Source: Solirubrum puertoriconensis
Lineage (GTDB): Bacteria; Bacteroidota; Bacteroidia; Cytophagales; Hymenobacteraceae
Direction of reading: 5' to 3'
DNA: 64,000 bases
NCBI RefSeq assembly: GCF_001483135.1
Contig: NZ_LNAL01000006.1
Location: 186,003-250,002 of the forward strand
Shown: positions 1 to 64,000 of the stretch, in pieces
How positions within the stretch are numbered: position 1 is the stretch's first letter
How the letters are laid out: every line of letters begins with the position of its first letter
Notes under the pieces: model-generated
Told to the model about the DNA's origin: nothing
Seen by the model: the letters and a program-made list of their open reading frames with translations, nothing else
Databases searched by the model: none
Program-made: the position numbers and the translations under genes

Positions 1-1300
1 GGCTTTGTTCGGCGGCTTGCTGGTGCGCGCGCCGGCGCTCGGTCTCGGCCAGTTTTTCCTGGGTTATGTCTTCGGCCGAGCCGATGATTTCGCTGGGGGC
101 ACCGCTGGCGTTGCGCGCAAACACGCTTTCGCGCACCCGCAGCCAGCACAGGGCCCCATCGCGGCGCCGCACGCGGTATTCGGTCGAGATAAGCTCGCCG
201 TCGAGGGCTTGCTGCAGGCGTTGGTGGTGAGCCGCCACCGCAGGCAGGTCGTCCGGAAATACCAGCTTATCAAACATGGCGTTGCCCATCAGCTGCAAGT
301 CGGCAGCCGCGTAGCCCAGCATGGGCGCTAGTTGGCGGTTGCAGTACAGGTTGCGGCCCTGCAGCAAATCGTAGAGGTAAATCAGGCTTGGTACGGTATC
401 GGCCACCCGGCCCAAAAAGTGGCGGCTGCGGGCCAACTCTTCGGCGGCGGCACGGCGTTCGGTTATGTCCTCGGCCGAGCCAATAAGCTGCCGTACGCGG
501 CCCGCTTCGTCGCGGCTGAAAACGGTTGTCTTCAGCGACAACCAGCGCCAGTACCCGCCGCAGTGCCAAAAGCGCAGCTCGGCCTCCTGCAGCTGGCCTT
601 CGGGTAAGTGTTGGTAGGCGGCCACCTGCGCATCGAGCAGGGGTAGGTCGTCGGGGTGCAGCAGCTGGCGCAGCTCGGGCGCACCTAGGCGCTGCAGCTC
701 GGCGGCCGAGCAACCCAGCAGGGCCTCGGCCTGGTCGTTGGCATATAGCAGGCGCCGCTCCACCACATCGTACAGAAACACCAAGGTGGGCAGCGTATCG
801 TTGATGCGCGCCAGCAGGTGCTGGCTGCGGCGTAGCTCCGCTTCGGTTTGGCGCAGCGTGCTCACGTTGGTGAGGTACACGTTCAGCAGCGGCGTTTCGG
901 GCACGGGTACCGCCGTCCAGATGTAAAACCGGTCGGCTAGCGCGTGCTCCGTTTGCTGGGGGCGCTGCTCGGCCACGGCCCGCTCGAGCAACTGCTGCAA
1001 AAAGCCTGTGGCCTGGAGCCCATCGGGCGTGGTAAGCAGCGGGCGCAGCGCCTCGGCGGCCACATTCATGTACCGAATGCGCCCCTGCCGATCGGTGGTA
1101 AACGCAGGATTAGGTGTAAGGCGGGTGAGCTCCGAGAGCAGCTGCAGGCGCTCGGCCGCGGCTAGCGGCAGCTCCGACTGAGCGGCTAGGTGCTGCTCGG
1201 CCGCAAGCCGGGCCTGGCGCTCGGCCGCATAGCGGCGGGCTAAAGTGGTACGGTAGCGGACAACTCGATTGGCGGGATACTGAACGGGATTTATCGGCAT
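1..1300 (-). CDS. Multi-PAS sensor protein, probably histidine kinase (C-terminus outside window)
   Basis: An ATG at 1300 opens a minus-strand frame that stays open to the window edge, so about 433 N-terminal residues are visible and the C-terminus is missing. After a short charged helix there are successive PAS/PAC units (roughly residues 50-165, 165-290, 290-420). Two end in the PAC-like string IGSAEDIT followed by a charged linker (ERRAAAEE, QEKLAETE). No signal peptide or membrane segment is visible, so it should be cytosolic. Soluble multi-PAS proteins of this layout usually end in a HisKA/HATPase kinase core; that part cannot be seen here, so kinase is an inference. It starts 40 bases after the stop of the NtrC-type regulator on the same strand, so the two are probably co-transcribed partners. 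Confidence 0.8.
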   Translation of the reverse strand, partial: MPINPVQYPANRVVRYRTTLARRYAAERQARLAAEQHLAAQSELPLAAAERLQLLSELTRLTPNPAFTTDRQGRIRYMNVAAEALRPLLTTPDGLQATGFLQQLLERAVAEQRPQQTEHALADRFYIWTAVPVPETPLLNVYLTNVSTLRQTEAELRRSQHLLARINDTLPTLVFLYDVVERRLLYANDQAEALLGCSAAELQRLGAPELRQLLHPDDLPLLDAQVAAYQHLPEGQLQEAELRFWHCGGYWRWLSLKTTVFSRDEAGRVRQLIGSAEDITERRAAAEELARSRHFLGRVADTVPSLIYLYDLLQGRNLYCNRQLAPMLGYAAADLQLMGNAMFDKLVFPDDLPAVAAHHQRLQQALDGELISTEYRVRRRDGALCWLRVRESVFARNASGAPSEIIGSAEDITQEKLAETERRRAHQQAAEQS

Positions 1301-1339
1301 AAGTATGATAGCACCAACAAGGACTAATTCAGCGGCGCA

Positions 1340-2701
1340 TCAGCGCACGCTCACCTCGTTGTTCTGGATCATACGATAAATGGTAGACTTCCCGATTTTC
1401 AGAAGTTGAGCTACGTGCAAAATATTTCCGTTGTGCACGTCGAGGTAGCGCTGCACAATGCGCGCAATTTGCTGCCGCAACGACTCATCGGCGGGTATTT
1501 CACCGTTGCCACCTGAGCCGTTGCGCAACGATAAATCGGCGGGGCCAATCAGCTCGTCTTCGGCCAGCACGGCAGCCAGCTCCACCACGGCTTTTAGCTC
1601 GCGCACATTGCCAGGAAACGAATGGTGCAGAAGCTGCTGTTTGGCTGCTTCGGAAAGCTGCCGCGGCGGCAAGTGATTTTGGGCGCAGAACGCCCGCAAA
1701 AAGGCGTCGGCCAGCAGCAGTACATCGGTGCCCCGCTCGCGCAGCGGGGGCAGCACAATGGGCAAACCCAGGAGGCGGTAGTACAAATCTTGGCGGAAGC
1801 GGCCTTCCTTTACCTCCTGCTCGAGGTTGCGGTGGGTGGCCACAATCAACCGCGCATCAAAGCTGATGGTTTTGCTGCCGCCTACCCGCGTAAGCTCGCG
1901 CTCTTGCAGCACGCGCAGCAGCTTGGCCTGCAGGTTCAGGTCGAGGTCGGCAATTTCATCCAGAAACAAGGTGCCGCCGTGCGCCTGCTCAAAACGCCCA
2001 ATGCGCCGGTTTACGGCTCCGGTAAAGGCGCCTTTCTCGTGGCCGAACAGCTCGCTTTCGAGCAGCTCGCGCGGAATGGCCGTTACGTTTACGGCCACAA
2101 ACGGCTGCTGCTGCCGCACCGAGCGGTAGTGAATGGCCTTGGCTACCAGCTCCTTGCCCGTGCCCGTTTCGCCACTTACCGATACCGTGATGCCCGTGCG
2201 CGCGGCTTTCTCTATAAGCGTGAATAGCTCCTTAATGGGCTGGCTGTTGCCGATGATGGCCTGCTTCGGATCGAACTTCTGGCCTACTTGCTCGCGTAGC
2301 CGCTGGTTTTCGCGGCGCAGGGCCAGCTGCTCGCGCACTTTCAGCACGCTGTGCCACAAACGGTCGGGCGTTTCCGCATCCTTGGCAAAGTAGTCGTAGG
2401 CACCTTGCTTTAACAGTCCCACGGCCGTGTTTACGTCTTCCTGTGCCGAAATCACGATGATGGGTACGTTGGGTAGTCGCTCCTGCAGCTGACGCAATAC
2501 CTGCTCGCCCGTGCCATCGGGCAGCGAATAATCGAGCGTAACCATATCGGGTTTTTCGGTAGCCAGGTGCTGAAAGCAAGCCTGCGCCGACGAAAACTGC
2601 CGCACGGTATAATCCGGGTTTTGAGTCAGCTTGTACGCTAGTAGTTCGCTGTACAACGCGTTGTCCTCAATAATAAAAATAGTAACAGGGGCGTGCGGCA
2701 T
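1340..2701 (-). CDS. Sigma-54-dependent response regulator (NtrC family)
   Basis: A three-domain bacterial enhancer-binding protein of about 453 residues. An N-terminal receiver (about 5-120) carries the acidic pocket IIEDN and the phospho-acceptor in VTLDYSLPDG. The AAA+ domain (about 150-385) has Walker A GETGTGKE, an intact GAFTGA loop that contacts sigma-54, and Walker B GGTLFLDEI. A C-terminal Fis-type helix-turn-helix ends the protein (NILHVAQLLKIGKSTIYRM). I chose the ATG at 2701 because the receiver fold begins directly there; an upstream in-frame ATG at 2740 would add 13 residues. The PAS sensor begins 40 bases downstream on the same strand and is the likely partner. Its target promoters are not evident nearby. 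Confidence 0.93.
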   Translation of the reverse strand: MPHAPVTIFIIEDNALYSELLAYKLTQNPDYTVRQFSSAQACFQHLATEKPDMVTLDYSLPDGTGEQVLRQLQERLPNVPIIVISAQEDVNTAVGLLKQGAYDYFAKDAETPDRLWHSVLKVREQLALRRENQRLREQVGQKFDPKQAIIGNSQPIKELFTLIEKAARTGITVSVSGETGTGKELVAKAIHYRSVRQQQPFVAVNVTAIPRELLESELFGHEKGAFTGAVNRRIGRFEQAHGGTLFLDEIADLDLNLQAKLLRVLQERELTRVGGSKTISFDARLIVATHRNLEQEVKEGRFRQDLYYRLLGLPIVLPPLRERGTDVLLLADAFLRAFCAQNHLPPRQLSEAAKQQLLHHSFPGNVRELKAVVELAAVLAEDELIGPADLSLRNGSGGNGEIPADESLRQQIARIVQRYLDVHNGNILHVAQLLKIGKSTIYRMIQNNEVSVR

Positions 2702-2753
2702 CGCAGAAATAAAAGTGCCTGGTACTTGACTAGCTGGCAAGTACTTAGGAGCA

Positions 2754-2767
2754 GAAACCTAGGTTTC
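2754..2767. repeat. 14-bp perfect palindrome centred on CCTAGG
   Basis: GAAACCTAGGTTTC lies in the gap between the divergently oriented NtrC-type regulator and the secreted repeat protein. The rest of the gap (2702-3010) is AT-rich around 2860-2935 and should carry both promoters, but I cannot assign either. The palindrome is one of several in the window that have CCTAGG at their centre. Confidence 0.4.
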
Positions 2768-3010
2768 CGGTACACGAATTTGAGCGTTGCAATAGGTAGG
2801 TAGGGCGCAATGCGATTATACGGGGCAAAAGCCGCTCAGTCAACATTTCTCAAAATGAAACTCGACCGTATCATTACTAGACAGTATTAAGAAATCAATA
2901 TTGTAATAATAGTCTGATAATCATATTGTTGAGCATTGGCATAGCTGCAGGCAACGTTATTGCCACCAGACGGGCGCGACCCGAGGTGGGTAGTGATTAC
3001 AGCTATGTGC

Positions 3011-5200
3011 ATGAAACAATTCTCCTCAATTTCGGCCTTGCTTAGCCGCCGCGTGTTGGCAGGTGCGTTGGCTATGTTGGGCGGTGGCACGCCGTTGGTG
3101 GCGCAAACCGCTGCTTCAACGGCACCCTACTATTCTACTTTTGCAACGCCCACGGCACCGGAGCACTACAGCGTGCGCTCAAACGGCTTGTTGTGCGTGG
3201 GCTGCGGCGTAACCAACCCCGAGCGCGCCGCCGATCTGGACCTGGATAGCTACGCTACCTTGCAAAACTCGGTGGGCTTGGGTACGCGCGTGTCAATGCG
3301 TTTGAAGATGAACGGCGCCGCGCCGCAAGGGCACCGTGCCGGTGTGGTACTCGGCAGCAGTACCACGCTCGATGCCTCGGCCCTAGGTGCGGTGGTGCTG
3401 CGCACCTACCAGGGCGACACCCCACAGGAAACCGTGCTAGCAAATGCCAACGGCGTGCAGGCGTCGACGCTCACCGACGGCCGCACCCGCGTAGAGTTTG
3501 TAGCTGCCAAGCCCTTTACCCACATAGAGGTGGAGGTGCTGATTACAGCTAACGCGCTGAACACGCTGCGGCTTTACTACGCCTACGGAGTGCCCTCGAA
3601 CCAGCAAACCACTGCCACGGGCTACCTCTCGCGCCTCATCACCCCCTCCGACAACGACTACCAGGCTACAACCGGCGGCGGTTTGCTGTGCGTGAACTCG
3701 GGTGTTAGCAATGCCGCGCAAGCTGTTACCGCCGATCTGAACGATTTTGCCACGCTAACCACGGCAGCGGGCGTGGGCTGCACCTCAAGCTTGCAGGTAC
3801 GTCTCGAGGGCCAAGCCCCTGCTGGGTATCAAGCGGGCTTTGTAATTGGCAACGGCAGCATCATCGACCTCGATGCTTTTAAGGCCATGCGTCTCAAAAC
3901 TTACCTAGGCGGCACCCTGCAGGAAACTGCCACCGCGGCCGATTTGCTGCAGCTGAACGTGCTGCCCAACGGCCGCTACGAGGTGAGCTTCGCCACGAAC
4001 AAAGCTTTCGACCGGGTGGAGTTGGTGCAAGGCAGCTTGGCTAGTGCCCTCAGCAACCTAAATGCGTACTACGGCTTCGGCATCGAGCCGCGGGCATTCC
4101 GCGACGATGAGCCCGTGCTATCGGATTTCAACCTTCCCCAGGCCGGCACCGATTATCAGGTAAGCGGCAACTCGCTGCTGTGCGTAGGCTGTAGCCTGCA
4201 AAACCCCGAACGCGCCGCCGATAATGTGTTCAACCCAAGCGACTACGCCGAAATGCGTTTCCCGCTAACTGCCCTAGGTACGCAGCGGATTAAACTGCGC
4301 CTCAACGGTGCAGGCAAAGCGGGCAACCTTGCGGGCGCGGTGCTCAGCACCAACACCGGCTTGCTGAGCACCAGCCTGCTGAAAAACGTAACTATCCGCA
4401 CGTATGCGGCCGACGGAACTACCCTGCTCGAAACGAGCAACAGCTCGAGCTTGGTGCAAACCGGCTTACTCGAAGGTGGTGGCCAAGAAGTTGGTTTCCT
4501 GACCACGCAAGACTTTGAGTGGGTTGAGGTGGAAGTGCGTGGTGGCGCAGGCCTGTTCAGCAACGCCCGCATTTACTACGCCTACGCCGACGATCCGGCC
4601 CAAGGCTTTCCGCTGAGTGTGTCTCCGCCGCGTGGGCCGCTACCTATAGAGCTGGTTTCGTTCCGGGCGGCCGCGCAAGGTGCCGGCGTGGTGCTGAACT
4701 GGCAAACTGCTCAGGAGCGCAACAGCAGCCACTTTGTAGTGGAGCGCGCCATAGCCGATGGCGGCAAGTTTGTAGCTGTTGGTCGGCTGCAAGCTGCTGG
4801 CAACAGCAGCACAGCACGCACCTATACCTTCCGCGACGCCGATGCCGCCAGCCTAGGTGCAAGTACCCTCTACTACCGCTTGCAGCAAGTAGATGCCGAT
4901 GGCTCCGCGGTACGCTCGGGCATTGCTGCCGTACGGTGGCAGTCGGCTGCGGCAACTTTAGCTGTGTACCCCAACCCCGCTGCGGGTTCGGCATTTGTAA
5001 CCTATGGCCAAGGCAGCTGGCCTGCCAACGCCAGCTTGCGCGTGTTCAGCAGCCAAGGCAAACTTCTGCATCAGCAACAATTGCACGGAGCCGCTCCTCA
5101 GGTTTCGTTGGCCAATTTGCCCGCCGGTATTTACCACATAGTGCTGTACAGCGGGCAGCAGCAGGTAGCCACCCAGCGCCTAAGCGTAGTTGCCAACTAA
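3011..5200 (+). CDS. Secreted three-repeat protein with T9SS C-terminal sorting domain
   Basis: About 729 residues from the ATG at 3011, which starts directly before a signal peptide (LAGALAMLGGGTPLVAQ, cleavage after Ala/Gln near residue 30). The body holds three tandem copies of a roughly 160-residue module, each opening with LLCVGCG, LLCVNSG or LLCVGCS (near residues 60, 224 and 386) and closing with a Tyr-Tyr segment such as LRLYYAYG. The paired cysteines at the head of each module are mostly kept. A fibronectin-like region follows (LPIELVSFRA, about 543-650), then a type A T9SS signal beginning LAVYPNPA and ending in LPAGIYHIVLY. This predicts export by the type IX system and attachment to or release from the cell surface. 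The function of the repeated module is not recognised. Confidence 0.88.
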   Translation: MKQFSSISALLSRRVLAGALAMLGGGTPLVAQTAASTAPYYSTFATPTAPEHYSVRSNGLLCVGCGVTNPERAADLDLDSYATLQNSVGLGTRVSMRLKMNGAAPQGHRAGVVLGSSTTLDASALGAVVLRTYQGDTPQETVLANANGVQASTLTDGRTRVEFVAAKPFTHIEVEVLITANALNTLRLYYAYGVPSNQQTTATGYLSRLITPSDNDYQATTGGGLLCVNSGVSNAAQAVTADLNDFATLTTAAGVGCTSSLQVRLEGQAPAGYQAGFVIGNGSIIDLDAFKAMRLKTYLGGTLQETATAADLLQLNVLPNGRYEVSFATNKAFDRVELVQGSLASALSNLNAYYGFGIEPRAFRDDEPVLSDFNLPQAGTDYQVSGNSLLCVGCSLQNPERAADNVFNPSDYAEMRFPLTALGTQRIKLRLNGAGKAGNLAGAVLSTNTGLLSTSLLKNVTIRTYAADGTTLLETSNSSSLVQTGLLEGGGQEVGFLTTQDFEWVEVEVRGGAGLFSNARIYYAYADDPAQGFPLSVSPPRGPLPIELVSFRAAAQGAGVVLNWQTAQERNSSHFVVERAIADGGKFVAVGRLQAAGNSSTARTYTFRDADAASLGASTLYYRLQQVDADGSAVRSGIAAVRWQSAAATLAVYPNPAAGSAFVTYGQGSWPANASLRVFSSQGKLLHQQQLHGAAPQVSLANLPAGIYHIVLYSGQQQVATQRLSVVAN

Positions 5201-5205
5201 CGGGC

Positions 5206-5235
5206 TTGCCACTTACCCAGGGCAGCTTACCTTTG
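5206..5235 (+). promoter_or_regulatory. Bacteroidetes-type promoter TTG-N19-TACCTTTG
   Basis: TTG at 5206-5208 and TACCTTTG at 5228-5235 are separated by 19 bases, matching the known Bacteroidetes primary sigma consensus. It lies just after the stop of the T9SS protein and would give the nuclease mRNA a leader of about 150 bases. Confidence 0.55.
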
Positions 5236-5289
5236 CAACATCCGCAATAGGTGGCTGCCCTAAATGGTGGTTTGGCGGGAGATTGGAAC

Positions 5290-5333
5290 GTTACGTTAAC
5301 ATTTTGGTAACAGTACCGTAACGTTAACGTAAT
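5290..5333. promoter_or_regulatory. Inverted repeat upstream of the nuclease gene
   Basis: GTTACGTTAAC at 5290-5300 is mirrored with one mismatch by GTTAACGTAAT at 5323-5333. It sits between the predicted promoter and the nuclease start and overlaps a 17-mer (GTTAACATTTTGGTAAC, 5295-5311) that recurs with one change at 8587-8603. This looks like an operator, but no regulator is known. Confidence 0.4.
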
Positions 5334-5396
5334 CAGGCAACAATATAGCGTTGCCAACTTTGCAACAACATTCTCCACCACCAATCACCTTTTCAA

Positions 5397-6278
5397 ATGA
5401 AGGGTACTTTAACCCGCCTGAGCAGCTTCCTCCTAGTAGGCCTGCTTGCCGCCTCGTGCTCGAAGCAAAACGATGTAGCGCCTCAGCAGCCTACTGCCGT
5501 AAGCCAAAGCGCCGACGCTACCCGCGACAGCCACTTGGCCATGGGTAACCCCAGCGGCGCCGTCGCCAGCAGCTCGTACTACTGGAACTACCTCATGCAA
5601 AAGTCGCAGTACGCCATGTCGTACCACCGCGACCGAGGCACGCCCAACTGGGTATCGTGGCACCTGAGCTCGGCTTGGCTGGGTTCGGCCGCTCGCCAGG
5701 ATGACTTCCGCAACGATACTGCGCTGCCTTCGGGTTGGTACCAGGTAGGTGGCAGCAGCTACTCGGGCTCGGGATTCGACCGTGGCCACAACTGCCCCTC
5801 AGCCGACCGCACCGGCTCGACGACCGATAACTCGGCCACGTTCCTGATGACGAACATGATTCCGCAGGCGCCCATGAACAACCAACGTACCTGGGCTAAC
5901 CTCGAGAACTACTGCCGTACCTTGGTAGGCCAAGGCTACGAGCTGTACGTGATTATGGGCCAGTACGGCAAAGGCGGCACGGGCGCCAACGGCTACATGA
6001 CGACCATCGACGCAGGCCGCGTAACGGTACCCAATCGTATTTGGAAGGTGGTTGTGGTACTGCCCGAAGGCTCGTCTGATGCTAGCCGCGTAACCAGCAG
6101 CACCCGCGTTATTGCCATCGATACACCCAACGACAACTCGCTGCTCTCAACCTGGGGCTCATACCGCACCACGGTTGATGCCATCGAAAGCGCTACGGGC
6201 TACGACATTCTCTCGAACGTTTCGGCCTCGGTTCAAAGCGTAGTTGAGGCTCGCGTCGACAACGGCCCGACTAGCTAA
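5397..6278 (+). CDS. DNA/RNA non-specific endonuclease, lipoprotein
   Basis: 293 residues. The N-terminus is a lipoprotein signal with lipobox LLAASC (Cys21). The NUC1/EndA-type nuclease core carries the catalytic motif DRGHNCPSADR (His at about residue 131) and the Mg-binding segment NMIPQAPMNNQRTW with the conserved Asn and downstream LENYCR. This family cleaves single- and double-stranded nucleic acid without sequence specificity. A membrane-anchored form would act in the periplasm or at the surface, for nutrient scavenging or defence. The protein ends with a short tail (VEARVDNGPTS) without a T9SS domain. A strong hairpin terminator follows 23 bases after the stop. Confidence 0.93.
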   Translation: MKGTLTRLSSFLLVGLLAASCSKQNDVAPQQPTAVSQSADATRDSHLAMGNPSGAVASSSYYWNYLMQKSQYAMSYHRDRGTPNWVSWHLSSAWLGSAARQDDFRNDTALPSGWYQVGGSSYSGSGFDRGHNCPSADRTGSTTDNSATFLMTNMIPQAPMNNQRTWANLENYCRTLVGQGYELYVIMGQYGKGGTGANGYMTTIDAGRVTVPNRIWKVVVVLPEGSSDASRVTSSTRVIAIDTPNDNSLLSTWGSYRTTVDAIESATGYDILSNVSASVQSVVEARVDNGPTS

Positions 6279-6301
6279 TTAGGCGAGCAGTTATACCGCA
6301 C

Positions 6302-6335
6302 AAAAAAGGCCGCCCACAGCATGGGCGGCCTTTTT
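6302..6335. terminator. Rho-independent terminator, bidirectional
   Basis: AAAAAGGCCGCCCA and TGGGCGGCCTTTTT form a strong stem with a short loop and T-tracts on both strands. It separates the nuclease from the convergent PorT-family gene. Confidence 0.85.
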
Positions 6336-6399
6336 ACGTTTATGTGAGCGAACAGCCAGTATGGAGGAACAATGGTGGAGAAACCCGTGAGCTTACACC

Positions 6400-7137
6400 T
6401 TAGAAGGTAAAGTTCACGGAGGCCTTAATAACGCGGTTTTGGGCGTCGAAGCGGTTGTTTTTATCCAGCGACGACAAACCGTAGTCGTAACCGGCACTCA
6501 GGCCCAATCCGTTCCCGAACTGGTAACCCGCGCCGCCGCTCACGCCAAAATCTAACTCGCGGAAGTAGTCGCGCACCTCAAAGTCTTGCTTGTATACATC
6601 AAACCCTAGGGCACCCGCCTCAACGCGCGCCTTGCCCGATACCAAGTACGAAGCTTGCGGACCCGCGTACAGATACAAACCGCGCGTGAGGTACGCCTTG
6701 GCCAGCACCGGTACATCGATATAGCCCATGCGAGCAGTAGCCGTGGCTTTAGCGTTCAAAAAGTCGAAACGCTCCATGGGTACCCTGCCGTTTACAATCA
6801 CACCTTTCTCGGAGTATTGCACCCCCGGCTCGATGGTGAAGCGCGGACCTAGGGGCAGGCTGACATAAGCGCCCGCATGAAAACCAGGGCGTTGCTCTTT
6901 GGTAATAGCACCGTTGGCTAGGTTCGTAAGGCTTTGTACGCTTTCAACTGCTTCGCCGGACCAATCGGCCACGTTCAGGCCCGCCCTGATGCCAAAGCGG
7001 ACGCCATCGGTTTTGTTGGCACCGCTGGTAGGGGGCACGTTGGAATAAGAGCGAACCTGGGCTTGAGCAGTTGCGGCTGAGCCCAAGAACAAAGCGGTAG
7101 CAAAAGCAAATAGGGTAGCTGCGCGGTTAGTTTTCAT
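6400..7137 (-). CDS. PorT-family outer-membrane beta-barrel protein
   Basis: 245 residues from the ATG at 7137 (a second ATG two codons upstream at 7143 is possible). A signal peptide (FATALFLGSAATAQA) precedes a barrel-type sequence: GIRAGLN near residue 48, alternating strands such as FTIEPGVQYSEKG and LYLYAGPQASYLV, and a terminal aromatic strand VIKASVNFTF. This is the outer_membrane_beta-barrel_2/PorT-like architecture common in Bacteroidota. Such proteins are outer-membrane barrels of mostly unknown role; a few assist T9SS. No T9SS gene is adjacent here, so a secretion role is not supported by context. Confidence 0.85.
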   Translation of the reverse strand: MKTNRAATLFAFATALFLGSAATAQAQVRSYSNVPPTSGANKTDGVRFGIRAGLNVADWSGEAVESVQSLTNLANGAITKEQRPGFHAGAYVSLPLGPRFTIEPGVQYSEKGVIVNGRVPMERFDFLNAKATATARMGYIDVPVLAKAYLTRGLYLYAGPQASYLVSGKARVEAGALGFDVYKQDFEVRDYFRELDFGVSGGAGYQFGNGLGLSAGYDYGLSSLDKNNRFDAQNRVIKASVNFTF

Positions 7138-7330
7138 GACCACGGGAGGAAAAAGTCGGACGAAAAAGGGAAGAGCAATGCTGCGTCTCGAGGCTGCTGC
7201 GCATTGCTATTTGGCCATGGCAATAAAACCGTGCCAATTCCGGTTTACACCATACTTGGTCTACAGCTCGTCAAGGATTATGTATATGTTATTATTGAGA
7301 AAAGGGTTAGGCGCTGCTTCCTTCGGAAGG

Positions 7331-7412
7331 TACCTTTGCAAGCATATAGAAAAGGCCGCGAAGGCCAGGTGAGTGAACCAAAAAAGCCACGCGCAGCGTG
7401 GCTTTTTTGGTT
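7331..7412 (+). ncRNA. Possible short transcript ending in a perfect bidirectional terminator
   Basis: The 519-base gap 7138-7656 contains no convincing gene. It does hold a -10-like TACCTTTG (7331-7338), without a well-placed TTG, followed by a perfect hairpin at 7376-7412 whose arms include AAAAAAGCCACGC. A transcript of about 70 bases would fit, but the hairpin may simply be a terminator for a lost gene. Confidence 0.25.
7376..7412. terminator. Perfect hairpin terminator
   Basis: Arms AACCAAAAAAGCCACGC and GCGTGGCTTTTTTGGTT pair without a mismatch around a GCA loop, with A- and T-tracts giving terminators in both directions. Confidence 0.75.
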
Positions 7413-7602
7413 TTGTGCATGTTGCTCTCGGGGAGTGCAGTACGTGGTTAGGCGTTGTCTGCGAAATAGAATATTGCTAAGTCTTGTGCGTGCCGATAAT
7501 TCGGCTAGCGGAGTGCCGAGGATAGTAAGCAAAGTAAGGGGCCATTCATCCCAAGCTAGACGCAGGCGCAAACCAATCGTGTGTGCCTAGGGCCTGAAAA
7601 CA

Positions 7603-7632
7603 CCGCGGCCGCTCTGCAAAGAGCGGCCGCGG
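7603..7632 (-). terminator. GC-rich hairpin after the DUF4468 gene
   Basis: CCGCGGCCGCTC and its exact complement flank a six-base loop. It lies 25 bases beyond the stop of the minus-strand DUF4468 gene; the following T-run on that strand (TGTTTTC) is weak. Confidence 0.5.
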
Positions 7633-7656
7633 CTATGTTGCTACTGGAAGCGTTAC

Positions 7657-8235
7657 TTAGTGGTTTTCGTTGCTGGCAGGTAGGCCAACACTGCCGTCTT
7701 CGTTAGCCGGAATCTGATTCATGTAGGAGCGGAAGCTCATGGCAATTTCGCTTGCTAATGAGTTGGCTTGTGCCCGTACGCGGCGGTCGTTTTTGGTGCG
7801 CTCGTTGCTTTTCTCGGCCCGCAACTGCGTCAGGTATTCGTCGAGGGGAATAAGCGTGTCGAGGTTCTGCGGATTAGTAATCACCCGGAAAGCCCCAACG
7901 CTGTAGGTGTACCCCTCGTCGGTAGCCTGAAAGGTAAACTCGAAGCGAGCAGTACGCTCAGCTTCTTGCCCTTTGTTGTCGAGCGGCTTCAGCTTAACGG
8001 TGCCAAGTACGCGCAAGGTGCCAGCGCCGGCGTTGGTGGCAAAGTCGGTTTTGGGGCCGTACGCAAAGCGGCGCTCTACCCAGTCCTGAGCACGCGCATG
8101 CAGCGTAGCGCGGCCGTACGAATCGGCCGGAACTCGTTCGCTGTATTCAATTGGTGCAGTATCGGACTGCGCCAAGGCAGGTGCGCCAGCCAACAGGCCA
8201 AGCAGTAGGCCGAGCAATAGTAGCGGTGATTTCAT
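7657..8235 (-). CDS. DUF4468-type exported protein
   Basis: 192 residues from the ATG at 8235, which begins a clear signal peptide (PLLLLGLLLGLLAGAPALA, cleavage before QSD). The mature part has the pattern of DUF4468 proteins: a start like IEYSERVPADSYGRATLHARAQDWV, a central LRVLGTVKLKPL, and a strand-rich middle (RTARFEFTFQATDEGY). DUF4468 has a TBP-like fold and no established function; these proteins are periplasmic or surface-associated in Bacteroidota. An in-frame ATG at 8277 exists but lies before the signal peptide. The gene stands alone, with an AT-rich upstream region. Confidence 0.8.
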   Translation of the reverse strand: MKSPLLLLGLLLGLLAGAPALAQSDTAPIEYSERVPADSYGRATLHARAQDWVERRFAYGPKTDFATNAGAGTLRVLGTVKLKPLDNKGQEAERTARFEFTFQATDEGYTYSVGAFRVITNPQNLDTLIPLDEYLTQLRAEKSNERTKNDRRVRAQANSLASEIAMSFRSYMNQIPANEDGSVGLPASNENH

Positions 8236-8626
8236 ACGCGTAGAGCGATGAGGTAGACTTGGAAATGTGATGTGCAAAGCTCCGACGGGTGTGGAGGTAG
8301 CAGGTTAAGCTGGCGTTACCAAAACATGAACCTATCACTCCTCAACTCAGCCAGAAACTCCAATTTTTGAGTAAATGTAAAAATGATTTTGCATTTTTTC
8401 TACAAACAGGATTTTAATGTTTTAGTTGAAATATCTTCTCAGAAAAGTTAAAAAGTGCAATGCTTAAGCAAGTCCTGGCTAAAACATATAAGAGTGTTGG
8501 TAGGTGAAATTATCTGTTTATCAATAATTTATAACTGTTGGCCATATTCTGATTGTAACACCTTAATAATATAAGGTGGTTTGTGGGTTAACATTTTGTT
8601 AACACCAAATTTCATCAGCGGTGGTG
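8236..8626. other. AT-rich intergenic stretch with no gene
   Basis: Base composition drops sharply here compared with the coding regions, and both strands are full of stops. It should hold the promoter of the DUF4468 gene. The only structured element is GTTAACATTTTGTTAAC (8587-8603), which nearly repeats the 17-mer upstream of the nuclease gene at 5295-5311. Confidence 0.5.
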
Positions 8627-8656
8627 TTGCGCTTCTGGCGAAGTTGGATACTTTTG
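8627..8656 (+). promoter_or_regulatory. Consensus Bacteroidetes promoter TTG-N19-TACTTTTG
   Basis: TTG at 8627-8629 and TACTTTTG at 8649-8656 with exactly 19 bases between them. This matches the primary sigma consensus and predicts initiation near 8663. Confidence 0.7.
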
Positions 8657-8662
8657 CGACGT

Positions 8663-8811
8663 GCTTCTGAATTTCCAACATAAAACGAAGCGCAGGACGG
8701 CTCTTTCGCTGGTTCTGCAACGGGGTCGAAACCCGTTTTTGTTGGCCGATTTCGTTTCGTTTTTCCGTTTTTCTTCGCTAGCCGCCCGGTTGTTACCGGA
8801 GCGGTTTTTTT
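8663..8811 (+). ncRNA. Candidate small RNA of about 150 nt (or about 78 nt)
   Basis: A consensus promoter is followed by two hairpins with T-tracts. The first (8719-8737; AACGGG and CCCGTT around a seven-base loop, then TTTTT) could end a 78-nt RNA. The second (8782-8804; CCGC-CCGGT pairing with ACCGG-A-GCGG, then seven T) is a strong terminator. No ORF with good codon use fits between. The sequence does not match SRP RNA, tmRNA or RNase P motifs that I can recognise, and 6S RNA is possible but unproven. It could also be an attenuator leader, although the next gene starts 280 bases later. Confidence 0.45.
8782..8811 (+). terminator. Rho-independent terminator
   Basis: A nine-pair stem with one bulged A and a TGTT loop, followed by seven T. 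The next 280 bases up to pyrD contain no recognisable gene. Confidence 0.7.
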
Positions 8812-9094
8812 GTGTTCGTTTGGCTCAAATGCAAGAGGGAACAACTGGTTTTCCCTAGGTCGGCCCAAATCGCAGCGCTGGCAAAGGGAGGCACTGCAGC
8901 TACCAATAGCACTACCCTGTCGCGTCGGCCGAAGCATCTTTACGGTTAGCAGCCCCGAGCAACGGTGAGCAGATGGCCGCTTAACCAAGCCGTAGAGGTG
9001 CTTCGGCCGGCGCGGCGCGGCAAATAGGCTGAGTTGCAGTCGATTCTCCGTTTAGCGCTATTCCGACCTCCCGAACTCAATAGCCCCATCTACT

Positions 9095-9961
9095 ATGCAA
9101 CTCGGACCTACTCTTTCGCTGCAGAACCCCGTGTGCCTGGCCGCTGCCCCCTGGCAGCTGCCCGACAACCTAGGCTACGAGCGCCTAGGTGCTATTTTTA
9201 CCAAAACGGTCATCATGGAGCCGCGGCCCGGTGGGCGCGAAGGCATTATTCGCGTAGCCGACTCCTCGCTGCTCAACACCACCGACCGCCGCACCGAGGG
9301 CGCCGAGCAGCTTGTGCAAGACCACCTGCCGCACCTACGCCGCCACGGCGTACCCGTACTGGTGAGCATCACCGCTCCCGGCATTCCTGGATTTCGGAAA
9401 ATTGCCCGCTTTCTGGCCCGCGAAGCCGCCGGCCAAATTGCCGGAGTTGAGATATACATCAGCAGCGCCACCACCCAAAAGGGCTTCGACGTGACGCCGC
9501 GCTTTGTGCGCGAGGCCACCGAAGCCGTGCGCAACGAGCTGGGTGCCGACGCAGCCCTCGTCGTAAAGCTGCCGCCGTGGCCCGACCACGTGCGCGCTCT
9601 GGCCCTAGGTGCCCAAGAGGGAGGTGCTACGGCCTTGGCTGCTTGCAATACTCTAAAAGCTCTGCACCTGCCCGATGGCGGTGAACCTATCCTAGGCGGC
9701 CTCTCGGGCGAAGCACTGCGGCCCATGGCCCTGCGCTGTGTGTACGAACTGGCCCACGACGAAAGCATTCAGTTGCCGGTTATCGGCACGGGTGGCATCT
9801 TCACCGCCCAACACGTGCGCGACTACCTGCGCTGCGGCGCGGCAGCCGTGCAGGTAGCCACCGGCGAGTGGCTGGAGCCCGGCCTCACGGCCCGCCTCGC
9901 TACCGAATGGGAAACCGCTAACAACATCACCGCAAATCAAACTGCCGCATGGATCAGCTAA
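9095..9961 (+). CDS. pyrD: Dihydroorotate dehydrogenase-like flavoprotein
   Basis: 288 residues with the TIM-barrel pattern of PyrD: NPVCLAAAPW, LGAIFTKTVIMEPRPGG near the start, VLVSITAPG in the middle, VVKLPPW, and a C-terminal FMN-phosphate site GTGGIFTAQHVRDYLRCGA then VQVATG. It would oxidise dihydroorotate to orotate. The segment where class 1 enzymes carry NxSCPN reads YISSATTQKG, so the usual catalytic Cys and the two Asn are not conserved; a Ser may occupy the Cys position. Its place directly upstream of pyrF (13-base overlap) and pyrE supports a pyrimidine role, but the altered active site makes a diverged or different substrate possible. Confidence 0.78.
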   Translation: MQLGPTLSLQNPVCLAAAPWQLPDNLGYERLGAIFTKTVIMEPRPGGREGIIRVADSSLLNTTDRRTEGAEQLVQDHLPHLRRHGVPVLVSITAPGIPGFRKIARFLAREAAGQIAGVEIYISSATTQKGFDVTPRFVREATEAVRNELGADAALVVKLPPWPDHVRALALGAQEGGATALAACNTLKALHLPDGGEPILGGLSGEALRPMALRCVYELAHDESIQLPVIGTGGIFTAQHVRDYLRCGAAAVQVATGEWLEPGLTARLATEWETANNITANQTAAWIS

Positions 9962-10719
9962 CCCGCCGCGCCCAAACTACCAGCTCGCTGCTCTGCGTGG
10001 GCCTCGACCCGGTAGGAGAGAACGTAGAAAACCGCTTGCGTGAGGTGGTGGAGCAAACGGCCGAGTACGCTGCCGGCTTCAAGCCCAACCTGGCATTCTT
10101 TCTGGCCCGCCCCGATGGGGTAGCCCTGCTGCAGCGCCTGCGCGAGTGGATACCCAGCGAAGTGCCAATGATCCTCGACGGCAAGTTCGGCGACATTGCC
10201 AACACGGCCGAGCGCTACGCCGCCTTTGCCTACGACATCATCGGGGCGGATGGCGTGACGGTGAACCCTTACATGGGCGACGACGCCATTATGCCGTTTG
10301 CCCGCCCCGGCAAAGCCGTGTTCGTGCTGGCCAAAACGTCCAACAAGCCGGCGCACTCCTTCCAGGATGAGCAGCTGGTGCGCGGCGGCACGCTCAGCGA
10401 CTTAGCCGCCGATGTGGTGCAGGACCTTCACCCCCAGCACCCCGACCTAGGTCTGGTGGTAGGCGCTACCAACGCCGACGCCCTGGCCCGCCTGCGCCTG
10501 CGTTGCCCCGAGCTGTGGTTCCTGGTGCCCGGCGTGGGCGCCCAGGGCGGCGACCTAGCCGCTACCGTGCAGGCCGGCTGCCGCCACTCCGATGGCCTGG
10601 GTCTTCTGATCAATACTTCCCGTAGCATCTGGCAGGCCGCTGACGCTGGCGCCGCGGCCCGCGACCTTACCGAACAAATCAATGCCCTACGCTCCGAGCG
10701 ATTTTCAGCAACAATTTGA
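9949..10719 (+). CDS. pyrF: Orotidine 5'-phosphate decarboxylase, type 2
   Basis: 256 residues. It decarboxylates OMP to UMP, the last step of de novo pyrimidine synthesis. Family signatures are CVGLDP at the start, FKPNLAFF, the catalytic LDGKFGDIANTA (Lys and Asp of the KxxD charge network kept), and VGATNA / LVPGVGAQGG near the C-terminus, typical of the longer type 2 enzymes. The ATG overlaps the end of pyrD by 13 bases and the 3' end overlaps pyrE by 38 bases, so the three genes form a tight translationally coupled set. Confidence 0.95.
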   Translation: MDQLTRRAQTTSSLLCVGLDPVGENVENRLREVVEQTAEYAAGFKPNLAFFLARPDGVALLQRLREWIPSEVPMILDGKFGDIANTAERYAAFAYDIIGADGVTVNPYMGDDAIMPFARPGKAVFVLAKTSNKPAHSFQDEQLVRGGTLSDLAADVVQDLHPQHPDLGLVVGATNADALARLRLRCPELWFLVPGVGAQGGDLAATVQAGCRHSDGLGLLINTSRSIWQAADAGAAARDLTEQINALRSERFSATI

Positions 10720-11299
10720 GCAGCAACTGCGCGGCGAAGGTGCCCTATTGAGCGGCCACTTTCGCCTGTCCTCCGGTCTGCACTCCGATACCTACGTGCA
10801 GTGCGCCCGCTTCTTGCGCCGTCCCGACCTAGCCGCCCCGGCCCTAGGTGTACTGGCTAAGCTGATCCAAGAAGCTGGCCTGCAGCCCGACTTGGTAGTG
10901 GGCCCCGCCATGGGTGGCGTGGTTGTAAGCTACGAGCTGGCTCGGCAGCTACAGGTGCCGGGCATCTTTACCGAGCGCGACGCCGACACCAAGATGAGCT
11001 TGCGTCGCGGCTTCACGCTTCAGCCGGGCGAGAAAGTAATCATTGCCGAAGACGTGGTAACCACTGGCAAATCGACCTTGGAGGTGGCCGAGGTACTGCG
11101 CCAGATGGGCGTGGAAGTACTGGGTGTGGCTTGCCTCATCGACCGGACCGGCGGCCAGCATGAACTAGACTTCCCCTTGTTTGCGTTGCTACCGGTTCAG
11201 GCGGCCACTTATCAGCCCGAAAATTGTCCGCTGTGCGCCAAGGGCATCCCGGCGATTAAGCCTGGAAGTCGGCCCGACGCGGTGCCGACGCTTGCGTAA
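10682..11299 (+). CDS. pyrE: Orotate phosphoribosyltransferase
   Basis: 205 residues. It joins orotate to PRPP to form OMP, the substrate of the preceding pyrF product. SSGLHSDTYVQCARF marks the orotate-binding start, VVGPAMGGVVVSYELAR the flexible region, and VIIAEDVVTTGKSTLE the PRPP-binding motif with its conserved acidic pair. The C-terminus has a CPLC pair (ENCPLCAKGIP), common in this subgroup. It overlaps pyrF by 38 bases and is the last gene of the pyrimidine set; about 600 bases of non-coding, repeat-containing DNA follow. Confidence 0.95.
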   Translation: MPYAPSDFQQQFEQQLRGEGALLSGHFRLSSGLHSDTYVQCARFLRRPDLAAPALGVLAKLIQEAGLQPDLVVGPAMGGVVVSYELARQLQVPGIFTERDADTKMSLRRGFTLQPGEKVIIAEDVVTTGKSTLEVAEVLRQMGVEVLGVACLIDRTGGQHELDFPLFALLPVQAATYQPENCPLCAKGIPAIKPGSRPDAVPTLA

Positions 11300-11657
11300 G
11301 GACGGCGGTTGTCGTTCTTTTGTATCTCCTTCGCTACCCCGTGCAACGAAGCTTCTCCCATACTTCCACCCCGCTCATGCGAACCCGGCCCAACAAGGCC
11401 GCGTTCGACAGCATGTGGCGCCGTAGCGCACTGCTGAGCCGAGCCGCGGGCCTGCGCTTGGATGCCGAGCGCCGGGAAGTGGAAGAGCAGATAGCCGAGC
11501 GACAACAGCAGCAACATGCCGAGTCGCAACCGCAGCACAGCCAAAACCAAGCGTGCCAGGCCGACCTCCGAAAACAGCTGCGAAAGCCCGCCGCTGCCAA
11601 GGTAGCAAAGCACCTAGGGTACTTCGGCGAAGATGCTTCTTCGAACACTCACGCCGC

Positions 11658-11745
11658 GAATGCGGTCTCTTGGAGCAACGCTCCGCACAACACTGTAAGC
11701 CGCCTTGTGGCCCGTACGTCGGGCCCAGGGCGGCTTACCGCATTC
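11658..11745. repeat. Nested inverted repeats
   Basis: GAATGCGGT (11658-11666) pairs with ACCGCATTC (11737-11745), enclosing GTAAGCCGCC (11695-11704) with GGCGGCTTAC (11729-11738). The inner hairpin could act as a terminator although it has no T-tract. Confidence 0.5.
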
Positions 11746-11769
11746 CTGGGGTTTGCTGATGCAGACCAC

Positions 11770-11879
11770 TGTAGCGCGGACTTCAGTCCGCGTCACTCCG
11801 GACGATTGTCACAGCACGGCAGTCGTTCTTCCGACAGGGAATCACCACCTGTGGGCTGCGGACTAAAGTCCGCGCTACA
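11770..11879. repeat. Palindromic element with 23-bp arms
   Basis: The left arm TGTAGCGCGGACTTCAGTCC (11770 onward) is mirrored with two mismatches at 11857-11879. Each arm is itself partly palindromic around GGACT-AGTCC. The form suggests a REP or MITE-like mobile repeat just before purL. Confidence 0.6.
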
Positions 11880-11904
11880 TCGCGCTACACTCCTTTTCTG
11901 AGCT

Positions 11905-14900
11905 TTGGAAAACACCGCTTCGCATACCATCCAACTGATTCCGCGCCCCGGCCAGCACGACGGCGAAGGTGCCCGCGTAGCTGAAGCCGCCCGGCGCCAC
12001 TTGCACCTGTTCACCGGCTCGGTGCAAACCAGCGCCGTGTACTCCGTGCGCTACCCGCTGTCGGCTGAGCAGCTGCAGAGCTTCGCGGCCCAGTGCCTGC
12101 AGGACCCGCTGCTGAACGACGCGGCGCTGGACGAGTGGGCCGTAGCGCCCGAGTTCAAGAGCTACATCCTCGTCGCGAAAGGCCCCGGCGTAACCGACGA
12201 CGAAGGCACCTCGGCCCAAAACGCGCTGCAGGATTTTCTAGGTACGGAGCTGGACACGCGCACCCAGCATATCTTCAGCAAGCGCCTGTACCTGCTGGAA
12301 AAGAAGCTACCCGAAGTAGACCTGCGCCACCTGGCTGAAGAGCTGCTGGGCAACAAGCTCATCAACCGCTTCGTGGTGGGCCACACCGCAGACGGCATCC
12401 GCGACTTCACCCCGCAGCCCGGCGGCGGCGCTGATTCGACCACGCGCACTATTCGCTTGGAAAACCTCACCGATGAGGAGTTGGTGCAGCTCTCGAAGGA
12501 GAACGTGTACGCGCTGAACCTGGAGGAAATGCGCGCCATTCGGGACTATTACTACTCGAAGGAAACGCAGATCAGCCGCGCTGAGGCAGGCCTCACGCCC
12601 GACCCGACGGACTGCGAGCTGGAAATCTTGGCTCAGACCTGGTCGGAGCACTGCAAGCACAAGGAGTTTGCGGCCGTCATCCGCTACCGCAACGCCGTCA
12701 CGGGCGAGGAAAAGGAGGTCGACGGGCTGTTCAAGACCTATATCAAAGGCGCCACGTCGGAGGTCGACCGGCTGTTGCGCGCCAACGGCAACGACTGGCT
12801 TATCAAGGTGTTTTCGGACAACGCCGGGGCGGTGCGCATCAACAAGGATTCGTTGTTCGTCTGGAAGGTCGAAACGCACAACTCTCCCTCGGCCATCGAC
12901 CCTTACGGCGGAGCCATTACCGGCATCCTCGGCAACAACCGCGACCCGCTGGCCACCGGCATCGGCGGCGCCCGGCTGCTGTTCAACACCAACGTGCTTT
13001 GCTTCGGCCCGCCAAACTGGTCGGGGCCGCTGCTGACGGGACAGCTGCACCCGCGCCGGGTGTTCGAGGGCGTACGCAAGGGCATTGAGGACGGCGGCAA
13101 TAAATCGGGCGTACCGACGGTGAACGGCGCCATCGTGTTCGATGAGCGCTACCGCGGCAAGCCGCTGGTGTACTGCGGCACCGGCGCCGTGCTGCCCATG
13201 CAGCTGGCGGGCCAGGACGCCTGGGAGAAAAAGATTGACGCTGGTGACCGGATCATCATGGCCGGCGGCCGGGTGGGCAAGGACGGCATCCACGGCGCCA
13301 CGTTCAGCAGCATCGAGTTGGACGAAGCCGCGCCGGCCACGGCAGTGCAGATTGGCTCCCCGATTACCCAAAAGCTGGCCATGGACTTCCTGCTGCTGGC
13401 TACCCGCCGCGGCCTGATCAAGTGCAGCACCGACAACGGCGCGGGTGGTTTGTCCTCGTCGGTGGGCGAACTGGCGGGCATCAGCGGTGGCGCTACCGTG
13501 GAGCTGGAAAAGGTGCCGCTGAAGTACCCCGGCCTGCGCCCCTGGGAGATATTCTTGTCGGAATCGCAGGAGCGGTTTACGCTGGTGGTGGAGCCCGCGA
13601 AGTTGGCCGAGCTGAATGCTCTGGCCGCTGAGATGGAAGTGGAGCTGTCGGACATCGGCGAGTTCACCGACAACGGCCGCCTCGACGTGACCTTCGACGG
13701 GCAGCCGGTGGCTTCCTTGTCGCTGGAGTTTCTGCACGAGGGTGTACCGCGCAAAGTGCTCGAAGCTGAGTGGCAGCTGCCCACCCTGCACGAGCCAAAG
13801 CTGCCAGCTTCGCTCGACGCAACGGAGCTGCTGATTAAGCTGCTCGGCGCGCTGAACATCTGCTCGCGCGAGGCAGTGATTCGTCAGTACGACCACGAGG
13901 TGAAAGGCCGCACGGTGGTAAAACCGTTGATGGGCCGCACGGGCCAGGCGCCGCAGGACGCAGCCGTGGTGCAGTTCAACTTCGAGTCGTGGGAAGGCGT
14001 GGCGGTGAGCAACGGCATTCTGCCGCGCTACGGCGACATCGACCCCTACCAGATGTCGGCCGGCGCCTTCGACGAGGCTGTGCGCCAAATTGTGTCGGTG
14101 GGCGGCAAGCTGCCCAACCTGACGCCTGGCGACGGAATTTTCTGGTCGGTGAACGACAACTTCTGCGTGCCCGATTCGGTGTACGACCCCGTAACCAACC
14201 CCGACGGCAAGCAGAAGTTGGCCGCCCTGGTGCAGCTCTGCGAGGCCCTGCGCGACATGTGCGTGGCCTACCACATTCCGCTGACCTCGGGCAAGGACTC
14301 GATGAAAAACGACTTCAAGGCCGACGGGCAGAAGATTTCGGTGCCGCCCACGGTGCTGTACTCGATGACCGCCCTGATGCCCGACGTGCGCCGCGCCGTG
14401 ACTTCGGACTTCAAGGCTGCCGGTGACGTGGTCTACCTGCTCGGCGACACCTACGACGAGCTAGGCGGCTCGGAGCTCTACCACCTCTTCGGAGAGCTGG
14501 GCCAAAACGTGCCGCGCGTGCGCCCCGCCGAAGCCAAAGACCTGTACGAGAAAGTAGGCCGCGCCCACGATGCGAACCTCATCGTTTCGTGCCACGACCT
14601 GTCCGACGGCGGCTTGGCCGTAGCCGTGGCCGAAAGCCTGTTCGGCGACGACAACCTAGGCGCCGAGCTGACCCTGGAAGGCGAACTGCCAGCCCTGGCG
14701 GAGCTGTTCTCGGAAAGTCACTCGCGCTTCGTAGCCACCGTGGCTCCGGAAGACGTGGTAGTCTTTGAAGCCCTGATGGAAGGCCGCGCCACCCGCCTAG
14801 GTGTGGTGACGGATAATGGCCATTTGGTCATTCGTCACCAAAACAAAACGGTGGTGTACGCCGCCACCGCCGACCTGCGCGAAGCCTGGAGCAATGGCCC

Positions 14901-14946
14901 GGTGAACCGCGTAATGGCCGGCGAAGAACTTACCCTGCAAGCTTAG
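11905..14946 (+). CDS. purL: Phosphoribosylformylglycinamidine synthase, PurS-PurL fusion
   Basis: 1013 residues. It makes FGAM from FGAR, ATP and glutamine-derived ammonia in purine synthesis. The first 170 residues look like a PurS-type region and the rest is the AIRS-fold synthetase: QTWSEHCKHKEF, KVETHNSPSAIDPYGGAITG, STDNGAGGLSSSVGELA and LSDGGLAVAVAESLF. It lacks the C-terminal glutaminase of long PurL enzymes; that activity comes from purQ, which begins 12 bases later. A TGA sits two codons upstream, so TTG at 11905 is the first possible start and I accept it. A long antisense frame across the gene is a base-composition artefact. The motif CCTAGG, frequent elsewhere, is absent until 14.65 kb. 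Confidence 0.95.
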   Translation: MENTASHTIQLIPRPGQHDGEGARVAEAARRHLHLFTGSVQTSAVYSVRYPLSAEQLQSFAAQCLQDPLLNDAALDEWAVAPEFKSYILVAKGPGVTDDEGTSAQNALQDFLGTELDTRTQHIFSKRLYLLEKKLPEVDLRHLAEELLGNKLINRFVVGHTADGIRDFTPQPGGGADSTTRTIRLENLTDEELVQLSKENVYALNLEEMRAIRDYYYSKETQISRAEAGLTPDPTDCELEILAQTWSEHCKHKEFAAVIRYRNAVTGEEKEVDGLFKTYIKGATSEVDRLLRANGNDWLIKVFSDNAGAVRINKDSLFVWKVETHNSPSAIDPYGGAITGILGNNRDPLATGIGGARLLFNTNVLCFGPPNWSGPLLTGQLHPRRVFEGVRKGIEDGGNKSGVPTVNGAIVFDERYRGKPLVYCGTGAVLPMQLAGQDAWEKKIDAGDRIIMAGGRVGKDGIHGATFSSIELDEAAPATAVQIGSPITQKLAMDFLLLATRRGLIKCSTDNGAGGLSSSVGELAGISGGATVELEKVPLKYPGLRPWEIFLSESQERFTLVVEPAKLAELNALAAEMEVELSDIGEFTDNGRLDVTFDGQPVASLSLEFLHEGVPRKVLEAEWQLPTLHEPKLPASLDATELLIKLLGALNICSREAVIRQYDHEVKGRTVVKPLMGRTGQAPQDAAVVQFNFESWEGVAVSNGILPRYGDIDPYQMSAGAFDEAVRQIVSVGGKLPNLTPGDGIFWSVNDNFCVPDSVYDPVTNPDGKQKLAALVQLCEALRDMCVAYHIPLTSGKDSMKNDFKADGQKISVPPTVLYSMTALMPDVRRAVTSDFKAAGDVVYLLGDTYDELGGSELYHLFGELGQNVPRVRPAEAKDLYEKVGRAHDANLIVSCHDLSDGGLAVAVAESLFGDDNLGAELTLEGELPALAELFSESHSRFVATVAPEDVVVFEALMEGRATRLGVVTDNGHLVIRHQNKTVVYAATADLREAWSNGPVNRVMAGEELTLQA

Positions 14947-14958
14947 GAGGTGGAGACG

Positions 14959-15846
14959 ATGAACGAACTAACTGCAACCACCCGCCCGGTACACGCCCTG
15001 GTCCTGACGGGCTTCGGCATTAACTGCGAAGAAGAACTGGCTGCCGCCTACCGCTTGGCGGGCGGCGAGGCCACCATCGTGCACTTCAACCAGGTGCTCA
15101 GCGGTGAAACCAGCATCCACGACTACGACGTGCTCAACTTCCCTGGAGGTTTTTCCTTCGGCGACGACCTAGGGTCGGGCGTGGTGATGGCCAACAAGGC
15201 GCGCTTCCGCAAGCTGCCCTCGGGCCGCACGCTGCTTGAAGAGTTGCGCGCCTTTATCGAGGCCGGCAACTACGTGGTAGGCATCTGCAACGGCTTCCAG
15301 ATGCTGGTGAAAATGGGCCTGCTGCCTGATTTCGCCGGCCAGCAGGAGCGCGAAGTAACCCTGACGCACAACGCCTCGGGCCGCTACGAAGACCGGTGGG
15401 TACGCCTGGCGGTGAACCCGCGCAACCGTTCGCCCTTCCTCAAGGGCCTGACCTCGTTGGAAGTGCCCGTGCGCCACGGCGAGGGCCGCCTCGTTATTCG
15501 CGATGAAGAAATCCGGAGCCGCATCCTAGCCGAGGGCCTGAACTGCCTGACCTACTGCGATGCTACCGGTTGTGAAACCGAGCTGTACCCGCACAACCCC
15601 AACGGCGCCGAGCTGAACTGCGCCGGCCTCACCGATACCACCGGCCAGGTGTTCGGCCTGATGCCGCACCCCGAGGCCTTCCTCTCGCTCTACAACCACC
15701 CCGACTGGGCCCGGCGCAAGCGTCTCGACCCGAACGTGTCGGAGGAAGGAGATGGGCTGAAGCTGTTCCGCAACATCGTGGAGCACATCAGCCAGAGCCG
15801 CGCCGCGCAGCCCGCCGAGGCTGCCTCGAACGAAGTTTCTCTTTAG
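14959..15846 (+). CDS. purQ: FGAM synthase glutaminase subunit
   Basis: 295 residues, class I glutamine amidotransferase that supplies ammonia to PurL. It shows the nucleophile elbow GICNGFQML (Cys), an oxyanion segment FPGGFSFGDDL, and the His-Glu pair in MPHPEAF. At almost 300 residues it is longer than the usual 225-residue stand-alone PurQ and resembles the glutaminase domain of long PurL enzymes. I prefer ATG at 14959 over the in-frame GTG at 14950 because an AGGAGGT lies eight bases upstream, one of the few strong Shine-Dalgarno sequences in the window. It belongs to the purL transcription unit. Confidence 0.95.
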   Translation: MNELTATTRPVHALVLTGFGINCEEELAAAYRLAGGEATIVHFNQVLSGETSIHDYDVLNFPGGFSFGDDLGSGVVMANKARFRKLPSGRTLLEELRAFIEAGNYVVGICNGFQMLVKMGLLPDFAGQQEREVTLTHNASGRYEDRWVRLAVNPRNRSPFLKGLTSLEVPVRHGEGRLVIRDEEIRSRILAEGLNCLTYCDATGCETELYPHNPNGAELNCAGLTDTTGQVFGLMPHPEAFLSLYNHPDWARRKRLDPNVSEEGDGLKLFRNIVEHISQSRAAQPAEAASNEVSL

Positions 15847-15878
15847 CCCGCCCTGCACTCGCCGCTTAATCCGCGCTA

Positions 15879-16826
15879 ATGAACACGCTCCCGTATTTCA
15901 ACACGCCCCAGCTTGAGCTGCTGCACCGCGGCAAAGTCCGCGACTCGTACCGCGTCCCCTCGGGCGAGCGGCTTATTGTTGTCACGGACCGTTTATCGGC
16001 TTTCGATTCGGTGCTGGAAACTGCCATTCCCTACAAAGGCGCCGTGCTCAACGGCCTGGCCAACTTCTGGTTTGAGAAGACCCGGGATATCGTGCCGAAC
16101 CACGTCATTCGCGTAGTCGATCCGAACGCCATGCTGGTGAAGGAAGCCGAGCCGATTCGCGTCGAAATGATCGTGCGCGGCTACCTCACCGGCTCCATGC
16201 TGCGCGGCTACCTTCAAGGCCAGCGCACCTTCTCGGGCGTTTCGGTGCCGGACGGGCTGACCAAGCACCAGCGCTTCCCCGAGCCCCTGGTGACGCCGAC
16301 CACCAAGGAGGAATCGGACCGCGAAATCACCCCCGAAAACCTCGTGGCGGAAGGCTGGGTATCGGCCGAGCTGTACGAGCAGATGCGCGTGACTTCGCTG
16401 AAGCTGTTCAACTTCGCTTCGGCGTGGATGGCCGAGCGCGGCATCATTCTGGTCGACACCAAGTACGAGTTCGGCTTGCTGAACGGGGAGCTGATTCTCA
16501 TCGACGAAATCCACACGCCCGACTCCTCGCGCTTCTGGGATGCCGCCGACTATGCCCGCAACCCCGAAAGCGCCGCCCAGATGGACAAAGAGTACATCCG
16601 TCAGTGGCTGATTGCCCACAAAGTCGATGGCCAGTACCCCACGGCCCTCACGCCGGAAGTAACCGCCGAAGCCAGCCGCCGCTACCTCGACATCTACCAA
16701 CGCATTACCGGGCAGCCCCTGGCCGGTACCGATGAAGCCGACGTGAACGTGCCCGCTCGCTTGGTGCAGAATCTGGTGAAGGAGGGCTTTATGCAAGACG
16801 CTCCGGTGGAGCAGCTGAATGGATGA
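15879..16826 (+). CDS. purC: SAICAR synthetase
   Basis: 315 residues. It joins CAIR and aspartate using ATP to give SAICAR. Family motifs are LLHRGKVRDSYRV at the N-terminus, the DRLSAFDSVL segment, VRGYLTGSMLRGY, and the C-terminal LIDEIHTPDSSRFW. The length is close to the 300-residue single-domain enzymes. It follows purQ by 32 bases and precedes the acetyltransferase gene by 100 bases, in the same direction as the rest of the purine cluster. Confidence 0.96.
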   Translation: MNTLPYFNTPQLELLHRGKVRDSYRVPSGERLIVVTDRLSAFDSVLETAIPYKGAVLNGLANFWFEKTRDIVPNHVIRVVDPNAMLVKEAEPIRVEMIVRGYLTGSMLRGYLQGQRTFSGVSVPDGLTKHQRFPEPLVTPTTKEESDREITPENLVAEGWVSAELYEQMRVTSLKLFNFASAWMAERGIILVDTKYEFGLLNGELILIDEIHTPDSSRFWDAADYARNPESAAQMDKEYIRQWLIAHKVDGQYPTALTPEVTAEASRRYLDIYQRITGQPLAGTDEADVNVPARLVQNLVKEGFMQDAPVEQLNG

Positions 16827-16926
16827 ACCGCTCTGGAAGCGGTAGGCCAGCAGTACGCTCTCAACGACGGTAACATTCGCGCTTAGTGCTGGAAGCACGC
16901 TCACCGACCAACCTCGACGTCTAATA

Positions 16927-17439
16927 ATGCCTCAGTCCCTCTACCTCGTCGCCTCGCACCCCGATGCCCCGCAGGCCCAGCCGCTCATCAATGCCTTGTC
17001 GGCCGACCTAGGTACGCGCTTCGGCAGCGACGGGCGCGACTCGTTTGGAGACTGGCAGGCCGACGACCCCAAGCACGTGTTTCTGCTGGCGTGCAACGAC
17101 GACGAAGCCGTGGGCTGCGGCGCGGTGCGGCCCCTGTCCGAAAGCATCGGCGAGGTGAAGCGCATGTATGCCAAGTACCCCGGCCAAGGTATTGGGCGCG
17201 CCGTATTGGCGGGGCTTGAAGCGGCGGCATGGCGGGCAGGTTATGCCGAATTGTGGCTGGAAACCCGCATCAGCAACACGGAAGCGTGCATCTTTTACGA
17301 AAAGCGCGGCTACCGGCGCATTCCTAACTACGGCCGCTACATCGGGCGCGACGACGCGGCCTGCTTCGGCCGCAGTCTGGGCCCAGTGCCGGCCGTTACT
17401 TCTCAACCTGAATTACAAACCACCCTTGGCAACTCCTAA
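16927..17439 (+). CDS. GNAT-family N-acetyltransferase
   Basis: 170 residues with a GNAT fold: GCGAVRPLSESIGEVKRMYAKYPGQGIGRAVLAGLE gives the acetyl-CoA pyrophosphate loop (GQGIGRA), followed by LWLETRISNTEACIFYEKRGYRRI, the usual fourth motif. The substrate cannot be read from the sequence. It sits inside the purine operon between purC and purD and its last 14 bases overlap the purD start, so it is translationally coupled to purine genes. Whether it acts in purine metabolism or is a passenger is unknown. Confidence 0.88.
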   Translation: MPQSLYLVASHPDAPQAQPLINALSADLGTRFGSDGRDSFGDWQADDPKHVFLLACNDDEAVGCGAVRPLSESIGEVKRMYAKYPGQGIGRAVLAGLEAAAWRAGYAELWLETRISNTEACIFYEKRGYRRIPNYGRYIGRDDAACFGRSLGPVPAVTSQPELQTTLGNS

Positions 17440-18712
17440 TACCAACCTCGTTCTCCTAGGTAGCGGCGCCCGCGAGCATGCCTTGGCCTGGAAACTCACC
17501 CAGGACGGCGCCCGCGTGCACGTGCTGCCCGGCAATGCCGGCATTCCTGGTTCGGTGCCTGGCATCAGCGCTACGGACTTTCCTGCCATTCAGCAGTTCT
17601 GCCAGGAGCACGAGGTAAAGCTTATCGTCGTTGGACCTGAGGCCCCGCTAGCCGCCGGCGTAGCCGACTACTTCGCCGAGACCGACATCCGCGTGTTTGG
17701 TCCGCGCAAGGAGGCGGCGGTGCTGGAAAGCTCTAAGGTGTGGTCAAAGAACTTTATGCGCCGCCACGGCGTGGCTACTGGCCGTTCGTGGACGTTTCGC
17801 TCCGACCAACTGGACCAAGCCCGCGCTACGGCTGCCGAGCAGGGCGGCCATGTAGTGCTGAAGTACGACGGCCTAGCCGCTGGCAAGGGCGTATGGGTGT
17901 GCTCGTCGGTAGCGGAGTTCGAGCAGGCGTTGCAAGAGATGAAAGCGCTGAACCCCGCCGGCCACGACTGGTACTCCTTCCTAGTCGAGGAAAAACTTGC
18001 CGGCCCCGAAATCAGCATAATCGGCATCACCGATGGAAAAACCATGCGTTTGCTGGCCCCCTCGCAAGACCACAAGCAATTGCACGCTGGCGACCTAGGG
18101 CCCAACACCGGTGGCATGGGCGCTTACTGCCCCGTGCCCTTCGCCGACGACAACGTGCTGGCCTCCATTCGCGAAGCCATTATCGAGCCGACGCTCAGCG
18201 GCTTGCGCACCGAAGGCTTACCGTTCCTGGGCTTTTTGTACTTCGGTATTATGCTGACACCCGCCGGGCCCAAGCTGCTCGAGTACAACGTGCGCCTAGG
18301 TGACCCCGAAGCGCAGGTGCTCTTGGCCTCATTGGGCAGCAGCCTGCTTGAGGTAATTCAGGGCACGCTCAACGGCCGCTTGGCCGAAGTAGGCGTGCGC
18401 CAAAAACAGGGTGCTTTCGTGGGCGTGGTGCTGGCCTCGGGCGGTTACCCGGCGGCGCAGTTCCCGACTGGGTTTGCCATCGAGGGAGTTGAGGCAGTAA
18501 GCCCCGGCACGCTGGTGTTCCAGGGTGGTACCAAGCGCAACGAGGCTGGCCAGCTGGTAACCAGCGGCGGCCGCGTGCTGACGGTAGTGGCGCACGGCCA
18601 TGACCTAGACTTGGCTGTGGAGCACGCCTACGCCGAGGTAAAGAAGATTACGTTTCAGGATGCGTACTACCGAACCGACATTGGCCAACGGCCAACCCCG
18701 CAGCTTGTCTGA
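17426..18712 (+). CDS. purD: Phosphoribosylamine-glycine ligase
   Basis: About 428 residues, the normal GARS length, if translation starts at TTG 17426. It ligates glycine to phosphoribosylamine. LVLLGSGAREHALAWKL marks the N-terminus; the ATP-grasp domain includes HVVLKYDGLAAGKGVWV, and GPNTGGMGAYCPVP and LEYNVRLGDPEAQ follow. There is no ATG between the acetyltransferase reading frame and the conserved N-terminus, so the TTG, which overlaps the acetyltransferase stop, is the most plausible start. The 3' end overlaps purN by 53 bases. Confidence 0.94.
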   Translation: MATPNTNLVLLGSGAREHALAWKLTQDGARVHVLPGNAGIPGSVPGISATDFPAIQQFCQEHEVKLIVVGPEAPLAAGVADYFAETDIRVFGPRKEAAVLESSKVWSKNFMRRHGVATGRSWTFRSDQLDQARATAAEQGGHVVLKYDGLAAGKGVWVCSSVAEFEQALQEMKALNPAGHDWYSFLVEEKLAGPEISIIGITDGKTMRLLAPSQDHKQLHAGDLGPNTGGMGAYCPVPFADDNVLASIREAIIEPTLSGLRTEGLPFLGFLYFGIMLTPAGPKLLEYNVRLGDPEAQVLLASLGSSLLEVIQGTLNGRLAEVGVRQKQGAFVGVVLASGGYPAAQFPTGFAIEGVEAVSPGTLVFQGGTKRNEAGQLVTSGGRVLTVVAHGHDLDLAVEHAYAEVKKITFQDAYYRTDIGQRPTPQLV

Positions 18713-19340
18713 GTTGAAGCCCATTAAGCGGCCGGCACGGCTGGCCATTCTGCTGTCGGGGCGTGGCTCCAACATGCTGGCTATGGCGCGCGAGGTGCGC
18801 GAAGGCGTGCTGCAGGGCCTGGCCGAAGTAGCGGTGGTGTTCAGCAACATTCCCGAGGCCCTAGGTCTGCAAGCCGCCCAGGAGCTAGGCTTTGCCACGG
18901 CCAGCATCGACTCGCGCGGCCGTAAGCGGGCCGAATTCGATGCCGAGGTAGTGGCGCTGTTGGAGCAGTATCAACCCGATTACGTGGTGCTGGCCGGCTA
19001 CATGCGCATTTTGTCGCCCACGTTCATCCGCGCGTTTGCCGGGCGCATTCTCAACATTCATCCGGCCGATACGCACCAGCACCAAGGCCTGCACGCCTAC
19101 GAATGGGCTTGGGAAAACCGCCTGCCCGAAACGAAAATCACCGTGCACCTTGTTGACGAGGGCCTCGACACCGGCCCGGTGCTAGCGCAGGCCTCCGTGG
19201 ATTTGCGCGGTGCCGATTCGTTGGGCGAAGTGGAGCGCCGCGGCCTTGCCGTGGAGCACCGTTTTTACGCCGATATCCTGGCCCGTTTCATCAGCGGCCA
19301 ACTGCAGCCGCAAGCTGCCTCTACCTCCTCCCACCCCTAG
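18660..19340 (+). CDS. purN: Phosphoribosylglycinamide formyltransferase
   Basis: 226 residues. It transfers the formyl group from 10-formyl-THF to GAR. LAILLSGRGSNMLAM binds the phosphate. The catalytic segment reads NIHPADTHQHQGLHAYEWAW (Asn and His kept), followed by TVHLVDEGLDTGPVLAQ with the catalytic Asp. The THQHQGLH form differs from the LLPxFKG of the E. coli enzyme; I believe it is a known variant in this phylum. The first 25 residues before the conserved region suggest that a start somewhat downstream of 18660 is also possible. It overlaps purD by 53 bases. Confidence 0.93.
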   Translation: MRTTEPTLANGQPRSLSELKPIKRPARLAILLSGRGSNMLAMAREVREGVLQGLAEVAVVFSNIPEALGLQAAQELGFATASIDSRGRKRAEFDAEVVALLEQYQPDYVVLAGYMRILSPTFIRAFAGRILNIHPADTHQHQGLHAYEWAWENRLPETKITVHLVDEGLDTGPVLAQASVDLRGADSLGEVERRGLAVEHRFYADILARFISGQLQPQAASTSSHP

Positions 19341-19365
19341 TTTCCCTAGACTTTCCCCTCCGGCT

Positions 19366-20868
19366 ATGTGCGGAATTGTTGGTTTTTTCGGTCCGGATGA
19401 TGTCGCCCACGACATGGTGTTTGGCCTCACCGCCCTGCAGCACCGCGGGCAGGATGCGGCCGGCATGTGCACCTTCGACGACAACTTCCACCTCTGCAAA
19501 GGCAACGGCCTCGTGGCCGATGTGTTCCGGCCCAAGCAGCTCAAGAAGCTAACCGGCAACATCGGAATTGGGCATGTGCGCTACACCACGCAGGGCTCCA
19601 ACGACTCGGCGCTGGCGCAGCCTTTTACCACCAGCTACCCCTTCGGGCTGGCGATGGTGCACAACGGCAACGTCATCAACTTTCGGGAGGTGGCCAAGCG
19701 CCTGCACGAGAAGTACCACGTGTTGCCCAAAACCAGCAACGACCTGGAGCTGATCATGTACACCTTCGCCTCGGAGCTGCGCCTGAAGAACCTCGATAAC
19801 CTCTCGGTGGTCGACATCTTCGACGCCGTGGAAACCACGCAGGAGTTGGTGAAGGGCGCCTACGCCACCATTACCATCATTGCCGGCCACGGATTGCTGG
19901 CGTTCAACGACCCCCACGGCATTCGCCCGTTGGTGCTCGGCCGCCGCGATACGCCCGAAGGCCCGGTGTTCGCCTTTGCCTCCGAAAGCACCTGTTTCGA
20001 TTACCTAGGGTTTGAGTTCGTTCAGAACGTGGGCCCGGGCCAGGCAGTGTTCATCGACAAGAATTTCAACATTCACTTCAAGAATCCCTACGAGCTGCCC
20101 AAGGCGTTCTGCGTGTTCGAGCAAATCTATTTTGCCCGCGAAGACTCCACAATTCACGGCCGCCTAGTGGCCCGCGAGCGGGTGCGCCTGGGCAAGCTGC
20201 TGGCCCGCAAAGTCATGGCGGCCGGCATCGAGCCCGATATGGTTATCGACGTGCCCTCGTCGGGCTACTTCGCGGCATCAGGCTTAGCTGAAGCCATCGG
20301 TGTGCCGTACCGCCGTGGCTTGGTGAAGAACAACCACATGGGCCGCTCCTTTATCGTGAGCAGCCAGGCCGGGCGCGAAGACGTGGTGAAGAAAAAGCTG
20401 AACCCCATCCGCGAGTTTGTGGAAGGCAAGAAGGTGGCCGTAGTCGACGACAGCATTGTGCGCGGCACCACCTCGCGGCGCATCGTGCGCATTCTGCGCG
20501 AGGCCGGGGCCAAGGAGGTGTACTTCATTTCATCGGCGCCGCCCATCATCTCGCCATGCATCTACGGCATCGACATGGCTATGAGCACCGAGCTGATTGC
20601 GGCCAACTACACCGAGGAGGAAATCTGCCGCTACATCGAGGCCGACCGCGTGGTGTACCAGGATTTGGCTGACCTCCAGGAGCTTTTCGCCGAAGAGCGT
20701 GGCCACGGCGGCAACTGCTTCGCCTGCTTTTCGGGCAAGTACCCCACAGGCGACGTAACCAAGTACCTGCGTCACATTCAGGAGGAGCGCGAAAGCCACC
20801 GCCAAAAAGCCGAGCGCCCCACCGAAACGTCGGTCAGTGCTAAGGCACCTGCACCTACAGAACATTAG
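19366..20868 (+). CDS. purF: Amidophosphoribosyltransferase
   Basis: 500 residues; catalyses the first committed step of purine synthesis, PRPP plus glutamine to phosphoribosylamine. The start is fixed by MCGIVGFFGPDD: Cys2 becomes the N-terminal nucleophile after Met removal, with no propeptide. The glutaminase part continues with TALQHRGQDAAGM and IGHVRYTTQGSN. The phosphoribosyltransferase part has KVAVVDDSIVRGTTSRRIV. The C-terminal third contains several Cys (CFACFSGKYP), a pattern also seen in FeS-containing PurF proteins, but whether a cluster is present cannot be decided from the sequence. It lies 25 bases after purN. Confidence 0.96.
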   Translation: MCGIVGFFGPDDVAHDMVFGLTALQHRGQDAAGMCTFDDNFHLCKGNGLVADVFRPKQLKKLTGNIGIGHVRYTTQGSNDSALAQPFTTSYPFGLAMVHNGNVINFREVAKRLHEKYHVLPKTSNDLELIMYTFASELRLKNLDNLSVVDIFDAVETTQELVKGAYATITIIAGHGLLAFNDPHGIRPLVLGRRDTPEGPVFAFASESTCFDYLGFEFVQNVGPGQAVFIDKNFNIHFKNPYELPKAFCVFEQIYFAREDSTIHGRLVARERVRLGKLLARKVMAAGIEPDMVIDVPSSGYFAASGLAEAIGVPYRRGLVKNNHMGRSFIVSSQAGREDVVKKKLNPIREFVEGKKVAVVDDSIVRGTTSRRIVRILREAGAKEVYFISSAPPIISPCIYGIDMAMSTELIAANYTEEEICRYIEADRVVYQDLADLQELFAEERGHGGNCFACFSGKYPTGDVTKYLRHIQEERESHRQKAERPTETSVSAKAPAPTEH

Positions 20869-20878
20869 CAGAACGGCA

Positions 20879-21138
20879 AGCTCCCCTCCTCAGATGAGGA
20901 GGGGACGCGGCAGCTTTAGCTGACGCTGGGGTGGTTGACCTTGCGTCGGATAGTAACCTCAACCAAAAAGAACGTCATGCTGAGCTTGCCGGAGCATCTC
21001 TACCGGCTTCGTTTAAGTTGGTATCCGGCGAAGCGGTAGAGATGCTTCGGCAAGCTCAGCATGACGACCTAGGTTAATCGTTCAACGATTATCAACCACC
21101 CCGCCCTTCGGGCACCCCTCCTCAGTTGAGGAGGGGAG
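20879..21138. mobile_element. MITE-like palindromic repeat, copy 1
   Basis: A 260-bp non-coding element. Its left end AAGCTCCCCTCCTCAG and the right end CTCAGTTGAGGAGGGG, together with the inner GGGGTGGTTGA / TCAACCACCCC, form imperfect terminal inverted repeats of about 60 bp. The core is a long hairpin with arms beginning CGTCATGCTGAGCTTG and ending CAAGCTCAGCATGACG. A second, more degenerate copy lies at 36100-36381. No ORF is present, so movement would need a transposase in trans. It separates purF from purM. Confidence 0.75.
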
Positions 21139-21158
21139 TTTCGTTCAACTTCTCTCGC

Positions 21159-22274
21159 ATGAGCCAGACTACCGCCGCCAACCTCAAAGAAACCGCCGGC
21201 TATTCCATCGAAGAAGGCAATGCCGCCTCGCGCTGTGCCTACAACTGGGCCAAGAAAACCTTCGTAACCCGCGCGGGCAAGCCTGGCGAGCCGGCACAGG
21301 ACCTAGAAGGCGGTTTCTCGAACGAAATCCGCTTCGGTGCTGAACGCCTAGGTATCGGCTCCGATGGCATCGGCACCAAAATCGAAGTGGCCGAGCGCGT
21401 GGACCGCTACGATACGCTGGGCTACGACCTCATTGCCATGGTGGCCGACGACTTGGTGGTAGCCGGTTTCGTGCCCACCAACCTGTCGAACATCATCGAC
21501 GTGAACACGCTCAACTACGACGTGGTAGACGAGCTGATGCGCGGCCTGCACGACGCGGCGCAGTTCAGCTCCATTGCTGTAACCGGCGGTGAAATTGCTG
21601 AATTGGGCAACCGCATCGGCGGCTACCCCGGTGCCCGCATGAACTTCAACTGGTGCTCCACCGCCGTGGGCGTGCTGCACCCCAGCCTGGAGCGTCCCCT
21701 GAGTGGCGCCAACGTGCGCGCCGGCCAGGCGGTGGTGGCGCTTCGCTCACCCTCGTTTCGCTCCAACGGCTATTCGCTGGCCCGCCGCGTGCTCACCAAG
21801 GCTTTCGGCGAGAATTGGCACACGGCACCTTACACCGGTGCCGATGCCGACGTGATGGGCCAGACCTGGGGCGACGTAATGCTGGCGCCTTCGCTCATCT
21901 TCGCGCCCGGCGTAACAGCCGTGCTCGATGCCGGCCTGCCACTGCACGCCGCCGCGCACATCACCGGCGGCGGCATTGCCGATAACTTCAAGCGCGTGCT
22001 GAAGAATGGGGTAGGAGCCGAGCTCGACAACCTCTTCGAGCCGCTGCCTGCTATGGCCCAGCTCGCCGACCTAGGCGGCATCAGCCCCGCCGATGCTTAC
22101 CTGTACTGGAACATGGGCAACGGCATGCTGATCGTAACCGATGCCGACCAAGCCGAAGCTGTAGCTGCTGAACTGACCTCGAAAGGCTACGATGCTCAGG
22201 TAGCTGGCCGCATCATCGCCGAGCCTAACATTACGCTTAAGGTAGGCGCGGGCGAATTAAAATACGACATCTAA
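21159..22274 (+). CDS. purM: Phosphoribosylformylglycinamidine cyclo-ligase (AIR synthetase)
   Basis: 371 residues from the ATG at 21159; the start at 21126 would run into the repeat element and is rejected. It closes the imidazole ring of FGAM to give AIR. Motifs are GIGSDGIGTKIEVA (ATP site), DLIAMVADDLVVAGFVP, TGGEIAEL and ITGGGIADNFKRVL. It is separated from purF by the MITE-like element yet keeps the same orientation, so it may rely on read-through or its own promoter. A very long perfect hairpin follows eight bases after the stop. Confidence 0.95.
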   Translation: MSQTTAANLKETAGYSIEEGNAASRCAYNWAKKTFVTRAGKPGEPAQDLEGGFSNEIRFGAERLGIGSDGIGTKIEVAERVDRYDTLGYDLIAMVADDLVVAGFVPTNLSNIIDVNTLNYDVVDELMRGLHDAAQFSSIAVTGGEIAELGNRIGGYPGARMNFNWCSTAVGVLHPSLERPLSGANVRAGQAVVALRSPSFRSNGYSLARRVLTKAFGENWHTAPYTGADADVMGQTWGDVMLAPSLIFAPGVTAVLDAGLPLHAAAHITGGGIADNFKRVLKNGVGAELDNLFEPLPAMAQLADLGGISPADAYLYWNMGNGMLIVTDADQAEAVAAELTSKGYDAQVAGRIIAEPNITLKVGAGELKYDI

Positions 22275-22282
22275 TGCCATTT

Positions 22283-22364
22283 AGCACCGACTACCTAGGT
22301 AAAGCAACAAGGCCCGGCGAGTACACTCGCCGGGCCTTGTTGCTTTACCTAGGTAGTCGGTGCT
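22283..22364. terminator. 40-bp perfect inverted repeat between convergent genes
   Basis: Arms 22283-22322 and 22325-22364 are exact complements around a 2-base centre, beginning AGCACCGACTACCTAGGT and containing AAAGCAACAAGGCCCGGC. It lies between purM and the convergent lipoprotein gene and contains CCTAGG in each arm. The inner part with AAAGCAACAA / TTGTTGCTTT resembles a bidirectional terminator, but the stem is far longer than termination needs. Confidence 0.85.
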
Positions 22365-22367
22365 GAC

Positions 22368-22781
22368 TCACCGAATTGTTACGTGCCAGTTGAGGCGCTC
22401 AAGCTCTTCAAGGGATAGGGATATTCTCTTGTAGCGCTTGTTTCTGTTCAAGCTGTCCATGCTGTGGTAAGCGCGCACGGAGTCAGCATTATAAATGAAG
22501 ATATTCAGCTTCCGGTTGTTGCTGAAGTGCACCTCGTCAATCCAACCTTCTTTACCAGGCATCATTTGAGCAGCTGAATCAAGTGGTGAAATAATATGGG
22601 TTAGATAGTACTCGGGGTAATTCATCTCTTTGCTATTGGGTATTGTGTCCGGGAATGTTTCGACGCATACGGGACTACTGTTTTGATTTATAATTAACAA
22701 GCGGGAATCATAGTAATCTATAATGCAGCTGCTGAGGAAAAGCAACGCTCCGATACCAACTAGGCCAAAGCTTACTTTCAT
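22368..22781 (-). CDS. Small lipoprotein of unknown function, low GC
   Basis: 137 residues with a lipoprotein signal, GLVGIGALLFLSSC, lipobox LSSC. The mature part has no motif I recognise; it is rich in Asn, Tyr and Ser (FPDTIPNSKEMNYPEYYL) and ends in NWHVTIR. Its composition is clearly more AT-rich than the pur genes and pncB on either side, suggesting recent acquisition. It ends 3 bases from the long palindrome and converges on purM. The function is unknown. Confidence 0.7.
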   Translation of the reverse strand: MKVSFGLVGIGALLFLSSCIIDYYDSRLLIINQNSSPVCVETFPDTIPNSKEMNYPEYYLTHIISPLDSAAQMMPGKEGWIDEVHFSNNRKLNIFIYNADSVRAYHSMDSLNRNKRYKRISLSLEELERLNWHVTIR

Positions 22782-22843
22782 GATGAATAAGGAAAAGTGG
22801 CCTTGTTAATAGGCAATAACGAATGTTGTAACCCGCCGGCCTC

Positions 22844-22921
22844 TCATGCCGGCCGCACCGCCCGCTTCCCCAGGATAAATTTTATGCGGAAGTTGTTCAA
22901 GCCGGTTTCTAATAATCCTGG
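22844..22921 (-). pseudogene. Remnant of a pncB 3' end
   Basis: On the minus strand this stretch reads LETGLNNFRIKFILGKRAVRPA and a TGA stop, closely matching the end of the intact pncB (LEAGLNSFRTQLILEKRAVRPA). DNA identity is high but clearly not complete, so this is not a fresh duplication. A stop interrupts the frame a few codons further upstream. It lies on the far side of the DUF4240 gene in the same orientation as pncB, like a displaced or foreign gene end left by an insertion event. The rest of the gap 22782-23073 holds nothing recognisable. Confidence 0.75.
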
Positions 22922-23073
22922 TGTTGCTCAATTCAAGCTGCTGGGCCAGGCAAGGAGTCCGACAAAGGCAAGTGCGTTGCTGGGACAGTCAAAACAGGCC
23001 TGAGTAATGGAATTTCTAGCTGCTGATGTGTAGCGTTTTGCCGTATTTCGAAACTACTATACTCACAATACGA

Positions 23074-23607
23074 ATGGACAAGACTGAGTTTTGGCAGATA
23101 ATTGAGTCAGCGAAGGCTGCAGCCCAGGGCGACCAGGAAATTCAGGAACAAGCCATCATCAACAGCTTAGAAAAGCTAGAGCCCGAGCAGATAGTTGAGT
23201 TTGAGTGCCTATTGCGGGAGTGCTTGCTAGAGGCAGACCACTTTAACATTATGGCTGCCCAAAGGATTATCGACGGCTACGTTTCGGATGACACCTACCT
23301 ATATTTCCGGTGCTGGCTGATTGGGCAAGGCGAAGCGGTATTCACCAATGCGCTACAAAATGCCGACACCTTAGCTAGCGTAGTAGTCGATCCTTATCAG
23401 GATTTTGAAGCCTTGCTGTATGTGGCTACTGCGGCCTTCGAGAAGCGCACAGGCAAAGCCGAGGACGATACAACTTTCCCCAGAGCAGTAGCCTCCGAGC
23501 GCGGATTAGACTACGACCTCGGGAGCGAGACCAAAGGCGAAGACTGGACCGATAACCAGTTGCCCAAGATGTTGCCGAAACTGTGGAAGAAATTTGGAGC
23601 AGCCTAA
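23074..23607 (+). CDS. DUF4240 protein
   Basis: 177 residues starting MDKTEFWQIIESAK, the typical opening of DUF4240 proteins, with the acidic helix IINSLEKLEPEQIVEFE, the central YLYFRCWLIGQGEAVF and FEALLYVATAAFEKRTG. DUF4240 proteins are small cytosolic proteins of unknown role; some occur beside toxin genes, which suggests immunity or self-protection, but no toxin is adjacent. The ATG at 23074 matches the family start; an upstream start at 23026 is unlikely. The gene lies between intact pncB and a pncB 3' remnant and has its own terminator. Confidence 0.75.
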   Translation: MDKTEFWQIIESAKAAAQGDQEIQEQAIINSLEKLEPEQIVEFECLLRECLLEADHFNIMAAQRIIDGYVSDDTYLYFRCWLIGQGEAVFTNALQNADTLASVVVDPYQDFEALLYVATAAFEKRTGKAEDDTTFPRAVASERGLDYDLGSETKGEDWTDNQLPKMLPKLWKKFGAA

Positions 23608-23613
23608 AACACG

Positions 23614-23645
23614 GAAAGCCTAGCCGCACGAGCAGCTAGGCTTTC
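23614..23645 (+). terminator. Hairpin terminator after the DUF4240 gene
   Basis: GAAAGCCTAGC and GCTAGGCTTTC form an 11-bp perfect stem with a ten-base loop, followed by a T-rich run. It also works towards pncB, which converges from the other side. Confidence 0.65.
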
Positions 23646-23660
23646 TTATGTGCTGATGGG

Positions 23661-25151
23661 CTACGCCGGCCGCACCGCGCGCTTCTCCAATATCAGCTGC
23701 GTGCGGAAGCTGTTCAGGCCAGCCTCCAGGCCCACCGGGTACACGTGCGGGTTCAGGAAGCGCCGGATGCTCGGGTCGAAGGAGGCCAGCTCCTGGTGCA
23801 CCCGTTCGCGGCTTTCCTGCAGGGTGGGCAAATCGGCCACTAGCTTGCCTTGGCGGAACACGGGCTCCAATAGTTCGCGGTACTGCTCCGATTTAACGGG
23901 GCGGCGGCGCGTGGGGTCCATGGGGTCGACGATGGTCAAGTCGGCGGGTAGCTCTTCGGCTGTGTTGTAGAGCATATCGGCTACAGGTTTGCCATTTTCG
24001 CCTAGGTAGCGGCGCACCTGCAGAATGCCGGGAATGCTCGTTTTGGCGAGCTGCTCCGAAATTTTAACGGTGTAATCCCAACCCGAGCCATCGGCGCGCT
24101 GCAGGGCGGCGAGTTTGTACACGCCACCTAGGGCAGGCTGGTCGTAGGCGGTTACGAGCTTGGTGCCGATGCCCCAGGTATCGATGCGGGCGCCTTCAAG
24201 TTTGAGCGAAGTGACAAGCTGCTCGTCAAGGTCGTTGCTGGCCACGATGCGCACCTGCGGAAAGCCGGCTTCGTCGAGCAGGCGGCGGGCTTCGCGGCTG
24301 AGGTAGGTAAGGTCGCCCGAATCGAGGCGAATGCCGCCCAGCTCGTGGCCGGTAGCTCGCAGTCGTTGTGCTACCCGAATGGCGTTGCGCACGCCTTCGA
24401 GGGTATCGTAGGTATCCACCAGAAACACCGAATCGTCGGGGAAAGCGTCAGCGTAGGCGTCAAAGGCCTCTTCTTCGCCCTCAAACGCCATAACCCAGCT
24501 GTGGGCGTGCGTACCGCGCACCGGAATGCCAAACTGCTGCCCGGCGAGTACGTTGCTGGTGCCATCGGCGCCGCCTAGGTACGCCGCGCGCGTAGCCGAG
24601 AGGCCACCGTCGAAGCCCTGGGCACGGCGCAGGCCGAACTCCAGAATCTGGTCGGTGGGGCCCACGGCTTCGCGAATGCGGGCAGCTTTGGTGGCTATTA
24701 GCGTTTGAAAGTTGACGAGTGTGAGCAGCGCCGTTTCGATGAGCTGCGCCTGCAGCAGGGGGCCGCGCACACGAATCAGGGGCTCGTTGGCAAACACCAC
24801 GGTGCCTTCGGCAATGGCGTCTACATCGCAGGTGAAGCGCAAATCGCGCAGGTAATCCAAAAATGCCGGATCGAACAGGGCATTGCCTTTGCGGCCGCGC
24901 AACGCGCCTAGGTAGGCGAGGTCCTCTTCGCTGAAGCGCAACTGCTCAAGCCAATCAACGGCGTAAGTAAGGCCGGCGCAAATGGCGTAGCCGCCCGCAA
25001 ACGGCGGCTTGCGGAAGTACAGGTGAAACACGGCCTCGCGGTCTTGCATGCCCTTGCGCCAGTAACCGTAGGCCATGGTTAGCTGGTAGAGGTCGGTAAG
25101 CAGGCTAAGCGAAGGACGGTACAGGCCGGAGAGAGGAGCGTTGGTTGGCAT
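23661..25151 (-). CDS. pncB: Nicotinate phosphoribosyltransferase
   Basis: 496 residues. It converts nicotinate and PRPP to nicotinate mononucleotide in NAD salvage. SLLTDLYQLTMAYGYWRKG is the N-terminal signature. EFGLRRAQG carries the family's active-site arginines and GIRLDSGDL is the phosphate-binding segment; IDTWGIGTKLVTAYDQP follows. The length agrees with the longer bacterial form. The last codons (KRAVRPA) are duplicated in diverged form 740 bases downstream. Upstream, at 25152-25355, is the divergent promoter region shared with the methyltransferase-like gene. Confidence 0.94.
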   Translation of the reverse strand: MPTNAPLSGLYRPSLSLLTDLYQLTMAYGYWRKGMQDREAVFHLYFRKPPFAGGYAICAGLTYAVDWLEQLRFSEEDLAYLGALRGRKGNALFDPAFLDYLRDLRFTCDVDAIAEGTVVFANEPLIRVRGPLLQAQLIETALLTLVNFQTLIATKAARIREAVGPTDQILEFGLRRAQGFDGGLSATRAAYLGGADGTSNVLAGQQFGIPVRGTHAHSWVMAFEGEEEAFDAYADAFPDDSVFLVDTYDTLEGVRNAIRVAQRLRATGHELGGIRLDSGDLTYLSREARRLLDEAGFPQVRIVASNDLDEQLVTSLKLEGARIDTWGIGTKLVTAYDQPALGGVYKLAALQRADGSGWDYTVKISEQLAKTSIPGILQVRRYLGENGKPVADMLYNTAEELPADLTIVDPMDPTRRRPVKSEQYRELLEPVFRQGKLVADLPTLQESRERVHQELASFDPSIRRFLNPHVYPVGLEAGLNSFRTQLILEKRAVRPA

Positions 25152-25355
25152 AGCAAGTGGCGGTGCGATGCGCCAAGGTACGGGGCTGCGCCGATATGGG
25201 CTGAGCTCCGGGCGCTTGCCTAGGTGTTGTTTCGGCCTGATTTGCTCGGCATGGCGCTGGCTTTTTGTATCTTAAGCAAGCGCAACGCGCGGACCCGAGG
25301 TGGCCGAAACGGACTTGCAAACAGTGCATCGCTCTACCCCTTATGAAGTTGGCTT

Positions 25356-26066
25356 ATGTTCGCCACCCGCCATGTGTTGCTAGGTGCCTTGTTGGTGCTG
25401 CTCGGCTCGGCAACCCTTTCGGCCCAACAACGCCCGGCTACTACCTCGCCTAGGCTGGAGCAGGAGCGCCAACGCTGGAACCGCAGCCTTACCCGCGATA
25501 CGGCCTACAAATTCAACCGCCAGCCCAACGCCTTGCTGATGGAGGTGGCGAAAGGCCGCAAGCCCGGCAAAGCGTTGGATGTAGGTATGGGCCAAGGGCG
25601 CAATACCCTGTTCTTGGCCCGGCAAGGCTGGGACGTAACCGGTGTAGACATAGCCGACGAGGCCGTGGCTGAGGCCCAGGCGGAGGCCAAGCGCCAAAAC
25701 CTGCGCATCAACGCCGTGGTGTCGCCGATGGAGAGCTTTACGTACGGCACCAACCGCTACGACTTAGTGGCCTTTGTGTACGAAGGTTGTTTTGAGGGGC
25801 AGCCCGAGGTGTTGGCCAACATCAGAAAAGCCCTAAAGCCGGGTGGCGTGTTGGTGTTCGAGTTCTTCCACCGCGAAGCCGGTATTGAAATGAACCGGCC
25901 CGATTTCGGCTGCCTGAGCGGGGCTGTGCAGTCATTGTTCGCGAATGATGCAGGCTTTAAAATTCTGCGTTACGAGGAGAAAATGGGCATACCCGATTTC
26001 CGCAGCGGTAGCAATAAGTACAACCGTCCCATGAAGCTGGTGTACTGCGTGGTGCAAAAGCAATAG
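25356..26066 (+). CDS. Exported class I methyltransferase-like protein
   Basis: 236 residues. A clear signal peptide (HVLLGALLVLLGSATLSAQQ, no lipobox) is followed by a Rossmann methyltransferase core: ALDVGMGQGRNTLFLARQGWDVTGVDIADEAV (SAM-binding loop and acidic residue), LVAFVYEGCF, and LKPGGVLVFEFFHR. This is close to TehB-like SAM-dependent methyltransferases. The combination is odd because SAM is not known to be available in the periplasm. The hydrophobic N-terminus could instead be a membrane anchor, or the signal could have been gained and the true start lie further on. Substrate unknown. An M28 peptidase follows 55 bases later. Confidence 0.8.
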   Translation: MFATRHVLLGALLVLLGSATLSAQQRPATTSPRLEQERQRWNRSLTRDTAYKFNRQPNALLMEVAKGRKPGKALDVGMGQGRNTLFLARQGWDVTGVDIADEAVAEAQAEAKRQNLRINAVVSPMESFTYGTNRYDLVAFVYEGCFEGQPEVLANIRKALKPGGVLVFEFFHREAGIEMNRPDFGCLSGAVQSLFANDAGFKILRYEEKMGIPDFRSGSNKYNRPMKLVYCVVQKQ

Positions 26067-26121
26067 GGGTTTGCTTGGGGCCTGGGTGCAACTGCTTTGC
26101 CGGCGCTTGCTACTTTGCGCT

Positions 26122-27519
26122 ATGAAACATCTACTCCTGGGCTTGGCACTGGTTGGCTCGGTGCAAGCGGCCGTTGCGCAGCAAAAAGCAGCTAAGGCTG
26201 TCAAAACAAACATTTCGGCCGCTACGGTGGAGCGCGTAGAGCGTACCCTGGCCGACGACAAGATGCGCGGGCGCGCCCTGAACACCGGCGCCAACGAGGC
26301 GGCGCAGTTCCTGGCCGGCGAGTTCAAGCGCATCGGCCTGAAGCCGCTGAACGGCCTCACTTCGTTCGAGCAGAAGTTTCAGGTATTTGAGATAAACACC
26401 ACCAGCGTGCAGGCTTCGCTAAACGGCACCGCCGTGCCGCGCGAAAACGTGGTGCTGATGTCGGGTATCGAACAAGTAAGCTGGACCAGCGGCCAAAACG
26501 GTGCGCCGCAAGCCTCGGTATCGGCTGCTAGCCAGGTAAATTGGACGGACGGCACCGGCGACACCGCCCCGAAGGTGTGCGTGATTGGGCCGCAGGCCGA
26601 TTTCCGGAAAGAGGTAGGCCCGCTGTTGCGCCAGAAGGGCAACGTGCTGGTTATCATCGATCCGGCCCACGCGGCCATGTTTAAGCGCTTGGCCGGGCAA
26701 ATGCAGCACAGCACCTTCCGTGGCGAAAAGCCGCAGCCCTACACGGCAGCGTTTATTCTGGCCCCAGCGGCCGTTACCAACGGCGCCAACTACCAGCTTA
26801 CGGGTGCTACCAGCATTAAGCCGATCGAAATTCGCAACGTGGTGGGTGTGCTGCCCGGCCGCGATAAAAGCAAAGCCGCCGAGCAAGTAGTCTTCTCGGC
26901 GCACTACGACCACATCGGCTATCTGCCAGCTGTAGCCGGCGACTCCATTGCCAACGGTGCCGACGACGATGCCTCGGGCACCACGGCTGTGGTGGCCCTA
27001 GCCGAGCACTTCAAGAAAGCCAAAAGCAATGCTCGCTCGCTGGTGTTCGTGGCCTTTACGGCCGAAGAGGTAGGCGGCTTTGGTTCGCAATACTTCTCGA
27101 AGCAGCTCGACCCGGCCAAGGTTACGGCCATGTTCAACATCGAGATGATTGGCAAGGTGTCGAAGTTTGGCCCCGGTACGGCCTTTATCACCGGCTTCGA
27201 TAAGTCGGATTTCGGCCAGATTCTGCAGCGCAACCTGCAAGGCTCCACGTTTAAGTTCGAGCCCGACCCGTACCCCGAGCAGCAGCTGTTCTACCGCTCC
27301 GACAACGCCACCCTCGCGCGCCTAGGTGTACCGGCCCACAGCATCAGCACCGATCAAATTCCGACGGATAAGCTTTACCACTCGGTGGACGACGAGGTAG
27401 AAAGCCTCGACCTGAAAAACATGACCGAGGTAATTAAGGCCATTGCCCAAAGCGCCACCAGCATTGTGAGCGGGCAGGATACGCCCACGCGCATTGCCGA
27501 CGCGGGCACGCGCAAGTAA
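26122..27519 (+). CDS. M28-family zinc aminopeptidase, exported
   Basis: 465 residues from the ATG at 26122, which starts a signal peptide (LLLGLALVGSVQAAVAQQ). The peptidase domain occupies the C-terminal half with the metal ligands and catalytic residues of M28: SAHYDHIG (His), NGADDDASGTT (bridging Asp), FTAEEVGGFGS (Glu-Glu), FNIEMIGK and YHSVDDE (His). A protease-associated insert lies between about residues 130 and 260. It should act in the periplasm or outside, removing N-terminal residues from peptides. It follows the methyltransferase-like gene and ends in a strong terminator. Confidence 0.93.
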   Translation: MKHLLLGLALVGSVQAAVAQQKAAKAVKTNISAATVERVERTLADDKMRGRALNTGANEAAQFLAGEFKRIGLKPLNGLTSFEQKFQVFEINTTSVQASLNGTAVPRENVVLMSGIEQVSWTSGQNGAPQASVSAASQVNWTDGTGDTAPKVCVIGPQADFRKEVGPLLRQKGNVLVIIDPAHAAMFKRLAGQMQHSTFRGEKPQPYTAAFILAPAAVTNGANYQLTGATSIKPIEIRNVVGVLPGRDKSKAAEQVVFSAHYDHIGYLPAVAGDSIANGADDDASGTTAVVALAEHFKKAKSNARSLVFVAFTAEEVGGFGSQYFSKQLDPAKVTAMFNIEMIGKVSKFGPGTAFITGFDKSDFGQILQRNLQGSTFKFEPDPYPEQQLFYRSDNATLARLGVPAHSISTDQIPTDKLYHSVDDEVESLDLKNMTEVIKAIAQSATSIVSGQDTPTRIADAGTRK

Positions 27520-27544
27520 GCTCACCTAGGTCTTGCCCAAGCTC

Positions 27545-27591
27545 CACCGCGAGGCTGCCGAACGTGGGTTCGGCAGCCTCGCGGTGCTTTT
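27545..27591 (+). terminator. Rho-independent terminator
   Basis: A 19-bp perfect stem (CACCGCGAGGCTGCCGAAC and its complement) with a 4-base loop, then CTTTT. It isolates the peptidase from the export cluster. Confidence 0.85.
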
Positions 27592-27634
27592 GTGGCTGCC
27601 GCTTACAAAACCGGGCAGCCTGGCTGACATTTTC

Positions 27635-27658
27635 GAACACACTGTCCATAACCGGACA
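27635..27658 (+). promoter_or_regulatory. Upstream activator site, copy 1 (adaptor-channel operon)
   Basis: Three half-sites: GAACA (27635), TGTCC (27643) and GGACA (27654), in the arrangement GRACA-N3-TGTYC-N6-GGACA, followed by a T-tract. The centre of the TGTCC/GGACA dyad is 75 bp upstream of the -24 GG of the sigma-54-like promoter. Identical geometry occurs at 32426 and 39471. Inference: binding site of the NtrC-type regulator encoded at 36455-37849. Confidence 0.75.
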
Positions 27659-27722
27659 ACTTTTTTGTACAACTCAACAAGGTATACATTTATAAAATAA
27701 TGATAATCAATTTGTTATAAGT

Positions 27723-27740
27723 TTGGCATTGGGCTTGGCT
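27723..27740 (+). promoter_or_regulatory. Sigma-54-like promoter, copy 1
   Basis: TTGGCA-N6-TTGGCT. The -24 half fits the sigma-54 consensus TTGGCA; the -12 half has TTGG in place of the usual TTGC, a deviation shared by all three copies. The adaptor ATG is 41 bases from the first T of the -12 half, exactly as at copy 3. Confidence 0.7.
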
Positions 27741-27775
27741 ATTACTATCCGAATCCGACCCCAATCCTAACGAAA

Positions 27776-29026
27776 ATGGACAGAGCTATTTCGCCCGCCA
27801 CGCATGCCAAACGCCGCACCCGGCGCCTGTTGCTGGTAGTTACCGCCTTGGCGGTGGCGGCCGTGGGCCTGTGGGCCTTCCGCGGTGTGCTGAAGCCCAG
27901 CATCAGGCAGGAGGAAATTCTGACGGCGGCCGTAGAAACCGGCGACGTAGAGGCTTCCATCACGGCTACCGGCCTCATCATTCCGGCGCACGAGGCGGTT
28001 ATCACCAGCCCCATCCAGTCGAGCATTCGGCGGGTGCTGCTTACGGCCGGCGCCAAGGTGCAGCCCGGGCAGCCTATCCTGGAGCTCGACAAGGAGCTAA
28101 CCAGCAGCGCGCTGGCTAAGCTGCAGGACGAGCAACTGCAAAACCGCAACGAAAGCACCCTGCTGCAGCTCTCCCTGGAGCGCAGCCTCAACGACCTGGA
28201 GGCGCAGGAGAAAGTGCAGCAGGAGAAAGTGCGCAGCCTGCAATCGGCCCTGCGCGACGAACAGCACCTGCTCGGAATCGGCTCGGGCACCCAGGAGAGT
28301 GTACGCCAGGCCGAGCTGAACCTGAAGATTGCCGAGCTGGAGCTGCAGAAGGTGCGCCGCCAAATCAGCAACCAGCGCCGCTCCAACGATGCCGACGAGC
28401 GCGGCCTGGGCTACACGATGCAGATTCAGGACCGCAACATTACCGAGCTGGCGCATAAGCTGCGCCAAGCCAACATCAGCTCCGACCAGGCCGGCGTGCT
28501 TACCTGGGTAAGCGAAGACATCGGCTCGACCGTGAACCAAGGCCAAGTGCTGGCCCGCGTGGCCGACCTGAGCTCGTTCCGGGTGCGGGGCTCCATTGCC
28601 GACACCTACGCCGACTCGCTGCACGTGGGCGACCCCGTGATTGTGCGCCTAGGTAGCAGCACCGATTTGCGCGGCACCATCAGTTCCATCAGCCCCGCTG
28701 CCGACAAAGGCGTGATGACTTTCTACGCCCAACTCGAGCAAAACAACCACCCCGCATTGCGCGCCAATCTGCGGGCCGATGTGTACGTGGTGACGCGCGC
28801 CCACCGCGGCGTGATGCGCGTGAAGAACGGCCCCTTTTACCAGGGCGGGCGCGAGCAGCCAGTGTTTGTGCTGGAAGACGGCAAGGCCGTGCGCCGCACC
28901 GCACGCTTCGGCGACTCCAACTTCGACTACGTGCAGATTATCAGCGGCGTGCGCCCCGGCGAGGAGCTGATCATCAGCGAAACCAAGGACTACGAACAGG
29001 CCCCCGAGCTCAGCATCAAGCGCTAA
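27776..29026 (+). CDS. Periplasmic adaptor (HlyD/MacA-type membrane fusion protein)
   Basis: 416 residues. One N-terminal membrane helix (LLLVVTALAVAAVGLWAF, about 19-36) anchors it in the inner membrane. Next come a lipoyl half-motif (GDVEASITATGLIIPAHEAVI), a long coiled-coil hairpin (about 115-225) and the second half with beta-barrel (GVLTWVSEDIGSTVNQGQ, then LSSFRVRGSIADTYADSL). Such adaptors connect an inner-membrane ABC transporter to a TolC channel. It is the first gene after the sigma-54-like promoter and is followed by the channel gene; the matching ATPase and permeases lie 3.6 kb away under an identical control module. Substrate not visible, but peptide export is plausible by context. 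Confidence 0.92.
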   Translation: MDRAISPATHAKRRTRRLLLVVTALAVAAVGLWAFRGVLKPSIRQEEILTAAVETGDVEASITATGLIIPAHEAVITSPIQSSIRRVLLTAGAKVQPGQPILELDKELTSSALAKLQDEQLQNRNESTLLQLSLERSLNDLEAQEKVQQEKVRSLQSALRDEQHLLGIGSGTQESVRQAELNLKIAELELQKVRRQISNQRRSNDADERGLGYTMQIQDRNITELAHKLRQANISSDQAGVLTWVSEDIGSTVNQGQVLARVADLSSFRVRGSIADTYADSLHVGDPVIVRLGSSTDLRGTISSISPAADKGVMTFYAQLEQNNHPALRANLRADVYVVTRAHRGVMRVKNGPFYQGGREQPVFVLEDGKAVRRTARFGDSNFDYVQIISGVRPGEELIISETKDYEQAPELSIKR

Positions 29027-29065
29027 GCCCACCCTTCTTTTCTCCCGACACTGCCCTTCTGAGCT

Positions 29066-30586
29066 ATGAACCGACTAAATCTACCCTTTGTGCTGGAGGT
29101 GTTGCGGCTGTGGTTGCTGATGCTGGGCGCCACCGTAGTACTGGTGCTGCTAACCATGTCGATAGCCTGGGCGCAACCAACCGCACCAGCGCAGCCCGCC
29201 CTTACGCTGCCGCAGGTAATTGAGCTAACCCTAGGTCAGTCGTCGGTGGCGAAGCAGGCCGTAACCAACCGCGAAACCAGCCTGTGGCAGTACCGCTCGT
29301 TTCGGGCCGACTACAAGCCGCAACTCGCCCTGGAGGGCGTGCTGCCCAACTACAGCCGCACCATTACGCCCGTAACGCAGCCCGATGGCACCACCGATTT
29401 TCGTTACGTGCGCATCAACAACTCGTACCTGGCTACTACCCTAAGTCAAGGCATCGGCCTTACGGGCGGGCGTATTTCGGTGGGCTCCACGCTGCAGCGC
29501 TTCGATAACTTCGAGGGCAACCAGCGTCTCTACAACAGCAACCCCGTGGCAATAGGGTTGGTGCAGCCCATTGCAGGCTTTAATGCCCTGAACTGGAACA
29601 AGCGCATCGAGCCGCTGCGCTACGAGGAGTCGCAGCGGCAGTACGTGGAGGAGCGCGAAACCATTGCGCGCCGCGCCACCGAGCTGTACTTCGATGTGCT
29701 GCTGCAGCAGGTAAACGCGAGCATTGCGCGCCAAAACCGCCAAGTAAGCGAAGACATGCTGCGCATGGGCCGCGAGCGGCACCGCCTAGGTCGGCTCTCG
29801 GAAAACGACCTGCTGCTGCTCGAGCTGAACCTGCTGAACGCCCAACAAGCCGAAGTGCAGGCCAACGTGGATGCCCAAAACGCCGCCGTGCAGCTCAAAG
29901 GCTACACCGGCCTGACGGTAGACGCCGCCGCTACGCTCGATGTGCCCGCGGCCGCCCCCAAGCTGGAGGTAGCGCCCGAAGCAGCCTTGGCCCAGGCCCG
30001 GCAGTACCGGCGCGAGTCGCTGATGTTTCAGCGGCGCCTGCTCGAGGCCGACCGCAACGTGGCGCAGGCCAAGGGTACTACCGGTTTTCAAGCCAGCCTC
30101 ACGGCCTCGTTTGGCTTAGCGAGCAGCGGCGAGCAGTTTCGCACCAGCTACGTTAACCCCAACGACCAACAGCAGGTGCGCCTGGGTTTCTCGATGCCTA
30201 TTGTGGATTGGGGCAAGACGCGCGCCACCGTGAAAACCGCCGAGCTGGCCCGCCAACAGGCCAAAGTAACCGTGGAGCAGGAGCAAATGACCTTTGAGCA
30301 ATCGGTACTGTCGCAGGCGGCGCAGTTGGGTGCCCTGGAGCAGCAGCTGGCCCTGGCCGCGCGCGCCGATTCGCTGGCGCAGCGCCGCTACAACATTGCC
30401 CGCGCCACGTACCAGGTGGGTCGCATTTCGCTTACCGACCTCAACATTGCCCAAAGCGAGAAAGATCGCGCCAAGCGCGCCTACATTGCGGCGCTGCGCG
30501 CCTCGTGGGTGGCCTATTACCAGTTGCGCACCCTCACGCTCTACGATTTTGAGCGGCAGCAGCCCTTGCTGGCGGCCAGCAACTAA
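29066..30586 (+). CDS. TolC-family outer-membrane efflux channel
   Basis: 506 residues. The N-terminus has a hydrophobic signal segment (LLMLGATVVLVLLTMSIAWAQ). The rest shows the two-fold repeated helical and strand pattern of outer-membrane efflux proteins: LPQVIELTLGQSSVAKQA at the start of the first repeat, PVAIGLVQPIAGFNALNW as a strand region, and GRISLTDLNIAQSEKDRAKRAYI near the end of the second. It forms the trimeric exit duct for the adaptor encoded 39 bases upstream, in the same operon. A 20-bp stem terminator follows. Confidence 0.92.
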   Translation: MNRLNLPFVLEVLRLWLLMLGATVVLVLLTMSIAWAQPTAPAQPALTLPQVIELTLGQSSVAKQAVTNRETSLWQYRSFRADYKPQLALEGVLPNYSRTITPVTQPDGTTDFRYVRINNSYLATTLSQGIGLTGGRISVGSTLQRFDNFEGNQRLYNSNPVAIGLVQPIAGFNALNWNKRIEPLRYEESQRQYVEERETIARRATELYFDVLLQQVNASIARQNRQVSEDMLRMGRERHRLGRLSENDLLLLELNLLNAQQAEVQANVDAQNAAVQLKGYTGLTVDAAATLDVPAAAPKLEVAPEAALAQARQYRRESLMFQRRLLEADRNVAQAKGTTGFQASLTASFGLASSGEQFRTSYVNPNDQQQVRLGFSMPIVDWGKTRATVKTAELARQQAKVTVEQEQMTFEQSVLSQAAQLGALEQQLALAARADSLAQRRYNIARATYQVGRISLTDLNIAQSEKDRAKRAYIAALRASWVAYYQLRTLTLYDFERQQPLLAASN

Positions 30587-30634
30587 GCCCTAGGTAAGCG
30601 GCGGGCTCGGCCATACGACAGCCCCCCTTCCAAT

Positions 30635-30680
30635 AACCCAGCGGCCCGCTGCTCACGACAGAGCAGCGGGCCGCTGGGTT
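30635..30680. terminator. Bidirectional terminator between tolC-type and ompA-type genes
   Basis: AACCCAGCGGCCCGCTGCTC is exactly mirrored at 30661-30680 around a six-base loop; AA/TT ends allow weak U-tracts in both directions. It separates convergent genes. Confidence 0.8.
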
Positions 30681-30686
30681 TTAAGG

Positions 30687-32330
30687 TTAGCGTTTCTTTT
30701 CCCACTCGGTCACGCGCTTGCCTTGCAGGCGCTGGCCTAGGTTGCGAATCCATACGCCGGCTTTGGTGCGTGGCTGGGCTTTTACGCGTTTGCGCTTGCG
30801 GCGCTCAGCGGGTTGTTCAGCACCCTCGGCAGCGCCCGAGTTACGAGCCTTAGCAACCGCCGTGGGCTCGGGAGCTGGCAGCTCGTTTGGTGGCAGCAGC
30901 ATGTTGCGTGGCAAACCGGCTTCGCCATCCTTGCTGATGACGCGCACGCTCAGGCGGCGGTTGAGGGCGCGGCCTACTGCTCCGGCATTGGAGGCAATAA
31001 AATAATTGGCCCCGAAGCCTTCGGCCCGCAGGCGGCGAGGGTCTACGCCAAAGCGAACCAACGTGCGGCGGGCTTCGTCGGCGCGTTGTTGGCTGAGCTT
31101 AAGGTTGGCAGCCGGGTCGCCGGTACCATCGGTGTAGCCGCCCAACTGCAGGTACACCTCCGGAAAGGCTTTCAGGAGCTTGGCTACGTTGCGCAATTGT
31201 TCGCGCGAGCCGTCGGTAAGGGTAGCGCGCCCCGGCTCGAAGTACACGCGGTCGAGATTGACCCAACCCACGGCGGGGCTGATGGTGTTGGGCCCTTTGC
31301 TCGGGTCGGAAAGAAAGCGGTAGAGCTGGTACTCGGTGGAGTTGGTGCCCACATTCAGGGTGTTGCCATCGGCTAGCGTAACCAGCAGCTGCGGGCCGGT
31401 TTCGCGGATGTAGGTATCCGTGAGCACATCGTAGTAGCCGGCAGGGTAGGAGTTGGCCGTAGGTACGGCGCGGGCTGAGGTAGCATCGGCGGTGGACACG
31501 GCAACCGGTGCAATGGCTTGCGCCGGGGCTGGCACAAGCTTGGAGCGATACCCAAAACCGAAGCCCAAACCTAGGGCTGGCACCAACAGCAGCGCCCATT
31601 GCCATTTCGGCGCTTTGCGCCGCCGCACATTGGTGAGGGCAGGCGTAAAGGTGATGCCTCCGCCAACTGTGCCCCACGTGCCGTCGGCGGCCGAAGTAAG
31701 CTTTGGGGCTGGTTGGGGCGCGGCCGGGGCCTGCGCTGGCCGCCGCGGCGCGGAGGCAGGGGTAGGCACAGGACCGGCGACAGGCCTGTCGATGGGTTCG
31801 GCTGTGGTGGTTGCCGGTTGCAGGGGAGTTGGCCGGGGGCTGGCGGGTTGGTGCTGTAGCCACTCGCTTAGGGCAGCGGCATTGAGCCCGTGCTCGTCGG
31901 CGTGTTTGCCCAGGGTGCCCAGCACGGCGGCCACGGCCACATCGAGTAGGTGCTGAAACTCGGCGGCCGATAAGTTGTGGCGCGCTGCCATAGCCGAGGT
32001 AGTACTGGCGTACGCATCGGCCAGCAGGCCCTGCATCAGCGTTACGCCGCGGCCGTGCCAGGGCTGCCGGCCGGCCGTGCTTAGTTGCTGCAGCACCTCG
32101 TGCTGGTGAGCTTGCCGGGTAAGCGTCCAGAGGGCCTCGCTACCGTTGGGCTGGCGGGCGCGCCCTGCCAAGGCACTTACCACGAGCGGCAGCACCTCGG
32201 CAAAAGTTTGCTCGATGGCGGCAGTATCGTGGTCGAGAGCGGTACCTAGGGCGTTCAGGTGCTCGGCCTGCAGAAAAGTATGGACCTCTTCCACTAGGGC
32301 TTTATCGGGGCTCATGGTAGTCGTGGGCAT
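30687..32330 (-). CDS. DUF937-OmpA fusion protein with one membrane segment
   Basis: 547 residues. The N-terminal 150 residues are of DUF937 type (EALWTLTRQAHQHEVLQQL, SAAEFQHLLDVAVAAVLGTL), a helical domain of unknown role. A Pro/Ala-rich linker and one membrane helix (KWQWALLLVPALGLGFGFGY, about 238-257) follow. The C-terminal OmpA domain begins near VYFEPGRATLTDGS and includes LGGYTDGTGDPAANLKLSQQRADEAR and NRRLSVRVI, the peptidoglycan-binding pattern. The protein should span the inner membrane with OmpA in the periplasm. It sits opposite to the export genes between the two halves of the ABC system; a structural role there is only a guess. A start at 32315 is equally possible. Confidence 0.85.
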   Translation of the reverse strand: MPTTTMSPDKALVEEVHTFLQAEHLNALGTALDHDTAAIEQTFAEVLPLVVSALAGRARQPNGSEALWTLTRQAHQHEVLQQLSTAGRQPWHGRGVTLMQGLLADAYASTTSAMAARHNLSAAEFQHLLDVAVAAVLGTLGKHADEHGLNAAALSEWLQHQPASPRPTPLQPATTTAEPIDRPVAGPVPTPASAPRRPAQAPAAPQPAPKLTSAADGTWGTVGGGITFTPALTNVRRRKAPKWQWALLLVPALGLGFGFGYRSKLVPAPAQAIAPVAVSTADATSARAVPTANSYPAGYYDVLTDTYIRETGPQLLVTLADGNTLNVGTNSTEYQLYRFLSDPSKGPNTISPAVGWVNLDRVYFEPGRATLTDGSREQLRNVAKLLKAFPEVYLQLGGYTDGTGDPAANLKLSQQRADEARRTLVRFGVDPRRLRAEGFGANYFIASNAGAVGRALNRRLSVRVISKDGEAGLPRNMLLPPNELPAPEPTAVAKARNSGAAEGAEQPAERRKRKRVKAQPRTKAGVWIRNLGQRLQGKRVTEWEKKR

Positions 32331-32425
32331 ACATCAAGGGGCAATCTGCTACAGTACGCGAATAAGGGCCGGTGGTTGGGCAACTGGGTAGGTAGCTCAA
32401 ATCGCACATCAGCACCTTCATTTCC

Positions 32426-32449
32426 GAACACCTTGTCCAGAACCGGACA
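32426..32449 (+). promoter_or_regulatory. Upstream activator site, copy 2 (ABC operon)
   Basis: GAACA (32426), TGTCC (32434), GGACA (32445) in the same GRACA-N3-TGTYC-N6-GGACA form, then a T-tract. Its dyad centre is again 75 bp from the -24 GG. An extra GGACA in AACCGGACAAC (32565-32575) lies beyond the predicted start of transcription and repeats an 11-mer of copy 1; it could modulate the operon. Confidence 0.75.
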
Positions 32450-32513
32450 TTTTTTTAGAAGCATGTTTCATTGGTATTCGATGCAAATTCCTGTAATAAA
32501 GCAATATATGCAA

Positions 32514-32531
32514 TTGGCACGCGGCTTGGCT
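32514..32531 (+). promoter_or_regulatory. Sigma-54-like promoter, copy 2
   Basis: TTGGCA-CGCGGC-TTGGCT; the -24 part TTGGCACG is a full consensus match. The next credible start codon is at 32636, giving a leader near 95 bases, longer than at the other two copies. Confidence 0.72.
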
Positions 32532-32635
32532 TACTCTACTGCGCCCCGGTGTGCGGTTGCTCAAAACCGGACAACCCACGGCGCCTCCCTTTCCTCAACG
32601 CAGGCCAAACCCCGAAAACAAACCCGACCGATCCT

Positions 32636-33376
32636 ATGGAACCGACCCTGACCACGAGCCACGCACTGACCGATTCGCGCGCCACCACGTCGCTCAAAAA
32701 CACGCCTATGATCAAGCTCTCCGAAATTGAGAAAGTGTACCAGACCGATACCATCGAGACGGTGGCACTGAACCGCGTGAACCTAACGATCAACCGGGGC
32801 GAGTTCGTGTCCATCATGGGGCCGTCGGGCTGCGGCAAATCCACCCTGCTGAGCCTGATGGGTCTGCTCGACGAGCCCACCAGCGGCACTATCGAAATCG
32901 ACGGCCGCCCCGTTACGAGCTACTCCGATAAGGAGCTCGCCAAGGTGCGCAACCACAAAATCGGGTTCATCTTCCAGAGCTTCCACCTCATCAACGACCT
33001 CTCGGTACTCGATAACGTGGAGCTGCCCCTGCTGTACCGCGCGGGCATGGGCGGCAAGGAGCGCCGCCAACGCGCTCTGGCAGCCCTCGAAAAAGTAGGC
33101 TTGAGCGCCCGCACCAAGCACTTTCCGTCGCAGCTATCGGGCGGGCAGCGCCAGCGCGTAGCCATTGCCCGCGCCCTGGCCGGCGCCCCCGAAATCATCT
33201 TGGCCGACGAACCTACCGGCAACCTCGACTCGGTGATGGGAGAGGAAATAATGGAGCTGCTGCTGACCCTGCACCGCGAGGCCAACACCACCATTGTGAT
33301 GGTAACGCACGACGAAAGCATGGCCCTGAAAACCGAGCGCGTGATTCGCTTCTTCGACGGTAGCCAGGTTAGCTAA
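32636..33376 (+). CDS. ABC transporter ATPase, MacB/LolD type
   Basis: 246 residues from the ATG at 32636; an in-frame ATG at 32708 begins directly at the conserved domain (MIKLSEIEKVYQTD) and is a good alternative. Complete ATPase motifs: Walker A MGPSGCGKSTLL, Q-loop FIFQSFHL, signature LSGGQRQRVAIARALA, Walker B IILADEPTGNLD, and H-loop MVTHDES. The TGNLD form is typical of the LolD/MacB branch that drives mechanotransmission rather than classic import. It leads an operon with a small membrane protein and two FtsX-type permeases and is controlled by sigma-54-like module 2. Confidence 0.94.
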   Translation: MEPTLTTSHALTDSRATTSLKNTPMIKLSEIEKVYQTDTIETVALNRVNLTINRGEFVSIMGPSGCGKSTLLSLMGLLDEPTSGTIEIDGRPVTSYSDKELAKVRNHKIGFIFQSFHLINDLSVLDNVELPLLYRAGMGGKERRQRALAALEKVGLSARTKHFPSQLSGGQRQRVAIARALAGAPEIILADEPTGNLDSVMGEEIMELLLTLHREANTTIVMVTHDESMALKTERVIRFFDGSQVS

Positions 33377-33397
33377 TTCATCGGTCCTCTTTCTACC

Positions 33398-33577
33398 ATG
33401 AAACGCCTGTGGCAAGCGGTAGGCCTGGTGCTAATGGCCGCGCTCCTTCTGCTGGCTGGTGCCGGCCTCCACGCTCTTTTGGTGCCGGTGCCGCCGGCTC
33501 GCCGCCCTGCGGCCAAGCCCACGCTGCTTCTGGTGGATCCTCAACCCTCCTCTGCTTCCCAAATCTATGCTGCTTAG
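33398..33577 (+). CDS. Small membrane protein of the ABC operon, 59 residues
   Basis: A short ORF between the ATPase and the first permease. It starts MKRLWQAVGLVLMAALLLLA, one N-terminal membrane helix or uncleaved signal, then a Pro/Arg-rich stretch (VPVPPARRPAAKP) and a short tail ending IYAA. It begins 22 bases after the ATPase stop, and its last 11 bases overlap the permease start in another frame, so translation is probably coupled. I recognise no family. It could be a small transporter subunit, a substrate or an assembly factor. Confidence 0.6.
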   Translation: MKRLWQAVGLVLMAALLLLAGAGLHALLVPVPPARRPAAKPTLLLVDPQPSSASQIYAA

Positions 33578-34820
33578 CTATCTAAAACTCGCTTGGAAGG
33601 TGCTCTTGCGTCGCAAGTTCTTCACCTTTATCAGCCTCTTCGGCATCGCCTTTACCCTGATGGTGCTGCTGGTGGTGGTGGCTCTGTTCGACCACACCGT
33701 GGGCGCCCACTACCCTGAGTCGCGCCTCGACCGCATGACCTTTGCGCAGTTTCTGCACGTGCGTTATAAAGACGGTGGCAACATGAACACCCCGCCCAGC
33801 TACTACGTGCTTGATAAATACGTGCGCACGCTGCGCACCCCCGAGAAGGTGTCTATTGCCTCGAACTTCCACGCCACGCCGAGCTACGTGGGCAACCGCA
33901 AGCTGGACCTGGACTTGCGCTATACCGATGCTGCTTTCTGGCAGATTATGGACTTCAACTTCACGCAGGGCAAGCCGTTCCTGGAAGCCGATGTGAAAGC
34001 CGGTTCCCGCGTGGCCGTTATCAACCGCAGCACGGCGCGCCAGTACTTTGGCACCGAAGCAGGGGTCGTCGGCCGCACCATTGTGGTAAACCAAACCAGT
34101 TTCCGGGTGCAGGGCGTGGTAGAAGACGTGCCGGCCATGCGCTTCAGCTCGTACGCCGACGTATGGGTGCCCCTGAGCACCAGCCCCGACGATTTGCAGC
34201 GCGTGCAGTTGCAGGGCGACTACTTAGCAATTATCCTAGCCAAGTCGGAGGCCGACGTGCCGGCTGTACAAGCCGAGTTTGAGCAGGCTATGAAACGCGT
34301 GCCACTGCCCGACCCCAAAAACATGGAGTACCTGGACCTGCACGCCGACCGGCTAATTGCGTCCATCTCCCGGCAGCTGATGAGCCCGCTCACCGAATAT
34401 AAGTCCGATGGGTTGGAGCTGCTCTACCCCATTCTGGCAGGCTTGGCCCTGCTGTTCATGATCTTACCGGCCCTGAACCTGGTGAACATCAACGTGAGCC
34501 GCATCATGGAGCGCTCCTCGGAAATCGGGGTACGCAAAGCCTTTGGCGCTACGGGCGGCAAGCTGGTCAGCCAGTTCCTGGTCGAGAACATCTTCCTCAC
34601 GCTGATTGGCGGAATACTGGGGTTGCTGCTGGCCTACGTGACCCTGCAAATCATCAGCGGCTCGCAGTTGCTGGCCTACGCGCAATTCGAAATGAACTGG
34701 CGCATTTTCAGTTGGGCCTTGCTCGTGACAGTATTCTTCGGGGTGCTATCGGGGGTATACCCTGCCTTCAAAATGTCGCGTCTGCAACCGGTGCAGGCTT
34801 TGAAAGCCAGCGGCAAGTAA
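33567..34820 (+). CDS. MacB/FtsX-type ABC permease, first copy
   Basis: 417 residues from the ATG at 33567 (MLLSYLKLAWKVLLRRKFF). Membrane helix 1 lies at about 20-45 (FISLFGIAFTLMVLLVVVAL), followed by a large periplasmic MacB_PCD domain (about 50-270) and three C-terminal helices (LLYPILAGLALLFMILPAL, FLTLIGGILGLLLAYV, IFSWALLVTVFFGVLSGVY). The coupling segment MERSSEIGVRKAFGATGGKL is the FtsX family hallmark. A longer upstream start at 33459 would overlap the small membrane protein and is rejected. It should form a heterodimer with the second permease and extract a periplasmic or membrane substrate. Confidence 0.92.
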   Translation: MLLSYLKLAWKVLLRRKFFTFISLFGIAFTLMVLLVVVALFDHTVGAHYPESRLDRMTFAQFLHVRYKDGGNMNTPPSYYVLDKYVRTLRTPEKVSIASNFHATPSYVGNRKLDLDLRYTDAAFWQIMDFNFTQGKPFLEADVKAGSRVAVINRSTARQYFGTEAGVVGRTIVVNQTSFRVQGVVEDVPAMRFSSYADVWVPLSTSPDDLQRVQLQGDYLAIILAKSEADVPAVQAEFEQAMKRVPLPDPKNMEYLDLHADRLIASISRQLMSPLTEYKSDGLELLYPILAGLALLFMILPALNLVNINVSRIMERSSEIGVRKAFGATGGKLVSQFLVENIFLTLIGGILGLLLAYVTLQIISGSQLLAYAQFEMNWRIFSWALLVTVFFGVLSGVYPAFKMSRLQPVQALKASGK

Positions 34821-34890
34821 TTCAACCAGTCCAGGGTAAACAGCGCCGTGCTTCGGCCAGCCCCGCCCGACGACCTAGCTAGCTACAACC

Positions 34891-36090
34891 ATGATTCGTC
34901 ACCTCTTCACCCTGATCTGGAACCGCAAGCGGTCCAACTTTCTGCTGATCAGCGAAATTCTGCTCTCGTTCTTCGTGCTGTTTGTGGTGAGCAGCCTGCT
35001 GGTGAGCAGCTACTACAACTACCGGCAGCCCACCGGATTTGCTTACGACAACGTGTGGGAAATCAACGTTTCGCCGGGCCAGGATACAGCCAACCGCAAG
35101 GAAATGGTGCAGCTGATGATGCAGCAGCTGCGGGCTACGCCGGGCGTGGTAGCCGTTACGATTACTGGCTCCAACACCCCGTTTGCGTTCAGCACCATGA
35201 ACTCAAACCAGTACATGTATAAGGGGAAGCAGGCACCAATGACCGATTGGTATAGGGTAGATGACGACATGCCAAAGGTGCTGAAGTTCAATTTAACGCA
35301 CGGCCGGTGGTTTGACCGCCGCGACGACGCCGCGACCAACAACGAGCCGGTAGTTATCAACCAGAAAATGGCCTCGGAGATGTTCGGGCAGGAAGCGCCG
35401 CTGGGCAAGGTGCTCACCGACCGCGAAAGCAAAGCCAAGTGGCAGGTAGTGGGGGTTGTCGACGCTTACCGCCCCGGCAGCGCTTTTGCCGCCAACGACC
35501 CGGCTATCTTCTTCCGCGACGATCTAAGCGAAGCCGCCACCAAGGTCGACCCCAACGAGCGTCCTATATTGCTGGTGCGGGTGCAGCCAGGCAGCGGCGC
35601 CGTGCTGGAGCAGCAACTGGTGAAAAAAATCCAGAACGTGACCAAGGGCTGGCACGCCATTGTAAACACCCTAGAAGAAAACCGCCACGATAAAATGAAG
35701 GTGGTGCTGACGCCGCTTGTTGCCCTAGGTGTGGTGTCGCTGTTTTTGATCATCAACGTAGCGCTAGGTCTGTTTGGCGTGCTGTGGTACAACATCAACC
35801 AGCGCAAAGCCGAAATTGGCCTGCGCCGGGCACTGGGCGCTACGGGCTCGGGCATCGGAACGCAGTTCTTGGGCGAAATGCTGGTGGTAACTACGCTGGG
35901 CGTGCTGGCCGGCGTGGTGTTGGCGGCGCAGTTTCCGTTGCTGGGTGTGTTTGGCCTAGAGCCGACGGTGTACATCCTGGCCATCATCTTGGCTGCCGTG
36001 CTCATCTTCGTTCTCACGGCCATCTGCGCCTTCCAGCCCAGCCGCATTGCCGCTGGTATTCAGCCTGCCGTGTCGTTGCGCGAGGAATAG
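34891..36090 (+). CDS. MacB/FtsX-type ABC permease, second copy
   Basis: 399 residues with the same topology as the preceding gene: one N-terminal helix (FLLISEILLSFFVLFVVSSL), a periplasmic domain of about 220 residues, and three C-terminal helices (VALGVVSLFLIINVALGLFG, MLVVTTLGVLAGVVLAAQFP, YILAIILAAVLIFVLTAICA). The coupling motif is QRKAEIGLRRALGATGSGI. The two permeases are diverged, so a heterodimeric transporter is likely. The pair ATPase + two short permeases + separate adaptor and channel differs from the E. coli MacB arrangement, in which ATPase and permease are fused. It ends the operon; a MITE-like repeat follows. Confidence 0.92.
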   Translation: MIRHLFTLIWNRKRSNFLLISEILLSFFVLFVVSSLLVSSYYNYRQPTGFAYDNVWEINVSPGQDTANRKEMVQLMMQQLRATPGVVAVTITGSNTPFAFSTMNSNQYMYKGKQAPMTDWYRVDDDMPKVLKFNLTHGRWFDRRDDAATNNEPVVINQKMASEMFGQEAPLGKVLTDRESKAKWQVVGVVDAYRPGSAFAANDPAIFFRDDLSEAATKVDPNERPILLVRVQPGSGAVLEQQLVKKIQNVTKGWHAIVNTLEENRHDKMKVVLTPLVALGVVSLFLIINVALGLFGVLWYNINQRKAEIGLRRALGATGSGIGTQFLGEMLVVTTLGVLAGVVLAAQFPLLGVFGLEPTVYILAIILAAVLIFVLTAICAFQPSRIAAGIQPAVSLREE

Positions 36091-36099
36091 CTGAATGCC

Positions 36100-36381
36100 C
36101 AAGCTCCCCTCCTCAGATGAGCAGGGGACGCGGCAGCCGCAGGCTGACGCTGGGGTGGTTGACCTCGCGTCAGATACTAACCTCAACTAACTAGCCCGTC
36201 ATGCTGAGCCTGTCGAAGCATCTCGATAGGTAGCAAAGTCACTATTCAGTGTCAGCACGCGGGATGTCTTGAAAAGCTCGACATGATGGGCTAAGTTGAC
36301 CTAAGGCATTGGTCCAGGCGTCAGCCCAACGACCATCAACCACCCCGCCCTTCGGGCACCCCTCCTCAGCTAAGGAGGGAA
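36100..36381. mobile_element. MITE-like palindromic repeat, copy 2
   Basis: Same ends as copy 1 at 20879: AAGCTCCCCTCCTCAG ... GGGGTGGTTGACC on the left and ATCAACCACCCCGCCC ... CCCCTCCTCAG on the right. The core hairpin (CGTCATGCTGAGCCTG / CGACATGATGGGC) is more degenerate than in copy 1 and 20 bp longer. It lies between the ABC operon and the regulator gene; the whole gap 36091-36454 is filled by it, so the regulator promoter must lie in or just after it. Confidence 0.75.
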
Positions 36382-36454
36382 ATTGTTGTTCGGCCGCCGC
36401 TTCTCTTTCCGTCCCGAAATTCCGTCCTTCGCTACTCTCTCAACGGCCATTCCC

Positions 36455-37849
36455 ATGATACTCATCGTCGACGACGACATTGCCGTGCGCACCTCGCTGG
36501 GGCTGTTGCTTAAGCAGGCTGGCTACGCCACCAAAGCCGTAGGCACCCCCGACGATGCCTTGCGCGTGGTGCGCGAAACACCGCCGCAATTGGTGCTCAT
36601 GGACATGAACTACTCCATGGCCACCACCGGCGAAGACGGCCTACGCCTCCTAGGTCAGGTAAAGGAAATTGCGCCGCAGGTACCCGTTATCCTCATCACG
36701 GGTTGGGGCTCTATTTCGCTGGCCGTGGAAGGCATGAAAGCCGGCGCCGCCGAGTTCGTAACCAAGCCCTGGAACAACGACTCGCTGCTGCAAACCATTC
36801 GCACCGTCATCAGCCTGGCCGAAGCCCACGCCGCCCACCCCGACGATGAGGTGAGCCCCACCCGCCGCCAGCTCGATCGGCAGTACAACTTCAAGAACAT
36901 CGTAGGCCAGGATGCCCAGTTGCTGCAGGTGCTGCGCAGCGTGGGGCAAGTAGCCGCCACCGATGCTTCGGTGCTGATTGAGGGCGAATCGGGTACGGGT
37001 AAGGAGCTCATTGCCGAGGCCATTCACCTGAACTCGCACCGCCGCAACAAGCCCTTCGTGAAGGTGAACCTAGGCGGCATTTCGGCCTCGTTGTTCGAGA
37101 GCGAGATGTTCGGTCATCGCCGCGGCGCTTTTACCGATGCCAAAGCCGACCGCCAGGGCCGCTTCGAAATGGCCAACGGCGGCACCATCTTCCTCGACGA
37201 AATTGGCGAGCTGGACATGGGCTCACAGGTGAAGCTGCTGCGCGTGCTGCAAGACCGCACCTACGAGGTGCTCGGCGATTCGCGCAGCCGCTCGCTCGAT
37301 ATCCGGGTGATTTGCGCCACCAACCGCGACCTAGCCCAAGAGGTGCGCGAAGGCCGCTTCCGCGAGGACTTGTTCTACCGCATCAACCTAATTACGGTGC
37401 GCCTGCCCGCCCTGCGCGAGCGGCCCGACGATATTCCGCTGCTGGCGCAGCACTTCATCAACAACCTGCGCACGGCCTACAACCGCCACGCCCTGAAGGT
37501 GAACACCCGCGCCCTGCACTGGCTGCGCGACCAGCAGCTGCCCGGCAACATTCGGGAGCTGAAAAACCTGGTGGAGCGCGCCGTGCTGGTAAGCGGCAAG
37601 GATGAGCTCGGGCCTGAGGAGTTTCAGGCGCAAGCCCAGCGCACCACGGCCAAGGCCGTGGTGCCCGGCGAGCTGCCCGCCGTAGGCATGATGACGCTCG
37701 ACGAAATGGAGGCGCAAATGATCCGCAAAACCGTGGATTTCTATGCCGGCAACCTCTCGCGCGTGGCCAAAGCCCTAGGGCTAAGCCGGGGGGCACTGTA
37801 CCGCCGCCTCGAGAAGTTCAACATTCCCTACGACGCCGCGCAACCGTAG
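36455..37849 (+). CDS. Sigma-54-type response regulator of the export/peptide cluster
   Basis: 464 residues. The start is fixed at ATG 36455 by MILIVDDDIAVRTSLG, the receiver N-terminus. The receiver ends near residue 125 (phospho-acceptor LVLMDMNYS). The AAA+ domain (about 150-385) has Walker A GESGTGKE and Walker B GGTIFLDEIGELD. Where most family members have GAFTGA it reads GAFTDA (GHRRGAFTDAKADRQGRF), a variant in the loop that touches sigma-54. A Fis-type helix-turn-helix is at the end (LSRVAKALGLSRGALYRRLEK). It is followed by its kinase and lies amid three promoters that carry a shared activator-like site, so it is the obvious candidate activator. Confidence 0.93.
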   Translation: MILIVDDDIAVRTSLGLLLKQAGYATKAVGTPDDALRVVRETPPQLVLMDMNYSMATTGEDGLRLLGQVKEIAPQVPVILITGWGSISLAVEGMKAGAAEFVTKPWNNDSLLQTIRTVISLAEAHAAHPDDEVSPTRRQLDRQYNFKNIVGQDAQLLQVLRSVGQVAATDASVLIEGESGTGKELIAEAIHLNSHRRNKPFVKVNLGGISASLFESEMFGHRRGAFTDAKADRQGRFEMANGGTIFLDEIGELDMGSQVKLLRVLQDRTYEVLGDSRSRSLDIRVICATNRDLAQEVREGRFREDLFYRINLITVRLPALRERPDDIPLLAQHFINNLRTAYNRHALKVNTRALHWLRDQQLPGNIRELKNLVERAVLVSGKDELGPEEFQAQAQRTTAKAVVPGELPAVGMMTLDEMEAQMIRKTVDFYAGNLSRVAKALGLSRGALYRRLEKFNIPYDAAQP

Positions 37850-37927
37850 CCAGCCTTCGGGCGGTAGCGCGGCGTTGGTAGCTCGTGCTGCGGCCAGTTA
37901 GCTGTTGTTGCGCCGCCCTATCACGGC

Positions 37928-39298
37928 ATGAGTTTACGCACCAAGTACATTCTCTTCGTTGTCCTGATCCATGCGGCTATTGCGGCACTGGCAATGCAGT
38001 TTCGCAGCACCAACATGTGGCTGTTTATGGCAACGGAGCTGCTGCTCATCGTTACGGCTGTGCTCAGCATTCAGCTGTACCGCGGCTTTGTGCGCCCCCT
38101 CAACCTGATTGCGGCCGGTACCGAGGCCATCCGCGACCGAGACTTCACAATGAAGTTTTTGCCGGTAGGGCAGCAGGAAATGGATCAGCTGATTGATACC
38201 TACAACACCATGATCGACGAGCTGCGCCAGGAGCGCGTTACCCAGCACGAAAAAAGCTACTTGCTGGAGCGCCTGATTGCGGCCTCGCCAGCGGGTATTT
38301 TGCTGCTGAGCTTCGAGGGCACCATTGAGTCGCTGAACCCGGCGGCCGAGCGCTGCCTGCACTTGCCCGCGGCCGAGCTACTGGGCAAGCGCCCCGCCGA
38401 GCTGCCCGGCGAGTGGGGCCGCGCCCTAGGTGCTTTAGAGCCCGGCCAAACGGAGGTGGTGCAGTTATCGGGCCTGCAAACCTACCGCGCCAGCACCTCG
38501 CACTTCCTCGATCGGGGCTTTACGCGCTACTTCATCTTGCTAGAGGAGCTGACGCAGGAGCTGATTCGGCAGGAAAAGCAAGCCTACGAAAAGCTCATCC
38601 GGATGATGTCGCACGAGATAAATAACTCCATCGGCGCCGTCAACTCCATTCTGCAGTCGTTCCGCTACTACGCCCCGCAACTCGCCGCCGACGACCGCCC
38701 CGACTTTGAGGAAGCCTTGGATGTATCAGTAAACCGCAACACCCACCTGGCCAACTTCATTGCCAGCTTTGCCAACCTGGTGCGCCTGCCCGCGCCCACG
38801 CCGCGCCCCACCGACGTGCACGAGCTGCTAAAGGCCACTTGCCGCCTGCTGCAGGTGCAAAGCGAGAAGCGCAACATTACGTGGCACTGGGAGCTGGCGC
38901 CCGGCCCGCTGTACGTAGCGCTCGATGCGCAGCAGATGGAGCAAGCCTTGCTCAACATTTGCAAAAACGCCCTTGAGGCCATCGACCACGACGGCAACCT
39001 GTGGGTACGCACCACCGCCCAGCCGCCCGTAGTGCTGATTGAAAACGACGGCCCTGGCATTCCGCCCGAGGTGCAGCCGCACTTGTTTACGCCTTTCTTC
39101 AGCACCAAGCGCGATGGGCAAGGCATCGGCCTGACGATGATCCGGGACATTCTGCTGCACCACGGCTTCAGCTTCAGCTTGGCAACGCAGCCCAACGGCC
39201 GTACGGGGTTCACCATCAACCTGGTCAGCACAACTAGCGCTGCTGCACCAGATGCAGTAAGTGCTGCCAAGAGCCCCATGCCCGCTACTCCTGCTTAA
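37928..39298 (+). CDS. Histidine kinase without extracytoplasmic sensor (NtrB/AtoS-like)
   Basis: 456 residues. Two membrane helices (ILFVVLIHAAIAALAMQF, about 8-25, and LFMATELLLIVTAVLSIQLY, about 32-51) are joined by only a handful of residues, so there is no periplasmic sensor domain. A HAMP linker (FVRPLNLIAAGTEAIRDRDF), a PAS domain (about 115-220) and the kinase core follow: H-box MMSHEINNSIGAV, N-box LLNICKNALEAI, G1 ENDGPGIPPE, G2 DGQGIGLTMI. The short-loop topology is the intramembrane-sensing type often linked to membrane stress or antimicrobial peptides. It lies 78 bases after the regulator gene and should phosphorylate it. Confidence 0.92.
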   Translation: MSLRTKYILFVVLIHAAIAALAMQFRSTNMWLFMATELLLIVTAVLSIQLYRGFVRPLNLIAAGTEAIRDRDFTMKFLPVGQQEMDQLIDTYNTMIDELRQERVTQHEKSYLLERLIAASPAGILLLSFEGTIESLNPAAERCLHLPAAELLGKRPAELPGEWGRALGALEPGQTEVVQLSGLQTYRASTSHFLDRGFTRYFILLEELTQELIRQEKQAYEKLIRMMSHEINNSIGAVNSILQSFRYYAPQLAADDRPDFEEALDVSVNRNTHLANFIASFANLVRLPAPTPRPTDVHELLKATCRLLQVQSEKRNITWHWELAPGPLYVALDAQQMEQALLNICKNALEAIDHDGNLWVRTTAQPPVVLIENDGPGIPPEVQPHLFTPFFSTKRDGQGIGLTMIRDILLHHGFSFSLATQPNGRTGFTINLVSTTSAAAPDAVSAAKSPMPATPA

Positions 39299-39338
39299 GG
39301 GCGCCGCCGCTCGGGCCTAGGACCATAAGGTGAGTTAT

Positions 39339-39385
39339 AACCCAGAGCCGCTGATTGACAGTCGATCGGCGGCTCTGGGTTTTTT
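39339..39385 (+). terminator. Rho-independent terminator after the kinase gene
   Basis: AACCCAGAGCCGC and GCGGCTCTGGGTT form a 13-bp stem with a 17-base loop followed by TTTT. It separates the regulator-kinase unit from the peptide unit, which therefore needs its own promoter. Confidence 0.75.
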
Positions 39386-39470
39386 GTGCCTGTCGGATCT
39401 GGCGCTGCCCAGCCCTAGGTGCGCTCCAGTAATTATTTTTCAGGCAGCGGTGAGTGGGTGTAATGCGAGC

Positions 39471-39494
39471 GGACACGGTGTTCGATATCGGACA
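39471..39494 (+). promoter_or_regulatory. Upstream activator site, copy 3 (peptide operon)
   Basis: GGACA (39471), TGTTC (39479), GGACA (39490), same spacing as copies 1 and 2, followed by CCTTTT. The dyad core GGTGTTCGATATCGGACACC is nearly a perfect palindrome. Its centre is 75 bp from the -24 GG at 39561. Confidence 0.75.
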
Positions 39495-39558
39495 CCTTTT
39501 ATAGTTGCTGCTGTCGTTATTTTGTATGTAATAAATTGACTTACAAGGCATTATAAAG

Positions 39559-39576
39559 TTGGTACGCGCATTGGCT
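39559..39576 (+). promoter_or_regulatory. Sigma-54-like promoter, copy 3
   Basis: TTGGTA-CGCGCA-TTGGCT, then ATTACTACCCGAA, which closely resembles the leader of copy 1 (ATTACTATCCGAA). The ATG at 39612 is 41 bases from the first T of the -12 half, as at copy 1. This identical spacing supports 39612 as a true start codon. Confidence 0.72.
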
Positions 39577-39611
39577 ATTACTACCCGAAAACGCTAGAAA
39601 CCCACACAAAA

Positions 39612-39746
39612 ATGAACACGCACACCGCCCTCCGCAGCACCAGCCAACCTAGCCGCCGCGCACTGCCGGCCTTGCGGGCCATGGGCGGTGCACCCGTTCG
39701 GATCAGTCAAGCCGCGCCACGCCAAACCGCGCTTTGCGGCCGCTGA
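39612..39746 (+). CDS. Short basic peptide 1, 44 residues
   Basis: The first ORF behind sigma-54-like promoter 3, with an A-rich leader (CACAAAAATG) like the adaptor gene. It begins MNTHTALRST and contains SQPSRRALPALRAM, which aligns with SRPWRRANRRYLRAAL of peptide 2, then runs on for 20 residues and ends CGR. It is basic and has no acidic residue. It may be a diverged longer member of the peptide family or a leader cistron. No signal peptide of the usual kind is present. The promoter position is the main support; the coding case from composition alone would be weak. Confidence 0.55.
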   Translation: MNTHTALRSTSQPSRRALPALRAMGGAPVRISQAAPRQTALCGR

Positions 39747-39795
39747 TTTTCTCCTGCCTCAACACTTCGTCAAACGCCTCAACTCCTACACTACT

Positions 39796-39876
39796 ATGAA
39801 AACTGCCCTCACCGCCCGCACCCTCAGCCGTCCTTGGCGTCGCGCCAACCGCCGCTACCTGCGCGCTGCGCTGTAA
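39796..39876 (+). CDS. Short Arg/Trp-rich peptide 2, 26 residues
   Basis: It starts MKTALTARTL and continues SRPWRRANRRYLRAAL. It has seven Arg, one Lys and no acidic residue, so the net charge is about +8, and it is amphipathic. It shares RPWRRxxRRxLRxAL with peptide 3, including the start MKT and the C-terminal AL followed directly by the stop. Two tandem ORFs of equal length with matching ends argue for real genes rather than chance. Its nature resembles cationic membrane-active or signalling peptides. Target and export are unknown; the adjacent MacB-like system is a candidate exporter. Confidence 0.7.
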   Translation: MKTALTARTLSRPWRRANRRYLRAAL

Positions 39877-39927
39877 GTCCCCAGCCTCCGCAGAATTTAT
39901 TCAGCCCTCTCCAAACACCACACAGCC

Positions 39928-40011
39928 ATGAAAACTACTATCAGCACCCCCGCCGCTGCCGCTCGTCCTTGGCGCCGCATCAGCCGCCGCTGGTTGCGCA
40001 CGGCACTCTAG
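39928..40011 (+). CDS. Short Arg/Trp-rich peptide 3, 27 residues
   Basis: It starts MKTTISTPAAA and continues ARPWRRISRRWLRTAL. It has six Arg, one Lys, two Trp and no acidic residue. It is a paralogue of peptide 2: the MKT start, the RPWRR core and the xLRxAL end are the same, and the third-position changes between the two cores (CGTCCTTGGCGT versus CGTCCTTGGCGC) look like selection on the protein. It ends 18 bases before a 24-bp hairpin terminator, so the peptides form a closed three-gene unit from promoter to terminator. Confidence 0.7.
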   Translation: MKTTISTPAAAARPWRRISRRWLRTAL

Positions 40012-40028
40012 GCCGCAGCCATCTGCCC

Positions 40029-40081
40029 GTAAGCAGCAACGGCCCGCTTCCTACCAGAGGAAGCGGGCCGTTGCTGCTTAC
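40029..40081. terminator. 24-bp perfect hairpin ending the peptide unit
   Basis: GTAAGCAGCAACGGCCCGCT and the following TCCT are exactly mirrored at 40058-40081 around a five-base loop. The T-tract is weak (TTAAGTT), but the stem is very stable. Confidence 0.75.
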
Positions 40082-40421
40082 TTAAGTTACTGCAATGAGC
40101 CAGGATTGGTATAAGTAGCTTGCTCGGCTTCTTAAAGCTGCCGGTATCAGTATTAGTTGGTGTATCAACGGTGAGAAAGCAAACCAGGGGCATACCAAAC
40201 AGAAGGTTCGGAGCTCTGTTATCTGCTGTGCATCAGGTTTGTACAAGGATTAATCCTTGTAATCATGCCTGCTTACGGATTACCTACGTATTACTAGATA
40301 CTTCCCCAGTGCGGCAAAGCAGCTAACATAAAATACCTGCTGCTTTGCTGAGGAGCACGGAAAACAATGCCGGCCACTCCCGTTGTGGCCGTTCAAGGTT
40401 CCATCCTAACGCACCTGCCGC
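40082..40421. other. AT-rich gap with two palindromes, no convincing gene
   Basis: A lower-GC stretch. It contains a 20-bp perfect palindrome at 40242-40261 (TACAAGGATTAATCCTTGTA) and a 10-bp inverted repeat GCAAAGCAGC / GCTGCTTTGC (40314-40348). A plus-strand frame of 68 codons crosses it, but its composition and lack of family features do not support coding. Confidence 0.5.
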
Positions 40422-40694
40422 ATGTCGTTCCCACACTCGAACCTTTCCTGGACCGACGCTATCCAGCGCAGTCCTGTTTTGGATTACGCCCGTTGTACCG
40501 ATGCCAGTGGCCGCCCCGAGCACCACCAAGGCGACTGGCCCACCGAGGGCGAGGTATACCCCGTGCGGTTGGTACAAGAAGCCAAAACCGGCACCCAAAT
40601 GATTTACATTTTGGGGTTTAGCGCCGAGGCGCCGCACTTCAACGGCTTTGCGCCGCACCGCTTCAAAATGGTGTGCTCGATGTGGCTTAATTAA
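40422..40694 (+). CDS. Small hypothetical protein, 90 residues
   Basis: ATG at 40422 opens a frame with codon use like the neighbouring genes. The protein starts MSFPHSNLSWTDAIQRSPVL and ends HRFKMVCSMWLN; the middle TEGEVYPVRLVQEAKTGTQMIYILGF has the look of a small beta-barrel or SH3-like fold. No signal peptide, no recognised family. It stands alone between the peptide unit and the convergent glycosyltransferase gene. Moderately sure that it is real, because the frame is open, well composed and protein-like. Confidence 0.6.
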   Translation: MSFPHSNLSWTDAIQRSPVLDYARCTDASGRPEHHQGDWPTEGEVYPVRLVQEAKTGTQMIYILGFSAEAPHFNGFAPHRFKMVCSMWLN

Positions 40695-40746
40695 CCAGGA
40701 TATGGTTTATGATGACATTACATAACCCTGATCCTAGTACCAAAGC

Positions 40747-41493
40747 TTAAATCTTGTCTTGCCGAATAAGGGAGCAGTACACCCGCTTCAGGTTGGGCTG
40801 CGATACGCCTAGGTGGTACAGGATGCAGATGAGCAGGAAGGTGCTTTGAAGCCGGAAAATACCGTTCTCAAGGTACTTGCGAGCCGAGGTGGTTACGCAA
40901 CCGGGCAGGATGGTAAAAGGCCCGAAGCGCCGCAACCGGCCTACTATTTCCTGATCCTCGAGCACAATCATTTCTTCGCGAAAACCGCCGGCTTGCTCAA
41001 ATACTTCGCGCTGGGCAAACAGGCTTTGGTCGCCAAAACGCACCGCGTCCCAATTGAAGCGGGTAAACCACGCGCTGGCCCGCAAAAACCAGTGCGGGTG
41101 GTCGAAGGCTAGTTGGTAGCAGCCGCTGCCGTACCCCTGCTGCACAGCCCGCCGGATGTCGGCCAAGAAGCTCGGCGGCGGGTAGCTATCGGCGTGCAGA
41201 AAGTAGAGAATGCGCCCGTGGGCCGCGTTGGCGCCGTGGTTCATTTGCGCAGCGCGGCCTTTGCGTGGGCAGCGCAGTACCCGAGCGCCCGCGGCTTCCG
41301 CAATGGCGGCGGTAGCGTCGGGGCTTTGGCCATCGGCCACAATAATTTCCACCCCGGCTTGCTCGCCACATGCACGGCGTAGGTACTGCACCAACGCGCC
41401 AATAGCATCGGCCTCCTTGTACGCCGGAATGATGATGCTCACCGAATCCGGAGCGGCTGGACTAGTAGGAGGAACAGGGGTAGCAGGGTTCAT
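40747..41493 (-). CDS. Family 2 glycosyltransferase (TIGR04283-like)
   Basis: 248 residues. A GT-A fold with VSIIIPAYKEADAIGALVQYL at the start, the nucleotide-binding IIVADGQSPDAT, a DxD-like HADSYPPP, and the acceptor region FGDQSLFAQREVFEQAGGF followed by EDQEIVGRLRRFG. This matches the TIGR04283 group, whose members occur with arsenosugar or carotenoid/glycolipid genes; the substrate is not decided by sequence. Near the C-terminus a hydrophobic stretch (FLLICILYHLGV) may touch the membrane. The neighbours give no pathway context. Confidence 0.88.
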   Translation of the reverse strand: MNPATPVPPTSPAAPDSVSIIIPAYKEADAIGALVQYLRRACGEQAGVEIIVADGQSPDATAAIAEAAGARVLRCPRKGRAAQMNHGANAAHGRILYFLHADSYPPPSFLADIRRAVQQGYGSGCYQLAFDHPHWFLRASAWFTRFNWDAVRFGDQSLFAQREVFEQAGGFREEMIVLEDQEIVGRLRRFGPFTILPGCVTTSARKYLENGIFRLQSTFLLICILYHLGVSQPNLKRVYCSLIRQDKI

Positions 41494-41561
41494 GGCAGAG
41501 AGGCACAGGCTACGGTGCCCAACCTACGGCGAGCAGGTGGCAGCACCTAGGCAGCAAGCAA

Positions 41562-41594
41562 AAATGCCCGCTGGCACTAAGCCAACGGGCATTT
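41562..41594 (-). terminator. Terminator of the M13 peptidase gene
   Basis: On the minus strand AAATGCCCGTTGGC and GCCAGCGGGCATTT pair with one mismatch and are followed by TTTGC. It lies 30 bases after the peptidase stop. Confidence 0.75.
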
Positions 41595-41623
41595 GGAGGT
41601 GCGGGTTGAGCTCCGCAGGCTAT

Positions 41624-43681
41624 TTACCAGATGCGCACGCGGGCGCTATCGGGGCGGAACAGCTTGTGCGTGGGCTGCACCTTAAAGGCCTCGTAGAACG
41701 CGGGCACGTCGGCCATGGGGCCATTCACGCGGTATTGCGCGGGCGAGTGTACATCCGTCATGATGCGCTGGGCCAGCTGCTCGTCGCGCTGGTGGCTTTG
41801 CCACCCTAGCGCATAACCCAGAAAGTAGCGCTGCGTGGGCGTGAGGCCGCCGAGCTTTTCGCCCTTCTTGTATTGCTCAGTTTTCTTGAAGGCGTCGTAG
41901 GCAATGACGATGCCGCCTAGGTCGGCAATGTTTTCGCCGGCCGTGGCCTTGCCGTTGATGCGCAACGAATCGAGCACGGTGTAGCCGTTGAACTGGCGCA
42001 CAATCTGGTTTACGCGCTTTTTAAACTCGGCGCGGTCTTGCTTTGTCCACCAATTGCGCAAGTTGCCCTTTTCGTCGTACTGGCTGCCTTCGTCGTCGAA
42101 ACCGTGGGTAAGCTCGTGGCCGATGGTGCTGGCGCCGGCGTAGCCGTAAATAGTGGCGTCGTCGGCGTCTTCATCCTTCAGGCCCGGAATGGCGAAAATG
42201 GCCGCCGGCAGCACAATCTCGTTGTTCGAGGGGTTGTAGTAGGCGTTATAGGTCTGGGGCGTCATGTCCCATTCGGTGCGGTCGACGGGGCGGCCCAGCT
42301 TGTTTACGCGGTAGCGGTAGGCCCACTGGTTGGCGCGCATCACGTTTTGCACGTACGAGCTGCGGTCGACTTTCAGCGAGGAGTAGTCCTTCCACTTATC
42401 GGGGTAGCCCACCTTCTTGGTAATCTTACTCAGCTTCACCAAGGCTTTTTGCTTGGTCGAGTCGCTCATCCAGTCGAGCTGCTGAATATGCTCGCGGAAC
42501 GACGCCGTTACGTTGTCGACGAGCTTCTCGTAGCGCTGCTTGGTTTCGGGCTTGAAATATTCCTTCACGAACAACTGGCCCAGCATTTCGCCCATGGCGT
42601 CTTCTTCGCGGTCGAGCACGCGTTTCCAGCGCGGGCGCTGCTGCTTGCTGCCCTGCAGCACCGTGCCGTAGAAGCGGAAGTTTTCGTTGTCGAAGTTGCT
42701 GCTGAGGTTGGGCGCGAAGGTGTGCACCACATGCCACTGCAAGTAAGCCTTCCAGTCGTCCACCGAAGCCGTCTTCAGCAGCTGCCCGGCCGTGCGGTAA
42801 AACTCGGGCTGGCCCACAATCACGGTGTCGGCCTTTTGCAGCTCCATCTGGTTGAGCAAGGCGCGCCATTCCACGTTGCTGGCCAGCTTGCCTAGGTCGG
42901 TTACGGCCATTTTGTTGTAGTTGGCGTAAGGGTCGCGCAGGTCTTCGAGCTTGCGCGACGACTTCGCCAAAGCCGTTTCTAGGCGTACCACGCGGTTGCT
43001 GTTCTGGCGGGCCGTAACCGAATCCTGCCCCAGCAGCTGAAACATGCGCGCTACGTGGTGACCGTATTGCTGCCGGATGCCCGCCGTGCGCTTGTCGGTG
43101 TTGAAGTAGTAGTCGCGGTTGGGCAAACCCAGGCCGCCCTGGTACAGGTACAGCGCCATCTTCTCGCTGTTCTTGGCATCCTGCGTCACGTACATGCCCA
43201 TCAAGGCATTTACACCTAGGGGCTGCAGGTGCGCCACGGTAGCCATTACCTCTTGCGGCGTACGGATGGCGGCAATGCGGTCCAGTTCGGGCTTCAGCGG
43301 GGCAATGCCTTGCTGCTCGATACGGGCCGAGTCCATACCGGTGGCGTAGAAGTCGCCAATCTTCTGCTGGTTGCTGCCCGCAGCGGCGTTGGCTTTGGCG
43401 GCCTCTTCGCTCAGGGCGCGCAGGCGGGCGTACACCTCGTTTTGCACCTCGCGGCCAATGCCCCACGAGCTTTCCGAGTTCGGAATGGGGTGGCGCTTCA
43501 GCCAGCCGCCGTTGGCGTAGGTGAAAAAGTCGTCGCCGGGGTGTACGGTGGTGTCGAGGCTGCTTTGCAGGATGTCGGTTTGGACCGTGCTGGAGCTGCC
43601 CGAGGGGTTACAGCCACCTAGGGCCGCGCCAAGTAGCGGAAAAGCCAACAGCCACTTGCCGAAGGCAAAAGAACGCGTCAT
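41624..43681 (-). CDS. M13 (neprilysin/PepO) family metallopeptidase lipoprotein
   Basis: 685 residues from the ATG at 43681, which opens a lipoprotein signal (WLLAFPLLGAALGGC, lipobox LGGC). Full M13 architecture: an N-terminal helical half (VHPGDDFFTYANGGWLKRHPIP is the family opening) and the C-terminal catalytic half with the zinc motif IGHELTHGFDDEGSQYDEKG, the third ligand in ENIADLGG, the substrate-binding NAYYNPSNNEIVLPA, and the end DSARVRIW. It cleaves short peptides at the amino side of hydrophobic residues and should be anchored in the outer membrane or periplasm. A longer start at 43726 is less likely because the signal would be internal. Confidence 0.95.
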   Translation of the reverse strand: MTRSFAFGKWLLAFPLLGAALGGCNPSGSSSTVQTDILQSSLDTTVHPGDDFFTYANGGWLKRHPIPNSESSWGIGREVQNEVYARLRALSEEAAKANAAAGSNQQKIGDFYATGMDSARIEQQGIAPLKPELDRIAAIRTPQEVMATVAHLQPLGVNALMGMYVTQDAKNSEKMALYLYQGGLGLPNRDYYFNTDKRTAGIRQQYGHHVARMFQLLGQDSVTARQNSNRVVRLETALAKSSRKLEDLRDPYANYNKMAVTDLGKLASNVEWRALLNQMELQKADTVIVGQPEFYRTAGQLLKTASVDDWKAYLQWHVVHTFAPNLSSNFDNENFRFYGTVLQGSKQQRPRWKRVLDREEDAMGEMLGQLFVKEYFKPETKQRYEKLVDNVTASFREHIQQLDWMSDSTKQKALVKLSKITKKVGYPDKWKDYSSLKVDRSSYVQNVMRANQWAYRYRVNKLGRPVDRTEWDMTPQTYNAYYNPSNNEIVLPAAIFAIPGLKDEDADDATIYGYAGASTIGHELTHGFDDEGSQYDEKGNLRNWWTKQDRAEFKKRVNQIVRQFNGYTVLDSLRINGKATAGENIADLGGIVIAYDAFKKTEQYKKGEKLGGLTPTQRYFLGYALGWQSHQRDEQLAQRIMTDVHSPAQYRVNGPMADVPAFYEAFKVQPTHKLFRPDSARVRIW

Positions 43682-43807
43682 AGAGAAAGAAGGAGAGGAG
43701 GTGTAGCGGAAGCCCGAAGCTACCATTTCGGGCAGTATGAGTAAGCCATTGACACCGAAAGATGATCAGCCGTTGCGCTACTGCTTGTACTGGCTGGCTC
43801 TAAACGC

Positions 43808-43843
43808 AGCGGACCGCGCCAACCTAGGTTGGCGCGGTCCGCT
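43808..43843. terminator. 36-bp perfect palindrome centred on CCTAGG
   Basis: AGCGGACCGCGCCAACCT is followed by its exact complement, with no loop base. It lies 22 bases downstream of the minus-strand small gene at 43865. It may work as a hairpin terminator, although no T-tract follows. Confidence 0.6.
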
Positions 43844-43864
43844 GACAGGGGTAAGTACCGCTGC

Positions 43865-44113
43865 TCAGTTGGCGTGCAGGCGCAAAAAGTTGCCCAGGTG
43901 CTCGGCGCTGGTAAAGCGCCCCCGGCCGTACACCCGCGGGCGTTGGCCAGGCCCGAGCACAATCTCGGCAAAGGTTTCGTCGAGGGCCACGAACACACAC
44001 ATCGGCTCAATTCGGCCTTTGCGTTCGTATTGCACCCCCGCCGGCCGCGAGCCGCCCGCTTTGACATGCTTGGTTGGGACAAAACCCATAGAGGTGAGTT
44101 GAACTGAAATCAT
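43865..44113 (-). CDS. Small hypothetical protein, 82 residues
   Basis: From the ATG at 44113 the frame reads MISVQLTSMGFVPTKHVKAG and continues through RKGRIEPMCVFVALDETFAE and GRFTSAEHLGNFLRLHAN. Third-position GC is high and the sequence is protein-like: an alternating strand pattern, then a C-terminal helix. An upstream in-frame ATG at 44224 would add 37 poorly composed residues that cross a hairpin and is rejected. No family is recognised and it has no signal peptide. A perfect palindrome follows. Confidence 0.6.
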   Translation of the reverse strand: MISVQLTSMGFVPTKHVKAGGSRPAGVQYERKGRIEPMCVFVALDETFAEIVLGPGQRPRVYGRGRFTSAEHLGNFLRLHAN

Positions 44114-44177
44114 AGGCCGCAGTAAGGTTGGGCGCGCAACAACAGCGGCTAGGCAACGGTTCCCACCGCCGCACGAA

Positions 44178-44206
44178 AAAGCCCCGAAACAAGGCTCCGG
44201 GGCTTT
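44178..44206 (-). terminator. Hairpin with minus-strand T-tract
   Basis: AAAGCCCCG and CGGGGCTTT form a 9-bp stem; on the minus strand the right arm is followed by TTC. It lies between the giant gene and the small hypothetical gene and may back up the main terminator. Confidence 0.5.
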
Positions 44207-44318
44207 GAACAATGGATTTTCCATACGCGCGGAAGGGTAACCGCGCCTTCGGGTAAGCTCAACAATTGTGCCGCTAATTCATTGGGCAGCTGCTAAATGG
44301 CTGCTTGGTGTAAATATG

Positions 44319-44361
44319 AAAAAGTAAAGCGGCCGGGCACTGCCCGGCCGCTTTACTTTTT
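44319..44361. terminator. Terminator of the giant MBG gene
   Basis: AAAAAGTAAAGCGGCCGGGC and TGCCCGGCCGCTTTACTTTT are exact complements with T-tracts on both strands, 17 bases after the giant gene's stop. Confidence 0.85.
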
Positions 44362-44377
44362 GGATGGTCAGGCGCCG

Positions 44378-47300
44378 TTACTTGGCAACAGTAATGCGCC
44401 GGTTTTCTACTTGCCCGTTGATGATCAGGCGGCAGAAGTAGGTGCCCGTGGGCAGGCTGATGGCTTGTAGCGGCACCAGGTACTCTTGGCCACCTTGCAC
44501 CTCGGCATTGTAGAGCGTAGTTACCAGGGCCCCGAGTTGGTTGTAGAGGTACACCTGGGCCTTGCCGCCCTTAGCTGCGCGGAAGCGAACCGTGGCTTTG
44601 TCGGCTATCGGGTTCGGATATACTTCGAGCAGCGTAACCTCGGCCTGCTTGGGTGCCGGAGCAGCAGGCGCAGCTATGGCCAGGCTGGCCGTGCTGCTCG
44701 GGGTAGTGGCGGTTACGGCGGCCGTGGCGTTCGGTGCGCCGTTCACCGTTACCACGTCTTTGCCTTCCACAACACGCATTACTGGCTCGGTGCCACCCCA
44801 CTGGCTCGAGTACCACACGCCGCCGTTGGCGCGGTAAATGGTAACGGCCAGCAAATCCTGCGTTGCCGGAGTCACCACGGGGTTGCCTACGCCGTCCATC
44901 AGTTCCAACTGCATGTTGCAGTTGCCTTCGATGCTTTGCTCCACGCCATCCACAATTTCCTTGATGTTGGCCTTGCCGCTGAACTGGGCTTTGGGGTTGT
45001 TCACGGCCAGCACCGAAATGGCGTTGCTCTTCAGCAGGTAGGTGTGCAGCTTGCCATCTTCTTTACCAGTCCGGTCGAATTTGCTGCGCACCGTTACCGA
45101 TACACTGCCCTGCGGGTTTTTCAGGCTCTTGTTGTACTGCACGTAGAAGGCGTAGCCGGCGCTGCCTTTGATGTAGCCAGCCGAGCCAGCTTCGGTAAAC
45201 GAGCCGCCGCCGGCAATCAGGCCACCGGGGGTAGGTACGGCCAGCGTTACGGGCGCATCCTTCGAGCCGTCGTCGAAGCTGCGGTAGTTGCCCGATACTT
45301 TCACGGCAATGTCGATAACCGCCGCGCTGCCGCTGAAAGTGTACTGCACATTGGCCGAAGCCGTGCCGGTGCTCATATCACCAGGGTTTACCAAACCAAC
45401 GGGCAGGTTTTGGGCCCCGTTGATGGCCGTGAGCGAGCCGTCGGCTTTGCGCACGAAGAACGAGGCCTTGGCCGTGCGGATGTCGCCGCCGTAGTTCGGG
45501 TTGTTCTTCAGGGTGGTTACCAGGTTCAGGGTTACGGTGTTGCTGGTAGGCCCAGTGCTCCAGTAGAACTTAGAACCGGTGTAGTACGTGTCGGCAACGG
45601 GGTTGGCAAACTGCGGCGTAATGGTCAGGTTGGCTCCTACGTACGTGAGGGTGTAGTTGCCACCTAGGGCCAAGTTGTTGCGAAGTATGGCGTACGTGCC
45701 CACATCGGTGCCCGGCTGGCGCGACAGTGCCCCCGTGAAGGCATCGTTGTTGACCAGGGTGCCGGCCGAAACTTTGTACGTGAGGGCCGGCTCGGTTTCG
45801 CCGTACACCATGGTTTTGCTGTCGGCGGTTACCGTTACGGCACGCGGGTTAATCGTGAGTGTGCCGTTGATTTTTGTGAGGGTGTAGTTGCTCAGCTTGC
45901 CAGCCGGGTCGTTCAGCGCGGGCTCGATGGCGTAGCTGCCCACGCCCGTAGCCGCGGTGGCCGTGGTGCTGTAGCTGGCCGTAATGGCGTCGGCGTTTTG
46001 CACACCCGTGAGTTGCCCCGTCAGAGTTGGGTTGGCGTCGCCGTAGGTGCGTTGCTGGTTGGCCGCGGTAACCGTTAGCTGAGCTTTGTCCACCGTCAGC
46101 GTACCGTCGGTGTTGGTTACGGTGTAGTTGCTCAGCTTGCTGTTGGGGTCGAGGAGCGCGGCCTTGATGGGGTACTGCCCAACAATGGCCGCCGCAGCGG
46201 CGCCAACGCTGGAGCGCGTGGCCGTAATTCCATCACCCGAAACAACCCCCTCCAGCGTGCCCGCAAAGTCGGTAGCTGCCAAGCCCGCGCCGTAGGTTTT
46301 AGAGCGATTGGTGTTGCCGACGGTAATGGTTGCCTTGCCGATGGTAAGCGTACCCGGTGCAAAAGCAAAGCTGTAGTTGGCCGCTTGCAACGAACCTAGG
46401 GCAGCCGTAATGGAATAAGTATTCACCGGGCTGCTGCTGGTTGCGGTGGTGGTAAGCGAGGGTACGCCAGAGTGAGCCGAAGCCCCGTCGCCGTTCACGT
46501 AGCCCGTAATGGTGGCCGCGAACAAGGGGTTGGCTTGGCCGTAAGTGCGGCTGGCGTCGTTAGCCTTTACTGTCAATTCGGCTTTGCCCACGGTGAGCGT
46601 GCCGGCTACGTACGTAAAGGCGTAGTTATTCGAAGCGCCACCAGCAGCCGTGATGGGGTATATACCGGCGCCGCTGCCCTGTGTAGACGTGGTGCTAGCA
46701 GTTGGGGCAGTAGTCAGTACCGAGGCGGTTTGGTTCAGGACGAAGCCGCTGTAGCTTACCGTGAGAGCGGGGTTAAGGTCGCCGTAAGTTTTGCTCTTGT
46801 TGTCAGCCGTAACCGTTAGGGTAGCCTTGTCGATGGTGAGTATGCCGTTGGTCAGCTTCACCTCGTAGTTACCCAGCTTCTGATCTGGGTCGTTCAGGCT
46901 GGTTACAATGCTGTAGGTGCCAGTACCGGTGGTTTGCTTGGCCATAGAGGTGTAGCTGGCCGTAATGGCGTCGGTATTTTGTACCCCGCTGAGGGTTCCG
47001 TCGAAGGCCGGGTTAGCCCCACCGTACAAGCGGCTCTTGTTGTTGGCGGTGGCGCTCAGCTGCGCTTTGCCGATGGTGAGCGTACCGGCTTTGAACGCCA
47101 GCGTGTAGTTGCCCGAAGTCAGGCCACTGGGCGTAACGTCGTAGGCGCCTACCGGGCTGCTGGCAGTTGCCTGCGTGGCAAAGCTCAGGGAGCCACCTAG
47201 GCTGGCTGGCGTATCGCTGTTCACGAGGCCCGAGTAGCTGGCCGTGAAGGCCGGGTTGACTTGGCCATACACCTTGCTCTTATTGTCGGCCGTTACAATC

Positions 47301-50300
47301 AGGTCGACGGGCGTAACGGTGAGCGTGCCGGCCTGGTAGCTGATGTCGTAGTTGCCATCGACGGCACCTTGGGCGGTAAGGGGGTATCCGCCGGCCTTAA
47401 CCGGGCTGCCGGCCGTGGCCGTGGTACCGATGGTAGGCGGCGTTTTCGGGGCAGTGTCGCCGTTTACCAACCCCGAGTAGCTCACGCTGAATGCGGGCAG
47501 CGCCGCACCGTAGGCTTTGGTAGCGTTGTTGGCCGTAACCACAAGTGCCGCTTTGCCAATGGTGAGGGTAGCGTTGGTTTTGCTGAGCGAGTAGTTGGCC
47601 AATACGGCGGGCGTAGCGGCTACATCGGCTACAATGGTGTAAGTGCCTACGTTGCTGCCTGGCGTGGCCGTGGTGCTGTAGGCTTCGGTAATGGCATCAG
47701 CGTTGCGCACACCTGTAAGTGTGCCAGTGAGCGTGGGCAAGGGGGCACCGTAGGTCTTGCTCTTATCGTGAGCCTGCACTGCCAGCGGCGCCTTGTTCAC
47801 GGTTAGCGTACCGGCTGGGTTGCTCACGGTGTAATTGCCCAGCTTATTGCCGGGGTCGTCGAGCGTAGCCACAATGTCGTAGCTGCCGGTATTGGCCGTG
47901 GCCGCGGCCCCTGTGCTGCTGCGCGACACTGTGATGTTGTCGCCGGATACTACGCCGTCGAGGCTGCCCGTGAAGTCAGTTGGCTGCAGGGCGTCGCCGT
48001 AGGTTTTGGTTTTGGGGTTGCTGACTACCACCAAGGCCGCTTGTGTAATCTGCAGGTTGGCGCCGGTGTAGTTGAGGGCGTAGTTGTTGCTCAGCGCCAG
48101 CGTGCGTTGCTCAATAGCGTAGCTGCCCACGCCCTCGCCCGAAACCCGACCTAGGGCACCCGAGAACTTATCGTTGTTGGCCAACGAACCTGCGGTAATG
48201 GTGTACGTTAGGGCAGGGTCGGTGGTACCGTATACTTTGCTTTGTGCATTGGCCTTAATGGCTATTGCGCGCGTGCCGATCGTCAGTTCACCGGCTTTAA
48301 AGCTGATGTGGTAGTTGCCTGAGGTAAGCCCGCTGGCAGTAATATCGTAGCTGCCAACCGGCGAAGCCTTCGTGGCCGAAGTTTGCAGGCTGAGCGAGCC
48401 GCTCAGCACCGTCTCGGTTTCGCTTTTCTTGAATCCCGAGTAGCTCACGCCGAAAGCGGGATTGTCGTCGCCGTAAGCCCGGTTGGCGTTGTTGGCCGCG
48501 ACGGTAAGCGGAGCTTTGCCAATGGTTAGCTGTGCTTCCCCGAAGGTGAGCTGGTAGTTGGCACCTAGGGTAAGTGTGTTGCGCCCAATGGTGTAGCTGC
48601 CGACATCTTCGCCCGAGGCGCGGGCAATGCTGCCGCTGAAGCTGTTGCCGTTTACCAACGAACCGGCCGTAATCTGATAGGTTAGGTTCGGGTCGGCGTC
48701 GCCGTACTCTTTGGTTTTGTTATCGGCTGTTACCGTTACCGGGCGCGTTCCGATGGTAAGCGTGGCGCTCGTTAACGAAACCTCGTAGTTGCCGAGTTTG
48801 CTGTTCGGGTCGGTAAGCGTCGACACGATGTCGTAGGTGCCCACGCCCGTAGCCGTGGTGGCCGTGGTGCTGTAGCTGGCCGTAATGGCATCGGCGTTGC
48901 GCACGCCCGTGAGTGTACCCGTAAAGGCAGGGTTGGCGTCGCCGTAGGTGCGGCTTTTATCGTCGGCTTTCGCGCTTAGCGCAGCCTTGCCGATGGTAAG
49001 CGTACCCGGCACGAAGGCAAAGGTGTAGTTGGCAGCTTGCAACGACCCCAGAGCAGCCGTGATGGAGTAGGTGCCCACCGGGCTATCGGCATTGGCCGTT
49101 GTGCTCAGGGCCGGCGCACCGCTGTGGGCTGCTGCCCCGTCGCCATTTACATAGCCCGTCATGATGCTTGTAAAGCTTGGGTTGGCTTGTCCGTAGGCGC
49201 GGCTGTCGTCGTTAGCCGTAACGGTTAGCTGGGCCTTTCCTACGGTAAGCTTGCCATCCTGCTTGCTCACCGAGTAGTTGCCAAGCTTGTTGTTGGGGTC
49301 GTTCAGCTGAATCTTGATGTCGTAGCTGCCTACGCTGCTGGTAGCATCGGCAGCGGTACTGTACGTGGCCGTAATGCCGTCGCCGCTTACAGCTCCTTCC
49401 ACCTCACCATCGAGGGTTGGGTTAGCCCCGCCGTAGGTGCGCGTTTTGTCGTTGGCTTTTGCCGTCAGGGCCCGTTGTGCAATTGTCAGGGTGCCGGTGG
49501 CATCGGCTGCCGAGTAATTGCCGTTGGTCAAAGTCGCGACAACGTTGTAGGAGCCGGCCGCGCTTGGCTGCGCCGGTGCACCGTTGTAGGTAATCGTGTA
49601 AGCCAGGTTGGTGGGCGAGGTGCTTACCTCAGCACCTTTGGTCGTGCCATCGTAGGTGTGGCCGCCTAGGTTGGCTAGGCTGAGGGTGGCCGCGGCAGGG
49701 GTAATGCTTAGCTCGCCGGGGGTGTTGGTTACGGTGTAGTTGCTCAGTTTGCCATCGGGGTCGAGGAGCGTAGCGGTGATGGGGTATTTGCCCACATTGC
49801 TGGCTGCATCGGCCGTAGTGCTGTAGCTGGCCGTAATGGCGTCGGTGCCTTGCACACCGGTAAGCGTGCCCGTAAGGCTGGGGTTGGCGGTGTTGTAAGC
49901 CCGGCTTTCATTCGTTACCGTAATAGCAAGTGCCGCCGGTGCAATTATCAGCGTGCCCTTAGCGCTGCCCGTGTAGTTGGCGTTGCTGAGCGTAGCAGTA
50001 ACCTCGTAGCTGCCAGCAGCCGTGGGCTCCGTAACACTGGTATTGCCTTGCTTGAAGCTATAGCTGAAACTGCTGCTGCCCGTAGCCGGGGTGCTGGCCG
50101 TTACGGTTTTAGCGGTGGCGCTGTACGTTTGGCTGAGGCCGGCGAGTTCTACGGTAGCAGCGGCCTTGCTAATCACCAGCGTACCGGTAGCGTTGGTTGC
50201 TTGGTAGTTGGCATTGGCCAGCGAGGCTACTACGGCGTAGCTGCCGGCGGCTGTTGGCGCCGTTGCCGAGCCATCGTAGGTAATGCTCACCCCCGTTAGC

Positions 50301-52822
50301 GCAGTGGGGTCGGTAGTTACCGCTACGGGTTTGGGGTTGCCGTCGTAATCAAATGCCAGCTGGCCGAGTTGTAGGGTAGCAGCCGCCTTGCCAACCGCAA
50401 ACGTGCGGCTTACTGCAGTAGCCGCGTTGTAGTTGGCGTCGCCGGGCTGGGTGGCCGTTACCGTAACCGATCCGGCGCCGGTCAGGCGTATCGTTTTGCC
50501 ATCATCCAGCAGTGTGGCGTTGCCCGTAACGGCAAAGCTTACCGGTAGCTTCGCGGTGCTGCTAGCCGAAAGCTCAAAATCGGCAGCACCAAAGGTTTTG
50601 TCGGCCAGCCCAGCAAAGCCGATGGTTTGATCCGCTTTGGCTACGCGGAAGGTGCGGCTGACGGGCGCAGCGGCGGCGTAGTTGCTGTTGCCTGCTTGCG
50701 TGGCTTCTACCGTAATGTCGCCCGCACCGGTAATGGCGAGCGTGTTGCCGCTGATGCTGGCCGGCCCGTCGGTTACCGCGAAGCTAACCTGTTGGCCCGA
50801 GGTAGCCGTAGCCGCCAGCGTAAGCTTTGCATCTGGCTCGTAAGTCCGGTCAGCAGGCGCGTCGAAGCTGATGCTGTTGCTTGCTTTGGCAATTACCAAG
50901 CTGCCCTTGGCTTCCGGAGCGGTGTAGTTGGCGTTGTTCAGGGTGGCTACTACAGCGTACGTGCCGGCGTTGGTCGGAGCCGCTGCGTTGCTATCGTAAG
51001 TGATGCTTACGGCCAAGCCAGCCGGCTTAGTTTCCGCAGTTGCCGCCTTGGCCGAGCCGTCGTACGTGGTGCTCAGCCCGCTCAGGCTGATGAGTGCCGG
51101 CGCTGGGTTAATGGTGAGCTGACCGGGGGCGCTGTTGCTGGCCGTGTAAAAGTCGGCACCTAGGAAGTGGGCCGAAATAGAGTAGGGCGTAGTGCCCGAG
51201 GCGTTCAGTTGGCTGGCATCGTAGGTGTAAGTAGCTACGCCACTATTACCTACCGTGCCCGTGCCCACTTTGCTGCCGCCTAGGTAAAAATCAACGGAGC
51301 CGCCGCCTGGGTTTGGCTGCACCGTTGCCGACAGGGTAACTGCGTTTGAGCCATACACGCCGCTAGCATCGGCTACGGTGGTGGTGGTGCTTACCTTCTT
51401 CAGCTCTACACTTACCTCGTCGGTAGAGGCGGGGCACAAACCCGTGCCAATGCTCCAGAGCAGCTTGTAAGTGGTGCCAGCCACGCCTTTGAACGTAGTA
51501 GTCGGCTTGGTAGCATCCGTAAACGAGCCCCCTGTACCGCTTACAATGCTCCAGGTGCCAGTGCCAACTTGCGGTTCGTTGGCCGCCAGCGTAGCCGTTT
51601 CGCCATCTACGCTTTGGTCGGGGCCAGCATGAGCCGTGGTGGGCGCCGGGTTAATGGTGACCGATACGGGTTTAACATCGGTGCAGCTGCCGTTGGTAGC
51701 TTTTATGTAGTAGGTTCCGCTTGCGGCCACTGCTGCCGGGTTGTTGAGCGGGGTAGTGGCGGCTGCGTCCGTCCAATAACTGAGAACGGTGCCATTGGGT
51801 AGCGTACTGCCGGTTGTTACGGCTGCGGCCGTTAGATTTACAGTGGCGGGGGCGCAAACCGTCTCAGGAGCAGTTATGCTGAGGCTAGGTGTGGGCGTTA
51901 CGGTTACAACCGTAGCTGCCGAAGTAGCTGAGCAGTTGCTGCCGTTGGTGACGGTAACGGAGTAGCTGCCGCTTGTCGAGGCTGTAATGGATTGCGATGT
52001 AGCGCCGGTGCTCCATAGGTAGCTTAAGCCTGCCGGGGCAGATAGCGTAACCGAGCCGCCAGTGCAAAAGCTGGTGGGGCCGCTGGCCGCAATGGTAGCC
52101 GTAGGCAGGGCATTGACGGTCATTGTAACACTAGCATTTGCAGGGTTACTTGTGATGCAGGTTGCGTTTGACGTTACCCTGCACCCTACAACATCGTTGT
52201 TCTGTAGCGTAGTTCGTGTAAAGGTTGCGGATGTAGCTCCTGCTATGGGGCCTCCATTGATGCTCCACTGGTAAGTTGGTGTCGTACCGCCGTTGGCTAC
52301 AGTTGCACTAAAAACAACCGTTGTACCGTTGCAAATACTGCTACCCGTTGAGGTGGAGATGCTAACGCTAACTGTCGCTGGAGTAGCAATATTCAGCGTG
52401 CTGCTGCTAGTTGTGCCCACTACAGCAATCTTGTTGTCGCTTGTTAAGGAAACCACGCGCACACGGTAATTACCTCCGCTGCTCACTGTAGATGGTATTG
52501 TTGTATTAATAAAACCATCAACAGAGGGGTTGCCATTGTTGGGGTAGGTGTAACTGGCCGTTCCTATAGCTATAGGAGAAGTAAAATCGTTAGCAGTTGA
52601 TATTTCCGCTCGAAAGGTGACAAGCTGATTATTTGTATAGCTCTTAAATGTAAATGGCACCGCTATCTGAGAACCCACGCAGAATGGACCTCCCGAAATA
52701 GTACCAGTCTGTATACTTTGGGCCTGAGTTCGACTCACTATCGTAATCAGCAATAGCAAAAGCAGATGTACACTCAACCGAAAGGACCTAGTCGGTCGAT
52801 AGAGGGGTAAAGTAGTTCCCAT
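44378..52822 (-). CDS. Giant secreted MBG-repeat protein with T9SS tail
   Basis: About 2,814 residues from the ATG at 52822, which starts a signal peptide (LSVHLLLLLLITIVSRTQAQ); an upstream ATG at 52900 is unlikely. After about 400 residues of Ig/PKD-like modules (PTSFCTGGSVTLSAPAGLSY, YYIKATNGSC) comes a Big_3-like module. Next are MBG_3-like modules (about 70 residues; TYDGSAKAAT, DYDGNPKPVA, TYDGTTKGAE) mixed with two different modules. I then count 17 tandem MBG domains of 70-80 residues, each opening like NKTKTYGDANPALT and ending NYxxxxxxGTLTI. A 250-residue C-terminal region and a T9SS type A domain (LLEVYPNPIADKATV ... PTGTYFCRLIINGQ) complete it. It should be a surface filament or adhesin. 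Confidence 0.92.
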   Translation of the reverse strand: MGTTLPLYRPTRSFRLSVHLLLLLLITIVSRTQAQSIQTGTISGGPFCVGSQIAVPFTFKSYTNNQLVTFRAEISTANDFTSPIAIGTASYTYPNNGNPSVDGFINTTIPSTVSSGGNYRVRVVSLTSDNKIAVVGTTSSSTLNIATPATVSVSISTSTGSSICNGTTVVFSATVANGGTTPTYQWSINGGPIAGATSATFTRTTLQNNDVVGCRVTSNATCITSNPANASVTMTVNALPTATIAASGPTSFCTGGSVTLSAPAGLSYLWSTGATSQSITASTSGSYSVTVTNGSNCSATSAATVVTVTPTPSLSITAPETVCAPATVNLTAAAVTTGSTLPNGTVLSYWTDAAATTPLNNPAAVAASGTYYIKATNGSCTDVKPVSVTINPAPTTAHAGPDQSVDGETATLAANEPQVGTGTWSIVSGTGGSFTDATKPTTTFKGVAGTTYKLLWSIGTGLCPASTDEVSVELKKVSTTTTVADASGVYGSNAVTLSATVQPNPGGGSVDFYLGGSKVGTGTVGNSGVATYTYDASQLNASGTTPYSISAHFLGADFYTASNSAPGQLTINPAPALISLSGLSTTYDGSAKAATAETKPAGLAVSITYDSNAAAPTNAGTYAVVATLNNANYTAPEAKGSLVIAKASNSISFDAPADRTYEPDAKLTLAATATSGQQVSFAVTDGPASISGNTLAITGAGDITVEATQAGNSNYAAAAPVSRTFRVAKADQTIGFAGLADKTFGAADFELSASSTAKLPVSFAVTGNATLLDDGKTIRLTGAGSVTVTATQPGDANYNAATAVSRTFAVGKAAATLQLGQLAFDYDGNPKPVAVTTDPTALTGVSITYDGSATAPTAAGSYAVVASLANANYQATNATGTLVISKAAATVELAGLSQTYSATAKTVTASTPATGSSSFSYSFKQGNTSVTEPTAAGSYEVTATLSNANYTGSAKGTLIIAPAALAITVTNESRAYNTANPSLTGTLTGVQGTDAITASYSTTADAASNVGKYPITATLLDPDGKLSNYTVTNTPGELSITPAAATLSLANLGGHTYDGTTKGAEVSTSPTNLAYTITYNGAPAQPSAAGSYNVVATLTNGNYSAADATGTLTIAQRALTAKANDKTRTYGGANPTLDGEVEGAVSGDGITATYSTAADATSSVGSYDIKIQLNDPNNKLGNYSVSKQDGKLTVGKAQLTVTANDDSRAYGQANPSFTSIMTGYVNGDGAAAHSGAPALSTTANADSPVGTYSITAALGSLQAANYTFAFVPGTLTIGKAALSAKADDKSRTYGDANPAFTGTLTGVRNADAITASYSTTATTATGVGTYDIVSTLTDPNSKLGNYEVSLTSATLTIGTRPVTVTADNKTKEYGDADPNLTYQITAGSLVNGNSFSGSIARASGEDVGSYTIGRNTLTLGANYQLTFGEAQLTIGKAPLTVAANNANRAYGDDNPAFGVSYSGFKKSETETVLSGSLSLQTSATKASPVGSYDITASGLTSGNYHISFKAGELTIGTRAIAIKANAQSKVYGTTDPALTYTITAGSLANNDKFSGALGRVSGEGVGSYAIEQRTLALSNNYALNYTGANLQITQAALVVVSNPKTKTYGDALQPTDFTGSLDGVVSGDNITVSRSSTGAAATANTGSYDIVATLDDPGNKLGNYTVSNPAGTLTVNKAPLAVQAHDKSKTYGAPLPTLTGTLTGVRNADAITEAYSTTATPGSNVGTYTIVADVAATPAVLANYSLSKTNATLTIGKAALVVTANNATKAYGAALPAFSVSYSGLVNGDTAPKTPPTIGTTATAGSPVKAGGYPLTAQGAVDGNYDISYQAGTLTVTPVDLIVTADNKSKVYGQVNPAFTASYSGLVNSDTPASLGGSLSFATQATASSPVGAYDVTPSGLTSGNYTLAFKAGTLTIGKAQLSATANNKSRLYGGANPAFDGTLSGVQNTDAITASYTSMAKQTTGTGTYSIVTSLNDPDQKLGNYEVKLTNGILTIDKATLTVTADNKSKTYGDLNPALTVSYSGFVLNQTASVLTTAPTASTTSTQGSGAGIYPITAAGGASNNYAFTYVAGTLTVGKAELTVKANDASRTYGQANPLFAATITGYVNGDGASAHSGVPSLTTTATSSSPVNTYSITAALGSLQAANYSFAFAPGTLTIGKATITVGNTNRSKTYGAGLAATDFAGTLEGVVSGDGITATRSSVGAAAAAIVGQYPIKAALLDPNSKLSNYTVTNTDGTLTVDKAQLTVTAANQQRTYGDANPTLTGQLTGVQNADAITASYSTTATAATGVGSYAIEPALNDPAGKLSNYTLTKINGTLTINPRAVTVTADSKTMVYGETEPALTYKVSAGTLVNNDAFTGALSRQPGTDVGTYAILRNNLALGGNYTLTYVGANLTITPQFANPVADTYYTGSKFYWSTGPTSNTVTLNLVTTLKNNPNYGGDIRTAKASFFVRKADGSLTAINGAQNLPVGLVNPGDMSTGTASANVQYTFSGSAAVIDIAVKVSGNYRSFDDGSKDAPVTLAVPTPGGLIAGGGSFTEAGSAGYIKGSAGYAFYVQYNKSLKNPQGSVSVTVRSKFDRTGKEDGKLHTYLLKSNAISVLAVNNPKAQFSGKANIKEIVDGVEQSIEGNCNMQLELMDGVGNPVVTPATQDLLAVTIYRANGGVWYSSQWGGTEPVMRVVEGKDVVTVNGAPNATAAVTATTPSSTASLAIAAPAAPAPKQAEVTLLEVYPNPIADKATVRFRAAKGGKAQVYLYNQLGALVTTLYNAEVQGGQEYLVPLQAISLPTGTYFCRLIINGQVENRRITVAK
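44700..52200 (-). repeat. Tandem repeat array inside the giant gene
   Basis: The DNA between these approximate limits is a series of degenerate 210-240-base units, one per MBG-type domain in its central part. Some units are far more alike than their neighbours: the pair with GYVNGDGAAAHSG and GYVNGDGASAHSG, and several with LTGVRNADAITASYSTT or LTGVQNADAITASYSTT. This mosaic implies repeated unequal recombination. These repeats are in-frame coding and have no CRISPR spacer pattern. Confidence 0.7.
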
Positions 52823-53420
52823 AAGAAGTGGTAATAGGTGTGTTGGTTGACTTTGGAGACCCACGGCACAAGCAAACAGATTCCTGCAGCCGCTACACAA
52901 GCATGTGTCGGCTGTTGAGCAAGAATTATGTTGGGAGCTTTATAGCTAATATAATGTATGTTTCTAATAAAAAATTGTATTGATGTTATTATTTGTCATA
53001 AGTTGGTAACAAGCCGTTCACCACATCGTAATAAGCTAGCTTTGGCCAGTGCAACTACAAGCATTGCAAATGGTTAACACAGCCCACAGAGTACTACTGC
53101 GTTCCTACAGCGCCTCTGCCAGGATACAATGTATTCAGGCATTAAACCTCTCGCTGTTATCATTTTAGCAAATGCGCAGCGCCTTGCGCGCGTGAGCTGC
53201 ATAAAGTGCAGATGCACTAGTTGAGGAAGCGGAGGAGATTTGTTGCGCCCAATACAGCACTATGTTTGCGAGTTATCGTGTGCCGATCAGGTATAAAATG
53301 TAACCGCTCTAAGATTTTTTTGGTAGATTCAACTGTCGGGCTGCGTATCTTGGGTGTGGGCCACCTCAGATTCCGCAACCACGGCTTGCTCTTCCACCAA
53401 CAGCTTAGCGCATCACAACC
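52823..53420. other. Promoter-containing gap, no gene
   Basis: Between the divergent giant gene and cupin gene. The part 52900-53050 is AT-rich and should carry the giant gene's promoter, but I could not find a clean TTG-N19-TAnnTTTG. GTATCTTGG near 53346 may be a weak -10 for the cupin gene. An antisense frame that covers part of it continues into the cupin gene and is a shadow. Confidence 0.4.
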
Positions 53421-53927
53421 ATGAACTTCATCGCTACCCATCAAGAAATGCTCTTCGAGGAAATTGCCAGCCAGCTTCAGGAGCAAGGATTCACTATCGT
53501 GGCTCAGGACCAGGCACGCCCGTGGGGTGGGTTCTTTGTTATCGACGAAGCACAAGCGCAGGAGTTTGCCGACGCCTACTTCAACGGGCTGCCGATTGAC
53601 GAGCTGAAAATTGCCGGCAAGCTGAGCCCGAAGGTTTTGCTGGTGGCACCGCACAAGCGGCTGTCGTGGCAGTACCACCACCGCCGCGCCGAAATTTGGC
53701 GCGTGGTCGAGGGGCCTGTGGGCGTGGCAACCAGCGCCACCGATGCCGAAGAGCCGGTAAAAACCTACGCACCCGGCGAGCAGATTACCCTAAAGCAGGG
53801 CGAGCGGCACCGCTTGGTTGGCCTCGACGATTGGGGTGTGGTAGCCGAAATCTGGCAACACACCGACGCCACCAACCCATCAAACGAAGACGATATCGTG
53901 CGCGTGCAGGACGACTTTGGTCGCTAA
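53421..53927 (+). CDS. Cupin protein, phosphomannose isomerase type II-like
   Basis: 168 residues. The C-terminal two thirds are a cupin like that of ManC-type mannose-6-phosphate isomerases: RPWGGFFVID, KLSPKVLLVAPHKRLSWQYH (the first metal-binding motif, His-x-n-His), RAEIWRVVEGPV, and EQITLKQGERHRLVGLDDWG (second motif). The GDP-mannose pyrophosphorylase domain is absent, so this is a stand-alone isomerase-type cupin. The substrate is likely a sugar phosphate, though a pure sugar-binding role cannot be excluded. The pgi gene is next on the same strand, which fits hexose-phosphate metabolism. Confidence 0.85.
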   Translation: MNFIATHQEMLFEEIASQLQEQGFTIVAQDQARPWGGFFVIDEAQAQEFADAYFNGLPIDELKIAGKLSPKVLLVAPHKRLSWQYHHRRAEIWRVVEGPVGVATSATDAEEPVKTYAPGEQITLKQGERHRLVGLDDWGVVAEIWQHTDATNPSNEDDIVRVQDDFGR

Positions 53928-54241
53928 ACTCCGCCGCCGAGCAGAATACCCGCGCAGGGCAGTGCCTACAACTGGTGCTGCCCTGCGTTGGCGTTTGCCG
54001 ATACCTAGGCAAACCGTTTCAGGCGAGGTATTTCGCCAGGCGTAAGCAGTTGCCCCGAAGCGGTTTGCCGGCCTGCACCTAGGGTAAAATATGCATTAGA
54101 GTATACTGCCATTGCGGCGGAACGTAGATATTCGCCGTTTCGGGCGGCGTTCTGCAAGCCAACGGCCCGCTGGCTGCCCGTCCGCTACCACTGCCACCGG
54201 CAGCACCCCCAACGTTCATCACAAGCTAATACTCAGACCTA
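53928..54241. other. Gap with one hairpin before pgi
   Basis: It contains CGCAGGGCAG / CTGCCCTGCG (53953-53987), a 10-bp stem that may end cupin transcription but lacks a T-tract. Two CCTAGG copies are present (54004, 54077). No gene is evident. Confidence 0.4.
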
Positions 54242-55978
54242 ATGGCAAACCAAAATCAGCCAGCCAACACCGCTGCGGTAGTGCCCGCGGCCACCTTGCA
54301 CCTAGGCCGCTACCAAGCCGACATCGACGCGAAACTCCAGGAGTTTAATGTCAAAAACTTCACCGAAGGTTTCTGGAACAAAGAGGCCTCGCTGTGGGTG
54401 CAGGATGCCCAGGCGCAGCAAAACCTGCGCAGCTTTATGGGCTGGCTCCGCGTGGCCGAAACCATGCTGGAGGCCGTGCCCGAAATTGAGCAGTTTGTGC
54501 AGGAGGCAAAGCAGGCTGGCTTCAAACACGTGGTGGTAATGGGCATGGGCGGCAGCACCATGGCGCCCATCGTGTTCAAATCGTCGTTCGAGCAAGGCCC
54601 GAACGGCTTGCCCATGTCGGTGCTCGATACCACCGACCCCGGTACGGTGCGCCAGATCGAAGAATCGGTGCCGCTGGCCGATACGCTGTTTATCGTGGCC
54701 AGCAAATCGGGCACCACGGCCGAGCCGCTGGCTTTCGGCGACTACTTCTACGACCGCGTGCGGCAGCTGAAGGGCGATAAGGTGGGCGAGAACTTCGTGG
54801 CCATTACCGACCCGGGCTCCAAGTTTGTGGAGCAAGCTACGCGCGAGGGTTACCGCCGCATCTTCCTGAATTTTGCCGAGGTGGGCGGCCGTTTCTCGGC
54901 CTTGTCGTACTTCGGGCTGGTGCCGGCCGCGCTGTACGGCATCAACATCCGCGAGGTGCTGGAGCGCTCCGTGGCCATGATGCAGGCCTGCGGCAGCAAT
55001 GGCCCGGTGGAGCAAAACCCCGGCCTGGAACTGGGCGTGGCCCTAGGTGTGCTGGCCCAGCAAGGCCGCGACAAGCTAACCCTGATCGTGCCGGAGTCGC
55101 TGAGCGACCTAGGGCTGTGGCTGGAGCAGCTGATTGCCGAAAGCACCGGCAAAGAAGGCAAAGGCATTTTGCCGGTGGCCGGTGAGCCGGCCGGCGAGCC
55201 GGAGCTGTACGGCCACGACCGCGTGTTCGTGTACGTGGGCTACCGCAACCAGCCCGATCAGGAAAACCGCCAGAAGCTGGAGCGCCTCGAGCAAGCCGGC
55301 CACCCGGTTATCACCATCCTGATGAACGACCCGCTCGACCTAGGGCAGGAGTTCTTCCGCTGGGAGGTGGCCACGGCCGTGGCCAGCGCCGTGCTCGAAA
55401 TCAACCCCTTCGACCAGCCCAACGTGCAGGAAAGCAAAACCGCTACCGACCGCCTCATGAAGGTGGTGCAGGAGCAAGGCAAGCTGCCCCAAACCGAGGA
55501 GCCCAAGGTGCAGGAGCAGGGCGTAACCTATTACACCAAGGTGAGCGGCGGCAACGCGGCCGAGCTGCTGAAGGCTTTCTTTGGCCAGGCCAAAGCCGGC
55601 GACTTCCTGAACATTCAGGCGTACCTGACCGAAACGCCCGGCCTGAACGAGAGCCTGCAGCAACTGCGCGCCCAAGTGCAACAACAGCACCACATTGCCA
55701 CTACCTCGGGCTACGGTCCGCGCTTTTTGCACTCCACGGGCCAGTACCACAAAGGCGGCCCCGACACGGGCTTGTTCATCCAGTTCACCGTCGACCACCC
55801 GCAGGACCTGCAGCTGCCCGGCCGCTCGTACACCTTCGGCACGTTCAAGAACGCCCAGGCGCAAGGCGACTTGGAAGCCCTGCAGAACTACAACCGCCGC
55901 ACGCTGCGCATCCACCTCGGCAACGATGCCGAGCAAGGGCTGCACACGGTGCTGGCTGCACTGGGCGCTGCTAAGTAA
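54242..55978 (+). CDS. pgi: Glucose-6-phosphate isomerase (Tal-Pgi-type sequence)
   Basis: 578 residues. It interconverts glucose-6-phosphate and fructose-6-phosphate. The SIS-fold motifs are VVVMGMGGSTMAPIV, VASKSGTTAEPLAFGDYF (phosphate binding), FVAITDPGS and RIFLNFAEVGGRFSALSYFG. The sequence resembles the isomerase half of bifunctional transaldolase/isomerase proteins rather than classical E. coli Pgi; there is no transaldolase part. The C-terminus includes TTSGYGPRFLHSTGQYHKGG and ends in NRRTLRIHLGNDAEQGL. It follows a sugar-phosphate-type cupin and ends in a strong terminator. Confidence 0.93.
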   Translation: MANQNQPANTAAVVPAATLHLGRYQADIDAKLQEFNVKNFTEGFWNKEASLWVQDAQAQQNLRSFMGWLRVAETMLEAVPEIEQFVQEAKQAGFKHVVVMGMGGSTMAPIVFKSSFEQGPNGLPMSVLDTTDPGTVRQIEESVPLADTLFIVASKSGTTAEPLAFGDYFYDRVRQLKGDKVGENFVAITDPGSKFVEQATREGYRRIFLNFAEVGGRFSALSYFGLVPAALYGINIREVLERSVAMMQACGSNGPVEQNPGLELGVALGVLAQQGRDKLTLIVPESLSDLGLWLEQLIAESTGKEGKGILPVAGEPAGEPELYGHDRVFVYVGYRNQPDQENRQKLERLEQAGHPVITILMNDPLDLGQEFFRWEVATAVASAVLEINPFDQPNVQESKTATDRLMKVVQEQGKLPQTEEPKVQEQGVTYYTKVSGGNAAELLKAFFGQAKAGDFLNIQAYLTETPGLNESLQQLRAQVQQQHHIATTSGYGPRFLHSTGQYHKGGPDTGLFIQFTVDHPQDLQLPGRSYTFGTFKNAQAQGDLEALQNYNRRTLRIHLGNDAEQGLHTVLAALGAAK

Positions 55979-56000
55979 GCACGACGCATCAACCGCTATT

Positions 56001-56036
56001 AAAAAGCCGGCTGCTAGCATTAGCAGCCGGCTTTTT
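56001..56036 (+). terminator. Rho-independent terminator after pgi
   Basis: AAAAAGCCGGCTGCTA and TAGCAGCCGGCTTTTT pair exactly around a GCAT loop, with T-tracts on both strands. Confidence 0.88.
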
Positions 56037-56220
56037 GCTTTTGGCTTAGCCACAACCTAGGCGGCGTTTGTGCGGGTTGGCAAGTGGTTCGTCACATCTT
56101 TTGCGGGTTCCATCACATTTAATTCTGGCTGGCTGCGGGGTTGCCTAACCTTGCCCTACACCGAGCGCGCCAATTGCTGTGGCAGGGGCGCTCAGGTGCA
56201 ACGCTCAACGGGCAATCCGC

Positions 56221-57132
56221 ATGGACTTAACTATCCGCAACGTTTCCAAAACCTACGCCAACGGCAAGCAAGCCTTGCGTAACGTGTCGCTTACCATCCC
56301 GCCGGGCATGTACGGGTTGCTGGGCCCAAACGGCGCCGGCAAAAGCACGCTGATGCGCATACTGGCCGGCCTGCAGCAACCCGATGCAGGCGAAATCAAC
56401 CTCGGCGACATTGATGTACTGCGCCAGAAGGAGGCGTTGCGCCGCACGCTGGGCTACTTGCCGCAGGAGTTCGGCGTGTACCCCAAATCGACGGCCGAAG
56501 ACCTGCTCGACTACTTTGCCATGCTGGAGGGCATCACCAACCGCGCCGCCCGCCGCGAAGCCGTGGAAGCGCTGCTGCGGCAAACCAACCTCTGGGACGT
56601 GCGCCGGCAAAAGCTGGGCGGCTTTTCGGGTGGCATGCGCCAACGCTTCGGGGTGGCCGTGGCTTTGCTCGGCAACCCGCGGCTGATGATCGTCGACGAG
56701 CCCACCGCCGGCCTCGACCCGGCCGAGCGCGTGCGTTTTCTCAACCTGCTCAGTGAGTTGGGCGAGAACAGCGTGGTGCTGCTCTCCACCCACATCGTGG
56801 AAGATGTGGCCGAGCTGTGCACGCGCATGGCCATCATCAACCAGGGCGAAATCCTGCTCGAAGGCGAACCACTGCGCGAAGTAGCCCATCTGCAAGGCCA
56901 TATCTGGCGGCGCATCATCGCCCGCGACGAGCTGCCTACGCTGGCGCGCGAGCACGCCGTTATTTCAACCAAGCTGCTGGCGGGGCGCACCGTGGTGCAC
57001 GTGTTCAGCGAAACCAAGCCCAGTGCCGGGTTCGAGGCCATCGAAGCCGACTTAGAGGACGTGTACTTCAGCGTAATGGCCGGGCACCGCGGCCGGCTGG
57101 CTGCTCACCCCAAACTCGAGGTAGCATCATGA
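56221..57132 (+). CDS. ABC transporter ATPase (ABC-2 type, CcmA-like)
   Basis: 303 residues from the ATG at 56221, directly at the conserved start MDLTIRNVSKTYANGKQAL. Motifs: Walker A LLGPNGAGKSTLMRI, Q-loop GYLPQEFGVYPK, signature LGGFSGGMRQRFGVAVALL, Walker B LMIVDEPTAGLDP, H-loop LLSTHIVED. The C-terminal 80 residues are an accessory domain. It belongs to the ABC-2 branch that moves drugs or polymers outwards. The stop overlaps the start of the permease-peptidase gene by 4 bases, so the two are coupled. The upstream start at 56179 lacks support. Confidence 0.94.
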   Translation: MDLTIRNVSKTYANGKQALRNVSLTIPPGMYGLLGPNGAGKSTLMRILAGLQQPDAGEINLGDIDVLRQKEALRRTLGYLPQEFGVYPKSTAEDLLDYFAMLEGITNRAARREAVEALLRQTNLWDVRRQKLGGFSGGMRQRFGVAVALLGNPRLMIVDEPTAGLDPAERVRFLNLLSELGENSVVLLSTHIVEDVAELCTRMAIINQGEILLEGEPLREVAHLQGHIWRRIIARDELPTLAREHAVISTKLLAGRTVVHVFSETKPSAGFEAIEADLEDVYFSVMAGHRGRLAAHPKLEVAS

Positions 57133-60100
57133 AGACCTGGGGAGTACTACAATTTGAGCTCGGCTACCAGCTGCGGCGCTACACCACGTGGCTGTACTTG
57201 CTCGTGTTTTTGGGCTTGGCCATCTGGGTAGCGGCAGCGTTTGTCGATGATGCCCGCCGCGGCGGCTTCTATTTCAACGCGCCCATTATCATCACCACCA
57301 TCACGGTTATTGCCAGCCTCACGGGTCTGCTGGTAAGCGCCGCTATAGCTGCCGACGCCGCCACGCGCGATGCGCAAACGCGCATCGCGCCCTTGCTCTA
57401 CACCGCGCCGCAGACGCGCTTTACGTACCTGGCAGGGCGTTTCTGGGCGGCCTTTGTGCTCAATGGGTTGTGCCTGGCAGCGGTGCCACTGGCTTTGGTG
57501 CTGGCTACCCACCTGCTGGGCCTCGAAGCAGCTATCCTAGGTCCGTTCAGACCCATGGCGTACGTGGGGGCTTACTTCATCGTGGCGCTGCCCAATGCGT
57601 TTGTCATCACGGCGTTGCTGTTTGCGGCGGCCGTGCTTAGCCGGCGGGCGGTGGTAAGCTACTTGGTGGCGGCCCTGCTGTTTTTGCTGGTGCTGTTCAG
57701 CCGCGAGTTTGTGGCCGATGTGCTGGGCTACTGGACGCTCGGCAAGCACCTCGACCTAACCGGCTTCACGGCCATGAGCGCCCTGTGGCGAGCCTGGACG
57801 CCGCTGCAGAAAAATACCCAACTTATTGCCCTCGAAGGTGCGGTGCTTACCAACCGGCTGCTGTGGCTGGGCATTGGCTTGGCGGCATTGGGAGTAGCGC
57901 AGCTGCGCTTTCGGTTTGCGCACCACAGCGTGGGCGGGCGCCGGGTGCAAGCATCAGCCGCTGATGCCCTAGCTGATAGTCAGGCGGCGTTGCTGCAGTG
58001 GAGTGTGCCAGCCGCCTTGCCGCGTATGCCGCAAGTGTTTGGGCGCGCTACGGCCGTGCGGCAAGTAAGCCGTGTTGCGCTCAACTCTTTCCGGTGGATT
58101 GCCGGTGGCAAAAGCTGGCTGCTATTCCCTATTGTTTTCGTGCTGCTGCAGCTGATGGGCCCCGAGCTGCTCGAAGGCGAACTGGGCACACCCAGTTTGC
58201 CGGTTACCGGCCGCCTAGCCACCATGATGGGGCATATGGCCATCGGCGTGTTTGTGGCCAGCCTGATTACGCTGTACGCCGGTGAGTTGGTGTGGCGCGA
58301 GCGAGATGCCGGCCTAGGTGCCATAACCGACTCTACGCCCGTGCCGGCGTGGGTGCTATTCGTGGGCAAGCTGCTGGGCTTGTGGTTGATGCTGCTGGCG
58401 TTGCAAGTGGTTGTGATGCTCTCGAGCATGGCCCTGCAGGCTCAGCAAGGTTACTTTGAGTTCGAGCTGGGCTTGTACCTGCAAATCCTTTTCGGGCTGC
58501 ACTTGGCTAAGTACCTGCTGTTTGCGGTAGTGGCTATGGCCGGGCACGCGCTGGTGCAAGCCAAATACGTGGGGCACCTGCTGGTGCTGCTGTTCTACCT
58601 CTACACGGTGTTTGCCCCGGTCATCGGCATCGAGCATGAGTTGCTGGTTTTTGGCTCCGACCTCGGCTGGAGCTATTCCTACATGAACGGCTTCGGCAGC
58701 GCCCTAGGTGCTTGGGGCTGGTACAAGCTGTACTGGGCCGGTTGGGCGTTGCTGATAGGTTTGGCGGGCTTGGTAGCGTGGCCGCGCGGGCAGGAGCAAG
58801 GCCTACCGGCGCGCGTGCAGCAAGCCGCGCAACGGTGGCGGCGCTTGCCCTGGGCGCTGCCTGCCCTAGGTGCAAGCCTGGTATTGGTGGCCGGTGGGTA
58901 TATCTTTTACCACACCTACGTGCGGCAAACCTATGTCTCCGAAGCTGCCCAAACAACCCAACGAGCCACGTACGAGCGGCGCTACGGGCGCTTCCGCAAC
59001 GCTCCGCAACCTGTGCTGCAAGCCACCAAGCTGCACCTCGAGTTGTATCCCGAGCGCCAAGCCGCCGAGGTGAGCGGTAGTTATCAGCTCCAGAACCAAA
59101 CCCCCCACGCCATCGACTCGGTGCACGTGGTGTTTCACCCCGATGTGGCGCCGAGCAACGTGCAGTTCAGCCAACCCGCCAAGCTTGCTTTGGCCGACGA
59201 CGAACTGGGCTACCGCATCTACACCTTAAGCCAACCCCTGCAGCCCGGCGACACGCTGCGCATGCATTTCCGGCAGGCCCTGGCACCTAGAGGCTTTGCC
59301 ACGCACGATGCCGGCACCGTGGTAGTAGCCAACGGCACCTGCCTCGAGGAAGAGTGGCTGCCATCGGTAGGCTACCAACCGGCATACGAGCTAAGCAACG
59401 CCGGCGTGCGGCGGCAGCACGGCCTGGCAGCGCGCCCCGCCACCCGAGCCCTGCAGGATAGCGCCGCCCGCCACGACCTGCGCGGCCGCGAGCATATTAC
59501 CCTGGAAACCATTGTGGGCACCGCCCCCGAGCAAACGGCCGTAGCGCCGGGTGCCCTGCTGCGCACGTGGCAGGCCAGGGGCCGCCGCTACTTCCACTAT
59601 CAAACCGACAAGCCCATCCGCAACGGCTACGCGGTGTTTTCGGCGCGCTACGCCGTGCAGGAAACGCGCTGGAACAACGTGCAAATACAGGTGCTGCACC
59701 ACCCCAGCCACACCCAAAACTTAGGGCGTTTGCTGCGGAGCGTACGGGCCTCGCTGGCGTACTACACCAAGCAGTTTGGGCCGTACCCGCACCAGCAGCT
59801 ACGCTTGGTAGAGGTGCCAAGCGCGGCCAGTGGCTTGCGGCTAACATCTTTTCCCGGCACCATTCGCTACACCGAGGGCTTTGCTTTCGTGAGCCCCCAG
59901 CGCGACGACCGCGACCTAGACTTGCCCTTTGCCGTAATGGCGCACGAAGTAGCGCACCAGTGGTGGGGCAACCAGGTGGTGCCCGCCAAGGTAGAGGGCG
60001 GCCCTGTACTCTCCGAGAGTTTGGCGTGGTACAGTGCCATGGGCGTGGTCGAAGACGCGTTGGGCGCCGAGCACCTAGGGCGCTTGCTGCGCATGATGCG

Positions 60101-60713
60101 GCGCGAGTACATCAGTCCGCGCCCCGAGGCCGATGTGCCGCTGCTGCGCGAAACCGACCATTTTGGCGTGTACCGCAAAGGACCGTTTGCCATGTATGCC
60201 CTGCGCGAATACCTAGGCCCTGCGCCGGTAAACGCGGCTTTGCAGCGCTTGTTTAAGCAATACAGTGGCGGGCGGGCGCCGTTGCCCACCTCGTTGCACC
60301 TCTACCGCGAGCTGCAGGCCAACACGCCCGATTCGCTGCGCTACCTGCTGCACGATTTATTCGCCCAGAACACCTTTTGGGAGCTTTCGGCCGAAAGGGT
60401 AGAGGCCAAGCCGATAGCCGGCGGCCGGTGGCAGGTAGCCATCGGCGTGCGGGCGCGCAAGTTGAGCGTGAGCGAAACCGGAGCTGAAAAAGCCCTGCCG
60501 ATGAACGACGTGGTGGAAATAGGCGCCTACGCCCCAGCCCCCGGCGACTTACGCGGCGAGGAGCTATACCGAGGGTGGCACCGCATCAGGGCAGGCCGGC
60601 AAACCATTATCGTTACGGTGCCGCGCAAGCCCGGCAAAGCCGGCATCGACCCGCGTTACCTGCTCATCGACGGCAACCTCGACGATAATCTGCGCGCCCT
60701 GGCTCCCGAGTAG
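57129..60713 (+). CDS. ABC-2 permease fused to an M1-type peptidase domain
   Basis: 1,194 residues from ATG 57129, which overlaps the ATPase stop (ATGA). The first 600 residues contain about 12 membrane helices (LYLLVFLGLAIWVAAAFV, IITTITVIASLTGLLVSAA and others) as two ABC-2-type permease halves. The rest is an exported M1/gluzincin domain: an N-terminal beta domain (KLHLELYPERQAAEVSGSY) and the catalytic segment VMAHEVAHQWWGNQVV (HExxH) with the third zinc ligand in LSESLAWYS. The exopeptidase motif GAMEN is not seen, so an atypical specificity is possible. This fusion is known in Bacteroidota without a defined substrate. The peptidase would lie in the periplasm, at the mouth of the exporter. 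Confidence 0.92.
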   Translation: MKTWGVLQFELGYQLRRYTTWLYLLVFLGLAIWVAAAFVDDARRGGFYFNAPIIITTITVIASLTGLLVSAAIAADAATRDAQTRIAPLLYTAPQTRFTYLAGRFWAAFVLNGLCLAAVPLALVLATHLLGLEAAILGPFRPMAYVGAYFIVALPNAFVITALLFAAAVLSRRAVVSYLVAALLFLLVLFSREFVADVLGYWTLGKHLDLTGFTAMSALWRAWTPLQKNTQLIALEGAVLTNRLLWLGIGLAALGVAQLRFRFAHHSVGGRRVQASAADALADSQAALLQWSVPAALPRMPQVFGRATAVRQVSRVALNSFRWIAGGKSWLLFPIVFVLLQLMGPELLEGELGTPSLPVTGRLATMMGHMAIGVFVASLITLYAGELVWRERDAGLGAITDSTPVPAWVLFVGKLLGLWLMLLALQVVVMLSSMALQAQQGYFEFELGLYLQILFGLHLAKYLLFAVVAMAGHALVQAKYVGHLLVLLFYLYTVFAPVIGIEHELLVFGSDLGWSYSYMNGFGSALGAWGWYKLYWAGWALLIGLAGLVAWPRGQEQGLPARVQQAAQRWRRLPWALPALGASLVLVAGGYIFYHTYVRQTYVSEAAQTTQRATYERRYGRFRNAPQPVLQATKLHLELYPERQAAEVSGSYQLQNQTPHAIDSVHVVFHPDVAPSNVQFSQPAKLALADDELGYRIYTLSQPLQPGDTLRMHFRQALAPRGFATHDAGTVVVANGTCLEEEWLPSVGYQPAYELSNAGVRRQHGLAARPATRALQDSAARHDLRGREHITLETIVGTAPEQTAVAPGALLRTWQARGRRYFHYQTDKPIRNGYAVFSARYAVQETRWNNVQIQVLHHPSHTQNLGRLLRSVRASLAYYTKQFGPYPHQQLRLVEVPSAASGLRLTSFPGTIRYTEGFAFVSPQRDDRDLDLPFAVMAHEVAHQWWGNQVVPAKVEGGPVLSESLAWYSAMGVVEDALGAEHLGRLLRMMRREYISPRPEADVPLLRETDHFGVYRKGPFAMYALREYLGPAPVNAALQRLFKQYSGGRAPLPTSLHLYRELQANTPDSLRYLLHDLFAQNTFWELSAERVEAKPIAGGRWQVAIGVRARKLSVSETGAEKALPMNDVVEIGAYAPAPGDLRGEELYRGWHRIRAGRQTIIVTVPRKPGKAGIDPRYLLIDGNLDDNLRALAPE

Positions 60714-60737
60714 CCCTAGGTGCCGCGGCGTTTGTTT

Positions 60738-60773
60738 CGGCCGGGTGGGCACCTTGGGGTGCTTACCCGGCCG
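60738..60773. terminator. Hairpin between convergent genes
   Basis: CGGCCGGGT and ACCCGGCCG enclose a second stem GGGCACC / GGTGC. It overlaps the stop codon of the receiver gene. T-tracts are weak. Confidence 0.5.
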
Positions 60774-61188
60774 TATTTACATGGGCAGGAAAATGGGTGC
60801 GCAATAGCTCCTGCACCTTATCGGCCGTGAGCGGCTTGTTCACAAAGCCATCTACGTGCAATTGCTGCACGCGCTCCACATCGCGCGGGTGCATGGAGGT
60901 GGTCAGCATTACCACCACCGAGGCTTGTTGGTGCGCCTCTGGTAACTGGCGGTACGCTTCCAGAAACTGAATGCCGTTCATGCCGGGCATGTTCACATCC
61001 AACAAAATCAGGGCTGGGCACTCGGGGTCGGAGGTAGCGCAGTGCGTTTGCACCCGGGTAAGGGCTTGCTCGCCGTTTAGGGCCACGTAAATGCGGTTGG
61101 CTACACCTAGGCGAGTAAGCAGGGTTTGGTTAAGAAAATTGGTAGTGGTGTCATCATTTACCAACAACACGCTCGGCAGAGGCGTCAT
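60763..61188 (-). CDS. Single-domain response regulator
   Basis: 141 residues, only a receiver domain. It opens SVLLVNDDTTTNFLNQTLL, with Asp-Asp in the acidic pocket. The phospho-acceptor is in LILLDVNMPGMNG, the switch Thr/Ser in VVMLTTSMHP, and the conserved Lys in GFVNKPLT. No output domain exists, so it works as a phosphorelay intermediate or by protein contact. It follows the multi-PAS kinase on the same strand by 59 bases, the common kinase-receiver order in this group. Confidence 0.93.
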   Translation of the reverse strand: MTPLPSVLLVNDDTTTNFLNQTLLTRLGVANRIYVALNGEQALTRVQTHCATSDPECPALILLDVNMPGMNGIQFLEAYRQLPEAHQQASVVVMLTTSMHPRDVERVQQLHVDGFVNKPLTADKVQELLRTHFPAHVNTAG

Positions 61189-61247
61189 AAGCTACTGGTA
61201 AGGGGAAAAGCACTAGCGGCCACTAGCAGCAGAACCGTATACGGGTA

Positions 61248-64000
61248 CTAGCGCCGAAAGTACACCGAGAACGTAGAGCCCACTCCCGGCTCGCTCTGCA
61301 CCGTTACGTTGCCGCCTAGGTTCTCCACGCTGCGCTTCACCATGTACAAGCCCAGGCCCGAGCCGGCAACGTGGTGGTGCAAGCGCCTGAACATGCCAAA
61401 CAATTCCTCCCGCTGCTGCGCATCGAGGCCCAGGCCGTTGTCCTGCACGCGTAGTACGGTAAACTGCTCCTGCAGCTCGCAGTAAACGCGAATGTGCGGC
61501 CGTCGCTCGGGGTGGCGGTACTTCAGCGCGTTGCTGAGCAGGTTGTACACCACCGAGCGCAGGTTTTTGGCCGAAAACGAAATGCTCGGGCAGTTAGCTA
61601 CGTCGATATCGAGGGTGGCGCGGGTTTCGGCAATCAGCGGTTGCAGGTCGAGGCGCACGTCGTCGATTACGGGGCGCAGCGGCACGTCGGTAGCGGGTTG
61701 GTCGTGCTCCTTTTGCAGCTTCACCACGTCGCTCAAATACTCAATGGTGCGCTGAAACCGCGCCACCGATTCCTGCATCATTTGCAGCAGGGGTTGTAGC
61801 TCGAGGGTAAGCGGATTGGTAGCCGGCAATTGCTCCTGCATCAGGTTCAGCAGCCCCTCAATGTTGGCAATGGGCGCCTTGAGGTCGTGCGAGGCCGTGT
61901 AAATGAAGTTATCCAGATCGACGTTGACGCGCTGCAGCTGCTGGTTCATCAGGTGCAGTTGCTGCTCGGCCTGCTTGCTCTCGGTAATATCAAGCACAAA
62001 CTTTACGCACTCCGTTTCGCTGAGGCGCTTGCCCGCAAACAGGCCCCACCATCGCGTGCCATCGGGGCGCAGGTACTGCTTTTCGTAGGGGTTGCTTTCG
62101 CCGAGGGTGCGCAGCTGCTCAATGGCCTTGCGCGTGGCCGGCATGAACTCCGGGGCGGTTACTTCGTCCCAGCGCACGCGGCCGCTCACAAAATCCTGGC
62201 GCGAGTAGCCGCTCATGCGCTGAAAGGCCTCGTTGGCGTCGTGAATTACGCCATCTAGCCCGAAGAAGATAACCCCAACCGTTTCAATCGACATGGCCCG
62301 TTTCAGGCGTTCCTCGCTTTCGCGCAGGGCTTCTTCGGTGCGCGCTCTAATTACGGCGGCCCACGTGCGCTCAGCCGTCTCGGTTAGCAGGGCCAGCTCG
62401 TCGTCGTTCCAGTCGTGGGCGTGTTGGTAGTGGATAAACAGCACGGCCACCAGCTCGCCGTTTTTCATCAGCGGCAGGTTTACGGTAGCCCCCAGCTGCA
62501 GCACGGCGTGGGCGTGCTTTTCGGCTTCGGTTAGCGTAGGGTCGTTGGCAATGTCGGGGCGCACTACCGTGCGGCCGGCCTGCAATTCCTGCAGCAAGGC
62601 CGGGCCGTAATCATCGAACTGGTAGCGGCCCTCGATGCCGGGCACGCCGTTGGTATAGTTGCGCGTTACCACAATGGTTTGGACATCGGGCTGCACCTCG
62701 GCGTAGCCCACGCGGTTGGCACCCAGGTACTGACCTAGGGCGCACGCCGCCTGAAACTGAATGGCGGTGGCGTCGAGCAAGGGGCGCAGCCGGTCACTAA
62801 GCTGCAGCAAAAAGGCCTGCTGCTCTTCGCCCTTGCGCAAAGCCTTTTCGGTACGCTTTCGATCGGTAACGTCGTTGAACAGCACGGCCACGTGGTTCTG
62901 CTCCGGCTCGCCGATTCGGAAGGCATAGGCATCGAACCAGCGGCCCATCGACTCAGCGTGGTTCTCGAAGCGCATGGGCTTACCCGTGCGGGCTACTTGG
63001 CCGTAAGTCTTCACCCAAAACATCTCGATGTTGGGCACCAGCTCCCGAACGGTTTTGCCCAGGGCGTTTTGCATACCGGTTTGTTGTTCAAAAACCGGGT
63101 TCATCTCGATAAACCGGTAATCGGTAGGCTGGTCGTGGGCATCGAAGAGTACCTTGATAATGCAAAAGCCTTCGTCCATCGATTCGATGATGGTGCGGTA
63201 CTGCGCCTCGCTTGCGCGCAAAGCGGCCTCGGCGCGGCGGCGCTCCGTAACGGGCTGCGTGCGGCCGGCCACGGCCTCTACCGAGCCATCGGGCGCCAGC
63301 AAGGGCACAAAGGCGTACTCGTAATGCCCGGTCTCGCCGCTCGGGCTGGTGTAGGCTGTTTCGCCCTCTACGGTTTGGTGAGTGTCGATTACCTGCTGAA
63401 TCTGGGCTTGCAAAACGCTGGCAAGCTGATTGGGATAGTCGAGATCGAAAAAGTTTTTGCCCACGGCCTGCTCCAGCTTCAGGCCCCACAAATCGAGCAA
63501 AGGTTTGTTCACGTACTGAAACCGGCCGTCCAGGTCGAAGAGGTACACGAACTCCTGCAGGCGCTCCAGTATGGTATCAAAAATGCGCAGCTGCTTGCTG
63601 TGCTCCTCGGCTTGACGTTCGGGGTGCTCCTGGACTGGCGTAAGGTGGTGCGGGACCGCCGCGTTGGCGAAGCTTACCAGCAAGCCGCTGCCCACTCGTT
63701 GTCCGGTAGCTTGCACGGTGCCGTCAGCGGCAATATAACTTAGCGCATGGGGTAGGCCGGCCCCGGCCAGCAGGGCTTGCTGGTGCGCTGCCCACGCATG
63801 GTTGCCGCGGCTCTCCGGAAACTGCTGCAGATAGGTGGTTGCCGGTTGGGCCGGCAAGCCCAGCAATTGTTGCGCAGCCGGGTTGAGGTAGGCAAACGCC
63901 AAATCAGCTACTTGGCCGGAGGCATCGTGTACGGGAGTGTAGAGCACCAGCGCGCAAGGCACCACATCGAGTACGGTATGCAGGAGCTCGGCCGGCGGAA
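61248..64000 (-). CDS. Multi-PAS/GAF histidine kinase (N-terminus outside window)
   Basis: The frame is open to the window edge; a GTG at 63965 is possible, but the codons before it (PPAELLHTVLD) continue a PAS-like sequence, so the gene most likely starts beyond the window. At least 917 residues are seen: PAS (about 15-85), PAS (about 140-260), PAS (about 265-380), GAF (about 400-555), PAS/PAC (about 560-680), HisKA with H-box ASHDLKAPIANIEGLL, and HATPase_c with LLSNALKYR, VQDNGLGLD and GSGLGLYMVKR. There is no membrane segment, so it is cytosolic. A partner receiver gene lies directly downstream. Confidence 0.92.
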   Translation of the reverse strand, partial: PPAELLHTVLDVVPCALVLYTPVHDASGQVADLAFAYLNPAAQQLLGLPAQPATTYLQQFPESRGNHAWAAHQQALLAGAGLPHALSYIAADGTVQATGQRVGSGLLVSFANAAVPHHLTPVQEHPERQAEEHSKQLRIFDTILERLQEFVYLFDLDGRFQYVNKPLLDLWGLKLEQAVGKNFFDLDYPNQLASVLQAQIQQVIDTHQTVEGETAYTSPSGETGHYEYAFVPLLAPDGSVEAVAGRTQPVTERRRAEAALRASEAQYRTIIESMDEGFCIIKVLFDAHDQPTDYRFIEMNPVFEQQTGMQNALGKTVRELVPNIEMFWVKTYGQVARTGKPMRFENHAESMGRWFDAYAFRIGEPEQNHVAVLFNDVTDRKRTEKALRKGEEQQAFLLQLSDRLRPLLDATAIQFQAACALGQYLGANRVGYAEVQPDVQTIVVTRNYTNGVPGIEGRYQFDDYGPALLQELQAGRTVVRPDIANDPTLTEAEKHAHAVLQLGATVNLPLMKNGELVAVLFIHYQHAHDWNDDELALLTETAERTWAAVIRARTEEALRESEERLKRAMSIETVGVIFFGLDGVIHDANEAFQRMSGYSRQDFVSGRVRWDEVTAPEFMPATRKAIEQLRTLGESNPYEKQYLRPDGTRWWGLFAGKRLSETECVKFVLDITESKQAEQQLHLMNQQLQRVNVDLDNFIYTASHDLKAPIANIEGLLNLMQEQLPATNPLTLELQPLLQMMQESVARFQRTIEYLSDVVKLQKEHDQPATDVPLRPVIDDVRLDLQPLIAETRATLDIDVANCPSISFSAKNLRSVVYNLLSNALKYRHPERRPHIRVYCELQEQFTVLRVQDNGLGLDAQQREELFGMFRRLHHHVAGSGLGLYMVKRSVENLGGNVTVQSEPGVGSTFSVYFRR

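Follow-up and report, generated by a model that had tools for sequence, protein, structure and literature searches.

Composition of the locus

Between positions 27635 and 40081 of the window (the whole stretch of 64,000 nucleotides analysed here), genes for a tripartite exporter lie beside those for a two-component system and three very short ORFs. The question raised by this arrangement is whether all of them belong to one regulon and what role the short peptides play in it. An earlier note on this DNA had listed the exporter, the regulator, the kinase and the three ORFs, and every part is present, judging from a Pfam scan, hydropathy and reading of the DNA. The features are as follows.

27635–27739, +: control module 1, before hlyD-tolC; GAACAC and TGTCC-N6-GGACA (27635–27658), an IHF-like site, and TGGCAT-N5-TTGGC (27724–27739)
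27776–29026, +: HlyD/MacA-type periplasmic adaptor (Pfam HlyD_3, 1e-15)
29066–30586, +: TolC-type outer membrane channel (Pfam OEP, 8.8e-39)
32426–32530, +: control module 2, before the ABC unit (pattern searches)
32636–33376, +: ABC ATPase, a separate chain (Pfam ABC_tran, 2.1e-37 on 32708–33373)
33398–33577, +: small one-TM protein, 59 aa
33567–34820, +: FtsX/MacB-type permease 1 (MacB_PCD, 4.8e-27; FtsX, 1.5e-17; Pfam frame from 33552)
34891–36090, +: FtsX/MacB-type permease 2 (MacB_PCD, 1.8e-14; FtsX, 6.6e-14)
36452–37849, +: NtrC-type response regulator with receiver, sigma-54 AAA+ and HTH_8 domains (Pfam)
37928–39298, +: HAMP histidine kinase with two TM helices (Pfam, hydropathy)
39339–39381, +: terminator-like hairpin in the gap between the kinase and the peptide unit (hairpin scan)
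39471–39575, +: control module 3, before the peptide unit; GGACAC and TGTTC-N6-GGACA, and TGGTAC-N5-TTGGC
39612–39746, +: pepA, 44 aa (profile search, codon test)
39796–39876, +: pepB, 26 aa, RPWRRxxRRYLRAAL (profile search, codon test)
39928–40011, +: pepC, 27 aa, RPWRRxxRRWLRTAL (profile search, codon test)
40029–40081, +: 24-bp hairpin 3' of pepC, without a long T run (−51.2 kcal/mol, z −10.65)

The ABC ATPase starts with MEPTLT, and its relatives have a similar N-terminus. The end of the small TM protein gene overlaps the start of the permease 1 gene, as read from the sequence (TATGCTGCTTAG), so the two are probably translationally coupled. The YAA tail of the small protein was considered as a signal and rejected, the tail being the overlap with the permease start. 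Hydropathy gives four helices for permease 2 and five segments, two of them overlapping, for permease 1, which matched solved MacB relatives in a search of the structure database. An OmpA/DUF937 gene on the minus strand (30687–32330) also lies inside the interval; no control module was found at this gene.

The regulator combines a receiver, a sigma-54 AAA+ domain and a Fis-type HTH, and rpoN is found in the genome that contains the window. The only TM helices of the kinase are residues 7–25 and 30–48, with an outer loop of about four residues, and there is no outer sensor domain. The same two-TM topology is found in all three other kinases examined.

A common control module before three units

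Three transcription units are preceded by a common module, in which a dyad UAS (TGTYC-N6-GGACA) stands at a fixed distance upstream of a promoter element (TGGYAY-N5-TTGGCT). The UAS and promoter element start at 27643 and 27724, 32434 and 32515, and 39479 and 39560, respectively. The distance between the two starts is 81 bp in each, which confirms the two-part module described in the earlier note. The UAS pattern has five matches in the window (three sites, two of them on both strands) against 0.24 expected, and the promoter pattern has four against 0.02. The fourth promoter match is located at 3056, where no UAS was found. When the full module was searched in the same genome with up to three mismatches, three perfect copies, one with one mismatch and one with two mismatches were obtained, against one for the reversed control. 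In a logo built from 62 modules, the IHF-like site (up to two mismatches) appears at one position in 38, while the maximum in shuffles is five.

The −24 half of the promoter element matches the consensus, and the −12 half, TTGGC(T), is one base off the printed TGGCAC-N5-7-TTGCT. With up to one mismatch, the TTGC form gives 41 sites in the genome against 40 in the control, and the TTGG form 38 against 45. Exact matches number two for the TTGG form, one of which is module 2, and zero for the TTGC form.

The ATG of pepA is 36 nt past the promoter element, and the distance is the same for hlyD. The peptides look like a separate unit behind the 20-pair terminator-like hairpin at 39339–39381. Since terminator-like sites in the whole scan (17) are close in number to those in shuffles (12.6 ± 3.8), only the unusual length of this hairpin argues for it. 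The shared module, its fixed and conserved spacing and the presence of rpoN support the claim that the exporter and the peptides form one regulon, in which sigma-54 would be the factor used.

Coding evidence and properties of the three peptides

Translated from the DNA sequence, the short ORFs encode 44, 26 and 27 aa: MNTHTALRSTSQPSRRALPALRAMGGAPVRISQAAPRQTALCGR, MKTALTARTLSRPWRRANRRYLRAAL and MKTTISTPAAAARPWRRISRRWLRTAL. In the codon test, pN/pS is 0.45 in the coding frame, against 1.17 and 1.16 in the two alternative frames. Two other genomes have the peptides in the same order, with the same spacing and the same promoter, and a third has a two-ORF version; the DNA between the ORFs has diverged. 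Judging from this pattern, the peptide ORFs are real protein-coding genes kept by selection.

That the locus is an ordinary efflux regulon whose short ORFs arose by chance in GC-rich DNA is barely credible. Weak RPWRR-like matches (E ≤ 0.1) do occur in 124 non-carrier genomes of 204, and the genomes are GC-rich, but the codon test and synteny reject this explanation, as do seven strong sites (E ≤ 2.1e-12), all of which adjoin the same regulator, in four genomes. In this search of 204 family genomes with the RPWRR profile, only 41 of the first-look candidates were scored in most genomes (35 for the pepA profile), so a diverged copy could be missed. At E ≤ 0.1, matches are found in 128 genomes including the four carriers, the others being weak, from 4.4e-5 down. 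Six of the seven weak matches inspected proved to be fragments of other reading frames that lack the MKT...RPWRR...end layout; the locus of the seventh, L084, is truncated by the start of its contig. The pepA profile gave four strong matches and seven weak ones (7e-4 to 0.009) in the 204 genomes.

Relatives were also sought more widely. In an order-level sample of 194 genomes, only the genome of the window itself, which is included in it, matched at 1e-5. The RPWRR profile found no confirmed relative in viral contigs, pepC had no match at E 1 in plasmids, and the peptides had none at E ≤ 1 in Pfam, NCBIfam and PHROG. The best match in the PDB (E 0.013 over nine profile positions) is not convincing.

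The Pro-Trp pair is invariant in the peptides and the hydrophobic positions are spaced. In three 15-residue stretches, which are near copies of one another and do not include pepA, the helical moment is 0.81–0.89, a value reached by 0.8–2.2% of shuffles, and the charge is +6 over 15 residues.

No listed ORF lies between pepC and its 3' hairpin. This hairpin, which is strong and stands at the end of the unit, is what favors a role of the peptide unit as RNA or as translated leader ORFs, with the peptides themselves having no role. We regard this as highly improbable: the constraint seen in the codon test is at the protein level, the DNA between the ORFs has diverged, and pepC is the last listed ORF ahead of the hairpin.

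Distribution of the regulon and of the peptides

A UAS-promoter pair at 80–82 bp precedes at least one unit in each of 30 named Hymenobacter loci out of 30, and the module also marks further envelope genes, namely a MarR-OMP unit and a secreted protein. The gene order ATPase-permease-permease-regulator-kinase is found in 38 of the 39 loci scanned, the remaining one ending at a contig edge. By comparison, a peptide match is absent from 29 of the 30 named Hymenobacter cassettes, and the carriers are four of the 204 family genomes. Hymenobacter strain 15J16-1T3B is a carrier. The expectation that related genomes would have the peptides beside the exporter is borne out in three other genomes, but not across the family. 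The regulon is of a known kind, and its peptide family is new and restricted to this lineage.

Both permease types occur among the carriers, with two permease pairs of each type, and a strict link of the peptides to one permease type is rejected. Within each type, the two carriers are each other's nearest neighbours: the window pairs with L060 (100/99, against the core tree), and L031 with L033. This could mean that the peptides and permeases move together.

The earlier proposal that the peptides could be export substrates or the ligand of the kinase is weakened. The pump-regulator-kinase cassette usually lacks peptides, so they are not a general substrate or ligand of this system; carriers have both permease types, and the kinase offers a ligand no sensor domain on the outside. 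The earlier statement that no such system had been described goes too far where the exporter is concerned, as FtsX/COG0577 permeases of Bacteroidia were predicted from promoters in 2025 to be under sigma-54 control, according to passages of PMC12316311; the peptides matched no family searched. In the literature searched, no paper joins sigma-54, Bacteroidetes, MacB and NtrC. Hymenobacter with sigma-54 gave nothing relevant by title, and there is no Hymenobacter among the matches listed for MacB, FtsX, small peptides or bacteriocins.

Possible roles of the peptides

The reading that we prefer, with a probability of about 0.5 as a whole, is an envelope-stress regulon whose peptides act inside the cell. 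The kinase would respond to the condition of the membrane or the adjoining MacB-type pump and phosphorylate the NtrC-type regulator. The regulator may then bind TGTYC-N6-GGACA about 100 bp upstream of the −24/−12 promoter, and an IHF/HU-like protein would bend the DNA in between so that sigma-54 polymerase is activated. Induction would cover the pump, the outer-membrane protein unit and the small secreted protein, joined in this lineage by the peptides; the regulator itself is probably induced too, giving positive feedback. The peptides are most likely stress-induced amphipathic membrane-binding helpers. They would remain intracellular, forming basic amphipathic helices that lie against the inner leaflet of the cytoplasmic membrane, and may modulate the pump or the kinase, or shield the membrane. 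This part, taken alone, is tentative, at somewhat below even odds. Points against the preferred reading are the −12 half of the promoter element, one base off the printed form, the pairing of carriers as nearest neighbours in each permease type, and the fact that the amphipathicity was computed on three stretches that nearly copy one another.

A serious rival, though an unlikely one, is that the pump exports the peptides, which would be leaderless and either bacteriocin-like or signals, as DdHIJ does for enterocin DD14. Short, basic, Trp/Arg-rich peptides without leaders are arranged here in tandem beside an HlyD, ATPase and FtsX transporter. Passages of PMC7332713 and PMC5985334 give precedents in EntDD14 and AS-48, and those of PMC7332713 describe leaderless bacteriocins as also made intracellularly and exported by HlyD-type, ATPase and FtsX transporters. 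The ATPase and adaptor are distantly similar to DarD and DarC, far below the cut-offs. Export gains slightly in probability from the pairing of carriers as nearest neighbours in each permease type and from publications containing RPWRR, which are, by title, mostly on antimicrobial peptides, the rest being unrelated. However, almost all named Hymenobacter cassettes lack the peptides, carriers have permease pairs of both types, the peptide sequence is conserved rather than diversified, and no maturation enzyme is found among eight Pfam-scanned neighbours. Furthermore, ddAB and ddHIJ were insufficient for EntDD14 production in another strain, according to the same passages of PMC7332713. It is distinctly unlikely that the stress-induced leaderless peptides are cargo which the cell makes for its own induced pump and whose flux the sensor-less kinase reads, a self-made loop serving as alarm or weapon with the peptides as both product and signal.

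Binding of the peptides to RNA or ribosomes to tune translation in envelope stress is less probable again. The arginine content and tiny size are all that favor it, whereas the invariant Pro-Trp and the spaced hydrophobic positions would fit a membrane helix better, and no similarity to the families searched was found.

Under the preferred reading, peptides that tune the pump or the kinase would count as new small-protein regulators; under the export reading, they would be a Gram-negative example of leaderless peptides whose exporter and sensor share a locus. The locus offers a clean example of a family of tiny proteins that is under selection and wired to an efflux pump. The cis-regulatory code (UAS, IHF-like site, −24/−12-like element and 81 bp) makes the regulon readable from sequence in a little-studied group.

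Comparison with known systems

The exporter resembles MacAB-TolC in having an HlyD adaptor, a TolC channel and a MacB_PCD and FtsX permease with four TM helices. It differs in its separate ATPase chain, its two different permeases and its MacB equivalog scores, which are far below the cut-off. The control is of the NtrC/sigma-54 type here, in place of PhoPQ in MacAB-TolC (passages of PMC5985334). The permeases of PMC12316311 are alike in phylum, permease class and promoter-inferred sigma-54 control; the regulator, UAS module and peptides, laid out here for one locus and its relatives, are not named in the passages of that paper considered here.

Like BceRS-BceAB, a kinase without an outer sensor domain adjoins an FtsX-type transporter, and feedback is presumed here. 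Unlike BceRS-BceAB, the pump is a MacB-type tripartite one with about four helices per permease, against the 10-TM BceB, and the regulator is NtrC-type. The darobactin exporter DarBCD shows weak similarity in ATPase, adaptor and permease, but all scores are far below the curated cut-offs (DarD, 243 of 375 bits; DarC, 43.7 of 450; DarB, 26.3 of 700), and no radical SAM enzyme is found among the eight neighbours scanned with Pfam. The enterocin DD14 cluster (ddAB and ddHIJ), as far as the passages cited describe it, shares tandem short leaderless peptides and an adaptor, ATPase and FtsX exporter, whereas the predicted peptides of this locus have no family match, a Gram-negative host and a stress-type promoter.

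Components of the exporter locus

The adaptor, TolC channel, ATPase, two permeases, NtrC-type regulator, and kinase named in the earlier note were each matched by Pfam: the adaptor is HlyD_3, the channel OEP, and the ATPase ABC_tran, both permeases carry MacB_PCD and FtsX domains, the regulator consists of a receiver, Sigma54_activat, and HTH_8, and the kinase is of the HAMP/HATPase type. The small membrane protein between the ATPase and the permease (59 aa) has one helix by hydropathy, and the end of its gene overlaps the start of the permease gene. The kinase contains two hydropathic helices in all (7-25 and 30-48), leaving about four outward-facing residues, and this plan recurs in all three other kinases inspected (L041, L062, and L066). 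An OmpA/DUF937 gene (Pfam) lies on the opposite strand between the tolC and ATPase units; the module scan of the locus found no module for it.

The nearest named relatives of the window are Hymenobacter species. An ECF sigma factor-like gene (about 195 aa, assigned by eye) is located between the ATPase and the first permease in 14 of the 30 named Hymenobacter loci (L041, L043-L046, L049-L054, L070, L071, and L073), the slot that holds the one-TM protein in the window. In H. busanensis (L039:4273-5875), a beta-lactamase-like gene, also assigned by eye, lies between the ATPase and permease.

Conservation and distribution of the peptide ORFs

Three tiny Arg-rich ORFs follow the third module.
39612-39746, pepA
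39796-39876, pepB, RPWRR family
39928-40011, pepC, RPWRR family

The ORFs are kept beside the exporter in three related genomes: G005 and G006 have all three in the order and promoter context of the window with nearly equal spacing, and G002 (Hymenobacter sp. 15J16-1T3B, locus L060) has a two-ORF version. The RPWRR family has twelve invariant columns across 7 sequences. In pairwise comparisons of the window, G005, and G006, the three ORFs taken together give a pN/pS of 0.42-0.48 (Fisher p 0.0005-0.0015); the overall value is 0.45 in frame, and the two remaining frames give 1.17 and 1.16. Most change falls at the third codon position, and the inter-ORF DNA has diverged. Comparisons with G002, made for pepC only, give 0.38 (p 0.003), 0.47 (p 0.036), and, against the window, a nonsignificant 0.59 (p 0.11). 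A strong hairpin is found 3' of the last ORF in all four carrier genomes (z -4.1 to -10.65); its sequence is largely common to G005 and G006, and that of the window differs. Searches of Pfam, NCBIfam, and PHROGs at E ≤1 returned nothing for the peptides. Their basic 15-residue ends show a helical moment of 0.81-0.89 and a charge of +6, equalled by 0.8-2.2% of shuffles.

Profiles of both peptide types retrieve the identical four of 204 genomes in the family, all belonging to the genus of the window (4/8 there). Among the 30 named Hymenobacter cassettes, L060 alone gave a peptide match, and the other 29 gave none. Sensitive tblastn (E 0.01) agrees, though it can miss such peptides, since at L060 it recovered the pepB/C-like ORF and missed pepA. 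For cavernae, jeollabukensis, gummosus, edaphi, busanensis, CRA2, and crusticola, the module scan gave no third copy behind the kinase, and none was apparent by eye in 1.5 kb of sequence.

The control module

The two-part module claimed to precede three transcription units occurs in three copies in the window, each with TGTYC-N6-GGACA (UAS) followed at 81 bp by TGGYAY-N5-TTGGC (promoter element), well above the chance expectation in the window (UAS 0.24, promoter 0.02). The eight genus genomes contain 36 whole-module sites at ≤3 mismatches, 21 of them perfect (reversed control, 9), and the 31 genomes of a neighbouring genus contain 47 at ≤2 mismatches, spread over 26 genomes (control, 1). The kinase search gave 47 loci, 39 of which were scanned for UAS-promoter pairs, the 8 weakest being omitted. 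With ≤1 mismatch allowed per element, every one of the 30 Hymenobacter loci scanned contains one or more pairs spaced 80-82 bp. Among the nine more distant loci, a pair spaced 67-88 bp precedes the adaptor gene in five, three have no pair in the scan, and the sole pair in L063 is an unrelated one on the minus strand at 151. A logo built from 62 modules (an 80% identity filter having reduced the set from 64) reveals an extra left half-site, GAACAC. An IHF-like site, WATCAANNNNTTR, occurs with ≤2 mismatches at one fixed position in 38 of the 62 (shuffle maximum, 5).

The genome encodes rpoN and has 12 PF00158 matches, including six full-strength sigma-54 activators. The −12 half of the module, TTGGCT, differs by one base from the published consensus TGGCAC-N5-7-TTGCT (PMC12316311), which counts against the sigma-54 reading. 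Genome-wide, neither the TTGC nor the TTGG promoter form alone exceeded its control. A fourth promoter-like site, TTGGCA-N6-TTGGCTA, lies at 3056-3074 with the UAS absent, near another sigma-54 activator gene (about 1757-2257, minus strand).

Between the promoter element and the ATG, hlyD (27740-27775) and pepA (39576-39611) have leader stretches of equal length. These two stretches match at 22/34 bases, as against 10/34 and 13/34 for the other module pairs, suggesting together with the equal length that the promoter of the peptide unit may have been copied from that of hlyD.

Genes behind the module

Downstream genes were inspected at 30 of the 36 genus sites, plus three more. Next after the sites come hlyD, the ATPase gene, the peptides (with the 81-bp pattern in three genomes, the G002 unit being spaced 80 bp), a MarR-family gene, a beta-barrel gene, and small secreted proteins. 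The MarR-family gene stands behind the module in 6/8 genus genomes (by sequence look, with Pfam run on one), and in a seventh, G002, an outer-membrane beta-barrel gene does. A beta-barrel gene follows the MarR gene in all regions examined (L139, L144, L146, and L147), that of L139 being OMP_b-brl_3 by Pfam. Both genes are probable regulon members (L139:5594-8925, L143, L144, L146, and L147).

Small secreted proteins are encoded behind the module in G000, G005, G006, and G007, and members of this family are often seen there (L140:5389-6766, L141, L142, L145, L161, L162, L165, L167, and L169). At 11 of the 47 neighbouring-genus sites, mostly ones outside close pairs, the module precedes a secreted protein of similar look (5), hlyD (5), or the ATPase gene (1). 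Six secreted proteins scanned (4 + 2) received no Pfam name, with only weak, beta-sandwich-type matches. The module-controlled genes look like an envelope-response set.

History of the permease pair

In a core tree of regulator, kinase, and ATPase (19 chosen rows), the window groups in one clade with G005 and G006, G002 lies among species without peptides, and the peptide label requires two changes. The permeases of the window and G006 share 50-53% protein identity, although their ATPases, regulators, and adaptors are 95-97% identical, and DNA identity, about 90% in the surroundings, drops to 50-69% in the interval from about 33.6 to about 36.0 kb. From these alignments, the permease pair has a history separate from the core genes. 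Compared with L031 and L033, loci of two other carriers, the permease genes (33567-36090) seem to have been swapped as a pair between lineages.

A strict tie of the peptides to one permease type is ruled out, because carriers split 2 and 2 by type and the seven non-carriers of their core clade 5 and 2. Within each type, carriers are nearest neighbours, and the pairing of the window with L060 conflicts with the core tree; common transfer of peptides and permeases is therefore possible.

Putative role of the peptides and comparison with known systems

We rank the peptides as putative membrane-bound helpers above exported peptides, because they have no leader, are conserved rather than diversified, and are usually missing where the pump exists. 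Export has a real precedent in ddHIJ, an adaptor, ATPase, and FtsX/MacB-type system that aids export of a leaderless bacteriocin, its ATPase mutant yielding 25% of the wild-type amount (PMC7332713).

Regulator and kinase lie downstream of the permeases in the module-2 unit, and the intervening hairpin has 7 pairs and no clear T run. Positive feedback is therefore likely.

In Bce modules (PMC10314905), a kinase without an outer sensor domain adjoins an FtsX-type transporter and is proposed to read the transporter cycle. The present locus has the same arrangement, and by analogy its kinase may read the cycle of the neighbouring transporter. The earlier note knew of no described system of this composition. 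At listing level, our literature search found no published description of the module, its regulator, or the peptide family. That FtsX-like permeases in Bacteroidia are under sigma-54 control has already been predicted (PMC12316311), and sigma-54-type promoters serve envelope functions, among others, in Flavobacterium psychrophilum (PMC9723704). The peptides appear to be one new, lineage-restricted family of tiny proteins in a regulon otherwise of a known kind.
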